Both the position numbers and the translations under genes were made by a program. Positions 1 to 56,578 of a stretch of 56,578 nt of DNA are shown here, piece by piece. The DNA lies in contig JAEUOR010000027.1 of NCBI GenBank assembly GCA_016790635.1, positions 1 through 56,578 of the forward strand, written 5' to 3'. The stretch is from Burkholderiales bacterium (lineage in GTDB: Bacteria; Pseudomonadota; Gammaproteobacteria; Burkholderiales; JAEUOS01). Positions within the stretch are counted from its first letter, which is position 1, and the number at the start of each line of letters is the position of its first letter. The notes below the pieces were generated by a model, which saw nothing but the letters and a program-made list of their open reading frames with translations, searched no databases and was not told where the DNA came from.

Positions 1-12
1 TTTTCATGATCA

Positions 13-426
13 TCAGTCCGGCACCACGGCCGTTGCCTCGATTTCCAGCCGCGCCTCGGGCTCGACCAACGCTGTCGTGCCGTACGCGGACATGGCCGGG
101 AAGTGCCGGCCGATGACTTCCTTGTAGATTGCGCCGATGGCCGGCCACGCGGCGACGTATTCATCGCGGTCGAGCACATACCAGTTGAGGCGCACCAGGT
201 GTTCGGGCTTGCCGCCGGCCTCAGCCAGGATGGCGACGATGTTGGCGAGCGCTTGCCTGGTCTGCCCGGCGAAGTCGTGCGCATGCCACACGCCTGCCCC
301 GCCAGCGCCGCTTGCGACCGGGTCCCACCCGACCTGCCCGCCAATGAAGACGAGCGTGCCGCGGGCGGCGATGCCGTTGGCGTAGCCCCGCGGCTTGGCC
401 CATCCGGGCGGTTGAAGTATCTTCAT
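13..426 (-). CDS. RidA-family enamine/imine deaminase (first copy)
   Basis: The 137-residue product has the usual RidA/YjgF/L-PSP length. It has the GTLVFIGGQVGWD segment near the N terminus, a central HLVRLNWYVLD strand and a C-terminal ARLEIEATAVV strand. Family members are small cytosolic trimers that hydrolyse reactive enamines and imines. A GGGGAG ribosome site precedes ATG 426. The gene diverges from a monooxygenase/reductase fusion whose family can generate an enamine-type CoA product, so a role in that pathway is inferred. The TGA stop overlaps a further ATG on the same strand (position 13, TGATG), so another gene probably continues beyond the window edge. Confidence 0.85.
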   Translation of the reverse strand: MKILQPPGWAKPRGYANGIAARGTLVFIGGQVGWDPVASGAGGAGVWHAHDFAGQTRQALANIVAILAEAGGKPEHLVRLNWYVLDRDEYVAAWPAIGAIYKEVIGRHFPAMSAYGTTALVEPEARLEIEATAVVPD

Positions 427-500
427 CGCGTCGCTCCCCTTGTTCGCCCGGTCTTATTGTTCCCGCACGCATTTGCAGCTTGCAATTCCCGGGCAAAATA

Positions 501-529
501 CTTTAGACTTAAAATAATTATACCTAAAG
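501..529. promoter_or_regulatory. Inverted repeat between ridA and the monooxygenase
   Basis: The arms CTTTAG (501-506) and CTAAAG (524-529) are perfect reverse complements with a 17-bp AT-rich spacer. The repeat covers the ridA -10 box and a TAAAAT sequence (510-515) that could serve the plus-strand gene. It is the only AT-rich stretch in the neighbourhood. An operator for a local regulator is inferred; the protein is unknown. Confidence 0.4.
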
Positions 530-545
530 CAATTGGAGAATGCAA
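517..545 (-). promoter_or_regulatory. Sigma70-type promoter of the first ridA
   Basis: Read on the minus strand, TTGCAT (545-540) is followed after exactly 17 bp by a perfect TATAAT (522-517). This would start transcription near 510 and give a leader of about 85 nt. The -35 box overlaps the start codon of the divergent monooxygenase, so the two genes share one short control region. Confidence 0.55.
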
Positions 546-2917
546 TGAAGGTCGAGGTCTTGGGCGGTGGGCCCGCAGGACTCTATAGCGCGATCCTGAT
601 CAAGAAATCCTATCCCGACGCGCGCATTCGCGTCACCGAGCGCAACCGCGCCGACGACACCTTCGGCTTCGGCATCGTGCTCTCGGACGAAACCCTGGCG
701 GGCCTGCGCGCGGCCGACGAGCCTTCGTACCGGGAAATCGCGGCCAACTTCGCCTACTGGGACGACATCCACGTCCACTACAAAGGCACGGTCAAGCGTT
801 CCGGCGGGCATGGCTTTTCCGGCCTGGGACGACTGGCCTTGCTGTCCATTCTGCAGAAGCGCGCCGACCAGCTCGGCATCGAGGTGACTTACCAGGCCGA
901 GGCGCCGCCGGTCGACGAGGTCGCGCGCGGCGCGGACCTGGTCATCGGGGCGGATGGCATCAACAGCGCCGTGCGCGAGCGCTGGAAGGCACATTTCGAT
1001 CCGAAGGTCGATCTGCGTCCGAACAAGTTCTGCTGGCTGGGCGCGGACATGACCCTGCCCGGCTTCACCTATGCCTTCGCCGAGGACGACTGCGGCATCT
1101 GGAACCTGCACGCCTACATGTACACCCGCCCGGGCGATGCGCCGCGCTGCACCCTGGTCTTCGAGACAACCGGGGAAACATTCGAGCGTTCCGGCCTGGG
1201 CATCCAGGACGAGGCTGCCGCTGCAGCGCGCATCAAGCGGCTGTTTCCGCAGATCCTCGGCACTGCACCGGTGCTCACCAACCGCTCGTTCTGGCGCAAC
1301 TTCCCCGCCTATCGCTGCAACAAGTGGAGCCACGAGAATGTGGTCCTCCTGGGGGACGCCGCGCATACCGCCCACTGGTCGATCGGGTCGGGCACCAAGC
1401 TTGCGCTGGAAGACGCGATCGCGTTGCACGCCTCGATCGTGCGTCATCCGCGCGACCTGCGCGCCGCCCTGGCCGACTATGACGTTACCCGCCACGAGGA
1501 GGCGGACCGCATCCAGCACGCGGCCAACGTTTCGCTGGTGTGGTTCGAGAACGTGCGCCGCTTCTGGAACATGCACCCGGTGCAGTTCAACTTCAGCCTC
1601 ATGAGCCGTTCCAAGGCCATCACCTTCGAGAACATGCGTGTGCGCGACGCCGGGAGTGTCGCCGAGCTCGAGGACTGGTGGAACGCGGAGGTCGCGGTGG
1701 CCGAAGGCGCCTCAATCCCCAAGGGCTTCAAGGCGCCGCCGATGTTCGCGCCGTTTCACCTGCGCGGCATGCAACTCAAGAACCGCGTCGTCGTCTCGCC
1801 GATGGCGCAGTACATGGCCCGCGACGGCGTGCCCAACGACTGGCACCTCGTGCACTACGGCGCACGCGCCACCGGCGGCGCCGGGCTGGTGTTCGCAGAG
1901 ATGACCTGTCCCTCGGCCGATGCGCGCATCACCCCCGGATGCACCGGCCTGTACAACGATCAGCACACGGTCGCGTGGCGGCGCATCGTCGAGTTCGTGC
2001 ACGCCAACAGCGACGCGAAGATCTGCATGCAGTTGGGTCACGCCGGCCGCAAAGGCTCGACCCAGCTCGGCTGGGAGACCATGGACGCGCCGCTGCCGCA
2101 AGGCAACTGGCCGCTGGTATCCGCCTCGCCGATCGCGTGGGACAAGGCCAACCAGGTGCCGCGCGAGATGACGCGCGCGGACATGGACCGCATTCGCGAC
2201 GATTTCGTCGCCGCCGCACGGCGCGCCGAGGCCGCCGGGTTCGACATGCTCGAACTGCACATGGCGCATGGTTACCTGCTGGCGAGCTTCCTGTCCCCGG
2301 TGACCAACAAGCGCACCGACGACTACGGCGGGTCACTCGCCAACCGCATGCGCTGGCCGCTGGAGGTGTGGGACGCCGTACGCGCGGCGTGGCCCTCCGA
2401 CAAGCCCATGAGCGTGCGCCTGTCGGCGACCGACTGGATCGAAGGCGGCCAGACCGGCGCCGACACCGTCGAGATCGCAAAGGTCTTCAAGACCCACGGC
2501 GCTGACTTGATCGACGTCTCCTCAGGACAGACCGACCCGGCCTCCCGGCCGGTCTACGGCCGCATGTTCCAGGCGCAGTTCGCAGAAGCCGTGCGCTACG
2601 AAGCGGGCATTGCAACCATGGCCGTCGGCGCGATCACCACCGCCGACCAGGTCAACACCCTGCTGGCCTCCGGCCGCGCCGACCTGGTCGCGCTGGCCCG
2701 CCCGCACCTGGCCAACCCCAGCTTCACGCTTGCCGCTGCGGCCGAGTACGACTATCGCGAGGCCGGCTGGCCCAGGCAATACCTTTCCGGCGCGCAGCAG
2801 GCGCATACCCTGGCCCTGCGCGCCCGGCAGGACCGCGCGGCGCGCGAGGCGCGACTGGTGGAGCGGGCAGCGGCAGGGAAGGGGGCGGGGGCAGGTTCGG
2901 CGGTCGACGCGCTGTAG
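545..2917 (+). CDS. Bifunctional aryl-CoA FAD monooxygenase / old yellow enzyme (salicylyl-CoA 5-hydroxylase or 2-aminobenzoyl-CoA monooxygenase type)
   Basis: The 790-residue cytosolic protein has two halves. Residues 1 to about 390 form a class A FAD monooxygenase (GGGPAGLYSA dinucleotide site at the N terminus, GDAAHTAHW motif in the middle). Residues about 400-770 form an FMN old-yellow-enzyme barrel (SPMAQYM, ELHMAHGYLLASFLSP). This fusion is known from 2-aminobenzoyl-CoA monooxygenase/reductase and from proteins annotated as salicylyl-CoA 5-hydroxylase/oxidoreductase. The first half hydroxylates a CoA-activated aromatic ring and the second can reduce the product. ATG 545 is chosen because GGAG lies at 535-538; an upstream in-frame TTG at 533 overlaps that site. 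The exact substrate cannot be read from sequence. Confidence 0.9.
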   Translation: MKVEVLGGGPAGLYSAILIKKSYPDARIRVTERNRADDTFGFGIVLSDETLAGLRAADEPSYREIAANFAYWDDIHVHYKGTVKRSGGHGFSGLGRLALLSILQKRADQLGIEVTYQAEAPPVDEVARGADLVIGADGINSAVRERWKAHFDPKVDLRPNKFCWLGADMTLPGFTYAFAEDDCGIWNLHAYMYTRPGDAPRCTLVFETTGETFERSGLGIQDEAAAAARIKRLFPQILGTAPVLTNRSFWRNFPAYRCNKWSHENVVLLGDAAHTAHWSIGSGTKLALEDAIALHASIVRHPRDLRAALADYDVTRHEEADRIQHAANVSLVWFENVRRFWNMHPVQFNFSLMSRSKAITFENMRVRDAGSVAELEDWWNAEVAVAEGASIPKGFKAPPMFAPFHLRGMQLKNRVVVSPMAQYMARDGVPNDWHLVHYGARATGGAGLVFAEMTCPSADARITPGCTGLYNDQHTVAWRRIVEFVHANSDAKICMQLGHAGRKGSTQLGWETMDAPLPQGNWPLVSASPIAWDKANQVPREMTRADMDRIRDDFVAAARRAEAAGFDMLELHMAHGYLLASFLSPVTNKRTDDYGGSLANRMRWPLEVWDAVRAAWPSDKPMSVRLSATDWIEGGQTGADTVEIAKVFKTHGADLIDVSSGQTDPASRPVYGRMFQAQFAEAVRYEAGIATMAVGAITTADQVNTLLASGRADLVALARPHLANPSFTLAAAAEYDYREAGWPRQYLSGAQQAHTLALRARQDRAAREARLVERAAAGKGAGAGSAVDAL

Positions 2918-3226
2918 GTGAATCGCAGCCGCAGCAAAGATGCCAGCCGGGGAGCGCGTCGAACGATTCGTCGCGACGCCCTCGTCGCGCGCGAGCGCAA
3001 GGTCCTCGAAGGCGTGACGGATGTCCGCGCGCGCAAGGTTGGCCCTGCGCTGATCGACGGCGACCCGGTCGTCATCAATCGAGTGTTCGACTTCGTCATG
3101 AAGGACGGCCAGGGCTTCACGCTCGACGAAGTCGCGTGGCAGACTTGGCGCAACGATCGTCTCCTGCGAGAGCGCTTCTATTGCGATCCGGGGCAAACCA
3201 GAGCCGCGAAGCAAGCGCCGGCCTGA
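2918..3226 (+). pseudogene. Probable remnant of an NTF2/SnoaL-like protein
   Basis: This open frame of 102 codons starts with GTG directly after the TAG stop of the preceding gene and in the same frame. The C-terminal half (VINRVFDFVMKDGQGFTLDEVA then WRNDRLLRERFYCDPGQ) resembles the last strands of NTF2/SnoaL-like domains. The N-terminal 35 residues are arginine-rich and show no fold signal, and the family usually needs about 130 residues. There is no good ribosome site. A decayed gene is the best reading; a short functional protein or a readthrough extension cannot be excluded. Confidence 0.4.
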
Positions 3227-3317
3227 TTGAGGTGTATAGGTCGCCAGCAGAACGACGGCAAATCTGCTGTCGCTGGGACAGCGATTCATGCGACCCGCGT
3301 GCCAGCTGCGGTGCCGG

Positions 3318-3384
3318 CATCAGCGAAGCTGATCCCGCGGATCAGATCAAATAATTTGTTGCGCTTACCGGGGCTGCCTAGCAT
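3318..3384 (+). promoter_or_regulatory. LysR-type operator and promoter upstream of the alpha/beta hydrolase
   Basis: ATCAGC-GAA-GCTGAT (3319-3333) is a perfect 6-bp inverted repeat of the T-N11-A type bound by LysR proteins. It is followed by GGATCA and TCAAATAATTTG (3347-3358) and a -10-like TAGCAT at 3379-3384. A 41-bp stretch (3318-3358) matches the minus strand of 7476-7436 at about 34 positions with no gaps. The box centre lies about 60 bp before the expected start site, as is typical for LysR activation. Confidence 0.7.
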
Positions 3385-3449
3385 GTCTGCATGCTCCCGC
3401 ACGGGTGGTCTGCCTTCCCGTGTCGACGACAATTCGAAAAGGAACGCGC

Positions 3450-4394
3450 ATGAACGCTCCCGCCACCCAGGCTTCCCTCGCGCCGGCGAGTCCCCATGTC
3501 CCCGTGCACGAACCCGTGCACTTCTACAGCGACGGGCTCAAGCTCTCCGGCCAGTTCACGCGCGCCGCGGGCGCGGCACCCGGCGCGAAGAGCCCCACCA
3601 TCGTCTGCCTGCACGGCTATACCGGGCGCAAGGAGATCTACATGCCGGGTTACGTGCGCGAACTTTCGGCGGCCGGCTTCAATACGCTGGACTTTCATCA
3701 TCGCGGTTTCGGCGAGAGCGAGGGTGTGCGCTTGCGCAACAAGCCCTGGGACCAGGTGGCCGACGTCGAGAGCGCGCTCGTCTACCTGAGCCAGCGCGCC
3801 GAGGTCGACGCGGAACGCATCGGGCTCTACGGCACCAGCTTCGGCGGCAGCGTCGCCATGATGGCCGCCGCGCACTTCGCGCAAGTGCGCTGCGTGGTCT
3901 CGGTGGGCTCCTCCGCGCATTGCGGGCGCAGTTCGCACGACAAGCGCACGTATTCACAGCGCCTGGACTGGGAAGACCTGATGAAGCTCGACCGTATCGA
4001 GCGCGTCATGACCGGGCAGTCGCGGCGCGTGCCCTACGACGTGCTCGTGCCCTCGGGGCGCGCCGAGGCGGATTCGATCGATACCATGTACAAGGTCGCC
4101 GAGCGCTATCCCGAGGGTTACCCGATGGAGAACTACGACCACGCCTACACCTTCGTGCCCGAGGACCATGTCGCGCGCATTGCGCCCCGGCCCTGCCTGT
4201 TCATCCACGCCGAGCGCGATACCATCGTCGCCGTCAATGAAGCCAGGAGCTTTTACGCGCATGCGCAGGAACCCAAGCAGATCATCGTCATCCCCGGCGC
4301 CAATCACGTCGATGTCTACGAGCCGCGCAACCCCGCGGTGTTCAGGATCGTCGTCGGCCACATGAAGGCGTTTTTCGATGCCAACCTGCGCTGA
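3450..4394 (+). CDS. Alpha/beta hydrolase (dienelactone hydrolase/acetyl xylan esterase-like)
   Basis: The 314-residue cytosolic hydrolase has an oxyanion strand (IVCLHGYTGRKE, about residues 51-62) and the nucleophile elbow GTSFGG (Ser about 130). A late acid segment (HAERDTIVAV) and histidine (GANHVDV) complete the triad. ATG 3450 follows AAAAGGAA at a good distance; upstream in-frame codons lack a ribosome site. It carries the same LysR-type element as the Bug pair at 5.4-7.4 kb, so it probably belongs to that regulon. Hydrolysis of an ester, lactone or thioester intermediate is inferred; the substrate is unknown. Confidence 0.85.
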   Translation: MNAPATQASLAPASPHVPVHEPVHFYSDGLKLSGQFTRAAGAAPGAKSPTIVCLHGYTGRKEIYMPGYVRELSAAGFNTLDFHHRGFGESEGVRLRNKPWDQVADVESALVYLSQRAEVDAERIGLYGTSFGGSVAMMAAAHFAQVRCVVSVGSSAHCGRSSHDKRTYSQRLDWEDLMKLDRIERVMTGQSRRVPYDVLVPSGRAEADSIDTMYKVAERYPEGYPMENYDHAYTFVPEDHVARIAPRPCLFIHAERDTIVAVNEARSFYAHAQEPKQIIVIPGANHVDVYEPRNPAVFRIVVGHMKAFFDANLR

Positions 4395-4427
4395 GTCCGC
4401 GACTCCGCCTGCGCGCCGGAATCCGGC

Positions 4428-5432
4428 ATGAACGCCGTCGTCGCCCCGGCGGAGGCGGGCCGCTGGCGCAGCCTGGCGCCCTTCCCCATGCCGACCTGGG
4501 AGCTCGAAGGCGTGGAGTGGGACGGCCGCCTCTTCCTGATCGGCGGGCTTACCAACGCCTGGGCGGCCAGGAGCGGCTGGCAGCCCAACCGCCTGGTTTA
4601 CGAGTACGCGCCGGCTTCCGACTGCTGGGAGCAACGTGCGTCCATCCCCCTGCCGCAACACCATCTGGCGCTGGCCGAATGCGATGGCGTGATCTACGGT
4701 TTCGGCGGCTATCGCAAGCCTTCCGCCGGGCCGGATGCTTGGGAACCGGTGGCGGATTCCTGGCGCTACGACCCGCGCGCCGACCGCTGGGACGCCATCG
4801 CGCCGCTGCCGGGGCCGCGCGGCGCGGCAGCAGCGTCCGCGCTCGACGGTCGCATCTATGTCGCCGGCGGTTCGGTCGCCTGCAAGCGCCGGGGAGAAGT
4901 CGCGCCACGGCCGGACGCGCCGCATGCGAGCCTCGGCGAGGTGCTCGCCTACGATCCGCGGCGCGACTGCTATGAGGCTGTTGCGCCACTGCTAACGGCG
5001 CGCAACCACCACCTGCTCGAAGCCGTCGGCGGCCGCCTCTACGCGCTTGGCGGCCGCGTCGGCTCCAGCAATGCGTTTACCCTCACCAACCGCATCGACC
5101 TGGTCGAGGAATACGATCCGGCTGACGACACCTGGTGGCCCAGGGCGCGCATGCTCGCCGCGCACGGCGGCATGGCCGCCGGCGTGCACGAGGACGCCAT
5201 CTACGTCTGCGGCGGCGACAACCTGACCATGATTGAGAAGTACGACGCGCGAGCGGATGCGTGGAGCATCGTCGCTCACCTGCCGCGCGCGCGCTTGGGG
5301 GCCTCGGGGGGCTGCGTCGGCGGGCGCTTTCACGTCGTCACCGGGCACGTGCGCACCGCGGAGGGCAGCATGCCGGTCGCCGATCATCTGGCGCTGGAGC
5401 TCGGCTGCAGCTTCAGTCGAGCGCGATGTTGA
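4428..5432 (+). CDS. Kelch-repeat beta-propeller protein
   Basis: The 334-residue protein has glycine pairs at residues about 39, 93, 147, 208 and 262, a period near 54. Each follows a hydrophobic strand (RLFLIGG, VIYGFGG, RIYVAGG, RLYALGG, AIYVCGG) with a conserved W about 30 residues later. This is the kelch blade pattern, giving a five- or six-bladed propeller. There is no signal peptide, so it is probably cytosolic. It begins 33 bp after the hydrolase, and its 3' end overlaps the convergent Bug gene by 20 bp. Kelch proteins bind ligands or partners, and some have enzymatic roles; no specific function is assigned. Confidence 0.8.
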   Translation: MNAVVAPAEAGRWRSLAPFPMPTWELEGVEWDGRLFLIGGLTNAWAARSGWQPNRLVYEYAPASDCWEQRASIPLPQHHLALAECDGVIYGFGGYRKPSAGPDAWEPVADSWRYDPRADRWDAIAPLPGPRGAAAASALDGRIYVAGGSVACKRRGEVAPRPDAPHASLGEVLAYDPRRDCYEAVAPLLTARNHHLLEAVGGRLYALGGRVGSSNAFTLTNRIDLVEEYDPADDTWWPRARMLAAHGGMAAGVHEDAIYVCGGDNLTMIEKYDARADAWSIVAHLPRARLGASGGCVGGRFHVVTGHVRTAEGSMPVADHLALELGCSFSRARC

Positions 5433-6390
5433 GGGAGCGCAGGATCGGTCCCCACTTCTCGGATTGCTGGCGCATGAAGGTCGTCGCGTCCTGCCGGTTG
5501 ACCGGCATGGCCATGACATTGAGCGCCAGCAACTTCTTGTCGTTCTCCGGGACTGCGGCGATCGCGCGCAAGGCCTGGTTGAGGCGGTCCAGGATCGCCG
5601 TTGGTGTTCCGGCGGGCGCGGCGAGGCCGAAGTAGGTCGTGATGGTGACATCGGGGTGGCCGAGTTCGGCCATGGTCGGCACCTCGGGCTGGGTCGGCCA
5701 GCGCTTCGGAAACGCGACCGCCAGGGCGCGCAGCTTGCCGCTGTGTACCAGGTTGATGGTCGCGCCGTCGATCATGAAATCGATGCGTCCACCGATCAGG
5801 TCGACGCTGGCGTCGCTGGCGCCCTTGTAGGGCACATGCAGCAGCCGGGCGATCCCGGTCGAGCGTCGGAACACCTCGGCGATGAGGTGGTTCGGACCGC
5901 CGGCGCCGAAGGAGCCGTATGAAAGCGGTGACGCGCTCTCCTTGGCGGACTTGACCAGGTCAGCCACCGATCGATGCGGCGACTGCGCAGCCACCATCAC
6001 GTAGAGCGTGTTGATGCCCAGCATGCCGATCTCGGCGAAGCCATGCGGGTCGAACGTCAGGTTGCGGTACGCCCACTTGTTTAGCGCGTTGGTCGCGATC
6101 GTCGTCACGAGGAGTGTGTGGCCGTCAGCTGCGGATTGGGCGACGTGTGCGGCGCCGATGTTGGTCGCCGCGCCTGGCCGCGACTCAATCACGAAGGGCT
6201 GTCCCAGGCGCTCCTGGAGTTCGCGTCCGTACAGGCGCGCGAGGCTGTCGGACAGCCCGCCCGCCGGGAAAGGCACGACGATGCGCACTGGCCGACTGGG
6301 GTAGTCGGACTGTGCGAGTACCGATGGTGCGGCGCAGAGCGCGGCGCCAAGTCCAAGGGCTAGCGCTGCCTTCAGGAGCGGACGCTTCAT
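5413..6390 (-). CDS. Bug-family periplasmic solute-binding protein, copy 2
   Basis: The 325-residue TctC/Bug-type binding protein has a signal peptide ending near VLAQ, followed by the family signature YPSRPVRIVVPFPAGG and the later VPYKG and PTMAELG segments. The start ATG (6390-6388) overlaps the TGA of the upstream paralogue by four bases (ATGA), so translation is coupled. It is clearly homologous over its full length to that neighbour (for example ALAVAFPKRWPTQP is identical). Family members capture carboxylates or aromatic acids for tripartite tricarboxylate transporters. No membrane partner genes are present in the window. Confidence 0.9.
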   Translation of the reverse strand: MKRPLLKAALALGLGAALCAAPSVLAQSDYPSRPVRIVVPFPAGGLSDSLARLYGRELQERLGQPFVIESRPGAATNIGAAHVAQSAADGHTLLVTTIATNALNKWAYRNLTFDPHGFAEIGMLGINTLYVMVAAQSPHRSVADLVKSAKESASPLSYGSFGAGGPNHLIAEVFRRSTGIARLLHVPYKGASDASVDLIGGRIDFMIDGATINLVHSGKLRALAVAFPKRWPTQPEVPTMAELGHPDVTITTYFGLAAPAGTPTAILDRLNQALRAIAAVPENDKKLLALNVMAMPVNRQDATTFMRQQSEKWGPILRSLNIALD

Positions 6391-7367
6391 TCGAAGACGA
6401 TGTTGAGCGAGCGCAGCACCGGACCCCACTTGTCGGACTGGGCGCGGATGAAGTCATTCATCTCCGTGCGGCTCATGGACATGGGCATCATGTTCATGGC
6501 GAGGAGGCGCTTGTCCATCTCGGGGTGACTCGCGATGGCGCGCAGAGCCGCATTGAGCTTGTCGGCGACCGCAGCGGGCGTACCCGCCGGTGCCGATAGC
6601 CCGAAGAAGGTCGAGATCGTCACGTCAGGGTAGCCGGCCTCGGCCATGGTCGGCACGTTGGGCTGGGTCGGCCAGCGCTTGGGGAAGGCCACCGCGAGCG
6701 CGCGCAGCTTGCCTGCCTGCACATGGTTGATGGCCGCACCGTCGATCATGAAATCGGTGCGTCCGGCCATCAGGTCGACGTGCGATTCGGGCCCCTTGTA
6801 GGCGACGTGCAACAGGTCCCTGATGCCGGCCCTGGTGCGGAAGAGCTCGGTGATCATGTGGTTGGCCCCGCCATTGCCGTGCGAACCATAGGAGAGCCCT
6901 TTCGGTGACTCGCGCGCGGCGCGCACCAGGTCCTGCACGGTCTGGAAAGGCGACTCCGGGCGCACCACCACGTAGAAGGTGTTGACCGCGAGCATGCCGA
7001 CGTTGACAAAGCCATCCGGGTCATAGGGCAGCTTCTTGTACGTCCACTTGTTGAGCGCGTTCGAGGCGATGGTCGCGACGAAGAGCGTGTGCCCGTCCGG
7101 CGGGGATGCCGCCAGCGCGGCGGCGCCGATGTTGGTCGAGGCGCCGGGCCTGAAGTCGGGTACGAAAGGCTGGCCCAGGCGTTCGGAGAGTTCCTTGGCG
7201 AAAAGGCGCGTCAGATTGTCCGAGAGGCCGCCAGCGCCGAAGGGCACGATGATGCGCACCGGCCGGTTGGGGTAGTCGGACTGCGCGTGGGCGTTCGCAG
7301 CGACGGCGAGCGCCATGACCGCCAGGATGCGGGTGGCGACATGAAGGACTGCGATGTGGACGGGCAT
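6387..7367 (-). CDS. Bug-family periplasmic solute-binding protein, copy 1
   Basis: The 326-residue product has an N-terminal signal peptide (cleavage near NAHAQ), the signature YPNRPVRIIVPFGAGG, and the conserved VAYKG, DFMIDGA and PTMAEAG blocks. The start at 7367 is chosen because GGAGAG lies about six bases upstream; an in-frame ATG at 7385 lacks this. It is the first gene of a two-gene unit with copy 2 and is preceded by a LysR-type element. Capture of an aromatic or carboxylic acid in the periplasm is inferred from family and neighbours. Confidence 0.9.
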   Translation of the reverse strand: MPVHIAVLHVATRILAVMALAVAANAHAQSDYPNRPVRIIVPFGAGGLSDNLTRLFAKELSERLGQPFVPDFRPGASTNIGAAALAASPPDGHTLFVATIASNALNKWTYKKLPYDPDGFVNVGMLAVNTFYVVVRPESPFQTVQDLVRAARESPKGLSYGSHGNGGANHMITELFRTRAGIRDLLHVAYKGPESHVDLMAGRTDFMIDGAAINHVQAGKLRALAVAFPKRWPTQPNVPTMAEAGYPDVTISTFFGLSAPAGTPAAVADKLNAALRAIASHPEMDKRLLAMNMMPMSMSRTEMNDFIRAQSDKWGPVLRSLNIVFE

Positions 7368-7409
7368 GCGGCTCTCCGGGCGCACCGGGCATTTCCGGCG
7401 CTCGCGGCG

Positions 7410-7476
7410 ACTATAGGTAGCGTGCCGGACGGCCTCAAATTATTTGAAATGATCCATCGCATCAGCATCGCTGATG
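7410..7476 (-). promoter_or_regulatory. LysR-type operator and promoter of the Bug pair
   Basis: On the minus strand ATCAGC-GAT-GCTGAT (within 7476-7459) is a T-N11-A inverted repeat. It is followed by GGATCA, TCAAATAATTTG (7447-7436 region) and TATAGT (7415-7410) as a -10 box. Spacing between the elements is identical to the copy at 3318-3384. It sits between the lysR stop and the first Bug gene, about 40 bp before the coding start. Confidence 0.7.
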
Positions 7477-7511
7477 CGGCCGCCCGCGGCCTGACGCCGG
7501 TGACAGCGGTC

Positions 7512-8480
7512 CTAGCCGCGTCGTCTGGGCCGGTTGGGGCTTGCTGCGGGGCTCGCGCGTGCGGTCAGGGCGCGGCCGGCGCGGTGCACGCGCTCGACCT
7601 CGCGCTTGAGGTGGTCGAGAAAGCTTGCCGCCGCCTCGCCCATGGGCTTGCGCGCCGCGTCGATGACGAATAGCTCGAGCAGCAGCGGCGGGTCGACCAG
7701 GGGATTGACCGTGTAGCGCGTGCCGTCGAGGTCGCCGGCCAGCATGATGAGCGGCAGGATCACCGACCATTCGCCGCGCGCGACCAGATCGAGCGTTCCC
7801 AGCATGGTGTCGAACTCGAGCCTTCGCTTGACGACGATGCCGTGCGCCGACAGATAGGCCTCGATCATGCGCCGGCGCGCATTGGTCGGGCCGGGGACGG
7901 CCAGGTCCAGCGGGCCGAGGTCGGCAAGGCGCACCGGGGCGCGGTGCACGAGCGCCCCGCCGCGACCGGAGACCAGGAGCTCCGGCGTGCGCGCGAAGGG
8001 CTGCGTGCGCACGCCCTTGGAGCCGATCGCGGAGGGAACGATGGCGAAGTCGAGCTCGCCACCGCGCACCCGGTCGGTCAGGTCGCCAAAGTAGGAATCG
8101 ATCACGCGCACGTTGACGTTGGGATTTTCGGCGGCGAAGCGCGCATAGGCCGGCGCCAGCACCGCGCGTGTCATCACCGGGGTCATGCCGACGGTGATGT
8201 CGCCCACCCGGCTTGCCTGGAAGGGTCTGACCGCGCGCAGCGCGCGTTCGTTCGCGTTGAGAAGCTCGATGCAGGACGAGTAGTAGGCCGTGCCGGCCGG
8301 GGTCGGGCGCACCGCTCCGACGCCGCGCACGAAGAGCTTGACACCGAGCGCGCGCTCGAGCTCGCCGATATGCTGCGAGACGCCGGACTGGGTGGCGTTC
8401 TCGCGCTGTGCCGCAAGCGTGAAGGAGAGTTCCTCGCAGGCAGCGACGAACAGGCGGATGCTGCGGAGCGACGGCGTCAT
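7512..8480 (-). CDS. LysR-family transcriptional regulator
   Basis: The 322-residue protein has an N-terminal winged helix-turn-helix (SIRLFVAACEELSFTLAA, then SGVSQHIGELERALGVKLF) and a type 2 periplasmic-binding effector domain from about residue 90. ATG 8480 overlaps the marR stop by four bases (ATGA), so the two regulators are co-translated. The C terminus is basic and proline/alanine rich. Two matching T-N11-A boxes, at 7436-7476 and 3318-3358, make the Bug pair and the alpha/beta hydrolase its likely targets. An upstream open extension to 9323 is a high-GC artefact over marR. Confidence 0.9.
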   Translation of the reverse strand: MTPSLRSIRLFVAACEELSFTLAAQRENATQSGVSQHIGELERALGVKLFVRGVGAVRPTPAGTAYYSSCIELLNANERALRAVRPFQASRVGDITVGMTPVMTRAVLAPAYARFAAENPNVNVRVIDSYFGDLTDRVRGGELDFAIVPSAIGSKGVRTQPFARTPELLVSGRGGALVHRAPVRLADLGPLDLAVPGPTNARRRMIEAYLSAHGIVVKRRLEFDTMLGTLDLVARGEWSVILPLIMLAGDLDGTRYTVNPLVDPPLLLELFVIDAARKPMGEAAASFLDHLKREVERVHRAGRALTARASPAASPNRPRRRG

Positions 8481-8938
8481 GGCTTGGCGGTGCGGGCCAG
8501 GGTACGGAGAATCTTCTTCAGGGCGGCGATCTCGGCCACCGTGAAGGGCATGAGGATACGCGCCTCGTGGTTCTTGGCTTCCGCCAGCAGGCGCGCGACC
8601 TTGGCGCGCCCCGCGGAAGTGGCCATGACCAGGGTGCGGCGCGCGTCGACCGGGTCGGCGGCGCGCTCGACCAGTCCGGCGGCCTGCATGCGGTTGACGA
8701 GCTTGGTCAGGGTCGGCTGCTTGGCGAGCACCTCGCGCGCCAGGTCGCCAACGCTGGCACCGTCGTTGTCGGCCAGGCTCGCAAGCACGCGCCATTCGAG
8801 TGAACTCAAGCCGGCGTTCCTGACCTCGCGGCCGAAGTCGCGGTAGACCGCGTAGCTTGCCAAAGCCAGCAGGTAGGACAGGTAATCGTCGATGAAGCGC
8901 GCGCGGCGCCGCTTCCCGGGAAGTGGCTTGTTTTGCAT
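8477..8938 (-). CDS. MarR-family transcriptional regulator
   Basis: The 153-residue winged-helix protein has the MarR order: a dimerization helix (residues 10-45), a recognition region (SVGDLAREVLAKQPTLTKLV), and a wing with DARRTLV. MarR proteins of catabolic clusters are usually repressors released by an aromatic acid or its CoA ester. The start codon lies inside the perfect palindrome CATGAATATTCATG (8936-8949), pointing to autorepression together with repression of the divergent operon. There is no Shine-Dalgarno site, and a predicted start site lies only about six bases upstream. Confidence 0.9.
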   Translation of the reverse strand: MQNKPLPGKRRRARFIDDYLSYLLALASYAVYRDFGREVRNAGLSSLEWRVLASLADNDGASVGDLAREVLAKQPTLTKLVNRMQAAGLVERAADPVDARRTLVMATSAGRAKVARLLAEAKNHEARILMPFTVAEIAALKKILRTLARTAKP

Positions 8939-8979
8939 GAATATTCATGTAATATAGTCCGATGCGATCCCCTCCGCAA
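8928..8979. promoter_or_regulatory. Overlapping divergent promoters with a 14-bp palindromic operator
   Basis: Plus strand: TTGTTT (8928-8933), a 16-bp spacer, then TAATAT (8950-8955), with the ATG of the flavin reductase seven bases later. Minus strand: TTGCGG (8979-8974), a 17-bp spacer, then TATATT (8956-8951), leading to marR at 8938. The palindrome CATGAATATTCATG (8936-8949) exactly fills the plus-strand spacer and contains the marR start codon. A MarR dimer there would block both promoters. Confidence 0.7.
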
Positions 8980-9531
8980 GCGCCTGCTTCGATGCCCGCA
9001 TCCCCGGGCGGCGGTACGGCGGTACGCGAGCAGTCTGGGGATGCGGTGAATGCGGGGGACCCGCGCGCGTTGCGCGCGAGCCTGGGCCGCTTCGCCACCG
9101 GAGTGACCATCATGACCGCGGCCGGCAACGGCGGCGGGCCGGTCGGGCTGACCGCGAATTCGTTCACCTCGCTTTCGTTGGATCCCCCCCTGATTCTCTG
9201 GTCCCTGCGCGCCGACTCGCCCTCGCTCTTCGCTTTCGAGGTGGGTGCACATTTCGCCGTCAACGTGCTGGCCGATGCGCAGGTCGACTTGTCGCGGCGT
9301 TTTGCCTCGCGCGTTCCCGACAAGTTTGCCGAGGTGGCCTACGCGGTCAACGATTCGGGCGTACCGCTGCTGCACGGTGCGGCCGCGTGGTTCGAGTGCC
9401 GCACGGAGTCGCGCCAGGCGGCGGGCGACCATGTGCTTTTCATCGGCGCCGTATTGCGCCATTCGGCTTCCGAGCAGGAGCCACTGCTGTTTCATTCCGG
9501 GCACTACCGCTTGCTCGGCGGCTTGCTGTGA
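8962..9531 (+). CDS. Flavin reductase (NAD(P)H:flavin oxidoreductase, DIM6/NTAB type)
   Basis: The 189-residue protein matches the flavin reductase-like split-barrel family: RFATGVTIMTA, GLTANSFTSLSLDPPLILW, FAVNVLADAQ and the C-terminal LLFHSGHYRLLGG. Such enzymes supply FMNH2 or FADH2 to a partner monooxygenase, or electrons to another acceptor. It is the first gene of the six-gene operon and overlaps the next gene by GTGA. The ATG at 8962 coincides with the predicted transcription start, so the mRNA may be leaderless; the first 28 residues are not conserved in type. No two-component monooxygenase is nearby, so the adjacent Fe-S protein is a candidate electron acceptor (inference). Confidence 0.88.
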   Translation: MRSPPQAPASMPASPGGGTAVREQSGDAVNAGDPRALRASLGRFATGVTIMTAAGNGGGPVGLTANSFTSLSLDPPLILWSLRADSPSLFAFEVGAHFAVNVLADAQVDLSRRFASRVPDKFAEVAYAVNDSGVPLLHGAAAWFECRTESRQAAGDHVLFIGAVLRHSASEQEPLLFHSGHYRLLGGLL

Positions 9532-10559
9532 AGCCCGCGCGCCGCGACTGGCGCAAAGCGCCTTGGGTCGCGCCGGCGGAGATCAGCGCGCTCCTGGCGC
9601 CGGTTTCCGGCAACACCATCAATGGTGTCGGCGAGACCAAGCCGCGCCGGCCGCGGCAGATTTTCTGGGCACGCAATGCAGACGACGTGACCCACGCCGA
9701 CCTGTTGCGCGCCGTGGTCGGGCGCTTCAACGGCCCCAAGGTCTTGCATGAGGTCTACGCGCATGCTGATCGCGGCCCGCGCAGACCCGTGCCGGTCGCC
9801 GAGGCGCGCGCACCGGCCGATGCGGCCCAGCTGACCGCGCGCGTCAAGGCGTTCGTGCGCAATCTGCCGGGCGGGCGCCCGGACGGCTACCCGGGAACCG
9901 GCAGCGAGGCGGAGCTGGTCGGCATCGCCGCGCTGCGCGAAGAGTGGGTGTATGAAGGAAAGGGCAGCGGCCTGCCTTTCGTGGTGGTCATGGGCATCGT
10001 CATGGACCACGCGCGGCTGTCGCAGGTCACGCCGGACCCCGAACATCCGGTCAGCGCGCTCGAGGTGGCCGACCAGTACAACCGCGGGGCGCGGGTGGCC
10101 AACTACACCGCGCAGTGGATCCGCGAGCAGGGCTACGACGCGCGTCCGCATGCGGGGCCCTGGGTTGGTTCGCTGAACCTGATCCCCGCGGCGCTGGCCG
10201 CCGGCTTTGGTGAAATGGGCAAGCACGGCTCGATCATCAATCGTACCTTCGGTTCGTCGTTTCGCTTGGCCGCGGTCGAGACCGACATGCCGCTCATGGC
10301 GGACCGCCCGGATTCGTTCGGCGCCGACGACTTCTGCACCCGCTGCCGGGTCTGTACCGATGCCTGCCCGCCGCAGGCGATTTCACCGGTCAAGGACTGG
10401 GTGCGCGGAGAGCACAAGTGGTGGGTCGATTTCGACAAGTGCATTCCTTATTTCAACGAGACCTACGGCTGCGGCATCTGCATCGCCGCGTGCCCGTGGA
10501 GCACGCCCGGACGCGCGCCCAAGCTGGCGGCGACCTGGGCCGAACGCAAGGAGCAGTGA
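9528..10559 (+). CDS. Cytosolic reductive dehalogenase-like (RdhA-family) Fe-S protein
   Basis: The 343-residue product carries two [4Fe-4S] motifs: Cys270-273-276-280 (CxxCxxCxxxCP) and Cys305-315-318-322, with the displaced first cysteine typical of RdhA. Upstream are the RdhA-like blocks AGFGEMGKHGSIINR and VETDMPL, corresponding to the corrinoid-binding fold. There is no Tat signal and no fused oxidoreductase domain, unlike respiratory or self-sufficient RdhA proteins. GTG 9528 overlaps the flavin reductase stop (GTGA). Reductive removal of halogen or another ring substituent using electrons from the upstream flavin reductase is inferred. Epoxyqueuosine reductase is a related but less likely alternative. 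Confidence 0.8.
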   Translation: MKPARRDWRKAPWVAPAEISALLAPVSGNTINGVGETKPRRPRQIFWARNADDVTHADLLRAVVGRFNGPKVLHEVYAHADRGPRRPVPVAEARAPADAAQLTARVKAFVRNLPGGRPDGYPGTGSEAELVGIAALREEWVYEGKGSGLPFVVVMGIVMDHARLSQVTPDPEHPVSALEVADQYNRGARVANYTAQWIREQGYDARPHAGPWVGSLNLIPAALAAGFGEMGKHGSIINRTFGSSFRLAAVETDMPLMADRPDSFGADDFCTRCRVCTDACPPQAISPVKDWVRGEHKWWVDFDKCIPYFNETYGCGICIAACPWSTPGRAPKLAATWAERKEQ

Positions 10560-10560
10560 C

Positions 10561-11607
10561 ATGCAAGGGGAACGCATCGAAGCCAAGTGGGTGGAGAGCT
10601 TCGCCACGACTTTCGGCCTGTGCGGTGTCAAGGCCGGCGACGTCGCCGTGGTGCTCTCCGAGACCCAGTCGCGCCGGGTCAATGTGCAGTTGGCTGAACT
10701 GGCCCTGGCGCGCTTGGGCGCGACGGTTTTCCATATCGTGCTGTCCACGCCGCGCCAGTCTGCGCCGGTGCCGGTGCGCTCGACCGGCGCGTCGGATGCG
10801 ATCGCGCGCATCGGACCGGTGGTGAGCGCGCTCGCACAGTCGACCTTCGTCGCCGACCTGACCATCGAGGGCCTGCTGCACGCGCCCGAGCTGCCCGACA
10901 TCTTGAAGGGCGGCGCGCGCGTGCTGATGGTTTCCAACGAGCACCCCGAGGTGCTCGAGCGCCTCATGCCCGACCCGGCCCTCGAACCCAAGGTCAAGGC
11001 CGGCATGAGGATGCTGAAGGGCGCCAAGCGCATGCACGTGACCTCCACCGCCGGGACCGACCTCGTCATCGGCCTGGAGGGGGCCCGGGTCGGAGGCGGC
11101 TGGGGCTATTCGTCGCGCCCCGGTTCGATCACGCACTGGCCGGGTGGCCTGTGCCTGGCGTTCCCGGCCGAGGCCAGCGTCAACGGCACGCTGGTCATGG
11201 ATGCCGGCGATGTCAATCTCACCTTCAAGCGTTACCTGGAGCGCCCCATCACGCTCACCATCAAGGATGACTACGTGGTCCGCATCGACGGAGATCATCT
11301 GGACGGCGCGCTGATGCGCGAGTACTTCGCGGCCTGGGGAGACCGCGAGGCCTACGCCGTCTCGCACGTCGGCTGGGGCATGAACCCGAGAGCGCGCTGG
11401 GACTCGATGGCCTTCTACGACAAGCGCGACTTCAACGGCACCGAACTGCGCGCCTTCGGCGGAAACTTCCTTTACTCCACTGGCGCCAACGAAGTCGCCG
11501 GACGCCACACCCTGGGCCACTTCGACCTGCCGTTTCGCAACACGACGGTCATGCTGGATGGCAAGCTGGTCGTCGACGGCGGCGTCCTGCACGGAGAACT
11601 GGCGTGA
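10561..11607 (+). CDS. NicX-like extradiol-type ring-cleaving dioxygenase (2,5-dihydroxypyridine 5,6-dioxygenase family)
   Basis: The 348-residue protein aligns from memory along its length with 2,5-dihydroxypyridine 5,6-dioxygenase (NicX): RVLMVSNEHPEVL, HVTSTAGTDL, GYSSRPGSITHWPGG, DAGDVNLTFK, VSHVGWGMNPRA. The iron ligands of NicX (His265, His318, Asp320) correspond to His269, His320 and Asp322 here. Family members open a hydroxylated pyridine ring with O2 in the cytosol. The ATG follows the RdhA-like stop by one base and the stop overlaps the next gene (GTGA), so it is an integral part of the operon. Whether the substrate is a pyridine or a related ring is not known. Confidence 0.85.
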   Translation: MQGERIEAKWVESFATTFGLCGVKAGDVAVVLSETQSRRVNVQLAELALARLGATVFHIVLSTPRQSAPVPVRSTGASDAIARIGPVVSALAQSTFVADLTIEGLLHAPELPDILKGGARVLMVSNEHPEVLERLMPDPALEPKVKAGMRMLKGAKRMHVTSTAGTDLVIGLEGARVGGGWGYSSRPGSITHWPGGLCLAFPAEASVNGTLVMDAGDVNLTFKRYLERPITLTIKDDYVVRIDGDHLDGALMREYFAAWGDREAYAVSHVGWGMNPRARWDSMAFYDKRDFNGTELRAFGGNFLYSTGANEVAGRHTLGHFDLPFRNTTVMLDGKLVVDGGVLHGELA

Positions 11608-12383
11608 GCCTGCCGGCGACGATTGTGCGCGGCAGCGGCGACGTCGCGGTCTTTCTGCTGCACGGTGTCGGCGGCGGCAAGGAAGCCTGGCAGGACAACC
11701 TGGAGGCGATCGCGGCTGCCGGCTGTCGAGCAGTCGCGTGGGACGCGCCCGGCTACGGTGCGTCGGCCCCGCTTGCGCGTCTGGACAACGCGGCCTTCGC
11801 GCATGCGCTCGTCACGCTGCTGGATGACGTCGGCGCGCCTGTGTCGGTGCTGTGCGGCCACAGCATGGGCGGCATGATCGCCCAGGAAGTCGTTGCGCGC
11901 TACCCCGGCCGGGTGCAGGGCCTGATCCTTTCGGCCACCTCGCCTGCATTCGGCAAACCCGGCGGCGACTGGCAGCGCGAATTCCTCGCCAGCCGCTTTG
12001 CGCCGCTGGATGCCGGCATCGGCATGGCCGGGCTGGCGCCCAACCTGGCGCGCGGCATGCTGGCCCCGGGGATGAGTGAAGCCGTGGTCGCTCACGCGGC
12101 CGGCATCATGGCACGCGTTCCGGAGAGCACCTACCGCGCTGCGCTCGCGGCCATCGTCTCGTTCAACCGTCTCGCCGAACTGCCCGCCATCGATGTACCA
12201 ACGCTTTGCCTGGCGGGCGAGCACGACGCCGTCGCGCCGGCCAAGGTGATGCGCCGCATGGCACAGACGATCCCGGGCGCGGAGTTCCGGATTCTTGCCG
12301 GTGCGGGTCACATCGCCAACATGGAGACCCCGGCAGCGTTCAACGCCGCGGTGGTCGAGTTCGTGCAACGTCGTTTCATGTAG
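11604..12383 (+). CDS. Alpha/beta hydrolase (3-oxoadipate enol-lactonase / NicD-like)
   Basis: The 259-residue cytosolic hydrolase has a GHSMGG elbow (Ser87), acid in GEHDAV (Asp208) and base in GAGHIAN (His236), with an oxyanion HGVGGGK loop near residue 20. GTG 11604 overlaps the dioxygenase stop and has GGAGAA upstream. In nicotinate catabolism an alpha/beta hydrolase (NicD) deformylates the NicX product, so acting on the ring-cleavage product is a reasonable inference. Overall the sequence looks closer to enol-lactonase-like hydrolases. Confidence 0.87.
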   Translation: MSLPATIVRGSGDVAVFLLHGVGGGKEAWQDNLEAIAAAGCRAVAWDAPGYGASAPLARLDNAAFAHALVTLLDDVGAPVSVLCGHSMGGMIAQEVVARYPGRVQGLILSATSPAFGKPGGDWQREFLASRFAPLDAGIGMAGLAPNLARGMLAPGMSEAVVAHAAGIMARVPESTYRAALAAIVSFNRLAELPAIDVPTLCLAGEHDAVAPAKVMRRMAQTIPGAEFRILAGAGHIANMETPAAFNAAVVEFVQRRFM

Positions 12384-12405
12384 CCGCTTTCCTGGAGGAC
12401 CCGAA

Positions 12406-13692
12406 ATGTCCGCTGTCCCTGTCGCACCACGTGAGCCCCTGCGCTACCAGCCGCCGTCCATCGCCGGTCCGGCCTATCCGCTGACCGACAAGCAGCGCAC
12501 CCTGCTCGACATCGCTGCGCGCCTGGGGCGCGAGAAGTTCGCCGCGCGCGCCGAACGCTACGACCGCGAAGCCAGCTTTCCCTTCGAGAACTACGCCGAC
12601 ATGCGCGAGGCCGGTCTCCTGCGCATCTGCGTGCCGGAGCAGTACGGCGGCTGGGGCGCCGACTTCACCACCTACGTGATGGTTTCGGCCGAACTGGGGC
12701 GGCACTGCGGCTCGACCGCGTTGACCTTCAACATGCACGCATGTTCCGGGATGTGGTCCGGGTTCATCGCCGACGATCTCGACATGAGCGACGCCGATCG
12801 CGCAACCCACGAAAAGCACCGCGCGGTGCACTACCGGCGCATCGTCGAGGAAGGCAAGGTCTACTCGCAGCCCTTCTCCGAAGGCGGGGCGGCGGCGGCC
12901 GGCAAGGCGCCCTGGGGCACGCTGGCCAGAAAGGTCGATGGCGGCTACGTCGTCAGCGGGCGCAAGATATTCGCCTCGCTCTCCGGCGCCGCCGACTATT
13001 ACGGCATCCTGTGCACCGTCGACAAGCCCGGTGCAACGCTCAGGGACTCGCTTTATCTCGCGGTACCCGCCGACGCGCCCGGCGTGTCGGTGACCGGTGA
13101 CTGGGATCCGCTGGGCATGCGTGGAACGGTCTCGCGCACCCTGATCCTCAAGGACGTGCTGGTCCCCGACGAGGCACGCCTCATGCCCGAGGGCATGTAC
13201 GCGCAGGCCGCGATGCGCTGGCCGCACATGTTTGCGACCCTCTCGCCCACCTACATGGGTATCGCGCAGGCAGCCTACGACTTCACCGTGCAGTACCTGC
13301 GCGGCGAGGTGCCGGGCATGCCGCCTGTGAAGCGCCGCATGTACCCGACCAAGCAGATCACGGTGGCCGAGATGCGCATCAAGCTCGAGCAGACGCGCGC
13401 GCTCTTCCTGCGCAACGCCGCCGATGCGCGCGTGGACCCGCCCAAGGACACGCGCATGGCGATCTACGCGGCGCATTACAGCATCATGGAGGCAGCCAAC
13501 GAGATCTGCCGTCTGGCGGTGCGCACTTGCGGCGGCCAGTCGATGCTGAAGACCCTGCCGCTGGAGCGCATGTACCGCGATTCGCGTTGCGGCAGCCTGA
13601 TGCTGCCGTGGACCGCCGAACTGTGCCTGGACCGGCTGGGCCGCGAATGTCTGTACGAGCCCGGCGAGCGCGACGAAGAGGCCTTGCAATAG
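12406..13692 (+). CDS. Acyl-CoA dehydrogenase family protein
   Basis: The 428-residue flavoprotein has the acyl-CoA dehydrogenase architecture. It has an N-terminal helical domain with VPEQYGGWGADF, a middle beta domain (YVVSGRKIFASLSGAADYY and DPLGMRGTVS), and a C-terminal helical domain ending YRDSRCGSLMLPWTAELCLDRLG. The start at 12406 has GGAGG at 12394-12398, seven bases away. The C-terminal segment carries LPWTAE rather than the common MEGTSEI, which suggests a specialised subfamily. FAD-dependent alpha,beta-oxidation of a CoA thioester made by the downstream ligase is inferred. Confidence 0.88.
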   Translation: MSAVPVAPREPLRYQPPSIAGPAYPLTDKQRTLLDIAARLGREKFAARAERYDREASFPFENYADMREAGLLRICVPEQYGGWGADFTTYVMVSAELGRHCGSTALTFNMHACSGMWSGFIADDLDMSDADRATHEKHRAVHYRRIVEEGKVYSQPFSEGGAAAAGKAPWGTLARKVDGGYVVSGRKIFASLSGAADYYGILCTVDKPGATLRDSLYLAVPADAPGVSVTGDWDPLGMRGTVSRTLILKDVLVPDEARLMPEGMYAQAAMRWPHMFATLSPTYMGIAQAAYDFTVQYLRGEVPGMPPVKRRMYPTKQITVAEMRIKLEQTRALFLRNAADARVDPPKDTRMAIYAAHYSIMEAANEICRLAVRTCGGQSMLKTLPLERMYRDSRCGSLMLPWTAELCLDRLGRECLYEPGERDEEALQ

Positions 13693-13699
13693 CGCGCCG

Positions 13700-15172
13700 A
13701 TGAATCTGTCGCGCATCATCGAACATTGGGCCGGCATGGCGCCGGCCAAGGTGGCCGTGCGTTGCGCCGGCGACGATATGACCTATGCCGAGTTGTGGCG
13801 ACGCACGCTTGTTGCGACCGACGGCCTGGCCGCGCGCGGTGTGCGTTACGGTGATCGCGTCGCCTGGCTGGGCTTGAATCACCCGGACTTCCTGGCCTTT
13901 CTGATGGCCTGCGCGCGCCTGGGCGCCATCGCCGTGCCGCTCAATTTCCGTCTGGCGGCCCTGGAGTTGGCCGGGGTGCTTGACCACGCCGAAGCTGCGC
14001 TTTTTTTCGCCGACCCGCCGATGCGCGCCCTGGCCGAAGCGGTCGTCGCGACCTCGCGCATCCCGCTCGCCGAGTCGGAGTCGCTGTTCAACGAAGGGCA
14101 GTCCGCCGCCGCAGAATGCGCGGGGTCCGACGATGACCCGGTCATGCTCGTCTACACCTCGGGCACCACCGGGCGACCCAAGGGTGCGGTACATACCCAG
14201 GCCAACCTGTTGTGGAACATCGCCGCCGCCACCGCCAGCCAGGACATCACATCGCGCGACCGCCTCTTGATGGCCCTGCCGATGTTCCACGTCGGCGGCC
14301 TCAATATCCAGACCCTGCCGGTCTTGAACGCCGGCGGCACCGTGATCCTGCACCCGCGCTTCGATCCCGGTGCGTGGCTTAATGACCTCGCGCGCGAGAG
14401 GCCGACGCTCTCGCTCCTGGTGCCGGCCACCATCCGCGCCGTGCAGGACCATCCGGATTGGCCGGTGACCGACATGTCGTCGCTGCGCTTCATCAACGCC
14501 GGGTCGTCCACGGTGCCGCTGTCGATGATCCAGGCCTTTCACGCGCGCGGCGTGCCGGTGGGCCAGGTCTACGGCGCCACCGAGACCGGTCCGGTATCGA
14601 TCGTGCTGCGCGCCGAGGACGCCTTCACCCACGAAGGCAGCACCGGCAAGCCTGCCTTGCACGTCGAAGCGCGCCTGGTCGGGCCGGACGGAAAGGATGT
14701 GGCCATCGACCAGCCAGGCGAAATCTGGCTGCGCGGCAAGAACGTCGCCGCCGGCTACTGGAAGGACCCCGCCAACCCCGCGTTCAAAGACGGCTGGTTT
14801 CGCTCAGGCGACCTGGCACGCGTCGATGCGGATGGCTTCTACTGGGTCGTCGGCCGCTCCAAGGACATGATCATCTCGGGTGGCGAGAACATCTACCCCG
14901 CGGAGTTGGAAAACGTCCTGGCCGACTGCCCGGACATCGTCGAGTCGGCGGTGATCGGCCGTGCCGACGACAAATGGGGCGAGATGGCCGTCGCGGTCGT
15001 CGTGCCCAAGCCGGGTTCGACGCTCGACGCGGAGCGCGTCAAGGCGCTCTTCGAGGGCCGGCTGGCGCGTTACAAGCACCCGCGCGAGGTGGTGTTCGCC
15101 GAGACGCTGCCCAAGACCGCGCTGGGCAAGGTGCAGAAGGACGTGCTCAAGGAGCGCCTGGCGGGCGTGTAG
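13700..15172 (+). CDS. ANL-superfamily acyl-CoA ligase
   Basis: The 490-residue AMP-forming ligase has the phosphate loop YTSGTTGRPKG (about residue 151), YGATETGP (about 290), the hinge region GRSKDMIISGGENIYP, and the C-terminal catalytic lysine in PKTALGKVQK. The family activates carboxylic acids as CoA esters with ATP. It starts 7 bp after the dehydrogenase and closes the operon. It could activate the imported aromatic acid or a ring-cleavage product. FadD-like and aryl-CoA ligases cannot be separated by eye. Confidence 0.9.
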   Translation: MNLSRIIEHWAGMAPAKVAVRCAGDDMTYAELWRRTLVATDGLAARGVRYGDRVAWLGLNHPDFLAFLMACARLGAIAVPLNFRLAALELAGVLDHAEAALFFADPPMRALAEAVVATSRIPLAESESLFNEGQSAAAECAGSDDDPVMLVYTSGTTGRPKGAVHTQANLLWNIAAATASQDITSRDRLLMALPMFHVGGLNIQTLPVLNAGGTVILHPRFDPGAWLNDLARERPTLSLLVPATIRAVQDHPDWPVTDMSSLRFINAGSSTVPLSMIQAFHARGVPVGQVYGATETGPVSIVLRAEDAFTHEGSTGKPALHVEARLVGPDGKDVAIDQPGEIWLRGKNVAAGYWKDPANPAFKDGWFRSGDLARVDADGFYWVVGRSKDMIISGGENIYPAELENVLADCPDIVESAVIGRADDKWGEMAVAVVVPKPGSTLDAERVKALFEGRLARYKHPREVVFAETLPKTALGKVQKDVLKERLAGV

Positions 15173-15213
15173 TCGCTAGCGTGCCTTCCGGCACCTGCCG
15201 CATCCGGACGTCG

Positions 15214-16404
15214 TCAATCCACTCGCTCGACGCGGCGGATCATCACGCCGCAGATGATGATCAACCCGGCCGACACGACCAGCAACCCCAACATGCGCTG
15301 CCAGTCGAGCGTGCCGCCGGCCTGCGCGACCGCGGCGGCGACGACCAGCGGGCTGACGAATTGACCGATGTTCGAGCCCTGGATGATCATGCCCTGAACG
15401 GTGCCGACCTGGGCCGGCGTCCTGGCGTGGGTCTGGGAGGCCGACATGACCGAGCCGGGCAGCACACCGACGCCGAAAGAGAACGCGACGCAGGCGGCGT
15501 AGCGCAACAGGTCCGGCAGGCTCTCGGCAAAGGCGGCCGCGCAGGTGACGAGGGTGATGAGGCCGGCGGCGATCACGTTGCTGCCGCGCGCCACGCCGCG
15601 CTGCATGAGCATGCCGCCTACGAGGTTGCCGGGGAAATTGGCCGCGACCATCAGCGCGGTCAGCAACGCCGCGGCGGTGAGACCGACGCCGCGTTCGCCG
15701 ATGAGGTAGGTCGGCAGCCAGACCATGATCGCGTAGTAGTTGAAGACGTAGCAGGCGAAGGCCAGCGCGATCCACCACGGGCCGGCGCGTCTGAGCGGCG
15801 CGGCCGCGCCGCGCCAGTCGAGCGTGTCCGACGCGGGCGGTTCGATACGATACGCGGCACGATTGCGCGAGAGCAGCACCAGCGCGACGAGCGCGGCGCC
15901 GGCCACCGCCAGCCACAGGGCGCGCCAGCCGGCCAGCGCGATCAGCGGCGGCGCGGCGAGCATGCCGATCGCGGTGCCGGCGGGCATGTAACCGCCCCAG
16001 AAGCTGAACAGTGTCTTGCGGTCCCGGTCCGCGGTGGCGGCGATGATCAAAGCCGGCGCGGCCACCACCACCAGCAGAAACCCCATGCCTTCCAGAAAAC
16101 GGCCAGCCAGCAGCAGGAGCGGGCCGTGCGCCAGGACACCGGCCAATCCGCCAGCCACGATCAGTGCAAGCGCCGCGAGGCACAGGCGCATCGCCCCCGC
16201 GCGCGCGACCAGCAGCCCCAGGAAGATAGACGCCACCAGCCCGAGGGTGTTGAACATCGACACCAGCCAGCCGGACTGCGCCAGAGTCAGGCCGAATTCC
16301 GCGCGCAGCACCGGAATCGCCGGGGGCAGCTTGCCGATGGTGAACGCGGCGATCACTCCCAGGGCAACGGCGCCCAGCGCGGCCGGCCAGCGTGTCTCGC
16401 TCAT
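15214..16404 (-). CDS. MFS transporter (CynX/NimT-like)
   Basis: The 396-residue protein has about 12 hydrophobic segments and an MFS-type loop after helix 2. It has an amphipathic SNIGQFVSPL helix near the C terminus and a central basic/proline loop near residues 195-210. It is convergent with the ligase and lies 49 bp downstream of the second ridA on the same strand, so the two are probably one transcript. Uptake or export of the substrate of the neighbouring catabolic operon is inferred. Confidence 0.88.
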   Translation of the reverse strand: MSETRWPAALGAVALGVIAAFTIGKLPPAIPVLRAEFGLTLAQSGWLVSMFNTLGLVASIFLGLLVARAGAMRLCLAALALIVAGGLAGVLAHGPLLLLAGRFLEGMGFLLVVVAAPALIIAATADRDRKTLFSFWGGYMPAGTAIGMLAAPPLIALAGWRALWLAVAGAALVALVLLSRNRAAYRIEPPASDTLDWRGAAAPLRRAGPWWIALAFACYVFNYYAIMVWLPTYLIGERGVGLTAAALLTALMVAANFPGNLVGGMLMQRGVARGSNVIAAGLITLVTCAAAFAESLPDLLRYAACVAFSFGVGVLPGSVMSASQTHARTPAQVGTVQGMIIQGSNIGQFVSPLVVAAAVAQAGGTLDWQRMLGLLVVSAGLIIICGVMIRRVERVD

Positions 16405-16453
16405 CTTTTGTGACCGAGGGTGGGCGCGGGCGCGTTGCGCGCCGCCTTTCCCC

Positions 16454-16933
16454 TCAGGCGAATTCGCACTCGGCCTCGATCTCCACCGGGATGTGCCATG
16501 GCAATTCGGCCACGCCTACCGCCGAGCGCGAGTGCGCGCCGATCTCGGGGCCGAAGATCTCCAGGAGCACGTCCGAGGCGCCGTTGATGACGCGCGGCAT
16601 TTCGTTGAAGCCCGGCGCGGCGTTGACCATCCCCAAGAGCTTGACCCAGGCGGTCACGCGATCCAGGCTGCCGATGCAAAGCCTGAGGTCGGCCAGCATG
16701 GCCAGGAAGGTAAGGCGCGCCGAGCGGGTCGCCTGCTCGATACTGACATCGGTGCCGACCTTGCCGAACGGCCCGCAAATGTTGCCCTCTCCATCCAGCG
16801 GGCCGTGGCCGGAGATCACGGCGCGGCGACCGACCACGCGCACCGGCACGAAAGGCAGGCGCACGCCGGGCGGAAGTTTCAGCGGAGCGGGGAGGACGAT
16901 GCCCAATTCGGTCAGGCGTTTTTCGGCGGACAC
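16454..16933 (-). CDS. RidA-family protein (second copy)
   Basis: The 159-residue product belongs to the longer RidA subgroup. It has the internal block AVISGHGPLDGEGNICGPFGK, then SARLTFLAMLADL, and a C-terminal LPWHIPVEIEAECEFA strand. It differs clearly in length and sequence from the copy at 13-426, so it is not a recent duplicate. It precedes the MFS gene. RidA proteins hydrolyse enamines/imines; some members in catabolic clusters act on pathway intermediates. The two copies bracket the catabolic block. Confidence 0.85.
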   Translation of the reverse strand: MSAEKRLTELGIVLPAPLKLPPGVRLPFVPVRVVGRRAVISGHGPLDGEGNICGPFGKVGTDVSIEQATRSARLTFLAMLADLRLCIGSLDRVTAWVKLLGMVNAAPGFNEMPRVINGASDVLLEIFGPEIGAHSRSAVGVAELPWHIPVEIEAECEFA

Positions 16934-16986
16934 GGTCTAGTCGAGTCGGTTGCGGGCGAGCCGACCAGTTTACGCGCGCCACATCC

Positions 16987-17223
16987 TCATGGTTCGTGAG
17001 GCGGGGTTGCGACGGGAAGAGCGGCCTCACGGGTCAGGTTGCGTTCAAGACAGGCCGGGCAAAGGCAGCCGCGCGCCGCGTCGACACCCTTGAGGGCGGG
17101 CAGTGCCGCACACCAGCACGACGCCAGGGCAGCGCCGCAGGAAAAGCGGGCGCCGCAGGACGAGCAGGAAACCTCTGCCGGCGCGTCTGGCGTGGTCGAT
17201 GTCGCGGCGGTGGAGCGGGCCAT
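16987..17223 (-). CDS. Cysteine-rich CWC protein
   Basis: This small protein of 78 residues has the CWC arrangement CSSCGARFSCG, then SCWCAALP and CLCPACL. That gives nine cysteines, including two CxxC pairs suited to zinc binding. ATG 17223 is the first start. Function of the family is unknown. It lies alone between ridA and the heat-shock gene on the opposite strand. Confidence 0.75.
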   Translation of the reverse strand: MARSTAATSTTPDAPAEVSCSSCGARFSCGAALASCWCAALPALKGVDAARGCLCPACLERNLTREAALPVATPPHEP

Positions 17224-17332
17224 GGTGACGCGCGGATTCTACGGGCCCTTGAAGGCGCGCCAACCGGCCACAAATGCACGGGTTGCTGGCGCGCGTCGGC
17301 CGAAGACCATCACCGAGATGGTTTCGAAGCCG

Positions 17333-17360
17333 CTTGAATTTGCCTCACGCATCCACATTT
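17333..17360 (+). promoter_or_regulatory. Candidate sigma32 heat-shock promoter for hsp20
   Basis: CTTGAA (17333-17338) and CCACAT followed by TT (17353-17360) are separated by 14 bp. This resembles the sigma32 pattern CTTGAA-N13/14-CCCCATNT with one or two mismatches in the second box. It lies about 50 bp upstream of the Hsp20 start, where a heat-inducible promoter is expected. Confidence 0.5.
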
Positions 17361-17408
17361 TGTTCCTACCGCGGCGATGCGCCGCCCCGTAACCACGAGG
17401 AGAATGCC

Positions 17409-19075
<1,667 letters not shown>

Positions 19076-19117
19076 GAACCCGGGCCGAAGATTTTCCGCC
19101 GCGCAGGCTTCTCAGTA

Positions 19118-20062
19118 CTAGCGCCGGGCCGGCGCCTTGCGCGCCCTGGCCACGTCCTCGCGCACCGACGCCGCGACCTGTTCGCGCAACCAGCGCGCCG
19201 CCGGCGCGTCCTGGGTCCGCTCGTGCCATAGCTGATAGAACTTCATTGGCGGGAAGCCCAGCGGGGCGCGGCGGATCGTAAGCGGCGCCACCCGCAGGCA
19301 GCTTTCGGCGAAGCGGCGGCCCGTGGTGAAAAGGAGGTCTGTGCGCTCCAGGACGAAGGGCACCTGGTTGAAGTAGGCCAGCGCGACACGATGTGTGCGC
19401 TCAACCCCTACCGACGCCAGATGGCCGTCGATGCTGCCGCGCACGCCGCCAGCGTAGCGTGTTGGCGCCAGATGGTCTGCGCTGCGATAGTCGGCCGCCG
19501 CAAGGGTCGCGGCGGCGGCCAGGGGATGGCCGGCGCGCATCATGACCACCACCTCGTCGTCGTAGAGCGGGCTCGAGCGCAGGTAGGGCGGCGGGTTGGG
19601 CCAGTTGGCCACCACCAGGTCGATCTCGCCTTCTTCGAGCTGGCGCTCGTACTCGACATCGGCGGTCAGCGGGCGCACCGAAAGCTGGGCGTTGGGCGCC
19701 AGGTGCGTGACCCGCCCGATCAGGCGTGGCAGGAATTCCAGGTCCAGGTAGTCCGGCGCGGCGATGCAAAACGTGCGCACCGTGGTCGCGGGATCGAACT
19801 TCTGCCCCAGCTGGATGATCGCGTCGATGCCGTTCAAGGCGCGGCTCGCATGCGAGAGCAGCTCGAGGGCGCGCGCGGTGGGCGCCATGCCGCTGCGCGT
19901 GCGCACCAGGATCGCGTCGCCGGTCAGGTCGCGCAGGCGCTTCAAGGCCGCGCTGACCGCGGGCTGCGAGATTTCCAGCCGGTCGGCGGCGCGCGACACG
20001 GAGGCCTCGGTCACGACCGTGTGCAGCACCCGCAGCAGATGGACATCCAGCGCTTCGCGCAT
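19118..20062 (-). CDS. LysR-family regulator, divergent from xdhABC
   Basis: The 314-residue protein has an N-terminal helix-turn-helix (LLRVLHTVVTEASVSRAA, SQPAVSAALKRLRDLTGD) and a substrate-binding effector domain with FCIAAPDYLDLEFLPRL. The C terminus is basic (VARARKAPARR). Its position back-to-back with xdhA makes the purine-oxidation genes the likely targets, with a purine or related metabolite as inducer (inference). Confidence 0.92.
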   Translation of the reverse strand: MREALDVHLLRVLHTVVTEASVSRAADRLEISQPAVSAALKRLRDLTGDAILVRTRSGMAPTARALELLSHASRALNGIDAIIQLGQKFDPATTVRTFCIAAPDYLDLEFLPRLIGRVTHLAPNAQLSVRPLTADVEYERQLEEGEIDLVVANWPNPPPYLRSSPLYDDEVVVMMRAGHPLAAAATLAAADYRSADHLAPTRYAGGVRGSIDGHLASVGVERTHRVALAYFNQVPFVLERTDLLFTTGRRFAESCLRVAPLTIRRAPLGFPPMKFYQLWHERTQDAPAARWLREQVAASVREDVARARKAPARR

Positions 20063-20134
20063 ACGGCCGAGTGGATGGCGACAATAAGCGGTGCATTATG
20101 CGGTTTTTGACCGCCAGCCCTTATAGTGCCGCGC
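20063..20134. promoter_or_regulatory. Divergent lysR/xdhA control region
   Basis: The 72-bp gap contains ATAAGCGGTGCATTAT (about 20085-20100), an imperfect LysR-type palindrome, and GCGGT-TTTTG-ACCGC (20100-20114), a perfect 5-bp inverted repeat. TATAGT (20122-20127) lies only seven bases before ATG 20135, which would make the xdhA mRNA leaderless or nearly so. No good -35 box stands 17 bp upstream, which fits activator dependence. Confidence 0.4.
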
Positions 20135-21643
20135 ATGGACCCGAGCGCGATTGGCTTCGTTCTCAACGGCAAGGCGGTGACCGTCAGCGGTGTGGACCCG
20201 CACACCTCGCTTCTGACCTGGCTGCGAGCGCACGCCCGCCTGACCGGCACCAAGGAGGGCTGCGCCGAAGGTGACTGCGGCGCTTGCACCGTGGTTCTGG
20301 GGGAAGCCGATGGTGCAGGCGGCGTGCGCCTGGCGCCCATCAATGCCTGCATCTGCCTCCTGCCCAGCGTCGACGGCAAGGCGGTCTTCACCGTCGAGGG
20401 CTTGCAGCGCGCCGACGGCAGCCTGCACCCGGTACAGAGCGCGCTGGCGGACTGCCATGGTTCGCAATGCGGCTTCTGCACGCCGGGTTTTGTCATGAGC
20501 CTGTTCGCGCTCTACAAGCGCACCCCGGACGCCACGCGCCAGCAGGCCATCGAGGCGCTCTCCGGTAACCTGTGCCGCTGTACCGGCTATCGGCCCATCG
20601 TCGAGGCTTCGCAGGCGATGCAGCAGGCGCTCCCGCTGGCGCCGGCGCAGGCGGCGCCGATCGAGGACTGGCTGTCCCGCAAGGCTGTCGCCGCGCCCCG
20701 CGATCGCCACCCCGGCGAGAGACTCCTGGCGGCCGAACTGGCCGGCCTTGCGCGCAACGAGGACTTCACCTATACCGCCGAAGGCGTCACCTTCCATGCG
20801 CCCTTGAGCGTGGAATCGATGAGCGCACTCTTTGCTCGCCATCCCGAGGCCTGGATCCTGGCTGGCGGCACCGACGTGGGCCTGTGGATCAACAAGCAGT
20901 TGCTCACGACCTCGACCATCATCTACACCGGCCGGGTGGCCGGCCTGGCCGACATCGCTGTCAGCGGGGCCGGCATCGCCATCGGCGCGGCGGCCACGCT
21001 GGAAGACGCCTTCAAGGCGCTCGACGATCATTACCCGGAGTTCGGCCATGTCTGGCGGCGCTTCGCCTCGCTGCCGATCCGCTCGGCCGGGACCCTGGGC
21101 GGCAACATCGCCAACGGGTCGCCGATCGGCGACGCCATGCCGCTGCTGATCGCCCTGGGTGCGCAGGTCGAACTGGCGCATGGCGCCGCGCGGCGCAGCC
21201 TGGCGCTGGAAGACCTGTACCTGGACTATCGCAAGCAGGCGCGGCGCCCCGGCGAGTGGGTGCATCGGGTCATCGTGCCGCTGCGTCGCAGCGGCGTGGC
21301 GGTGGCCGCCTACAAGAACTCCAAGCGCAACGAGCAGGACATCTCGGCGGTGTGCCTGGGAATCGCACTTGAACGTGACGGACAGCGGGTGCGCACGGCG
21401 CGCATCGCCTATGGCGGCATGGCCGGTGTGCCCAAGCGTGCGCGTGCCGCCGAAGAGGCCCTCGGTGGCCGCGACTGGGACGAGGGCGCGGTGCGCGACG
21501 CGATGCGGGCGCTTCAGCAGGACTTCACGCCGCTCTCGGACATGCGCGCAAGCGCGGGGTATCGAATGAAGGTGGCGCAGAACCTCCTGATGCGCGCTTT
21601 TCTCGAACTCGGCGATCCCGCCCTCGAGGCGCGGGTGTACTGA
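20135..21643 (+). CDS. xdhA: Xanthine dehydrogenase small (FeS/FAD) subunit
   Basis: The protein has about 502 residues. The N-terminal 2Fe-2S domain has CAEGDCGACTVVL; the second cluster domain has CGFCTPGFV and GNLCRCTGYRP. The FAD-binding domain follows from about residue 215 (LAGGTDVGLW, RSAGTLGGNIANGSPIGD), with a CO-dehydrogenase-type C-terminal domain. It passes electrons from the molybdenum site to NAD. ATG 20135 is preferred; an upstream GTG (20126) would overlap the -10-like box. The stop overlaps the xdhB start (TGATG). Confidence 0.95.
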   Translation: MDPSAIGFVLNGKAVTVSGVDPHTSLLTWLRAHARLTGTKEGCAEGDCGACTVVLGEADGAGGVRLAPINACICLLPSVDGKAVFTVEGLQRADGSLHPVQSALADCHGSQCGFCTPGFVMSLFALYKRTPDATRQQAIEALSGNLCRCTGYRPIVEASQAMQQALPLAPAQAAPIEDWLSRKAVAAPRDRHPGERLLAAELAGLARNEDFTYTAEGVTFHAPLSVESMSALFARHPEAWILAGGTDVGLWINKQLLTTSTIIYTGRVAGLADIAVSGAGIAIGAAATLEDAFKALDDHYPEFGHVWRRFASLPIRSAGTLGGNIANGSPIGDAMPLLIALGAQVELAHGAARRSLALEDLYLDYRKQARRPGEWVHRVIVPLRRSGVAVAAYKNSKRNEQDISAVCLGIALERDGQRVRTARIAYGGMAGVPKRARAAEEALGGRDWDEGAVRDAMRALQQDFTPLSDMRASAGYRMKVAQNLLMRAFLELGDPALEARVY

Positions 21644-23970
21644 TGAACGCGCCGGTCCCGCACCCCCTGGAAGCCGCTGCCGGCGATCCGGTGCGCCACG
21701 AATCGGCGCATCTGCAGGTCGCCGGAGGCGCGCGTTACATCGATGACGTGCCGGAGCCGGCCGGTACCCTGCACGCCGCTTTCGGCACTTCGCCGCATGC
21801 GCACGCCCGTATCCGTTCGCTGGACCTGGGTGCCGTGCGTGCCCATGCGGGCGTCGTGGACGTGCTGCTCTACACCGACATCCCGGGCGCCAACAACTAT
21901 GGCGGCATCGTCGCCGACGATCCGCTCCTGGCCGAAGACCTGGTGCAGTACCACGGCCAGCCGATCTTCCTGGTGGTGGCGCAGTCGCACCAGGCGGCGC
22001 GCCGCGCCGCGCGCCTGGCAAAGATCGATTTCGAGGTCCTGCCGGCGATCCTGGACGTCGAGGCGGCCATCGCCGCGCAGTCGTGGATCGCGCCGCCGCG
22101 CAACTTGCAAAAGGGCGACGCAGCCACCGCCATCGCGCGCGCGCCGCACCGGCTTTCCGGCCGCACGCGCTGCGGCGGGCAGGACCACTTCTACCTCGAA
22201 GGGCAGATCGCCTTTGCCTGGCCGGAAGAAGACGGCCTCATGAAGGTCATCTCCTCGACCCAGCACCCGACCGAGGTGCAGCACATGGTCGCCCATGCCT
22301 TGCACGAGCACGGCCATCGCGTGCAGATCGAATGCCGGCGCATGGGTGGTGGTTTCGGCGGCAAGGAGTCGCAGCCGGCCCTGCTGGCGGCCATGGCGGC
22401 GGTGGCTGCCAGGAAGACCGGCCGGCCGGTCAAGCTGCGGCTGGATCGCGACGATGACATGATCATCACCGGCAAGCGCCATCCGTTCCTGCTCGAATAC
22501 CGTGTCGGCTTCGACGATTCCGGCCGCATCCACGGCGCCGAATTCATGCTCGCCTCGGACTGCGGCTATTCGTCCGACCTGTCGGGGCCGGTCAACGACC
22601 GCGCGATCTGTCACGTCGACAACGCCTACTTTCTCGAGCACGTCACGGTCGAGAACCTGCAGTGCAAGACGCACAAGGTTTCGAACACCGCATTCCGCGG
22701 CTTCGGCGGACCGCAGGGCATGTTCGTGATCGAACACGCGATCGACGCGATCGCCGTGCACCTCGGGCGCGATGCGCTGGACGTGCGGCGCGCGAACTAT
22801 TACGGGGTCGGTCAGCGCGACGTGACGCCGTACGGACAGAAGGTCGAGGACAACATCCTGGACGCGATCACCGACCAGCTCGAAGCCACGTCCGACTATC
22901 GCGCCCGCCGTGCGGAGCTCAAGCGGCGCAACGCGCAAAGCCCGATCGTCAAACGCGGCCTGGCGATGACGCCGGTCAAGTTCGGCATCTCGTTCAACGC
23001 GACCCATTTCAACCAGGCCGGCGCGCTCGTCAACATCTACTCCGACGGCTCGGTCCTGGTCAACCACGGCGGCACCGAGATGGGACAGGGGCTCTTCACC
23101 AAGGTGGCGCAGGTGGTGGCCCGTGAGCTGGGTATCGCGCTGGACCGTGTCCAGGTGTCGCCCACCGACACCCACAAGGTGCCCAACACCTCGGCAACAG
23201 CCGCTTCGAGCGGCTCGGACTTGAACGGCATGGCCGCGCGCGACGCCTGCCGGCAGTTGCGCGAGCGCCTGGCGGCACACGTCGCCGGCCTCTGGCAGGT
23301 CGATGCCGCCGCGGTCGTCTTCGCCGGTGATCGCGTGAGTTGCGGGCCGCACGCGATGGATTTTTCCGAGCTGGCGCACAAGGCCTGGTTCGCGCGCGTC
23401 TCGCTGTCGGCGCAGGGCTTCTACGCGACCCCGAAAATTCATTGGAACCGTGCGCGGCTCGAAGGGCGGCCGTTCTACTACTTCGCCTATGGCGTCGCGG
23501 CGACGCAGGTCGCCATCGACACCCTGAGCGGGGAGATGAAGATCGAGCGCGCCGACATCCTGCACGACGTGGGCACCTCGCTCAATCCTGCACTGGACCT
23601 GGGGCAGGTCGAGGGCGCCTTCGTGCAAGGCGCGGGGTGGCTGACCAGCGAAGAGCTATGGTGGGACGGCCGTGGCAAGCTCGGCACCCATGCACCCTCG
23701 ACCTACAAGATTCCCACTGCGGCGGACGTGCCGCCGATCTTCAACGTGCGCCTGGTCGACGGCCAGCCCAATCGCGAGCCGACGATTTATCGCTCCAAGG
23801 CGGTCGGCGAGCCGCCCTTGATGCTGGCCCTGTCGGTCTACCACGCCGTGCGCGATGCGGTCGCCGCGGTTGCCGACCATCGCCGGATCCCGACCCTGGA
23901 TGCGCCGACCACGCCCGAGGCGATCCTGGCTGCCGTCGACGCACTGCGCGCCGCCGACGGCGGAGCCTGA
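21643..23970 (+). CDS. xdhB: Xanthine dehydrogenase molybdopterin subunit
   Basis: The 775-residue catalytic subunit hydroxylates hypoxanthine and xanthine to urate at a molybdenum cofactor. Landmarks are the N-terminal ARYIDDVPEPAGTLHAAFG, the GQDHFYLEGQ and GGGFGGKESQ cofactor loops, AFRGFGGPQGM, GGTEMGQGLFTKV, and the C-terminal KAVGEPPLMLALSV containing the catalytic Glu. One base overlaps xdhA. Length and order match the bacterial XdhAB heterodimer. Confidence 0.96.
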   Translation: MNAPVPHPLEAAAGDPVRHESAHLQVAGGARYIDDVPEPAGTLHAAFGTSPHAHARIRSLDLGAVRAHAGVVDVLLYTDIPGANNYGGIVADDPLLAEDLVQYHGQPIFLVVAQSHQAARRAARLAKIDFEVLPAILDVEAAIAAQSWIAPPRNLQKGDAATAIARAPHRLSGRTRCGGQDHFYLEGQIAFAWPEEDGLMKVISSTQHPTEVQHMVAHALHEHGHRVQIECRRMGGGFGGKESQPALLAAMAAVAARKTGRPVKLRLDRDDDMIITGKRHPFLLEYRVGFDDSGRIHGAEFMLASDCGYSSDLSGPVNDRAICHVDNAYFLEHVTVENLQCKTHKVSNTAFRGFGGPQGMFVIEHAIDAIAVHLGRDALDVRRANYYGVGQRDVTPYGQKVEDNILDAITDQLEATSDYRARRAELKRRNAQSPIVKRGLAMTPVKFGISFNATHFNQAGALVNIYSDGSVLVNHGGTEMGQGLFTKVAQVVARELGIALDRVQVSPTDTHKVPNTSATAASSGSDLNGMAARDACRQLRERLAAHVAGLWQVDAAAVVFAGDRVSCGPHAMDFSELAHKAWFARVSLSAQGFYATPKIHWNRARLEGRPFYYFAYGVAATQVAIDTLSGEMKIERADILHDVGTSLNPALDLGQVEGAFVQGAGWLTSEELWWDGRGKLGTHAPSTYKIPTAADVPPIFNVRLVDGQPNREPTIYRSKAVGEPPLMLALSVYHAVRDAVAAVADHRRIPTLDAPTTPEAILAAVDALRAADGGA

Positions 23971-23971
23971 G

Positions 23972-24934
23972 ATGATCTTCGGCGCGCTCATCGACTGCAT
24001 CGATCGCGGCGAAGCCTGCGTCTGGGTCGGCGTGTCCGGCGCGCGCGGTTCGGTGCCGCGCGGGACCGACGCCGGCATGGTCGTCTCGGCGCGCACGGTG
24101 ACCGGCACCATCGGCGGCGGCCACCTGGAGTGGAAGGCGATCGAATTCGCGCGCGAGCGCCTGGAACTCGGGCAGGGGGCGGCGACGCGGCGCCACTATC
24201 CGCTCGGACCCGCGCTCGGCCAGTGCTGCGGCGGCGCGGTGGACCTTCTGTACCGCCCGGTGTCGGCCGCGCATCGCGCCTGGGTCCTGCGCGGGGCCGA
24301 ACTGGAACGCAGCGGCGGGTCCTTGAACCTGGTGACGCGCCTGGACGGCGGTGCCGATCACACCCGCATGGACGGGTGCGGCGCGGATGCGGGCGAAGGC
24401 TGCGTGACGACGCGCCACGATTTCAACCCGTGGCATGTCTGGATCTTCGGTGCCGGCCACGTCGGCCGCGCGCTGCTCGGGGTGCTCTCGACCCTGCCTT
24501 GCATGGTCACGCTGGTCGATTCGCGCCAGGCGGAGATGCCCGCGACCCTGCCGACCAATGCGACCACGCATGTGGCCGAAGACGCCCTCGACCTGGTCGA
24601 TGATGTACCGGCGGTCGCCGATGTGCTGGTGCTGACCCACTCTCACGCCCTGGATTTCGAGATCGTGCGCGCGTTGTTGCAGGGATCGCACACCGGCTTT
24701 CTGGGCGTGATCGGCTCAACCACCAAGGCGACGCTGTTCCGCCGCCGGCTGGCCGCGCGTGGGTTTGATGCGGCGCGCAGCGAGCGCATGACCTGCCCGA
24801 TCGGCACGCGCGCCTTCGGCGACAAGCATCCGGGCAGCATCGCCCTCGATGTCGCTGCCACCCTGTGGCAGCGTCGCTGTCAGCAACGCGTGGCGCATGC
24901 CCCGGCCGCAACCGCGCGCGATGCCGGGCACTGA
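23972..24934 (+). CDS. xdhC: Xanthine dehydrogenase accessory protein (MoCo sulfuration/insertion)
   Basis: The 320-residue protein is of the XdhC/CoxI family, which binds molybdenum cofactor and delivers the sulfurated form to XdhB. The N-terminal domain has GARGSVPRGTDAGMVV and IGGGHLEW with the cysteine motif GQCCGGAVDL. The C-terminal Rossmann domain begins FGAGHVGRALL and ends GTRAFGDKHPGSIALDVA. ATG 23972 follows the xdhB stop by one base, so it is part of the same operon. Confidence 0.94.
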   Translation: MIFGALIDCIDRGEACVWVGVSGARGSVPRGTDAGMVVSARTVTGTIGGGHLEWKAIEFARERLELGQGAATRRHYPLGPALGQCCGGAVDLLYRPVSAAHRAWVLRGAELERSGGSLNLVTRLDGGADHTRMDGCGADAGEGCVTTRHDFNPWHVWIFGAGHVGRALLGVLSTLPCMVTLVDSRQAEMPATLPTNATTHVAEDALDLVDDVPAVADVLVLTHSHALDFEIVRALLQGSHTGFLGVIGSTTKATLFRRRLAARGFDAARSERMTCPIGTRAFGDKHPGSIALDVAATLWQRRCQQRVAHAPAATARDAGH

Positions 24935-24960
24935 ACCAGGCGCCAAGGGAAGGCACCAAC

Positions 24961-26476
<1,516 letters not shown>

Positions 26477-26484
<8 letters not shown>

Positions 26485-27529
26485 GCTCGAGGCGCGGCCG
26501 GCGCCCTCGGCCGTCATGGGTGCGCTGTCGCCGGTCATCGCGTTGGCCATGACGGTTGTCTTCGGCACCCTGCTCTTCCTGGCGCTGGGCAAGAATCCGG
26601 TGGCGGGCCTCAAGGTGTTTTTCGTCACGCCGCTGGAGACCGTGCGCGGCTGGTCCGAGGTGGGCCTCAAGATGACCCCGCTGCTCCTGTGCGCGCTGGG
26701 GCTGGCCTTGTGTTACCGATCGAATGTGTGGAACATCGGCGCCGAGGGCCAGTTCGTCGTGGGTGGCGTGGCGGCGGGCGGGGTCGCGCTCCTGGCCGGG
26801 GCCGACACGCCGCGCGCGTTTTTCGTCGTGGTGCTCTTGGCCGGGATCGCCGGCGGCATGGCCTGGGCGTCGCTGACCGCGCTTTTGCGTGATCGCTTCA
26901 ACGCCAACGAAATCCTGGTCAGCCTGATGCTCACCTACGTGGGTGGTCTCCTCTTGATCTACCTAGTCAACGGCCCCTGGAAGGATCCCAAGGGTTTCAA
27001 TTTTCCCTACAGCAAGACCTTCGACGCCATGGCGATGGTGCCGAAGCTGATGCCCGGCACGCGCCTGACCTGGGGCGTGGTCATCGCCGCGGTCGTGCTA
27101 GTGCTGGTGTGGATTTTTGTCGCGCGTTCCAAGGCCGGTTTCCGGCTCGCGGTCGCCGGCCACGCGCCCCTGGCGGCGCGCTTTGCCGGCTTTTCCGCGC
27201 GCGAGGGCATCTGGATGTCGCTTTTGATCTGCGGCGCGCTGGCTGGCCTGGCGGGCGCGCTCGAAGTGGCCGGCCCGCTCGGGCAATTGACCCCGCAGAT
27301 TTCCCCGGGCTACGGGTTCGCCGCGATCATCGTCGCCTGGCTGGGGCGCCTGCACCCGGGCGGCTGCGTGTTTGCCGCCTTTGTCATGGCGCTGATCTAT
27401 ATCGGCGGCGAATTGTCGCAGTCCCGCCTGGGGCTGCCGTCCGCGATCACGGGGGTGTTCCAGGGCATGCTGCTGCTCTCGCTCCTGACCGCCGACACCT
27501 TCATCCACTACCGCGTGCGCAGGGGCTGA
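26477..27529 (+). CDS. ABC transporter permease, BMP-type (first)
   Basis: The 350-residue inner-membrane protein has about ten hydrophobic segments and the branched-chain/nucleoside permease signature around YRSNVWNIGAEGQFVVGG, followed by ANEILVSLMLTYV. It pairs with the next permease to form the channel of a purine or nucleoside importer. Its ATG lies inside the end of the ATPase gene, indicating coupling. Confidence 0.93.
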
Positions 27530-27533
27530 TCCT

Positions 27534-28448
27534 ATGGAACAGATTGCCGCACTGATCGCCGCCACGCTGGCCGCCGGCACACCGCTGCTCTTGGCCGGCA
27601 TCGGCCTCCTGGTCAACGAGCGCTCCGGGGTCTTGAACCTGGGTGCCGAGGGCATGATGCTCATCGCCGCGGCCGCCGGATTCGCCGTTGGCTTCCACAG
27701 CGGCAGTCCGGTCGCGGGACTCTTGGCCGGTGCGCTGGCGGGCATGCTCTTCTCGCTCCTCTTCTCGGCCTTGGCCATCGGGCTTGCCACCAATCAGTAT
27801 GCGACCGGGCTTGCGCTCACCTTGTTCGGCGCCGGGCTGTCGGCGTTTGCCGGTCTGGCCTACGTGGGCAAAGCGGTCCCGTTCAAGACCACCTTCGAGA
27901 TCCCCGGGCTGTCGTCGATCCCGTTTTTCGGCACCGCGTTCTTCAAGCTGCACTGGATGGTCTATTTCGCGCTCGTCCTGACGGCTATCGTCGCCTTCGT
28001 GCTCCAGCGCACCCGCGTGGGGCTGGTGATCCGCGCAGTGGGCGAATCGCCGGAGTCGGCGCACGCCATCGGCTATCCGGTGCGGGCCATACGCGTCGGC
28101 GCGGTGGCCTTCGGCGGCGCCTGCTGCGGGCTGGCCGGTGCCTACCTGTCGCTGATCTACACCCCGCTCTGGGTCGAGGGCATGGTCGCGGGGCGCGGCT
28201 GGATTGCGCTGGCGCTGACCACGTTTGCGACCTGGCGTGCGTGGCGCGTCGCACTGGGCGCATATCTGTTCGGCAGCGTGACCATGATCCAGTTCGCCTT
28301 GCAGGCTGAAGGCGTGGAAATTGCTTCCCAACTGCTGTCGATGTTGCCTTATATTGCAACCATCGTCGTCCTGGCGCTGATTTCGCGCAACCCGGCGTTC
28401 ATCCGTCTCAACATGCCCGCCAGTCTGGGCAAGCCGTTCCACCCCTAG
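27534..28448 (+). CDS. ABC transporter permease, BMP-type (second)
   Basis: The 304-residue membrane protein has the characteristic NERSGVLNLGAEGMML block near residue 25, TNQYATGLALTLFG, and the C-terminal GRGWIALALTTFATW. It starts 4 bp after the first permease. Together with the ATPase and binding protein it forms a complete importer, placed between xanthine dehydrogenase and guanine deaminase genes, so a purine base or nucleoside is the likely cargo. Confidence 0.93.
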   Translation: MEQIAALIAATLAAGTPLLLAGIGLLVNERSGVLNLGAEGMMLIAAAAGFAVGFHSGSPVAGLLAGALAGMLFSLLFSALAIGLATNQYATGLALTLFGAGLSAFAGLAYVGKAVPFKTTFEIPGLSSIPFFGTAFFKLHWMVYFALVLTAIVAFVLQRTRVGLVIRAVGESPESAHAIGYPVRAIRVGAVAFGGACCGLAGAYLSLIYTPLWVEGMVAGRGWIALALTTFATWRAWRVALGAYLFGSVTMIQFALQAEGVEIASQLLSMLPYIATIVVLALISRNPAFIRLNMPASLGKPFHP

Positions 28449-28473
28449 CAACCCATAGACAAGAGGAGTCACG

Positions 28474-29625
28474 ATGTCCACCCTGCGTAGAAACGTATTG
28501 CTGGTCAGCGCGCTTGGCGCCGCGCTGGCCTTGGCCGGTTGCGGCCAGGAAGCGCCCAAGCCGGCCGAAAAGCCGGCTGAGAAGGCCGCCGCCGCCCCGC
28601 CGCCGCCGCCCAAGCCCGAACCGCTCAAGGTCGCCTTTGCCTATGTCGGCCCGGTCGGCGACGGTGGCTGGACCTTCGCCCACGACACCGGGCGCAAGGA
28701 GGCAGAAAAGGAATTCGGTGACAAGATCAAGACTTCCTTTGTCGAGAACGTGCCCGAGTCGGCCGATGCCGAGCGCGTCATCCGCGACATGGCAAGCCAG
28801 GGCAACAAGCTCATCTTCGGCACCACCTTCGGCTACATGGAGCCGATGCTGAAACTGGCACCCGAATTCAAGGACGTCAAGTTCGAGCACGCCACCGGCT
28901 ACAAGAGCGCCGAGAACATGCGCGTCTACGATGTGCGTGCCTACGAAGGGGCTTACGTGGCCGGCATGATCGCCGGCAAGATGACCAAGACCAACACCTT
29001 GGGCTTCGTCGCCTCGATTCCGATTCCCGAGGTGATCCGCAACATCAACGCCTTCACGCTCGGCGCGCAGTCGACCAACCCCAAGGTCAAGACCAAGGTC
29101 GTGTGGGTCAACAAGTGGTTCGACCCGGGCAAGGAAGCCGAAGCCGCGACCTCGCTCATCAACGGCGGCGCCGACGTGCTCTTGCAGAACACCGACTCGT
29201 CGGCCGTCCTGCAGACCGCCGAGAAGATGGGCAAGTTCGCCTTCGGCTGGGACTCCAACATGACCGCCTACGGACCCAAGGCGCACCTGGCCTCGGCCAT
29301 CATCAACTGGGGCCCGTACTACAAGAAGGCCATCAAGGACGCGCTGGAAGGTACCTGGAAGGTCGAGACCAACTGGTGGGGCATGAAGGAAGGCGCGATC
29401 GACGTGGTCGCGATCGGTGACATGGTCCCGGCGGATCTGAAGAAGATGGCCGAGGACAAGAAGGCCGACATCAAGGACGGCAAGTTCCACGTCTGGACCG
29501 GCCCGATGGTCGACAACACCGGCAAGGAAGTCCTGGCCAAGGACGCCAAGGGTGACGACAAGTTCATCGCCGGCATCATGTTCTACGTCAAGGGTGTCGA
29601 GGGCAAGGTGCCCTCGGGCAAGTAG
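28474..29625 (+). CDS. BMP-family substrate-binding lipoprotein
   Basis: The 383-residue lipoprotein has a signal peptide with lipobox LAGC (Cys23) followed by a proline/alanine/lysine linker to about residue 50. The BMP domain then begins VAFAYVGPVGDGGWTF and includes DVRAYEGAYVAGMIAG and the C-terminal FHVWTGPM. It would capture the purine or nucleoside at the outer face of the inner membrane. AAGAGGAG precedes the ATG. A terminator lies about 85 bp downstream. Confidence 0.94.
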   Translation: MSTLRRNVLLVSALGAALALAGCGQEAPKPAEKPAEKAAAAPPPPPKPEPLKVAFAYVGPVGDGGWTFAHDTGRKEAEKEFGDKIKTSFVENVPESADAERVIRDMASQGNKLIFGTTFGYMEPMLKLAPEFKDVKFEHATGYKSAENMRVYDVRAYEGAYVAGMIAGKMTKTNTLGFVASIPIPEVIRNINAFTLGAQSTNPKVKTKVVWVNKWFDPGKEAEAATSLINGGADVLLQNTDSSAVLQTAEKMGKFAFGWDSNMTAYGPKAHLASAIINWGPYYKKAIKDALEGTWKVETNWWGMKEGAIDVVAIGDMVPADLKKMAEDKKADIKDGKFHVWTGPMVDNTGKEVLAKDAKGDDKFIAGIMFYVKGVEGKVPSGK

Positions 29626-29708
29626 ACAGGGCGGCGCCGGCCGCGACGGCCTGGCGCCACCTACCGCTCCGGCGCGCGCGACTGCGCGTCGGGCAGAATC
29701 ATCTGAGG

Positions 29709-29735
29709 GCCCGTCCGACCGACGGGCTTTTTTTT
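29709..29735 (+). terminator. Intrinsic terminator after the purine transporter operon
   Basis: GCCCGTC (29709-29715) and GACGGGC (29721-29727) form a 7-bp stem around a CGACC loop, followed by eight T residues. It separates the xdh/ABC operon from guaD, which therefore relies on readthrough or on an unseen promoter between the terminator and 29747. Confidence 0.9.
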
Positions 29736-29746
29736 GGGGGACGGTG

Positions 29747-31042
29747 ATGACAGTCACTGCGATTCGGGGCGACTTCCTGCATTGCCTGGCCGACCCTGGC
29801 GAGGCGGGCGACGCCTCCGCGGTCGAGCATCTGCGCGACCATGTGCTCATCGCGCGCAATGGCATCATCGAGGCGCTGCGACCGGCCGCTGTTACCCCGC
29901 TCGGCGCCGACGTGCGCGTGGCCGACCACCGCGGTTGCCTGATCGTCCCGGGTTTTGTCGACTGCCATGCCCACTATCCGCAGGTGGACGTGATCGCCAG
30001 CCACGGCACGCAGCTGCTGGACTGGCTGGAGAAATACACCTTCCCGGCCGAGCGCGCCTTTGCCGACCGTGCGCACGCCGACGCGGCGGCCGCGTTCTTC
30101 CTCGACCGCCTGCTCGAAAACGGCACCACCACTGCGGCGGTCTTCTGCACCGTTCATCCGGTATCGGTGGACGCCTTTTTCGCCGCCGCGCAATCGCGCA
30201 ACCTGCGCATGATCGCCGGCAAGTGCCTGATGGACCGTCACTGCCCGGAGTGGTTGCAGGACACCGCGCAAAGCGGCTACGCGGACAGCCGCGCCCTGAT
30301 CGAAAAATGGCATGGCCAAGACCGCCTGGGCTACGCGATCACGCCGCGCTATGCGCCTTCATGCACGCCGCAGCAACTGGCGCTAGCCGGACGCCTGGCG
30401 CGTGAGTTTCCCGACACCTGGATCCAGAGCCACGTGGCCGAAAACCGGCGCGAGATCGCCTGGGCGCGCGAATTGTTTCCGGAGGCCGAAAGCTATCTCG
30501 CTGTCTACGACCGCGCCGGCCTATTGCGCGAGCGTGCCATCTACGGCCATTGCATCTGGTTCGACGCGGAGGATCGCGCGCGCATGGCCCGCACCGGCGC
30601 TTGCGCGGCCTTCTGCCCGACCTCCAACCTCTTCCTGGGCAGCGGCCTGTACGACCTGGCCGCCGCGCGCGCGGCCGGCATGCATACGGGCCTGGCCACC
30701 GATGTCGGCGGCGGCACCAGCTATTCCATGCTCACGACACTGGGCGAGGCCTACAAGGTGCAGCAACTGCAAGGCGCGACGCTGGCGCCGGCGCAGGGCC
30801 TTTATCTCGCCACGCTTGGCGGTGCGCAGGCCCTGGGGCTTGCCGACCGCATCGGCAACTTCCGGATCGGCAAGGAGGCCGATTGCGCGGTGCTTGATCT
30901 GCGTTCCACTCCCCTCGCGGCGCGGCGTACCTCCTTGCGCGACAACGCGCTGGATGCGTTTTTCGCGCTAACGCTCATTGCTGATTCACGGGCGGTTGTC
31001 GGGACCTATGTGCTTGCCGAGCGCATCCAATGCCTTTGGTGA
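29747..31042 (+). CDS. guaD: Guanine deaminase
   Basis: The 431-residue amidohydrolase converts guanine to xanthine, feeding XdhAB. The metal site is seen in VDCHAHYPQ (residue about 72), SHVAEN, YGHCIWF and the late ATDVGGGTSYS aspartate. The guaD-specific region LDWLEKYTFPAE is present. It starts only 12 bp beyond the terminator T-run with GGTG upstream. Position beside the importer and xanthine dehydrogenase supports the assignment. Confidence 0.94.
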   Translation: MTVTAIRGDFLHCLADPGEAGDASAVEHLRDHVLIARNGIIEALRPAAVTPLGADVRVADHRGCLIVPGFVDCHAHYPQVDVIASHGTQLLDWLEKYTFPAERAFADRAHADAAAAFFLDRLLENGTTTAAVFCTVHPVSVDAFFAAAQSRNLRMIAGKCLMDRHCPEWLQDTAQSGYADSRALIEKWHGQDRLGYAITPRYAPSCTPQQLALAGRLAREFPDTWIQSHVAENRREIAWARELFPEAESYLAVYDRAGLLRERAIYGHCIWFDAEDRARMARTGACAAFCPTSNLFLGSGLYDLAAARAAGMHTGLATDVGGGTSYSMLTTLGEAYKVQQLQGATLAPAQGLYLATLGGAQALGLADRIGNFRIGKEADCAVLDLRSTPLAARRTSLRDNALDAFFALTLIADSRAVVGTYVLAERIQCLW

Positions 31043-31102
31043 CCAACGCCTCGGCGCAATGCCCAAGGTGACCTTTGGTGTTCGTGAAAATCGCCGGGAC
31101 AA

Positions 31103-32203
31103 CTACAGCGCTACGGCAGGACGGTTGCGGCTTCTCAGGGCGGCACAAAGAATACCGAGCCCTGCAAGCAGCATCGCATGTGTTTGAGGTTCCGGAACAG
31201 GAGTCAGGACAAAAGCGCCGACGCTGCCGTCGAGGCGGGTTCCGGAACCGGCAATCGCTCCGAAATCATTGATACCGAAGGCGATGTCCAGGGACCTAAA
31301 GGAAGAGCCGGGCGGCAGAAGGGTGTTGAGGTCGATCATGGTTCCGTTTTCGTACAGGAATGCGTGCGAAACTTCTGGTGGCATTGCCCCCGGTACGAGT
31401 GAAGGCTTGGCCGCGGATCCGACCACCTGCCCGACGGCGTTGATGTCCCACGCATGGCTGAAGCTACCGCCGAGGGTTCCGAGATCGGTCATCGATCCGC
31501 CCGAGTACAGGAACGCATGAGTTTGGCCCGTGCCCGTCTGCGCGCGCCCGACGACTTGACCCGCGTCATTTATCGCAATTGCAAAGCTCACCGCGCCCCC
31601 CAGCGTTCCAAGATCGAGGATCGAGCCACCGCTGTAAAGGGCTGCCTTCCCTCCCGTACCGCCTACGATCTGGCCACTGGCGTTAATGTCGCTGGCGACG
31701 ACGAAGGGCGCCAAGTCTGTCAGGGTACCTCCGGAGAAGGAAATTCCTCGCCTGATCATGTCGCCAGGGAGAAACGAATCACCCACGACCACCCCATGGC
31801 GGTTGATGCTGATCGCAGAGGAATACGACCCTCCCAAGGTGCCGATGTCGGTAAGCTGCCCTTGGGAGAACAGGTAGCCGCGACCCGGTATCGCCGGACC
31901 ACCGATCGGCGAAGCATGTATGGTGACCTGCCCCACGTCGTTGATCGAAGTGGCAGTGCCATAGGCGGTGCCGGGAGGGGCGATGCTGATCATCTGGCCC
32001 GCCGAGTAGAGGAAAGGGAGGAGCGCTTGGGATGTTGCTGCGGCTCCGACGACCTGGCCCAGGTTATTGATCGCCCGTGCCTCGCTGAACTGACCGCCCA
32101 GAGTTCCGAGATCGAGTATCGAGTAGCTGGCGCGTGCGCCGAAATTGAATCCAAGCAGGAGGAGACACGCGAGAGTCAGTCTAGCGAGTAGGCGAGTCGA
32201 CAT
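31103..32203 (-). CDS. HAF-repeat PEP-CTERM sorting-domain protein
   Basis: The 366-residue exported protein has a signal peptide (LTLACLLLLGFNFGARA) and five imperfect HAF-type repeats, each about 30 residues with a D-L-G-T-L-G-G core followed by INxxGQVVG. The C terminus has VPEPQTHAML, a hydrophobic helix and SRNR: the PEP-CTERM signal recognised by exosortase and left attached to the cell envelope or released with exopolysaccharide. The start at 32203 is chosen because GGAG lies seven bases upstream; an ATG at 32209 is too close. No exosortase gene is in the window. Base composition appears lower in GC than the surroundings. Confidence 0.85.
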   Translation of the reverse strand: MSTRLLARLTLACLLLLGFNFGARASYSILDLGTLGGQFSEARAINNLGQVVGAAATSQALLPFLYSAGQMISIAPPGTAYGTATSINDVGQVTIHASPIGGPAIPGRGYLFSQGQLTDIGTLGGSYSSAISINRHGVVVGDSFLPGDMIRRGISFSGGTLTDLAPFVVASDINASGQIVGGTGGKAALYSGGSILDLGTLGGAVSFAIAINDAGQVVGRAQTGTGQTHAFLYSGGSMTDLGTLGGSFSHAWDINAVGQVVGSAAKPSLVPGAMPPEVSHAFLYENGTMIDLNTLLPPGSSFRSLDIAFGINDFGAIAGSGTRLDGSVGAFVLTPVPEPQTHAMLLAGLGILCAALRSRNRPAVAL

Positions 32204-32254
32204 TGCCATTCTCCTTTTGCTGCTTGGTCTTCCGGCGAAATTTCTTGTCGATGA

Positions 32255-32284
32255 ATGCTACCGATACCGTGTAGCAGCGATCAA
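32255..32284 (-). promoter_or_regulatory. Promoter with overlapping palindrome for the PEP-CTERM gene
   Basis: On the minus strand TTGATC (32284-32279) and TAGCAT (32260-32255) are separated by 18 bp and lie about 50 bp before the start codon. The palindrome TGCTAC-N9-GTAGCA (32256-32276) covers the spacer and the -10 box, so it could be a repressor operator. Confidence 0.5.
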
Positions 32285-32573
32285 TACGACTTTTGTACTA
32301 CTGGTCGTTTCGGAAGGAGCCGTATTGCCGAGGTCCGGCATGCGTCCGTTTGCCGGCAATGATCGAAATCCGCCGCTGGGCTTTCTTGCGAACGTCGTGG
32401 GTGGTGGAGTCGGATACGCTTAGGTCGTTCGCGCGGACAATGTTTGACGCGCGATACTTGAGCCATGCCAAGGTGCCCTCCTCGGGGCTGAGCGGCATGG
32501 TGTGGCTTCAGGTGGACTGGCGACGCCGCTTCCGCCAACTATAGGCAGAGCAACCGGTTCCCCGGTGAGTCCC
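32285..32573. other. Stretch without a convincing gene
   Basis: Between the PEP-CTERM promoter and nei there are short overlapping open frames on both strands. The longest credible one (66 codons, minus strand, 32498-32298) has no ribosome site and no recognisable domain. The sequence may be decayed coding DNA; nothing firm is seen. Confidence 0.3.
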
Positions 32574-33407
32574 TCAACGCGGACCGGGCTGGCAGCGCTC
32601 GCACAGATAAAGGCCGCGGCTGCCGAAGTCGATGCGCACGATCGTTTGGCCGCAGGTGTGGCAGGGGGCACCTGCGCGGTCGAAGACCCAATGGCGATAT
32701 TCGCTGAAGGCCATGCCCCGCGCCTTGAGGCGCCTGGCCAGGCGCGGGTTGTTGGTGATGCCGCGCGTCCGGTAGGACTGGCGCGTCATGCGCAGCGCGA
32801 CGCGGGCCAGGGTCTCGCGTTGCGCGGGCGTCAGGTCTGCCGGGCGGGCTGCCGGGTGCAGGCGCGCCGCGAACAGGATGTCGCTGCGCAGGTAGTTGCC
32901 GATGCCGGCCAGGAAGCCCTGGTCCAGCAGCAGGCCGGCCAGGTTGCGGCGCGCGAATCGCGGCGCGCACACCTGGGCCAGTACATCGACTTCGCTGACG
33001 TCCGGATCGAGCAGTTCCACACCGAGTTTCGCAATGTAGGGGTGCCGGTGCACCAGGGCGGTCTTGAGCACCTCGATTTCGGAAGCGCTGTAGAGAATCG
33101 CACTGTGCTTGGCCGTCCGTATGGCCAGGCGGGTCTGCAGATGCGATGCCGGCGCCTCGCCGCGGTAGATCACCCACTCGCCGTAGAGCTGGTTGTGCGA
33201 GTAGATCGTGAGTCCGCCGGCAAAGCGGGTCAGGATGGCTTTGCCGCGTGGTTCGACGGCCTCGATCATGCGGCCGGCGAGGCGCCGGGAGCTTGCCTGC
33301 AACGTCGGGAAGCGATCCTTGGCAAAACGCACCGACAGCGCCTTCTGTCCTTCCAAGACGCGTTTGAGCTTGTCCGCCGCGCGGCGGATTTCCGGGCCTT
33401 CCGGCAT
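32574..33407 (-). CDS. nei: Endonuclease VIII (oxidised-base DNA glycosylase/AP lyase)
   Basis: The 277-residue enzyme starts MPEGPEIRRAADKL, with the Pro2 nucleophile and Glu3 of the Fpg/Nei family. YSHNQLYGEW, RNLAGLLLDQGFLAGIGNYLR and the C-terminal four-cysteine zinc finger (CHTCG and CERC) match Nei rather than MutM. It removes oxidised pyrimidines and nicks the abasic site. It lies 56 bp behind soxB on the same strand. The start is fixed by the obligatory N-terminal MPEGPE. Confidence 0.93.
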   Translation of the reverse strand: MPEGPEIRRAADKLKRVLEGQKALSVRFAKDRFPTLQASSRRLAGRMIEAVEPRGKAILTRFAGGLTIYSHNQLYGEWVIYRGEAPASHLQTRLAIRTAKHSAILYSASEIEVLKTALVHRHPYIAKLGVELLDPDVSEVDVLAQVCAPRFARRNLAGLLLDQGFLAGIGNYLRSDILFAARLHPAARPADLTPAQRETLARVALRMTRQSYRTRGITNNPRLARRLKARGMAFSEYRHWVFDRAGAPCHTCGQTIVRIDFGSRGLYLCERCQPGPR

Positions 33408-33436
33408 CCTTGAGTCCTGCGTGATCTGCCGGCATC

Positions 33437-33456
33437 CTGCGGCACCAACGCCGCAG
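33437..33456 (-). other. Hairpin between soxB and nei
   Basis: CTGCGGC and GCCGCAG form a perfect 7-bp stem around a 6-nt loop just downstream of the soxB stop. No T-tract follows on the minus strand, so it is at most a weak terminator or an mRNA-stabilising 3' structure; nei may be partly cotranscribed. Confidence 0.35.
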
Positions 33457-33463
33457 TTTCGCG

Positions 33464-35209
33464 CTATTTTGCGATGCCTTGGTTGCCGCTCATTCCGCTC
33501 AAGCGTGGCAGGTTCAGCTTCACCGGCTTGACGACTTTCTTCGCGCGCAGGTAGCCGGCGACCAGGTCCCATACCGGCTCACCCTTGGCGCCTTCGGCTA
33601 CCGGCGCCCAGCCGGCCACCGTGTACTTGCGATCGGCTTCGAGCGGCTTGCCGCCCAGGCGCATGTCGGAGATGCGTGCGCCCATCTTGGCCAGCGGGTC
33701 GCAGGCGTAGGTGAGGCCGCCCACGCGCACCATGTCGCCGCCCTGCTGGTAGTAGGGGTCCGGGTTGAAGAGGTTGTCGCCCACGTCTTCCAGGATGGTC
33801 TTGATCTGCTCGCCGCTGAGTTCGCTGACCGTGACGAACGGATAGGTGATCGCGGTCTGGTCCATGACGTGCTCGAAGGTGATGGCCTGGCCGGGGAGGA
33901 TCGAGGTGCCCCAGCGAAAGCCGGGTGAGAACGCGATCTGCGCGCCCTTGACTTCCATCAGGGCATCCAGGATCACCTGGTCGAGCGTGCCGTTGAAATT
34001 GCCGCGCCGGTAGAGGAGCTCTTCGCTGACAGCCAGCTTTTCGCCCAGCTTGGCCAGGTGCGGGGCGCGCACGCGCTCGATCAGTTGCGTCATCTCCGGG
34101 TCGGGACGCAGGAAGCGGGAGAAGACGGGCAGCAGGCGATAGCGGAAATCGACCACGCGCTTGTCGCGTACATCCAGGTCGAGCACGCCTAAGAACTTGG
34201 TGTTGCTGCCGGCGTTGGTGACGAGAGTCGTGCCGGAGGCGTTGACCACCTTGACCGGCTGCGGCACGCCGTCGTGCGTGTGACCGCCCATGATCGCGTC
34301 GATGCCGGTCACGCGCGCGGCCATCTTCAGGTCCACGTCCATGCCGTTGTGCGACAGCACGATCACCGCGGCTGCGCCCTTGGCGCGCGCCTCGTTGACC
34401 GTCTTTTGCATGTTCTCGTCCTGGATGCCGAAGTTCCAGTCGGCGACCATGTGGCGCGGGTTGGCGATCGGCGTATACGGAAACGCCTGTCCGATGACCG
34501 CGATGGGCACGCCGCCGACCTCGCGCATGACCCAGGCCGGGAAGACCGCATCGCCGAAGTCGGCAGTCTTGATGTTCTGCGCGACGAAGTCGACCTTGCC
34601 CTTGAAGTCCTTGGACACGACTTCCTCGACGCGCTTGGCGCCGAAGGTGAACTCCCAGTGCCCGGTCATGACATCGACACCCAGGAGCTTGCAGGCGTCG
34701 ACCATGTCCTGTCCGTTGGACCAGAGCGAGGTGGCCGAGCCCTGCCAGGTGTCGCCGCCGTCGAGCAGCAGGCTGTTGGGCTGTTCGGCGCGCAGCTTCT
34801 TGACCAGCGTGGCCATGTGCGCGAAGCCACCGGTCTTCCCGTAGAGCTTGGCGGCACGCGCGAAGTCCAGATGCGTGAATGCGTGCGACAGGGTTTTCGC
34901 CATATCGCGCGTCGCACTTGTGCTTGCGTGGGCCGGCAGCATGTCGAAGTGCCTGAGCAATGCCTCGCCGACCAAGTGCGGCGGGCGCCCGAGGGCCTCA
35001 CCGACGCCCAGATTGACGTTGGGTTCGCGAAAGTACACCGGCAGCAACTGCGCATGGCAGTCCGTGAAGTGCATCAAGCGCACGTTGCCGAAGGACTTGA
35101 AGTCGTACAGGCGCGCAGACGGATCGACGGCGAACGCGTCGCCGCTTTCGAGCGCGAGGCCGCTCGCTCCGGCGGCAGCGAGCAGGTTCAGGAACTCGCG
35201 GCGATGCAT
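33464..35209 (-). CDS. soxB: Thiosulfohydrolase SoxB
   Basis: The 581-residue periplasmic enzyme hydrolyses the sulfone sulfate from thiosulfate bound to SoxY. It has a Tat-type leader (HRREFLNLLAAAG). The dinuclear manganese metallophosphoesterase domain has LMHFTDCHAQLLP, LLDGGDTWQGSATS, the SoxB-typical TGHWEFTFG, LSHNGMDVD and GGHTHDG. A 5'-nucleotidase-like C-terminal domain follows. ATG 35209 has AGGAG seven bases upstream. It is the last sox gene of the cluster. Confidence 0.96.
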   Translation of the reverse strand: MHRREFLNLLAAAGASGLALESGDAFAVDPSARLYDFKSFGNVRLMHFTDCHAQLLPVYFREPNVNLGVGEALGRPPHLVGEALLRHFDMLPAHASTSATRDMAKTLSHAFTHLDFARAAKLYGKTGGFAHMATLVKKLRAEQPNSLLLDGGDTWQGSATSLWSNGQDMVDACKLLGVDVMTGHWEFTFGAKRVEEVVSKDFKGKVDFVAQNIKTADFGDAVFPAWVMREVGGVPIAVIGQAFPYTPIANPRHMVADWNFGIQDENMQKTVNEARAKGAAAVIVLSHNGMDVDLKMAARVTGIDAIMGGHTHDGVPQPVKVVNASGTTLVTNAGSNTKFLGVLDLDVRDKRVVDFRYRLLPVFSRFLRPDPEMTQLIERVRAPHLAKLGEKLAVSEELLYRRGNFNGTLDQVILDALMEVKGAQIAFSPGFRWGTSILPGQAITFEHVMDQTAITYPFVTVSELSGEQIKTILEDVGDNLFNPDPYYQQGGDMVRVGGLTYACDPLAKMGARISDMRLGGKPLEADRKYTVAGWAPVAEGAKGEPVWDLVAGYLRAKKVVKPVKLNLPRLSGMSGNQGIAK

Positions 35210-35282
35210 GGCAGTCTCCTTTTGCAAGGCGGCAGCCGACCGTGCCGCCGATGCTCGGGCGGCCGCGGCGACTGCCTCGGGT

Positions 35283-35906
35283 TTACTGGTTGACCGGCGA
35301 GGCCGGGTCCAGCAGAAGCGCGGTCAGATGCTTGATCTGCTCTTCGGTCAGGATGCGGTTGTGGCCGAAACGCGGCATGGTCGAGCAGGCGTTGTAAGCC
35401 TGCGCGTTGTAGATCTTGCCGAAGGTGTAGCGCTGGATCGCCTCGGAATTGCCGCGCAGCTTGCCGTAGCCCAGGAGCGGCGGTCCGATGGTGCCGAAGG
35501 AGATTTCCTGCGGGCTCATCTGGTGGCAGGCGTAGCAGTTGCCGCCGGCCGGGTTGGCCGGGTTGTCGGTGAACTGCATGCCGACGCCGGATTGCGCGAT
35601 GCGTTCGCCCTGGCGCCAGTCGCCGATGAACTTGCCGTCGGCCGGGTACTTGATGAGCGCGGTCTGCTGCTTCTCGATGCGCTCCTGGACTTCACGGGGA
35701 ATCTTCACCTCCGGGCCGACGCTGCAGGTGGCCTGCGGATCGTCGCGGTCCAGGCGACTCAGCTTGGCCTGGCCGCGCTCGGCAAACGAGGCCTTCATCA
35801 CCGTCAGGGCCTGGCGGGCGGCTTCTTCGTCGCTCATCATGGTGGCGCAGCCGGCCAGCGCGACACAGGCGGCAGAAATGCCGGCGATCTTGAAGTGTTT
35901 GTGCAT
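35283..35906 (-). CDS. soxX: Sulfur oxidation c-type cytochrome SoxX
   Basis: The 207-residue monoheme cytochrome is the partner of SoxA. It has the heme motif CYACH (Cys124-His128) and the axial methionine region STMPRFG. The N terminus carries a lipobox ALAGC (Cys20) rather than a plain cleavable signal, so it is probably membrane-anchored in the periplasm. SoxAX oxidatively attaches thiosulfate to SoxY. It starts 11 bp after soxA. Confidence 0.93.
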   Translation of the reverse strand: MHKHFKIAGISAACVALAGCATMMSDEEAARQALTVMKASFAERGQAKLSRLDRDDPQATCSVGPEVKIPREVQERIEKQQTALIKYPADGKFIGDWRQGERIAQSGVGMQFTDNPANPAGGNCYACHQMSPQEISFGTIGPPLLGYGKLRGNSEAIQRYTFGKIYNAQAYNACSTMPRFGHNRILTEEQIKHLTALLLDPASPVNQ

Positions 35907-35917
35907 GATCCCGTCCC

Positions 35918-36727
35918 CTAGCGCTTGATCGCCGGCGCGGCGAACGGCGCCCCGTTGGCATTGCGCGCCAGGAACATGGTCAGCGCGACAGAGGCCTCGG
36001 AGGTGAATTCGAGGGCCGGGAATCGCTGCTGGCGAAAGCAGTCGAACAGCCGCCACTGCATGCTGCGCAGTTCACCCTGCGAGACCCGGTATGCGGGCCA
36101 GCTCGTGTAGGCGCGCTGGGCATCCTTGGTTTCGGTCAGGTTGGGCAGATCCTGCAGGCGGATGCGCTTGCCGCCTTCGGAATGGCAGGTGGCGCAGGAA
36201 AAATCGTGCGGGCCGCCGCGGAAAAAGAAGATCTGCTTGCCCAGCGCGTAGGCCTCGCGCTCCTTGGCGTGGCGCTGCGGCACATTCATGACCACGCCCT
36301 TGGATTCCGCGGTGATGAAGGCCACCAGCGCCTCCATGTCAGAGCGTTCGGTGCCGTTGCCAAAGGGACGGCGCGTCGCGTCCGCACGCGACATGCCCTG
36401 CAGGGTCATCATGCAGTGCACCAGGCGCGACTCCAGGTCCATGACACGGTCCGCGTCGGCGAAATAGCGCGGCAGCACTGCATAGGCGCCCTTGATGACT
36501 CCCGCGCCCAAGCCCAGGTCACAAGCCTCGAGCGAAACCTGCTTGGGTCCGCGCTTGCGCTTCCACAGATCCTCTCCGCGCGCCTCCCACAGTTCGGCAG
36601 GATTCCCGTCGACCAGCGCCTGGCGATACTCCTCGATCTTCTTGACGGTGTTGTCCCCGGCCTGGGCCTGGGCCAGTCCCGGGCACAGTGCGACCGCCAA
36701 GGCCAGTACGGCCACGGAATTTCTCAT
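35918..36727 (-). CDS. soxA: Sulfur oxidation c-type cytochrome SoxA
   Basis: The 269-residue periplasmic protein has a signal peptide ending AQAQA, one heme motif CATCH (Cys178-His182) and the active-site cysteine in FDCFRQQRFP (Cys230) that acts as heme ligand. Cys69 and Cys105 stand where the structural disulfide of single-heme SoxA proteins lies; the second N-terminal CxxCH of diheme forms is absent. ATG 36727 has GGAG seven bases upstream. It works with SoxX and hands the product to SoxY. Confidence 0.95.
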   Translation of the reverse strand: MRNSVAVLALAVALCPGLAQAQAGDNTVKKIEEYRQALVDGNPAELWEARGEDLWKRKRGPKQVSLEACDLGLGAGVIKGAYAVLPRYFADADRVMDLESRLVHCMMTLQGMSRADATRRPFGNGTERSDMEALVAFITAESKGVVMNVPQRHAKEREAYALGKQIFFFRGGPHDFSCATCHSEGGKRIRLQDLPNLTETKDAQRAYTSWPAYRVSQGELRSMQWRLFDCFRQQRFPALEFTSEASVALTMFLARNANGAPFAAPAIKR

Positions 36728-36804
36728 CAATCGTCTCCTCGTGGGTCCCTCTTGGGCGGGGACTCAAGGTTGTATTCGCCGGCCGCGGGCGGGCCGGCGC
36801 TGCA

Positions 36805-37119
36805 TCATGCGGCGATGGTCGCCTCGTCGGTGCGCTTGTCACCCTTGTTGTCGACCCAGGAGACGACCACCTTGTCCCCGGCCTTGGCGCCGCCGAACTG
36901 GAACTGCAGGTAGGGGTTCTTGGATATCGCCGGCCCCCACTGTGCGGCCAGTACCGTGCGGCCATTGTGGGTGGCCGTGACTTCCTGGATGAAATGGGCG
37001 GGGACGGTCTTGCCGGTGGAATCGCGGCGCTGGCCGGTTTCCATTTCGTGACTCATGAGGACGCGGACGACGGCCTTGTCGCCCTCCATCTTGGCGCGGA
37101 TGCGCATCGGGTCTGCCAT
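36805..37119 (-). CDS. soxZ: Sulfur carrier complex subunit SoxZ
   Basis: The 104-residue immunoglobulin-like protein pairs with SoxY. It begins RIRAKMEGDKAVVRVLMSHEME and contains HFIQEVTATHNGRTVL and KAGDKVVVSWVDNKGD, the conserved SoxZ strands. AGGAGATAAGC precedes the ATG. It has no signal peptide and is co-exported with SoxY by the Tat pathway. Confidence 0.96.
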   Translation of the reverse strand: MADPMRIRAKMEGDKAVVRVLMSHEMETGQRRDSTGKTVPAHFIQEVTATHNGRTVLAAQWGPAISKNPYLQFQFGGAKAGDKVVVSWVDNKGDKRTDEATIAA

Positions 37120-37152
37120 GCTTATCTCCTGTGTGCGTGTGGGAGCGGGCGG

Positions 37153-37632
37153 TCAGCCGCCGCAGCCGCCCAGGGTGACCTTGACTTCGCGCGTGGCCAC
37201 GAAGTAGCGGCCGTCGGCACGCACCAGCGCGTGCACCTGCGAGGTCTCGCCCATCTTGACCCGGGTCGTGACCGTCGGGTCGGTGCCGGACGGTATGGTG
37301 AAGGACGCCGCGAGCGAGTTGGGGTTCTTTTCCACCAGGATCGAGATCGACTCGGTCTTGGGGAGGTTGGACGTCACGGAGATCGGCACGACCGCACCGT
37401 TCTCGGCGATTTCCGGCGTGGAGCCCCACGAGACTGCCGTGGTGGGCGCTGCGCTGGCGCCGCCCAGGCTCTTGACGACATTGTCCACGCCCTTGGCACC
37501 AAAGGCCGCCTGGTTCCAGGAAGCGCGTGCCTCGCGTGGCGAGATCAGTCCGGCGGCGGCGAACAGGGCGAACACCGCCATCGTCCCGCCGGTCTTGAGC
37601 GCCTCGCGGCGCGAGGTTCCGTGCATATTCAT
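37153..37632 (-). CDS. soxY: Thiosulfate carrier protein SoxY
   Basis: The 159-residue carrier has a Tat leader (SRREALKTGG then a hydrophobic stretch ending ARA) and the C-terminal swinging arm GGCGG, whose cysteine (Cys157) holds the sulfur intermediate. ATG 37632 has GGAG eight bases upstream; a second in-frame ATG follows two codons later. It lies between soxD and soxZ with short gaps. Confidence 0.96.
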   Translation of the reverse strand: MNMHGTSRREALKTGGTMAVFALFAAAGLISPREARASWNQAAFGAKGVDNVVKSLGGASAAPTTAVSWGSTPEIAENGAVVPISVTSNLPKTESISILVEKNPNSLAASFTIPSGTDPTVTTRVKMGETSQVHALVRADGRYFVATREVKVTLGGCGG

Positions 37633-37691
37633 GATGCTTTCTCCTTGACCCCTCGAAAGGGCAAATGAAACCGCGATTTTAAGCCTTGCCG

Positions 37692-38759
37692 CTATTGCGG
37701 CAAACCCTTGAGAATCCACTGCGCCAACTGCCGTGCATCGGCCTCCGAGACCGCTGCGGCCGGCATCGGCGCGCTGCCCCACACCCCCTGACCACCGTTC
37801 TTGATCTTGCCCGCCAGGTAGGACTCGGCGCCGCTGTCGGATTTGTACTTGGCGGTGATCTCGGCAAAGCTCGGGCCAACAAGTCGCTGGTTGGGTGCAT
37901 GACAGGCAAGGCAGGCTGATTTTTCGGCCAGCGTTCGTACCGCCGCGTGCTCGGACGGCGGCACGGCGGTTGCCGCGCGCGCCATCGTGACCTGCCCGCG
38001 CACGGCCCCCCACGGACGCATCTGGTCAGCCAGGTTGCCGTGCGCGTCACGCGCGTGATCGGGGATGCGCGAACTGATCGCCACCGGGGTGTCGCAGTTG
38101 CGCATGCAGGCGACGTTCTTCACATCCGGCTTGCCGCTGGGCAGCCACAGGCCGTGCTTGTCGCTCTTGCCGTTGCGGTTGGGCAGCTTGGCCTGGACGT
38201 CACGGATGTTCTCGTCGGAGAGCGTGAAGTCACCGGGCAAGATGTCGCCCAGATGCAGCATGTAGGCGGTGACCGCGTAGACCTCCTCGACACTCAGGGT
38301 GCGCGGGTTGTTCCAGGGCATGGCGCGATTGACGTAGTCCCACAACGAGGCCAGGCTGGAAAGCTTCATCAGCGTGGTGCGCTGCGACTCGGTGCCGGAG
38401 GTGAGTCCGGCGACGCGACCGCGCTGCATGTCCTCCTTGGTCGTGCCGCCGACGATCGGTGGAAAGACCTGGTTGGACTCGCCGAAGATGCCGTGACAGG
38501 AGGCGCACTTGGCTTCCCACACGTCCTGACCTTTTGCGACCGTGCCGCGGCCGCGCGGCAGCCCCTTGAAGTCGGGACGCACGTCGATGTCCCAGGCCTT
38601 GATCTCGGCAGGCGTGGCGGTGCGGCCGACGCCGGGAAAAGGGTCGCGTGCCAATGTGCCGCCGCTCGCGACCAGCACGCCGACGGCCACCACGTGAGCG
38701 AGCATGACCAGACGTCCCGCGCGCGGGCGGCGTGTCACGGCCGGATCAGAGCTGGACAT
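37692..38759 (-). CDS. soxD: Sulfur dehydrogenase diheme cytochrome SoxD
   Basis: The 355-residue periplasmic cytochrome has two heme motifs, CASCH (Cys85-His89) and CLACH (Cys283-His287), and an N-terminal hydrophobic signal segment. It is the electron-accepting subunit of SoxCD, which oxidises the sulfane sulfur on SoxY and releases six electrons. Its start overlaps the end of soxC by 14 bp. With SoxCD present, thiosulfate can be oxidised fully to sulfate without sulfur globules. Confidence 0.94.
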   Translation of the reverse strand: MSSSDPAVTRRPRAGRLVMLAHVVAVGVLVASGGTLARDPFPGVGRTATPAEIKAWDIDVRPDFKGLPRGRGTVAKGQDVWEAKCASCHGIFGESNQVFPPIVGGTTKEDMQRGRVAGLTSGTESQRTTLMKLSSLASLWDYVNRAMPWNNPRTLSVEEVYAVTAYMLHLGDILPGDFTLSDENIRDVQAKLPNRNGKSDKHGLWLPSGKPDVKNVACMRNCDTPVAISSRIPDHARDAHGNLADQMRPWGAVRGQVTMARAATAVPPSEHAAVRTLAEKSACLACHAPNQRLVGPSFAEITAKYKSDSGAESYLAGKIKNGGQGVWGSAPMPAAAVSEADARQLAQWILKGLPQ

Positions 38760-40077
38760 TGCTCACCTCGCCGGATTTCGCCACCTGCCAGTTCTGGATC
38801 GCGTTGTTGTGATAAATTGACCGTGTCCCGCGGACCGCGCGCAGCTGGCGCATGGTCGGCTGCACGTAGCCGGTCGAGTCCGTCACTCGACTGGCCAACA
38901 GTGCTTCACCACCGTTCCACACCCAGGGCAGGGTGAAGCGCGTCAGGCATTTAGACAGGATCGGTGTCTGCAGGGTCGCGGTCTTCCAGTTGCGTCCGCC
39001 ATCGACGCTCACGTCCACACGCGCGACCTTCCCGCGCCCGCTCCAGGCCAACCCGGTGATGGTGTAGTAGCCGGTGGCGGTGAGCCTTTGTCCGCCCGAA
39101 GGGGAGGTGATGACACTCTTGGCTTCCTGGATCGAGGTGTACTGGCGGTGCGTGCCGTCGGGCATCAGGTCGGTGTAGTGCAGCACCTCGTCCTTGGCGC
39201 CGAATGGCTGGTCGCCGACCTCGATGCGCCGCAGCCACTTGACCCACGAGACACCCTGCACGCCGGGCACGACCAGGCGCAGCGGGTACCCGTTTTCCGG
39301 GCGCAGCATCTCGCCGTTCATGCCCCAGGCGAGCATGACCTCACCGGATTCGACCAGCTCCATCGGGATGGTGCGGGTCATGCCGGAGCCGTCGCCGCCT
39401 TCGGCCAGCACAAAGCGGCCGCGGCGAATGTCGGCGCCGCAGTGCGCCAGCACGTCCTTCAGCCGAACCCCGGTGAACTCGCTGCACGACAGCATGCCAT
39501 GCGTGTATTGCACCGTCGGCACCGCGACGTTGCCCCATTCCATCCCGGTATTGGCGCCGCATTCGATGAAATGCATGCGCGACACCGAGGGCAGGCGCAT
39601 CAGCGCCTCCATGGTGTAGACCTTGGGCGCGCGCACCATGCCCATGACCATCAGGCGGTGTTCGGCGGGGTCGATCTCGACGAAGCCCTGGTGATGGCGC
39701 TCGAAATGCAGGCCCGAGGCCGTGATGATGCCGAACATGCCCTGCAGGGGCGAGAACGACACCGAGGCCGCCGATACGCGCGTCAGCCCCGGCGACTCGC
39801 GCCGGGCCAGGTTGGACTCGTATTTCGAAGGCATCCCGTACGGGCTGGCCGCGACCGGTTTGCCCAGCGAGGTGGCATGCGGCTGCGGCTCGAGAATGAC
39901 CTTCTCTCCGTCAGCCGACTGGGCACCGGCAGTCCCGGCGCCGACGGCGGCCGCCCCTGCCAGGGCGCTGCGCAGGAAGTCGCGCCTGCCTGATTGCACC
40001 GCACGGATCGCTTCGGCGTCGAGAAAGTTTTCCGGGGCCCTGACGAGTCGTCCGGGTCGGGATTCGGCGAACATCAT
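38746..40077 (-). CDS. soxC: Sulfur dehydrogenase molybdenum subunit SoxC
   Basis: The 443-residue sulfite-oxidase-family protein has a Tat motif (SGRRDFLRSALAG, residues 29-41) and the molybdenum cysteine in HFIECGANTG (Cys173). The cofactor loops PYLRLV-like NGYPLRLVVPGVQGVSWVKW and a C-terminal dimerisation domain follow. It heads the soxCDYZAXB cluster. ATGATG at 40077 has no Shine-Dalgarno site, the upstream sequence being AT-rich. Confidence 0.95.
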   Translation of the reverse strand: MMFAESRPGRLVRAPENFLDAEAIRAVQSGRRDFLRSALAGAAAVGAGTAGAQSADGEKVILEPQPHATSLGKPVAASPYGMPSKYESNLARRESPGLTRVSAASVSFSPLQGMFGIITASGLHFERHHQGFVEIDPAEHRLMVMGMVRAPKVYTMEALMRLPSVSRMHFIECGANTGMEWGNVAVPTVQYTHGMLSCSEFTGVRLKDVLAHCGADIRRGRFVLAEGGDGSGMTRTIPMELVESGEVMLAWGMNGEMLRPENGYPLRLVVPGVQGVSWVKWLRRIEVGDQPFGAKDEVLHYTDLMPDGTHRQYTSIQEAKSVITSPSGGQRLTATGYYTITGLAWSGRGKVARVDVSVDGGRNWKTATLQTPILSKCLTRFTLPWVWNGGEALLASRVTDSTGYVQPTMRQLRAVRGTRSIYHNNAIQNWQVAKSGEVSNVQL

Positions 40078-40112
40078 GAAATAAGAATATGCTAATAGAC
40101 GGCGGAAATATA
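40078..40112 (-). promoter_or_regulatory. AT-rich sox promoter region
   Basis: On the minus strand TATATT (40112-40107) is a good -10 box. ATTAG-N6-CTTAT lies just downstream of it, at about 40096-40081, as an imperfect palindrome of the size bound by ArsR-type sox repressors. No clear -35 box was found. The element could control the whole soxCDYZAXB operon (inference). Confidence 0.35.
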
Positions 40113-40173
40113 GACAACATGCGCAAGCAATGCACGCTGCGGCGCAGCAATTTTTCCGCGGGGAGCTGCCCGC

Positions 40174-40653
40174 CTAGGCCGGCGGCGCGCAACCTACGAG
40201 GCCATCGACATACCCTTCGGCCGCGCTGCAGATGGTCAGTTCCTGGCGCCGGCGTGTCTCTCCCTCTTTTGCCAGGCCAAGGTGTACCCAGCGACCGTAC
40301 TCGTGGATGATCTGGTCGAAGGCGATGGTCGAGCCGGCGATGCGCCTGGCCACTTCGAGGGGCGAGCCGAATTCAGGGCAGGTGAAATCGGCAGCCAGTC
40401 CCAGGGCGTGTCGCGAGTGGGGCACACCGCCGACGGCCGCATTTAGCGCGGGCGAGCGATACGCGCTGGTGATGACCAGCGGATGGCCGATGAGTGCTTG
40501 CACCTCTTCGAGCACGAAGGCAAGCCGCCTGAGGTTGCCCAGGTGCGCGGGGTCGGCGCGGTTGTCGATTCCGCGCGCGTGCGCCGTTTCCGAGGCGGTC
40601 AGGAGGCCCAAATCGAAGTTGCGGGACAATCGCACGCTTGCAAGTCTATCCAT
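40174..40653 (-). CDS. M15-family zinc peptidase (D-Ala-D-Ala carboxypeptidase-like)
   Basis: The 159-residue protein has the M15 metal motif SRHALGLAADF (SxHxxGxAxD form), the preceding ITSAYRSPALN block, and the late WVHLGL histidine. It lacks a signal peptide, resembling phage-type or cytoplasmic M15_3 enzymes acting on peptidoglycan cross-links. The start at 40653 is inside the 5' region of the divergent HAD gene, so the two genes nearly abut. Confidence 0.85.
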   Translation of the reverse strand: MDRLASVRLSRNFDLGLLTASETAHARGIDNRADPAHLGNLRRLAFVLEEVQALIGHPLVITSAYRSPALNAAVGGVPHSRHALGLAADFTCPEFGSPLEVARRIAGSTIAFDQIIHEYGRWVHLGLAKEGETRRRQELTICSAAEGYVDGLVGCAPPA

Positions 40654-40661
40654 CTCCCGTC

Positions 40662-41315
40662 GTGCGCCAACACCGCTCGCGTGCCGCCCTGTGGCTGTTC
40701 GACCTTGACGACACGCTGCACCGCGCGACACCGGTGATCTTCGGGCGCATGAACCGCGCCATGACGGAGTACGTCATGCGTCACGTCGGTGTCGATGAAG
40801 GGGCGGCCGACGAATTGCGGCGCGAGTATTGGGAGCGCTACGGTGCGACCCTCCTGGGCCTGATGCGGCGACATGCGGTCGATCCGGACCACTTTTTGCG
40901 CGAGACGCACGTCTTTCCCGATCTGGCGCACGTGATCGACTACGACCGCCGCGTGCGGCGGCTGCTGAAAAGCCTGCCGGGGCGGCGCGTGCTGGTTTCG
41001 AACGCGCCACAGCACTACGTGCACGGCGTACTGCGTGAAATGCGCCTGCATGGCCTTTTTGACGCGGTCGAGACCATCGAGTCGATGAACTACGTGCCCA
41101 AACCGGCGCGTTCCTCGCTGGCACGAATACTCAAACGCCACCAGGCGCGCGGCCGGCGTGTGGTCATGGTCGAGGACAACCTCGCCAATCTCCGGACTGC
41201 CAAGCGCCTGGGATTGACCACGGTGTGGATTGCCCGCACGCCGGGGCGTCCGGCTTTCGTTGACGTCAAGCTCGCTTCAGTGCTTCAATTGAGTAAGCGC
41301 TCACGCTTGATGTAG
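40662..41315 (+). CDS. HAD-superfamily pyrimidine 5'-nucleotidase-like phosphatase
   Basis: The 217-residue protein has motif I DLDDTLH (nucleophile Asp near residue 14), motif II VLVSNAP, a conserved Lys in YVPKP, and motif III VMVEDNLANL. An all-helical cap lies between motifs I and II. It resembles the SDT1/PhoB-type pyrimidine nucleotidases. Start is GTG 40662; a TTG 24 bases upstream is possible. It precedes slmA by 18 bp and is probably cotranscribed, a pairing common in betaproteobacteria. Confidence 0.85.
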   Translation: MRQHRSRAALWLFDLDDTLHRATPVIFGRMNRAMTEYVMRHVGVDEGAADELRREYWERYGATLLGLMRRHAVDPDHFLRETHVFPDLAHVIDYDRRVRRLLKSLPGRRVLVSNAPQHYVHGVLREMRLHGLFDAVETIESMNYVPKPARSSLARILKRHQARGRRVVMVEDNLANLRTAKRLGLTTVWIARTPGRPAFVDVKLASVLQLSKRSRLM

Positions 41316-41333
41316 ACCTACAAGGGACAAGCC

Positions 41334-41906
41334 ATGCCCCGTGCCGGAGACCGCAAGACCCAGATCCTGCAGCTGATCGCAACGATGCTGGAGTCGCCCA
41401 AGGGAGAGAAGATCACCACCGCCGCGATGGCGGCCAGGCTCGACGTATCCGAGGCGGCGCTCTATCGGCATTTCGCCAGCAAGGCGCAGATGTTCGAAGG
41501 CCTGATCGAATTCATCGAATCTTCGATCTTCAGCCTCATCAATCGCATCACCGGCGAGGAAAGCGAGGGCTTGAAGCAGGTGCATGCCATCGCCGTGATG
41601 TTGCTGGGTTTCGCGGGGCAGAACCCGGGCATGACCCGGGTCCTGATCGGCGATGCGCTGGTGGGCGAAAACGAACGTCTGCAGGCGCGCATCAACGCGC
41701 TCGTCGAGCGCATCGAAGCCGCGCTCAAGCAGTCCCTGCGCATCGCACAGACCCAGGGCGCGTTGCCGGATGCGCTCGATGTTTCTGCGCAGGCCAACGC
41801 GCTCATCTGTTACGTGATCGGGCGCTGGCACCAATACGCCAAGAGCGGCTTCAAGAAGAACCCGGCCGAGGGGCTGGAGAGACAGCTGCCGTTGCTGCTG
41901 GGTTGA
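41334..41906 (+). CDS. slmA: Nucleoid occlusion factor SlmA (TetR fold)
   Basis: The 190-residue TetR-type protein shows the SlmA pattern ILQLIATMLESPKGEKITTA, VSEAALYRHFASKAQMFEGL, FIESSI and LLGFAGQNPGMTRVL, ending in the ERQLPLLL helix. SlmA binds chromosomal SBS sites and blocks FtsZ ring assembly over the nucleoid. AAGGGAC lies upstream of the ATG. Confidence 0.9.
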   Translation: MPRAGDRKTQILQLIATMLESPKGEKITTAAMAARLDVSEAALYRHFASKAQMFEGLIEFIESSIFSLINRITGEESEGLKQVHAIAVMLLGFAGQNPGMTRVLIGDALVGENERLQARINALVERIEAALKQSLRIAQTQGALPDALDVSAQANALICYVIGRWHQYAKSGFKKNPAEGLERQLPLLLG

Positions 41907-41925
41907 GGCGCACGGCAGCCGCCAG

Positions 41926-42681
41926 TCAGGCGGTCGGCGCCTTGCACACCGCGCATTCCACGTCCCTGCGGTAGCGCACTTCCCGCCAGCGCATCGCCAG
42001 GCCGTCAAGCAGCAACAGCTTTCCGAGCAGCGGCTCTCCCACGCCGGCAGCAAGCTTGAGCGCCTCGGCAGCCTGCATGGTGCCGATGATGCCGGTCAGG
42101 GGGGCGAAGACGCCCATGACCGCGCAGCGCGTCTCGTCGACATCCTCACCTTCGGGAAACAGGCAGTGATAGCAGGGTGCGCCGTCCTGGCGCGCGTCGA
42201 ACACGGTCAACTGCCCGTCGAAACGGATCGCCGCACCCGAGACCAGCGGCTTTTTCAGCTTCACGCAGGCGCGATTGACCGCGTGGCGGGTGGCGAAGTT
42301 GTCGCAGCAATCGAGCACGATGTCGTGCGCGCCGACCAGTTCTTCCAGGCGCGCCGGGTTCGCCCGTTCGACCAACGCGGATACGACCACCCCGGGGTTG
42401 TACGCAGCCAGGGTCGTCTGCCCGGATAGAGCCTTGGGCACACCGATGCTCTCCATGCGGTGCAACACCTGGCGTTGCAGGTTGGTCAGGTCGACACGGT
42501 CGTCATCGACCAAGGTCAGGTGGCCGACTCCGGCCGTCGCCAGGTAGAGCGCCGCGGGCGAGCCCAACCCGCCGGCGCCGATCACCAGCAGTCGCGCGAC
42601 GCGCAGGCGCTCCTGCCCCTCGATGCCGATCTCGGGCAGAAGGATGTGCCGCGAGTAGCGCAGCAGGTCGTCGTCGTTCAC
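41926..42681 (-). CDS. moeB: MoeB/ThiF-family adenylyltransferase
   Basis: The 251-residue E1-like enzyme adenylates a C-terminal GlyGly of MoaD or ThiS-type sulfur carriers. It has the nucleotide site GAGGLGSPAALYLA, DRVDLTNLQRQ, DCCDNFATRH, and zinc cysteines in CYHCLF and CAVC. GTG 42681 gives the standard MoeB length; upstream codons run toward ctpA with no conserved residues. It sits 58 bp after ctpA, an order typical of betaproteobacteria. Confidence 0.9.
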   Translation of the reverse strand: MNDDDLLRYSRHILLPEIGIEGQERLRVARLLVIGAGGLGSPAALYLATAGVGHLTLVDDDRVDLTNLQRQVLHRMESIGVPKALSGQTTLAAYNPGVVVSALVERANPARLEELVGAHDIVLDCCDNFATRHAVNRACVKLKKPLVSGAAIRFDGQLTVFDARQDGAPCYHCLFPEGEDVDETRCAVMGVFAPLTGIIGTMQAAEALKLAAGVGEPLLGKLLLLDGLAMRWREVRYRRDVECAVCKAPTA

Positions 42682-42739
42682 GGCGGGTACGAACAAGAAC
42701 AGGGGCCGGCGGCCCCTGCGTGCATGGCGTTGCACCGCG

Positions 42740-44170
42740 CTACTTCTTCGCCTCGGCGGTGCGCGGGCCGGGCTGGGGCGCCGACTTCTCGCCCTTGACC
42801 GGCTGGCCCTTCAGCAGATTCAAGGCCTGCTGGAACTGGAAGTCCTCGGCGCTGCCGAATTCGATGCGCGCCGGCGGCTTGGCGTCTTCCTTCTTGTCGG
42901 CCTCGGGCGCCGCCGGCTGCGGGGCGCCGGGCTTCTCCGCATCCGGGTCGCGATCGTTGGTCAGGTGATTGGCCAGATCGGCTTCGCGCATGCGCGGACC
43001 GCGCGTCGGGCCGGAGGCGGTCTCGCCGACGATCCAGTCCGGAATGATGCCCTTGGCCTGGATCGATCGCCCGGAGGGGGTGTAGTAGCGCGCCGTGGTG
43101 AGCTTCATGCCCGCGCCATTGTTGAGATTGAGCTTGGTCTGCACCGAACCCTTGCCGAAGGTGGTCTGCCCCATCACGACCGCGCGCTTGTGATCCTGCA
43201 GGGCGCCGGCGACGATCTCCGAAGCCGAGGCCGAGCCGTCATTGACCAGCACCACGATGGGCACGGTCTTGATCCCGGGCGGCAGGTTGCGCAGCGCGTC
43301 CTCGCGTGTGCGGAACGAATACTCCTCGGGCGTGGCCAGATACGAATGCTTGGTGTCGGGCAGGCGGCCGTTGGACGAGACCACCACGGTACGCGACTCG
43401 AGGAAGGCCGCCGACACGCCGATGGCCGAATGCAGCAGGCCGCCCGGGTTGTTGCGCATGTCGAGCACCAGCCCGGTCAGCTTGCCGCCGGACTCCTTGT
43501 ACATGCGTTCGATGTTGCGCGCCAGATCCTCGACGGTGCGTTCCTGGAATTGCGTCACGCGGATGTGCGCGACGCCCGGCTCGATCAGCTTGGATTTGAC
43601 GCTCTGCACCCGGATCACTTCGCGCACCAGCGTGATTTCGATGGGCCGGTTCTCGCCCTTGCGCGCAATGGTGAGCTTGATCGAGGTCTTGGGCTTGCCG
43701 CGCATGCGCTTGACCGCGTCGGTGAGCGATATGCCCTTGGTCGAAGTGTCGTCGATCTTGACGATCAGGTCCCCGGCGCGGATGCCGGCGCGCGCTGCAG
43801 GGGTGTCCTCGATCGGCGAGACGACCTTGACGAAGCCTTCCTCGGTGCCGACCTCGATGCCGAGTCCGCCGAATTCGCCGCGGATGCCGGTTTCGAATTC
43901 CTTGTTCTCCTCAGGGTCGAGGTAGGAGGAGTGCGGGTCGAGTTCGGTCAGCATGCCCTTGACCGCGCCGGTCAGGAGTTTCTTGTCATCGACCGTGTCG
44001 ACGTAGGCCTGCTTGATGTTGCCGAAGACTTCGGCCAAGGTCTGGATTTCGGCCAGGGGCAGGGGACTGCGCGCTTCGCGTTGCGCGACCGCGGAAAAAT
44101 TGAGCCCCAGGAGCACGCCGGCAACCACGCCGACGCCGATTAAGCCGCTGCTTTTCCACTTGCTGTTCAT
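42740..44170 (-). CDS. ctpA: Carboxyl-terminal processing protease (S41)
   Basis: The 476-residue periplasmic protease has an N-terminal membrane anchor/signal (GLIGVGVVAGVLLGLNFSAVA) and a PDZ domain around GIRAGDLIVKIDDTS. The catalytic serine lies in NDGSASASE and the lysine in TFGKGSVQTKL. The C-terminal 90 residues are proline, alanine and lysine rich. It trims periplasmic proteins and often regulates peptidoglycan hydrolases, which fits its placement just downstream of envC. Confidence 0.95.
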   Translation of the reverse strand: MNSKWKSSGLIGVGVVAGVLLGLNFSAVAQREARSPLPLAEIQTLAEVFGNIKQAYVDTVDDKKLLTGAVKGMLTELDPHSSYLDPEENKEFETGIRGEFGGLGIEVGTEEGFVKVVSPIEDTPAARAGIRAGDLIVKIDDTSTKGISLTDAVKRMRGKPKTSIKLTIARKGENRPIEITLVREVIRVQSVKSKLIEPGVAHIRVTQFQERTVEDLARNIERMYKESGGKLTGLVLDMRNNPGGLLHSAIGVSAAFLESRTVVVSSNGRLPDTKHSYLATPEEYSFRTREDALRNLPPGIKTVPIVVLVNDGSASASEIVAGALQDHKRAVVMGQTTFGKGSVQTKLNLNNGAGMKLTTARYYTPSGRSIQAKGIIPDWIVGETASGPTRGPRMREADLANHLTNDRDPDAEKPGAPQPAAPEADKKEDAKPPARIEFGSAEDFQFQQALNLLKGQPVKGEKSAPQPGPRTAEAKK

Positions 44171-44183
44171 GACCGTTCTCCCG

Positions 44184-45362
44184 TCATTGCCGCACCCAGG
44201 ATAGCGGGTCGAACGGCTTGCCCTGGTGCCTCAATTCAAAGTATAGACCCGTCTCCGGGTTACCCCCGCTGTTGCCCACCTTGGCGATCGCGTCGCCGCT
44301 CGCGACCGCGTCACCCACCTGCTTGTATACGGACTCGTTGTTGCCGTAGATGCTCAAGTACTCGTTGCCATGATCGACGATGATGAGGTTGCCGAACCCG
44401 CGCAGCCAGTCCGCGAACACCACGCGTCCCGGCGCGACGGCGCGCACATCCTCGCCGCCGGCGGCGCGGATGAACAAACCCTTCCATGTCGTACCGCCTT
44501 CAGGACGTGGACTGCCAAAGCGGTTGGAGAGTTCCCCGCGCGACGGCAGGCGCAGCTTGCCGCGCAGGGACGCGAAGGCGCCGGACAGGCCTGCCTCGGC
44601 GACCGCGTCGACTTTCTCGCCGGGCCGGCGCGGCTTTTCCGCCCCCGGGCGGCGTTGCGGCACCAGCTTGGCCAGGCGTTCCACCAGGTCGGTCAGGCGC
44701 TTCTCGTTGCGTTCCAGGGTCGAGACCTCGCGGCGCTGCGAGCGGATCTGCGTGGACAACCGGGTCAGCACCTTCTTCTTCGCTTGCGACTCGCGCGCAA
44801 GATGCTCGCGCTCGGCCTTCTGGCGGGTTTCGATCTCGGCCAATTCCACGGTCCGGTCGCGCGCCTCGGCGGCAAGGCGCTGCAGTTGCGCGAGATCGGC
44901 GCGCAGGTTGTCGATCAGCTTGGCCTGTGCGCGCGAAACGTAACTCGCATAGTGGATCTCGCGTGCGGCCGCGGCCGGATTCTCGCCGGAGAACAGCATC
45001 TGCAAATACCCGCGCTTGTGCTGCACATACTCGTCGTGGATCAGGCGCGAGAGGCGGGCGCTGCGGTCCGCAGCGGCATCGCCGGCTGCCTTGCTGCGCC
45101 GCCCCAGGTCCTGCAGGCGGTCCTGGGCCACACCTTTCTCTCCCGCCAGGTCGCGCAGCGCCCGGTTGGCTTCCGAGATCGCCTTTTCCGATTCCTTGAG
45201 CGCGTCTGCCGCCTCGGCGCGGTCGCCTTCGATCTTCTCGATCTCCTTCTTGAGCGTCTCGATGCGCGCGCGCAGCGCCTTCAGTTCATCCGGCGTATTG
45301 GCGGCCACCGGGCCGACGCCCAGCGAAGCCGCGATCGCGGCAGCAAACGCAAGTCGGCGCAT
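44184..45362 (-). CDS. envC: Murein hydrolase activator EnvC family
   Basis: The 392-residue periplasmic protein has a signal peptide (AFAAAIAASLGVGPVAA) and a long coiled coil (residues about 25-240, rich in K/E/R). Its C-terminal LytM domain lacks the metal histidines (WKGLFIRAAGGED, DHGNEYLSIYGNN), as in EnvC proteins that activate amidases rather than cut. ATG 45362 gives a compact signal; a start at 45416, overlapping the gpmA stop (TGATG), would add 18 residues and is also plausible. Confidence 0.9.
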   Translation of the reverse strand: MRRLAFAAAIAASLGVGPVAANTPDELKALRARIETLKKEIEKIEGDRAEAADALKESEKAISEANRALRDLAGEKGVAQDRLQDLGRRSKAAGDAAADRSARLSRLIHDEYVQHKRGYLQMLFSGENPAAAAREIHYASYVSRAQAKLIDNLRADLAQLQRLAAEARDRTVELAEIETRQKAEREHLARESQAKKKVLTRLSTQIRSQRREVSTLERNEKRLTDLVERLAKLVPQRRPGAEKPRRPGEKVDAVAEAGLSGAFASLRGKLRLPSRGELSNRFGSPRPEGGTTWKGLFIRAAGGEDVRAVAPGRVVFADWLRGFGNLIIVDHGNEYLSIYGNNESVYKQVGDAVASGDAIAKVGNSGGNPETGLYFELRHQGKPFDPLSWVRQ

Positions 45363-45415
45363 GCGGGCGGCGAGCCGCTTCTGCCCGGAGGCATGCGGCA
45401 GCGCCGGAGGGCACA

Positions 45416-46165
45416 TCAGGTCCGCGCCTTGCCCTGCGCCGCCACGGCGGCCTGGGCGCGCGCGATTTCCTCGGGGTCGGCCAGGTAGTAGTGCCGGATC
45501 GGGCGCAAGCGATCGTCGAGTTCGTAGACCAGGGGCTGGGCGGTCGGGATGTTGAGGCCGACGATCTCGTCCTCGCCCATCCCGTCCAAGTACTTTATCA
45601 AGGCGCGCAGGCTGTTGCCGTGCGCGGCAATAAGCACTCGTTCGCCCTTCGACAGGGCCGGCGCGATGCGCTCGTTCCAGTAGGGCAGCACGCGCGCCAC
45701 GGTGTCTTTCAGGCATTCGGTGGCGGGCAGCAGGCCCGCATCGACATCGGCGTAGCGAGCGTCGATGCGCGGATGACGCGGGTCGTCGGCGGACAGCGGG
45801 TCGGGAGCGATCGCGTAGGCGCGCCGCCACGTAAGGACCTGCGCATCGCCGAAGCGCGCCGCGGTCTCGGCCTTGTTCAGGCCCTGCAGCGCGCCGTAGT
45901 GGCGTTCATTCAGGCGCCAATGCTTCTCGACCGGAATCCAGGCCAGGTCGAGTTCATCGAGCACCACGTTCAAGGTGCGGATGGCGCGCTTCAGGAGGGA
46001 AGTGAATGCGCAATCGAAAACGAAACCGCGTTCGCGCAGGAGTGCGCCGCCGCGCTTGGCCTCGGCGACGCCGGCCTCGGTCAGGTCGACATCGGTCCAG
46101 CCGGTAAAGCGGTTTTCTCGGTTCCATGCCGATTCACCGTGCCGCATCATGACGAGCGTTGGCAT
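45416..46165 (-). CDS. gpmA: 2,3-bisphosphoglycerate-dependent phosphoglycerate mutase
   Basis: The 249-residue cytosolic enzyme interconverts 3- and 2-phosphoglycerate. The phosphohistidine motif [12 protein letters not shown] is at the N terminus, followed by [27 protein letters not shown] and the second histidine in [15 protein letters not shown]. It heads the gpmA-envC-ctpA-moeB minus-strand series. Confidence 0.96.
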
Positions 46166-46201
46166 TGTCGTGTCGTGTCAGTCCTGTCGGGGCAGGTATT
46201 T

Positions 46202-46261
46202 TATAATCTCGGGTTGTGGTTCGTAGTGCCGGATGTCCGGCACGAATCGCAACCATTTTTT
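46202..46261 (+). promoter_or_regulatory. TATAAT box followed by a long hairpin and T-tract in the arsR leader
   Basis: TATAAT (46202-46207) is followed by an 11-bp stem (46212-46222 with 46244-46254), a 3-nt bulge, and a further 8-bp stem GTGCCGGA/TCCGGCAC (46226-46243). An A and six T residues (46256-46261) come next. This has the form of an intrinsic terminator, placed before the arsR start at 46280. It could attenuate the operon, be an operator, or produce a very short RNA. Confidence 0.6.
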
Positions 46262-46279
46262 GCGATCGGGGTCGCGTCC

Positions 46280-46639
46280 ATGCCCAAGGCCGGTACGGCG
46301 CCGGAGGATGTTTTCGAGCTCATCGGGCGTGCCGGCGAAATCGAACAGGCCTCGCGTGCGATGAAGGCGATCGCCCATCCGCTCAGGCTCAAGGTGTTGT
46401 GTCTGCTCGGCAGCGGCGAGATCGCGGTGCAGGAGATCGTGGAAGCGGTAGGGACCAGCCAGAGCAACGTCTCGCAGCACCTGGCGATCCTGCGCGACAA
46501 GAAGGTGCTGACCGCGCGCAAGGATGCGAACCGGGTCTATTACAGCATCGCCGACGGCCGCACCCTGCAGCTGGTGGCCATGATGCGCGAAGTGTTTTGC
46601 GGGGATCTCGATAATGCTGGGAAATCGACTGGAAGGTAG
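46280..46639 (+). CDS. ArsR-family transcriptional regulator
   Basis: The 119-residue winged-helix protein has IAHPLRLKVLCLLGSGEIAVQEI, the recognition helix TSQSNVSQHLAILRD and the wing KDANRVYYSIA, a classic ArsR fold. No metal-site CxC is visible; one cysteine lies near the C terminus (REVFCGD). It is followed 4 bp later by a rhodanese gene, so a thiol or sulfur signal is plausible (inference). A GTG at 46226 inside the hairpin is an alternative start. Confidence 0.85.
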   Translation: MPKAGTAPEDVFELIGRAGEIEQASRAMKAIAHPLRLKVLCLLGSGEIAVQEIVEAVGTSQSNVSQHLAILRDKKVLTARKDANRVYYSIADGRTLQLVAMMREVFCGDLDNAGKSTGR

Positions 46640-46642
46640 CTC

Positions 46643-47056
46643 GTGATCGAAACGTTCGTGATGGCAAACTGGCCGCTGATCGCGGTCGCCTTCGTCTCCG
46701 GCGCCATGCTGGTCTGGCCGGTGGTGGCGGGCTCGCGCGGCGGCGCCAAGGTCTCGACCCTGCAAGCCACGCAGTTGATCAACCAGAAGGACGCGGTGAT
46801 CATCGACGTGCGCGAGCAGGCCGAGTTCGCGCGCGGCCACATCGCCAACGCGAAGTCGTTCCCCGCCAAGCTGATCGAGGAACGGCGCGCCGAACTGGAA
46901 AAGCTCAAGGCGGCGCCGGTGATCGTCAGCTGTGACACCGGAATGCGCGCTGCCGCCGCCGCGGACAAGTTGCGCAGCCTCGGCGTGCCGGACGTCTATG
47001 TGCTGGCCGGCGGCGTCAATGCCTGGCGGGATGCCGGCCTGCCGGTCGCCAAATAG
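46643..47056 (+). CDS. Membrane-anchored rhodanese-like sulfurtransferase
   Basis: The 137-residue protein has one N-terminal transmembrane helix (LIAVAFVSGAMLVWPVV) and a rhodanese domain: IIDVREQAEFARGHI, then the active loop CDTGMR (Cys about 99) and VYVLAGGVNAW. It is in the usual place upstream of grxC and secB. Start is GTG with GGAAGG upstream. Sulfur transfer at the membrane is inferred from family. Confidence 0.92.
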   Translation: MIETFVMANWPLIAVAFVSGAMLVWPVVAGSRGGAKVSTLQATQLINQKDAVIIDVREQAEFARGHIANAKSFPAKLIEERRAELEKLKAAPVIVSCDTGMRAAAAADKLRSLGVPDVYVLAGGVNAWRDAGLPVAK

Positions 47057-47066
47057 GAGAAGCACA

Positions 47067-47339
47067 GTGCCCAAGCCTTCCGTACGCATGTTCAGCCGCG
47101 CCGGCTGCCCGTATTGTTCCGCCGCCGTCGCGCTGCTCGAGAGGAAGGGGGTCGCGGCGATCGACACCATCCGCATCGACCTCGATCCGCCGCAGCGCCA
47201 GGTCATGATCGAGGCCACCGGCCGGCGCACGGTACCGCAGATCTTCATCGGCGAACGCCATATCGGTGGTTTCGACGATCTGGATGCGCTCGATCGCGCC
47301 GGCGGGCTCGACCCGCTGCTTGCCGGAGAGCCCGGCTAA
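47067..47339 (+). CDS. grxC: Glutaredoxin 3
   Basis: The 90-residue dithiol glutaredoxin has the active site CPYC (residues 14-17), the cis-proline block RRTVPQIFIGERHIGGFDDL, and standard length. It reduces disulfides with glutathione in the cytosol. Start is GTG 47067 with AGGAG seven bases upstream, which supports this non-ATG start. It lies between rhodanese and secB. Confidence 0.94.
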   Translation: MPKPSVRMFSRAGCPYCSAAVALLERKGVAAIDTIRIDLDPPQRQVMIEATGRRTVPQIFIGERHIGGFDDLDALDRAGGLDPLLAGEPG

Positions 47340-47400
47340 CACCGACTCCATCCCGGGCGGCCACTGGTGCGCCGCCCCCAACCCTCACCAAGGAACCAAC

Positions 47401-47949
47401 ATGGCCGAATCGAACCCCGGCAACGGCGCCGCCGCACCTGCGGATGGCGCAGGCAGCAACTCGCAGGCTGACGCGGGCGTGGTCTTCAACATGCAGAAGG
47501 TGTATGTCAAGGACATGTCGATGGAGATTCCGCATGCGCCCGCCATCTTTCTCGAGACCGAGCCGCCTTCTCTGGAAACCCAGCTCAACATCGATGCGCA
47601 GAATTTCAGCGAGGCGCTCTACGAACTGGTCGTGACGGCCACCGTGACGACGCGCATCAAGGATCGGGTCGCCTTCCTGGTCGAAATGCGCCAGGCCGGC
47701 ATTTTCGAGATCCGCAACTTCCCGCAGGACCAGATGGACGCCCTTCTGGGCATCCATTGCGCCGGCACCCTGTATCCCTACCTCCGTGCCAACGTCGCCG
47801 ACATCGTGGTGCGCGCCGGGTTTCCGGCCCTGCACCTGCCGAACGTCAACTTCGAGGCCTTTTACGCGCAGCGCCTGCAGCAAATTGAGGAAGCCAAGCG
47901 CACCGGGGCTGAGCCGCCGGCAACGACCATCATCGCGCCGCAGCACTAG
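47401..47949 (+). CDS. secB: Protein-export chaperone SecB
   Basis: The 182-residue cytosolic tetramer holds preproteins unfolded for SecA. The conserved core runs QKVYVKDMSMEIPHAP, LETQLNI, and CAGTLYPYLRANVADIVVRAGFP with LPNVNFEAFY. It has an extended low-complexity N terminus of about 25 residues (Gly/Ala/Asn) and a C-terminal tail. A good ACCAAGGAACC ribosome region precedes the ATG. Confidence 0.96.
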   Translation: MAESNPGNGAAAPADGAGSNSQADAGVVFNMQKVYVKDMSMEIPHAPAIFLETEPPSLETQLNIDAQNFSEALYELVVTATVTTRIKDRVAFLVEMRQAGIFEIRNFPQDQMDALLGIHCAGTLYPYLRANVADIVVRAGFPALHLPNVNFEAFYAQRLQQIEEAKRTGAEPPATTIIAPQH

Positions 47950-47958
47950 GGCCGGGTC

Positions 47959-48414
47959 ATGCGCGCGCTGGCACCGCGTTTCCTGGCGCTTGCCGCGCTC
48001 GCCTGCGTTCCGGCGGTATGGGCCCAGAAAGGCCTGGACTTTCGTTCCGCCGGCGAAGTGGCGGTTCTCTATGACGCCCCGACCCAGCGCGGCAAGAAGC
48101 TCTACGTTGCGCCGCGCGGCATGCCTTTCGAGGTGGTGGTGTCGATCGAAGGCTGGCTCAAGGTGCGCGATCGGGCCGGCGACATGGCCTGGATCGAACG
48201 CAAGTCGGTGAGTGAGTCGCGCAGCGTCGTCGCGACCGTCCAGGCGGCGGTGCGCGAGCGCGCCGACGAGTCTGCGCCGGTATTGTTCAGCGTCGCCCCC
48301 GAGGTCGCGCTGGAACTGATCGAGGCGCCGGGTGCGGGCGCGGTGTGGGCACGCGTGCGCCACCGCGACGGTACGAGTGGTTTTGTGCGCGTCAACCAGG
48401 TCTGGGGACTGTAG
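47959..48414 (+). CDS. Exported SH3-domain protein
   Basis: The 151-residue protein has a signal peptide (FLALAALACVPAVWAQ) and two short bacterial SH3-like modules (VLYDAPTQRGKKLYVAPRG... GWLKVRDRAGDMAWIE, then VRERADESAPVLF... GFVRVNQVWGL). Such proteins are periplasmic and may bind cell-wall peptides. It lies between secB and gpsA, a position conserved in several betaproteobacteria. Exact function is unknown. Confidence 0.88.
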   Translation: MRALAPRFLALAALACVPAVWAQKGLDFRSAGEVAVLYDAPTQRGKKLYVAPRGMPFEVVVSIEGWLKVRDRAGDMAWIERKSVSESRSVVATVQAAVRERADESAPVLFSVAPEVALELIEAPGAGAVWARVRHRDGTSGFVRVNQVWGL

Positions 48415-48417
48415 CTC

Positions 48418-49407
48418 TTGGGCACGGTCGGCATCCTGGGGGGCGGCGCATGGGGCACGGCGCTGGCGATTGCGCTGGGGCGCAACGGGCGCCGGGCTGT
48501 CCTCTGGGCGCGCGAAGCCGGATTGGCTGAGGCCATGCGCGGGACGCGCGAGAACACCCTTTTCCTGAAGGGGCACGCGTTGCCTCCCGAGGTCATCCCG
48601 GTCGACGATTTTGCGCTGGCGGCCGCCTGCGATCTGGTGGTCGCAGCGCCGGCGATGGCCGGCCTGCGGCCGACCTTTGCCGCCCTGGCAGCGAGCGGCA
48701 CGAAGGCGGGCGTGATCTGGCTGTGCAAAGGGTTCGAGGCTGGCAGCGGCCTGCTGGCCCACCAGGTGGCCGAGGAAACGCTTGCCGTGCAGATGCCGCG
48801 CGGCGCATTGTCGGGGCCCAGTTTCGCCGCCGAGGTGGCGCAAGGGTTGCCGGTCGCCCTCACCCTGGCGACCACCGATCACGCTTTTGCATCTGCAGCC
48901 GCACCTCTTCTCCATGGCGGCAACCTGCGCATCTATACGAGCAACGACCTGGTCGGGGTTGAAATCGGCGGCGCGGTCAAGAACGTGATCGCGATCGCGG
49001 CCGGTATCTCCGACGGCCTGGGACTGGGCTTGAACGCGCGCGCCGCGCTGGTCACGCGCGGCTTGGCCGAGATGGCCCGCCTGGGGCGCGCCATGGGTGC
49101 CAAGCCGGAGACATTCATGGGCCTGACCGGCATGGGCGACCTGATCCTCACCACGACGGGCGACCTGTCGCGCAATCGGACCGTCGGCCGCAAGCTGGCC
49201 GAGGGAGGCGGGCTCGATGCCGTGCTGGCCGGCCTGGGCCATGTGGCCGAAGGCGTGCCAACCGCCCGCGAGACCTTGGCACTGGCCAGGCGTCACGGGG
49301 TGGAGATGCCCATCACGCAGGCGGTCTGCGCAATTCTTTTCGACGGTGTCGGTCCGCGGCAGGCCGTGACCGAACTTCTGGCACGGGATGCGCGCAGCGA
49401 AGTCTGA
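48418..49407 (+). CDS. gpsA: NAD(P)-dependent glycerol-3-phosphate dehydrogenase
   Basis: The 329-residue enzyme makes sn-glycerol 3-phosphate for phospholipids. It has the Rossmann motif [14 protein letters not shown], the active-site block [16 protein letters not shown]-like [18 protein letters not shown], and [22 protein letters not shown] 48418 is the only start that retains the complete N-terminal strand, 3 bp after the SH3 gene. Confidence 0.94.
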
Positions 49408-49436
49408 GGCGTCTTGCGCGCGGGCAGCGCCTGCGT

Positions 49437-49913
49437 CTACGTGATGCTGTCGGCCGCTCCTGCAAAGCCGGTCTGACGCCATGCTTCCATCACCACGACC
49501 GCGACGGCATTGGACAGGTTGAGGCTGCGATTGCCCGCCCGCATCGGGATGGTCAGGCGTTGTGCCGCCGCGAATTCGTCCAGCACCGCATCGGGCAGGC
49601 CGCGCGTCTCCGGCCCGAAGACGAAGGCGTCGCCAGCGCGAAACCGGGCATCGCTGTAGCGCCGCGCGTTGCGCGTCGACAGGGCGTAGGTCCGATTGAG
49701 GTCAAGCCCTGCGCGGCATGCGGCCCAGTCGCGATGCACGGTGAGGCTTGCATACTCGTGATAGTCGAGGCCCGCGCGGCGCAACTGCTTGTCCTCGAGG
49801 CGAAACCCGAGCGGCTCGATCAGGTGCAGTCGCGCACCGGTATTGGCGGCCAGGCGGATGACGTTGCCGGTGTTGGGCGGAATCTCCGGCTGATAGAGGA
49901 CGATGTGGAACAA
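49437..49913 (-). CDS. trmL: tRNA (cytidine/uridine-34 2'-O)-methyltransferase
   Basis: The 158-residue SPOUT enzyme modifies the wobble base of tRNA-Leu. The N-terminal block is FHIVLYQPEIPPNTGNVIRL, and the knot has FGPETRGLP and IPMRAGNRSLNLSNAVAVV. The start codon is TTG: the conserved sequence begins exactly there, and no ATG or GTG fits. GAGG lies just upstream, 14 bp after the cnoX stop. It is convergent with gpsA. Confidence 0.94.
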   Translation of the reverse strand: MFHIVLYQPEIPPNTGNVIRLAANTGARLHLIEPLGFRLEDKQLRRAGLDYHEYASLTVHRDWAACRAGLDLNRTYALSTRNARRYSDARFRAGDAFVFGPETRGLPDAVLDEFAAAQRLTIPMRAGNRSLNLSNAVAVVVMEAWRQTGFAGAADSIT

Positions 49914-49927
49914 CCTCGCCGTCGCTC

Positions 49928-50935
49928 CTAGTTGAGCGCGCTCGCGAGCTTGCGACGCCAGGTCGAGACCAGGTCGGCGGCGGCCTCATTGTCAGCCAGG
50001 AGGTTGAAGGTGTTGATCATCGCGCGACGCGCGCCCTGTTCGTTCCAGTTGCGGTCACGCGTCACGATATGGAGGAGGTGCTCGAGCCCGGCCTCGAAAG
50101 CACCTTCGGCGATCAGGGCATGCGCCAGGTCGAAGCGCAGCTTGTGATCGGCCGGGTTGGCGGCCAGCGCGCGCTCGAGTTCTTCGGTCGCGGGCAGGTC
50201 ACGCACGGCATCGAGCGCCTGGACACGCGCCTTGAGGGAATCCAGCCGCCCCGCGCGGTCGCGCTCCTCCGGCGTAAGCTCGATGGCGGCCAGGCGTGCT
50301 GCTGCGGCCTCCATGCGTTCCGCGGCGATCTCGAGTTCGGCAGCGTCAAGGCGCGCGTCTGTGAGTGCCGGGTCGAGCTTGAGTGCCTCCTCGAGTGTGG
50401 CCAGTGCTCCCTCGAGATCGCCGCGTTCGGCACGCGCGAGCGCCTCGGCGTGCTTGCCGGCCGCAGGACTCGGAGGCGGCGCCGGAGCGGCACTGGCGGT
50501 TTCGGCGAGCGCACGCGCGGCATCCGGCAGAGCCTGCGCGAAGACCTTCATGACCTGCTCGAAAAACTGGCGCACCTGTCCTTCCGGCTTGGCGCCCATG
50601 AACTGCGCTGCGATCTGCCCGCCGACTAAGGCAGCGACCATGGGGATGCTGCGCACGCCGAAGGCCTGCGACAGGCCCATGTTCTCGTCAGAGTTGATCT
50701 TGACGACCTTGATCCTGCCGGCGAACTCGGCGGCCAGCTTTTCGAGCACCGGCGACAGTGCGCGGCAGGGCCCGCACCAGGGGGCCCAGAAGTCGATGAC
50801 CACAGGCATGCGCATCGATGTTTCCATGACTTCCGCATCGAATGTCGACTCGGTGACGTCGGTGACGGGCGCGGTACCGGCGGCTGGCGCCGCCGATGCG
50901 GGAGCCGAGGAAGAAGAAGCGGCAAGAATGGACAT
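49928..50935 (-). CDS. cnoX: Thioredoxin-TPR co-chaperone CnoX (YbbN)
   Basis: The 335-residue protein has an N-terminal thioredoxin domain with a full WCGPC active site (residue about 52) and FGVRSIPMVA. An Ala/Pro linker near residue 150 leads to a TPR-like helical region (AERGDLEGALATLEEALKLDP and others). CnoX holds unfolding proteins under hypochlorite stress and hands them to GroEL. The E. coli homologue has lost its redox cysteines, whereas this one keeps CGPC. It precedes trmL. Confidence 0.9.
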   Translation of the reverse strand: MSILAASSSSAPASAAPAAGTAPVTDVTESTFDAEVMETSMRMPVVIDFWAPWCGPCRALSPVLEKLAAEFAGRIKVVKINSDENMGLSQAFGVRSIPMVAALVGGQIAAQFMGAKPEGQVRQFFEQVMKVFAQALPDAARALAETASAAPAPPPSPAAGKHAEALARAERGDLEGALATLEEALKLDPALTDARLDAAELEIAAERMEAAAARLAAIELTPEERDRAGRLDSLKARVQALDAVRDLPATEELERALAANPADHKLRFDLAHALIAEGAFEAGLEHLLHIVTRDRNWNEQGARRAMINTFNLLADNEAAADLVSTWRRKLASALN

Positions 50936-51039
50936 GGCTGGGCGGGGCGTCGGGATAGGCCCCTCAAGGGTGAGAAGCGTGGCGGACCAGGCTTGAAGAT
51001 GGGGGCGGAAGCGGCAGTACCAAGCCGCGGGCGCGAATT

Positions 51040-51744
51040 CTATTCCATGGGGTGAGGCAGTGCGCGTGCGACGACCCAGTTGACCACGCGGACCGCGCCC
51101 GCCGCCTTGACGACAGCGGCGATCTCGGCCAGCGTCGCGCCAGTTGTCATGACGTCATCCACGACGGCGACGGCCAGGCCGTCGAAGCGGCGCGTCGCGG
51201 CAAAAGCCCCCTTCACGTTGCGTGCGCGTTCATCCGGTTTGAGGCGGGCCTGTGGCGTGGTGTCGCGCACGCGTGCCAGGGCGGTCGCTGCTACGGGCAC
51301 GCCGAAGCGCTGACCCAGGTGCCTGGCAAGTTCCAGCGACTGGTTGAAACCACGCTCGGCCAGGCGCTCGCGCGAAAGTGGTGGAACGATCATGAGGTCT
51401 GGGCGGGAGGCGAGGCCATGCCGTTCCACCACGTCCCCCAGGAAACCCGCCAGCGGTGCAGCCAGCCCCAGGGCAGCGTGATACTTGAGGGCCGCCACCA
51501 TGCGGTCGGCCGGCCAGGCGTAGACCAACGCGGCCAGGCTGGCATCGTAGGCCGGTGCGGCGGACAGACACGTCCCGCAGGTGGCGCCCGCCGGTGTCGG
51601 CAGGGCGCAAAGCGGGCAATTCGCCGCTCCGCTCGCGGGCAGGTCGGCCACACACTGCCTGCACAAGCTGTCCGGCGTGGCGCTGCCGCACAGCCAGCAA
51701 TCCTGCTCGCCCAGGAGGCGCATGGCACGCGACAGGAGACCCAT
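51040..51744 (-). CDS. comF: ComF-family phosphoribosyltransferase-like protein
   Basis: The 234-residue protein has an N-terminal double zinc-ribbon (CWLCG, CRQC, CPLC, CGTC) and a type I phosphoribosyltransferase domain with the PRPP loop VAVVDDVMTTGATL and the family block RLAERGFNQSLELA. ComF proteins act in DNA uptake/competence in some bacteria; the enzymatic role is uncertain. It diverges from bioC and leads the comF-cnoX-trmL strand. Confidence 0.88.
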   Translation of the reverse strand: MGLLSRAMRLLGEQDCWLCGSATPDSLCRQCVADLPASGAANCPLCALPTPAGATCGTCLSAAPAYDASLAALVYAWPADRMVAALKYHAALGLAAPLAGFLGDVVERHGLASRPDLMIVPPLSRERLAERGFNQSLELARHLGQRFGVPVAATALARVRDTTPQARLKPDERARNVKGAFAATRRFDGLAVAVVDDVMTTGATLAEIAAVVKAAGAVRVVNWVVARALPHPME

Positions 51745-51849
51745 GATGGACTTGGGATTGGCGGCACAGACAGAGCCGGGGCGGTGATTGTGCCGTTACT
51801 CTGGAAAATCCGCGGTGGGCACGATCAGGCGCGCCGCTAGAATGCCGGC

Positions 51850-52740
51850 ATGTCCGGCGACCGTGACCCGCCTTTCTTCGCTGATCGGCGCGCGTTGCGC
51901 CTCAATTTCGAGAAGGCCGCGACGACGTTCACGAGCGCCGATGCGCTGCATCGCGAGATCGGTTCGCGCATGGCAGAGCGCCTGGAACTGGTCAAGCTGG
52001 AGCCGGCCTGGATCGTCGACCTGGGTTGTGGCATCGGCGCGGATTTTCCGGCCCTGGCGCGGCGTTTCCCCCGCGCATCGATCATGGGTGTCGACTTCGC
52101 AGTCGCGATGGCGCGCCGTGCCGCGCCGGCCTTGCCTGCCTGGCAGCGCTGGCTCACACGCAACAGACCCAAGGCAGTCTGCGCCGACATGGCTGCACTG
52201 CCGTTGGCCACAAACGGATTCGAACTCGCCTGGTCCAACCTGGCTCTGCACTGGCTGGACGATCCGGAACCGGCCGTGCGCGAAGCGCAGCGCATCCTTT
52301 GCCCCGGGGGCTTGTTCATGTTCAGCAGCCTGGGCCCGGACACGCTCGGAGAGCTGCGGGATGTGTGCCGGGAAGCGCTCGGCAGCGGGGTCCATGTACG
52401 CAGTTTCATTGACCTGCATGACCTGGGCGACCTGCTCGGGCGCGCAGGGTTCGCCGCGCCGGTCATGGACATGGAGCGCATCACGCTGACCTACCCCGAC
52501 GCTGCCGGGCTTGTCGCGGACCTGCGCAAGAGCGGATCGGGCAACGCGATGCGCGGTCGCTCGCGTGGGCTCCTGTCGCGGGCGGCCGGCCAGCGTTTTG
52601 CCGGAGCGGCGCAGAGGGCGATGCGCGACGGCCGGCTCGCCGTGACCTTCGAGGTCATTTACGGCCACGCCTGGAAGGGCGCGCCCCGGCGAACCGCGTC
52701 CGGGGATGCCATCGTCAATTTCATCCCGCGGCGCAAATAG
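51850..52740 (+). CDS. bioC: Malonyl-ACP O-methyltransferase-like protein
   Basis: The 296-residue SAM-dependent methyltransferase has motif I IVDLGCGIGADF (about residue 56), the acid of motif II in IMGVDFA, and LAWSNLALHWLDDP, a BioC-typical block. The C-terminal FEVIYGHAWKG also matches. BioC masks malonyl-ACP as its methyl ester so biotin's pimelate moiety can be built. No other biotin gene is adjacent. It diverges from comF, a common betaproteobacterial layout. Confidence 0.85.
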   Translation: MSGDRDPPFFADRRALRLNFEKAATTFTSADALHREIGSRMAERLELVKLEPAWIVDLGCGIGADFPALARRFPRASIMGVDFAVAMARRAAPALPAWQRWLTRNRPKAVCADMAALPLATNGFELAWSNLALHWLDDPEPAVREAQRILCPGGLFMFSSLGPDTLGELRDVCREALGSGVHVRSFIDLHDLGDLLGRAGFAAPVMDMERITLTYPDAAGLVADLRKSGSGNAMRGRSRGLLSRAAGQRFAGAAQRAMRDGRLAVTFEVIYGHAWKGAPRRTASGDAIVNFIPRRK

Positions 52741-52839
52741 GCGCCGGTTTCCAGCCCAGATCACGCCTTTTCGAGTCGCGCTTGCGCGCGAAGATTGCGC
52801 TTGCCGAATTGCGCACGCGCGTCACTCGTCGGAGCCTCC

Positions 52840-54126
52840 ATGCACGCCGCCATCCACACTGAATCGAACCCCCTCCTGCCGACGGCGCTGATCCCCACCA
52901 CCGGCGACATGGCGCTCATCTCGCGCCAGCCCATCGTCGATGCCAAGCGCGCCATCGTCGGCTACGAACTGCTGCACCGGCGGCGCTCGGGCCCCGGCGT
53001 GATCGACGAAGACCCCGCCCTCGGGCCGGCGATGGTTTTCAACGCGCTCTCCAATCTGGGCAGCGAGACGTTGTTTTCCTCCAAGCTGGCCTTCGTCAAC
53101 TGTACCCACGACAGCCTGCAAGGGGTGCATCTGGAGATCGTGGACCCGGAACACCTTGTCCTGGACGTGCCGGCGGTGGAAGGCAACGACGCGACGCGCA
53201 TCGGCGAACTCACCGAGACCTTGGGCGATTTGCGCCTGCGCGGCTACCGGTTGGCATTTGGCGCCTTCGTGCTGACCCGCCCTTACGCCGCATGGTGCGA
53301 GCAAGCGGCGTTCATCCGTATCGATGTGCGCAAGCTCAAGCCCGAGACCCTGCCGCAGGCGGTCCGCATCGCCCTGGTGCACCAGCACGCCCGCGTCATC
53401 GCCGAAAAGGTCGAGTCCGCCGCCGAGTTCGAGAAGCTGGCGGGCCTGGGTGTCAAGCTGTTCCAGGGCTACTACTTCGAGCGACCCTCGTCGATCGCCG
53501 CCAAGCTGGCCAACCCCGCCTACAGCACCGTCATCCAGTTGCTGAACCTGGTGCGCCAGGAGGCCGACCCGACGACCATCGAGGCCCTGCTCAAGCGCGA
53601 CCCGACCTTGTCCTACAAGCTACTTCGCTACATCAACTCGGCCGGCTTCGGACTGGGCTGCGAAGTCACCTCGTTTCGCCACGCGGTCATGATCCTGGGC
53701 CTGAAGAAGCTGTTTCGCTGGGCTGCGCTGCTGTTGACGACCATCAAGAGCAGCACGGTGCCGCCTCTGGTCGCGGGTTTCGCGGTCACGCGGGCGCGCT
53801 TCATGGAGTTGCTGGCCGCCGAGTGCCTGCCGGAAGAGGACTGCGACAACGCGTTCCTGGCCGGCGTCTTCTCGATGCTCGACGTGATGCTGGGTGTGCC
53901 GATGGAAAAGGCACTCGAGAATCTGGCGCTGCCGCCCGATATCGGCGAAGCGCTCCTGGAACGCTCAGGCCTGCTGGCGCCGTTTTTGTCGCTGGCCGAG
54001 GCCTGCGAGGTGGCCGACGGTGTGGAACTGGCAGAAGCCGCACGCTCGTTGCAACTCAGCAATGAGCAGATCAATCGCGCCCAGCTTGCGGCTCTCGTCT
54101 GGGCCGAACAGTTCAGCGACCCCTGA
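52840..54126 (+). CDS. EAL-HDOD signalling protein (degenerate EAL)
   Basis: The 428-residue protein has an N-terminal EAL-type barrel (ISRQPIVDAKRAIVGYELLHRR) in which the EAL signature is replaced by ELL and downstream metal ligands are incomplete, so cyclic-di-GMP hydrolysis is doubtful. A C-terminal HDOD domain follows (DPTLSYKLLRYINSAGFGL, RHAVMILGLKKLFRWAALLL). GGAG precedes ATG 52840. YuxH-type proteins of this form act in signalling, probably as binding platforms. Confidence 0.88.
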   Translation: MHAAIHTESNPLLPTALIPTTGDMALISRQPIVDAKRAIVGYELLHRRRSGPGVIDEDPALGPAMVFNALSNLGSETLFSSKLAFVNCTHDSLQGVHLEIVDPEHLVLDVPAVEGNDATRIGELTETLGDLRLRGYRLAFGAFVLTRPYAAWCEQAAFIRIDVRKLKPETLPQAVRIALVHQHARVIAEKVESAAEFEKLAGLGVKLFQGYYFERPSSIAAKLANPAYSTVIQLLNLVRQEADPTTIEALLKRDPTLSYKLLRYINSAGFGLGCEVTSFRHAVMILGLKKLFRWAALLLTTIKSSTVPPLVAGFAVTRARFMELLAAECLPEEDCDNAFLAGVFSMLDVMLGVPMEKALENLALPPDIGEALLERSGLLAPFLSLAEACEVADGVELAEAARSLQLSNEQINRAQLAALVWAEQFSDP

Positions 54127-54423
54127 TCCGGCGCGCGGCGCCGGGCATGTACCTGGCGCGCTGACGCGCGAAGCGACGCACCGGCGAATCTCGCGGCTGC
54201 CACGGCTGGCGGCAGGTCATGCACGGCGCATTCCCGTCCCGTCAGGGCACGTGACGCGCTCGTTTCCTGGCGGTCCCTGTCAGGCGCGCGCGTTGCTATA
54301 ATTCACCGGTTAATTTGGTCGCAAGCCTCTCCGCCCGGTGCCGTTGGCCCCGGTGCGCGTGGCAGTTTGGGCGGTCAGGACAATCGCGCGGAAACGAACG
54401 AATCCGGCAGTTGAAACGAGGAC
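54127..54423 (+). promoter_or_regulatory. Gap upstream of coxB with promoter and structured leader
   Basis: A perfect 7-bp hairpin CCGGCGC-GCG-GCGCCGG (54128-54144) stands right after the HDOD stop but lacks a T-tract. An extended -10 TGCTATAAT (54294-54302) is the only strong promoter element, giving a leader of about 115 nt. In the leader CCGCCC (54331-54336) can pair with GGGCGG (54369-54374). No gene is seen in the gap. Confidence 0.5.
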
Positions 54424-55647
54424 ATGATGGCAGTCGCAACCCATATTGTTGGTCGTACGCTCGCTCTTCTCGCAGCCGCGTCCCCCTTAGTCGCGCTGGC
54501 TGCTCCGCAGGACATGCCGGGCGGGCCCGCGGTGCGGCAGCTCAATCTGGCCGCGCCGGTCACCGGCATAGCCTCGCAGATGTACGACCTCCACCTGATC
54601 ATGCTGGGCATCTGCTCGGTGATCTTCGTGGTCGTGTTCGGCTTCATGTTCTATTCGATCTACGCGCACCGCAAGTCGAAGGGGCACAAGGCGGCTGATT
54701 TTCATGAGAGCACCACCGTCGAGATCGCGTGGACGGTCGTGCCCATGCTGATCGTGATCGTCATGGCGGGTCTGGCGACCAAGGCGGTGCTGGAGATGAA
54801 GGACACTTCCAATGCGGACATCACCATCAAGGCGACCGGCTACCAGTGGAAGTGGGGCTACGACTACCTGAAGGGCGAAGGCGAGGGCATCCGCTTCGTC
54901 TCCAAGCTCTCCACGCCGCGCGATCAGATCGATGGCCTGACTGATGCCGCGCGTGCCGCGCGCGCCGCCAACACCACCTACCTGCTCGAGGTCGACAACG
55001 AACTGGTCGTGCCGGTGGGCCGCAAGATCCGCATCCTGACTACGGCCGATGACGTGATCCACGCCTGGATGGTGCCCGCATTTGGCGTCAAGCAGGACGC
55101 GATCCCGGGTTTCATCCGTGACACCTGGTTCAAGGCGGAGAAGGTTGGCATCTACCGCGGCCAGTGTGCCGAGCTGTGCGGCAAGGAGCACGGCTTCATG
55201 CCCATCGTGGTCAACGTCAAGTCCGATGCCGACTACGCCAAATGGGTCGGAGAGCAGAAAAAGCTCATGGCTGCCAAGATGGACGACCCCAACAAGCAGT
55301 GGACCGCGCCCGAGCTCGTTGCACGCGGCGAGAAGGTTTACGCCGCCAACTGCGTGGCCTGTCACCAGGCCAACGGCAAGGGGCTCGCTCCCGCGTTCCC
55401 GCCTCTGGACGGCGTCAAGATTGTCACCGGTCCCAAGGACAATCCGATCGCCATTCTTCTCAATGGCCGCCAGGGCACGGCGATGGCGTCGTTCAAGGGC
55501 CTGTCGGACGTCGAGCTCGCTGCCGTACTCACCTACGTGCGCAACACCTGGACCAACAAGACCGACGACGCAGTCACGCCGGCCGAGGTCAAGGCGGCAC
55601 GCGGCTGGGATGCCGCCAAGATGACCCAGCTGACCGCCAAGCAGTAG
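54424..55647 (+). CDS. coxB: Cytochrome c oxidase subunit II with fused cytochrome c domain
   Basis: The 407-residue protein has a signal peptide and two transmembrane helices (residues about 56-76 and 98-118). The CuA domain has copper ligands in IHAWMVP and [14 protein letters not shown]-terminal monoheme cytochrome c domain has CVACH. The fused form is the caa3-like arrangement, taking electrons directly from soluble cytochrome c. ATG 54424 or 54427 (tandem); ACGAGGAC is upstream. Confidence 0.95.
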
Positions 55648-55693
55648 CGCACCCCGTTTTCGATCGCATCCATTTCAAGTTGAGGCAATTCCC

Positions 55694-56578
55694 ATGAGCG
55701 CAGTACTCGACGGTCACGGCCACGCACACGATCACGACGACCACCATCATGGTCCTCCTGCCGGCTTGATGCGCTGGGTCAAGACGACCAACCACAAGGA
55801 CATCGGCACGCTCTACCTGTGGTTCTCGTTCACGATGTTCCTGCTTGGCGGCTGTCTCGCTCTCGGCATTCGCAGCGAACTCTTCCAGCCAGGGCTGCAA
55901 TACGTCAACCCGGAATTCTTCAACCAGTTGACGACCATGCACGGTCTCATCATGGTGTTCGGCGCGATCATGCCGGCGTTTGTGGGCTTCGCCAACTGGC
56001 TGATCCCGATGCAGATCGGCGCGCCCGACATGGCGTTCGCTCGCATGAACAACTGGTCCTTCTGGCTCTTGATCCCGGCAGCGCTGCTCCTGGTGATCTC
56101 GTTCTTCGTGCCGGGTGGCGCGACGGCCGCGGGCTGGACGCTATATGCGCCGCTCTCGACCCAGATGGGCCTGGGCATGGACCTGGGCATCTTCGCGCTG
56201 CACATCATGGGTGCATCGTCGATCATGGGCTCGATCAACATCGTCACCACTATCCTCAACATGCGCGCTCCCGGCATGACGCTAATGAAGATGCCGATGT
56301 TTTGCTGGACCTGGCTGATCACGGCCTATCTGCTGATCGCGGTCATGCCGGTGCTGGCAGGCTGCATCACGATGGTGCTGACCGATCGCCACTTCGGCAC
56401 TTCGTTCTTCAACGCCGCCGGCGGCGGCGACCCGGTCATGTACCAGCACATCTTCTGGTTCTTCGGCCACCCCGAGGTCTACATCATGATCCTGCCGGCC
56501 TTCGGGATCATCAGCCACATCGTGCCGGCCTTCTCGCGCAAGAAGCTCTTCGGCTACGCCTCCATGGTCTACGCGACC
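55694..56578 (+). CDS. coxA: Cytochrome c oxidase subunit I (3' end outside the window)
   Basis: The first 295 codons of the heme-copper oxidase catalytic subunit are present. The N terminus is histidine-rich ([13 protein letters not shown]), followed by [18 protein letters not shown] and the low-spin heme ligand in [11 protein letters not shown]. The CuB motif [15 protein letters not shown] also lies within the visible part. It starts 46 bp after coxB. The frame is open to the window edge with no sign of damage. Confidence 0.96.

Follow-up and report, generated by a model that had tools for sequence, protein, structure and literature searches.

In the HsaABCD system of steroid catabolism, an ACAD-fold oxygenase with a flavin reductase, a dioxygenase and an alpha/beta hydrolase act in sequence. 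Passages of PMC6221969 describe an ACAD-fold oxygenase with a flavin reductase for IifCD/IacA of indole catabolism as well. Catabolic reductive dehalogenases, as treated in passages of PMC10463259, have so far been large proteins (about 700–1070 aa), fused or duplicated, and those characterised use ortho-halogenated phenols. The gene for BhbA lies in the bromoxynil cluster of the Comamonas plasmid pBHB, where genes for a ring-cleavage dioxygenase and for a tripartite-tricarboxylate receptor are close by.

The operon described here resembles parts of each of these systems. It pairs an ACAD-fold gene with a flavin reductase gene, as HsaABCD and IifCD/IacA do, has a dioxygenase and an alpha/beta hydrolase in common with Hsa, and carries an RdhA-like gene near a ring-cleavage dioxygenase, as is the case for BhbA. 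It differs from HsaABCD in that its dioxygenase is of the NicX family, and it scores below all of the Hsa cut-offs. No such operon was seen among the papers listed by searches of the open PMC library, where 'reductive dehalogenase' and 'dihydroxypyridine' co-occur in PMC12366334 and PMC11277490, and no paper was found there joining N-formylmaleamate deformylase or dihydroxypyridine with an acyl-CoA dehydrogenase (and flavin reductase).

Organization of the operon

The window—the whole 56,578-nucleotide stretch of DNA that was analysed—belongs to a draft genome with 89.8% completeness and 5.6% contamination. It was compared with 20 NicX-clade loci, 14 of which have an ACAD-fold gene, and with 14 RdhA-type loci, four of these (L044, L110, L111, L115) on short or cut contigs. 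Six genes lie on the plus strand between positions 8962 and 15172, which confirms the original prediction; the junctions, too, are as given there, with GTGA overlaps at 9528–9531 and 11604–11607 and gaps of 1, 22 and 7 bp. The six are very likely co-transcribed.

The first gene (8962–9531) encodes a flavin reductase (HpaC/HsaB/FerA-like; PF01613, 1.6e-40; HsaB model, 1.7e-41), the true start of which may lie up to about 30 codons further downstream, because the N-terminal extension predicted here is absent from the homologue in G002. It is followed by genes for an RdhA-like cobalamin/Fe-S protein (9528–10559, with a GTG start at 9528), a NicX-family Fe(II) ring-cleavage dioxygenase (10561–11607), a PcaD/esterase-like alpha/beta hydrolase (11604–12383; PF00561, 2e-26) whose best curated matches are PcaD-like and below cut-off, an ACAD-fold protein (12406–13692), and an acyl/aryl-CoA ligase (13700–15172; PF00501, 4.6e-81) whose nearest solved structures are 8weu (Fatty-acyl-CoA synthase, 1e-114) and 8wev (Feruloyl-CoA Synthetase, 1.1e-114). 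Profile and structure matches bear out the families originally assigned to all but the ACAD-fold protein, and the joining of an RdhA-type protein, a NicX-type dioxygenase and a CoA ligase in one co-directional set is likewise supported.

A divergent MarR-family regulator gene (8477–8938, minus strand; PF12802, 8.5e-16), with homologues in 10 of the 14 ACAD-fold loci, belongs to the operon system. Three further genes lie outside the operon. A FAD_binding_3 and OYE-type fusion of the salicylyl-CoA 5-hydroxylase / 2-aminobenzoyl-CoA monooxygenase type (533–2917, plus strand), which passes the NF006101 cut-off (1100 versus 1078 bits), is probably associated; some 5.5 kb separate it from the operon in the window, and homologues 65–82% identical lie inside the NicX locus in four of the 14 ACAD-fold loci (G001, G002, G004 and G179), beside MarR–NicX in the first three. 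A convergent MFS transporter gene (15214–16404, minus strand; PF07690) is also probably associated, with a 63% identical homologue in the same place in G001, G002 and G004, and a gene for a RidA/YjgF-like protein (16454–16933, minus strand; PF14588), which has a 75% homologue in the G004 locus, is possibly so.

With slightly less than even confidence, we propose that the operon hydroxylates, opens and processes an aromatic or heteroaromatic ring, and that the RdhA-like protein, encoded between the flavin reductase and the dioxygenase, first removes a halogen. The flavin reductase would supply reduced flavin to the ACAD-fold protein, and together these two likely hydroxylate the compound; the NicX-family iron dioxygenase would then likely open the ring by C–C cleavage beside a hydroxyl, in a ring other than 2,5-dihydroxypyridine, and the hydrolase and CoA ligase would process the product. 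Halogen removal would precede both hydroxylation and ring opening, by a protein predicted to carry cobalamin and two [4Fe-4S] clusters and to receive electrons from a partner. A small single-core dehalogenase in an oxygenase operon would offer a compact enzyme for aerobic dehalogenation.

The RdhA-like protein and its neighbours

The RdhA-like protein matches TIGR02486 (E = 3.9e-31) with 109.1 bits, short of the curated cut-off of 160.35, and it has the cobalamin-binding RdhA fold. Both Fe-S motifs are present (CTRCRVCTDACP at 272 and CGICIAACP at 317), with motif cysteines that are invariant in 30 aligned rows; passages of PMC6797604 give the RdhA motifs as CxxCxxCxxxCP and CxxCxxxCP. Tyr186 and Arg248, which align with Tyr426 and Lys488, are invariant in the same rows. 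The protein has in common with NpRdhA, JtRdhA and BhbA the fold, the active-site Tyr and Lys/Arg, the eight cysteines for two [4Fe-4S] clusters and an aerobic host. It differs from the catabolic enzymes in size, being a single core of 343 aa that lacks the vestigial second core or fused reductase described in passages of PMC10463259, in having Phe311 (invariant in the 30 rows) at the place of Arg552, and in falling in a clade apart from both catabolic and respiratory RdhA. The N-terminal TAT signal of respiratory RdhA is lacking: no TAT motif with a following hydrophobic stretch was found by eye in its first 60 residues.

The protein could instead be the operon's cobalamin reductase but not a dehalogenase, reductively removing some other group or, like its distant relative QueG, reducing an epoxide. 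The score below the reductive dehalogenase cut-off, the separate clade and the missing Arg552 are consistent with this, as are the at least 11 copies of the RdhA type present across three loci of the 2.4-Mb genome G760, which suggest varied substrates. The RdhA Tyr and Arg/Lys are kept, however, whereas at these positions the QueG sequences aligned (four rows) have a gap and Phe; the structure is far nearer RdhA than QueG, the tRNA-binding tail of QueG is absent, and the score on the QueG model (TIGR00276), 54.8 bits, falls short of the cut-off, 200. We consider a role other than dehalogenation unlikely. A scan of genome contigs with a single protein as query gave one locus only. CobS was not found in the draft genome of the window (89.8% complete), which counts against the proposed role, although one cobalamin riboswitch was found there.

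The original prediction placed the RdhA-like and NicX-like proteins in one pathway and took a lack of co-occurrence in related genomes to count against it. The RdhA gene is found in none of the 20 NicX-clade loci and NicX in none of the 14 RdhA-type loci (four of them on short or cut contigs), and a fixed RdhA–NicX pathway was rejected as a general one, although co-occurrence of the NicX, ACAD-fold, hydrolase and ligase genes was found in related loci. The operon does not regularly include the RdhA gene: none of the clade relatives seen has it, and the pathway link therefore rests on one genome.

Longest-contig sizes were also compared across lists of the best 120 proteins for each family. The NicX and ACAD-fold lists have 11 sizes in common, the RdhA and NicX lists have 56578 (the window), 1503, 1574 and 5349, and the RdhA and ACAD-fold lists have 2672. 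Neither the 1503 nor the 1574 contigs could hold both genes, and the 2672 match joins different sources, so that all three look like chance. The 5349-base match pairs P0068, of the RdhA type, with P0278, of the NicX clade, both from metagenomes; it is a possible exception to the lack of RdhA–NicX co-occurrence but may be chance. P0189, an ACAD-fold protein preceded by a NicX stretch, was disregarded because it resembles a truncated join.

With RdhA beside NicX in its own genome only, the gene might be a passenger that uses the operon promoter and acts on a halogenated compound unconnected with the pathway. Elsewhere, genes of this type have dissimilar neighbours: a P450 (L044), a luciferase-like monooxygenase (L112), an FMO-like protein (L043) and DctP (L110). 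Against this stand the tight fit of the gene (a 4-bp overlap and a 1-bp gap), its position with one arm of the oxygenation steps on either side, and a GC3 of 0.858 that makes no composition break with the other five operon genes (0.805–0.883), and we judge a passenger quite improbable. Plasmid-borne spread of the type was considered and rejected: tblastn against PLSDB gave 41 records, none covering 80% of the query and all below 60% identity.

Predicted ring cleavage and oxygenation

The NicX-like protein was assigned to no family by the copies of Pfam and NCBIfam used, and matches the NicX structure 7cn3 (E = 5.8e-57) over residues 27–341, a whole-length similarity. In relatives—the clade is common in Burkholderiales-type genomes—source names are often 'peptidase M29' or '2,5-dihydroxypyridine 5,6-dioxygenase'. 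A pyridine pathway along the lines of the original prediction would have the enzyme open 2,5-dihydroxypyridine or a carboxylated form, with the hydrolase as N-formylmaleamate deformylase and the RdhA-like protein dehalogenating a chloropyridine. This fits the strong NicX similarity and the conservation of the iron ligands (His265, Ser302, His318 and Asp320) and of the substrate residues His105 and His189, and one relative, L092, in which NicX adjoins an FAD monooxygenase of 397 aa and a hydrolase, resembles a nic gene set. The residue that touches N1 and O1 of dihydroxypyridine, Glu177, is however replaced by Gly in the window and by Gly, Val or Asn in all 20 clade loci; Glu308 is Val in the window, and the gene here lies in a monooxygenase–hydrolase–ligase operon. 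A general look at the genes beside the core showed neither a maleamate amidase nor a maleate isomerase. Five control NicX homologues (38–39%) keep Glu177 and have Phe at 105, so that residue 105 does not divide the groups in the way expected from NicX. Because Glu177 is missing, the dihydroxypyridine role probably does not carry over, and a pyridine pathway of this form appears quite unlikely. The clade probably has a substrate that nobody has named.

The ACAD-fold protein was originally called an acyl-CoA dehydrogenase; the fold stands, but there is no Glu at the usual catalytic position. In the alignment SLMLPWTAE replaces the EGT motif of the catalytic Glu, a motif clear in one of three control ACADs, and Leu/Pro occupies the expected base position in the window and six aligned relatives. 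The nearest solved structures are 5gj7 and 5z8t, the latter titled 'Flavin-containing monooxygenase'. The predicted structure did not decide the chemistry; the model is weak (pLDDT 73.3, and under 50 at 394–428, where the base would lie). A true dehydrogenase whose substrate is the CoA ester from the ligase, with the flavin reductase serving something else, would accord with most structural matches being dehydrogenases and with the gene counts: the ligase is in 12 of 14 ACAD-fold loci (once as a fragment at a contig end) and the flavin reductase in only five, so that the partnership of the reductase with the ACAD-fold protein is not constant. The residue change and the 5z8t match argue otherwise, as do L090 and L093, the two loci that lack the ligase and retain the ACAD-fold gene and flavin reductase. 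These two also make the order originally suggested (ligate, dehalogenate, open) doubtful. We find a true dehydrogenase very unlikely; the protein is more likely a flavin monooxygenase, predicted to be of class D, than a beta-oxidation enzyme.

A bolder proposal, which we hold to be somewhat unlikely, is that the RdhA-like protein is the first example of a new, fifth kind of reductive dehalogenase: stand-alone, soluble, single-core and of roughly 340 residues, a plug-in gene spreading into oxygenase operons of aerobic Proteobacteria and letting O2-dependent ring opening accept halogenated substrates. Here it would have joined a MarR regulon that is widespread, and the NicX-clade dioxygenase of this regulon would cleave some ring that is not dihydroxypyridine. 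The ring might be that of a hydroxylated benzo-fused N-heterocycle, for instance indoxyl (3-hydroxyindole); cleavage would then yield N-formylanthranilate and, from it, anthranilate or salicylate for the ligase and the neighbouring aryl-CoA hydroxylase.

The predicted MarR operator

A dyad, ATGAATATTCAT (8937–8948), overlaps the MarR start codon and is the predicted operator; MarR would bind it, with the substrate or an intermediate triggering release. The dyad sequence ATGAANNTTCAT occurs once in the window (0.02 expected), and the same dyad is in the divergent gap in nine of the 14 ACAD-fold loci. The exact dyad is missing in the other five, where the best near-match is 9/10 in L086 and 5–7/10 in the rest. 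The only other site in the genome of the window, G000:C49:88870, was rejected as a second regulon member because it lies within a long reading frame.

Hydrolase homologues are present in 19 of the 20 clade loci and 13 of the 14 ACAD-fold loci. The predicted operator, together with the constant monooxygenase–dioxygenase–hydrolase set, makes the substrate of the NicX clade findable by a reporter screen. In four of eight genomes the dyad is the only genome site; extra sites occur in G002, G233 and G293.

Operon layout and recurrence in related genomes

All six genes of the operon lie where the original prediction had placed them, and all five junctions are exact. They encode a flavin reductase (8962-9531), a 343-aa single-core reductive-dehalogenase-like (RdhA-like) protein (9528-10559), a NicX-like protein (10561-11607), an alpha/beta hydrolase (11604-12383), a protein of the acyl-CoA dehydrogenase (ACAD) fold (12406-13692), and an acyl/aryl-CoA ligase (13700-15172), with a MarR gene (8477-8938) divergent from the operon. 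Among named proteins, the closest match to the ACAD-fold product (96%) comes from a 'Burkholderiales bacterium' MAG, which points to a host of this kind.

A NicX relative is present at E<=1e-50 in 26 of 399 genomes of the order, counting the genome under study (G000). All 20 NicX places at E<=1e-100 outside G000 were taken as the clade set (loci L079-L098), and five of the weaker places (L099-L103) served as a comparison set. The hydrolase accompanies NicX in 19 of the clade loci, the exception being L080, and the ACAD-fold gene in 14. These 14 ACAD-fold loci include 12 with the ligase (one a fragment at a contig end), ten with MarR, five with the flavin reductase, and four with an SdgC-type fusion (FAD_binding_3 plus OYE-type). 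The remaining six clade loci carry a class A FAD monooxygenase in place of the ACAD-fold gene—397 aa in L092, and belonging to a common 542-555 aa family in L094-L098 (Pfam was run on L092 and L094). An RdhA gene is present in none of the clade loci, and the expected co-occurrence of RdhA and NicX genes in related genomes is thus not borne out. The proposal of a single pathway is partly supported: NicX, ACAD-fold protein, hydrolase and ligase form a set that recurs in relatives, but the RdhA-like protein does not share in that recurrence.

NicX, ACAD-fold and hydrolase genes are also consecutive in three alphaproteobacterial plasmid loci, with NicX at 54-55%. One is the cluster on Aminobacter aminovorans plasmid pAA02 (L116 4263-16376), where the neighbours are a gentisate-dioxygenase-like cupin (scoring below the family cut-off), an FAA hydrolase, a nitrilase-type protein, a flavin reductase and a glutamine-synthetase-like protein; the NicX-like gene there is annotated as 'peptidase M29'.

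The NicX-like and ACAD-fold proteins

The NicX-like protein of the window retains the NicX residues His265, Ser302, His318, Asp320, His105 and His189, as would suit the ring cleavage originally proposed, but Glu177 is replaced by Gly, and Glu308 by Val. In NicX, Glu177 forms bonds to the substrate atoms N1 and O1 (PMC7910607); this position is Gly, Val or Asn in 20 of 20 clade loci. Position 189 is His in every ACAD-fold locus and Tyr in the six other clade loci, and the weaker homologues of L099-L103 (38-39%) have Glu177 together with Phe in place of the essential His105. A second NicX paralogue (35%) in L082 of genome G179 (16251-19875) has Gln at position 177 and Phe at position 105, and adjoins gentisate-dioxygenase-like and SdgC-type genes.

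For the ACAD-fold protein, structures 5gj7 and 5z8t are the closest in both sequence and fold, the latter titled a flavin-containing monooxygenase; most of the remaining fold matches are dehydrogenases. The EGT stretch is replaced by SLMLPWTAE in the window protein and six aligned relatives, and the structure model is weak around this stretch. We regard the protein, with moderate confidence, as a flavin monooxygenase.

A predicted MarR operator

Between the divergent MarR gene and the operon lies ATGAATATTCAT, a predicted operator dyad (8937..8948) that is the sole ATGAANNTTCAT of the window, against 0.02 expected. It recurs in the divergent gap of nine of the 14 ACAD-fold loci; the five without an exact copy are L082, L084, L085, L086 (with a near-match, 9/10) and L088. 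It is absent from the six clade loci that lack the ACAD-fold gene, from L099-L103 and from the three plasmids. Among eight whole genomes scanned, the dyad is the sole genomic site in G001, G004, G313 and G322, while there are two sites in G000 and G002, three in G293, and four in G233; the second site of G000 falls within a reading frame.

Candidate pathway and further RdhA genes

In the pathway we propose, a compound would be taken up, lose a halogen to the RdhA-like protein, and be hydroxylated by the ACAD-fold protein with the flavin reductase; the NicX-like enzyme, judged by its family, would then open the ring, and the product would be hydrolysed and joined to CoA by ligation. An SdgC-type gene (533..2917), of the salicylyl-CoA 5-hydroxylase / 2-aminobenzoyl-CoA monooxygenase type, is present in the window and adjoins the operon in G001, G002 and G004. 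Its presence may point to salicylyl-CoA, 2-aminobenzoyl-CoA or another aryl-CoA as an intermediate, and therefore to a benzo-fused substrate. In four f10-family loci the ligase adjoins a hydratase-like FAA protein, with scores below cut-offs, which may point instead to a lower route resembling meta-cleavage. The points of interest are the small RdhA type and the NicX clade, with its apparently changed specificity.

G000 has further RdhA genes at L119 8494-9756 (420 aa), L120 8244-10367 (catabolic type, 707 aa) and L121 8116-10206 (catabolic type, 696 aa); the L120 and L121 proteins have Tyr-Lys-Arg and no fused reductase. Its sole cobalamin riboswitch (C74:200243-200461) lies ~13 kb from one of the catabolic RdhA genes, and a search of G000 for CobS did not find it. 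The 2.4-Mb genome G760 carries at least 11 short RdhA-like genes across L046, L047 and L048, as two tandem runs of five and one single gene.

Elsewhere in the window, two tandem receptors of the tripartite-tricarboxylate (Bug) type occupy 5413-7385, with a LysR gene upstream on the minus strand; Bug relatives are also present in several NicX loci.
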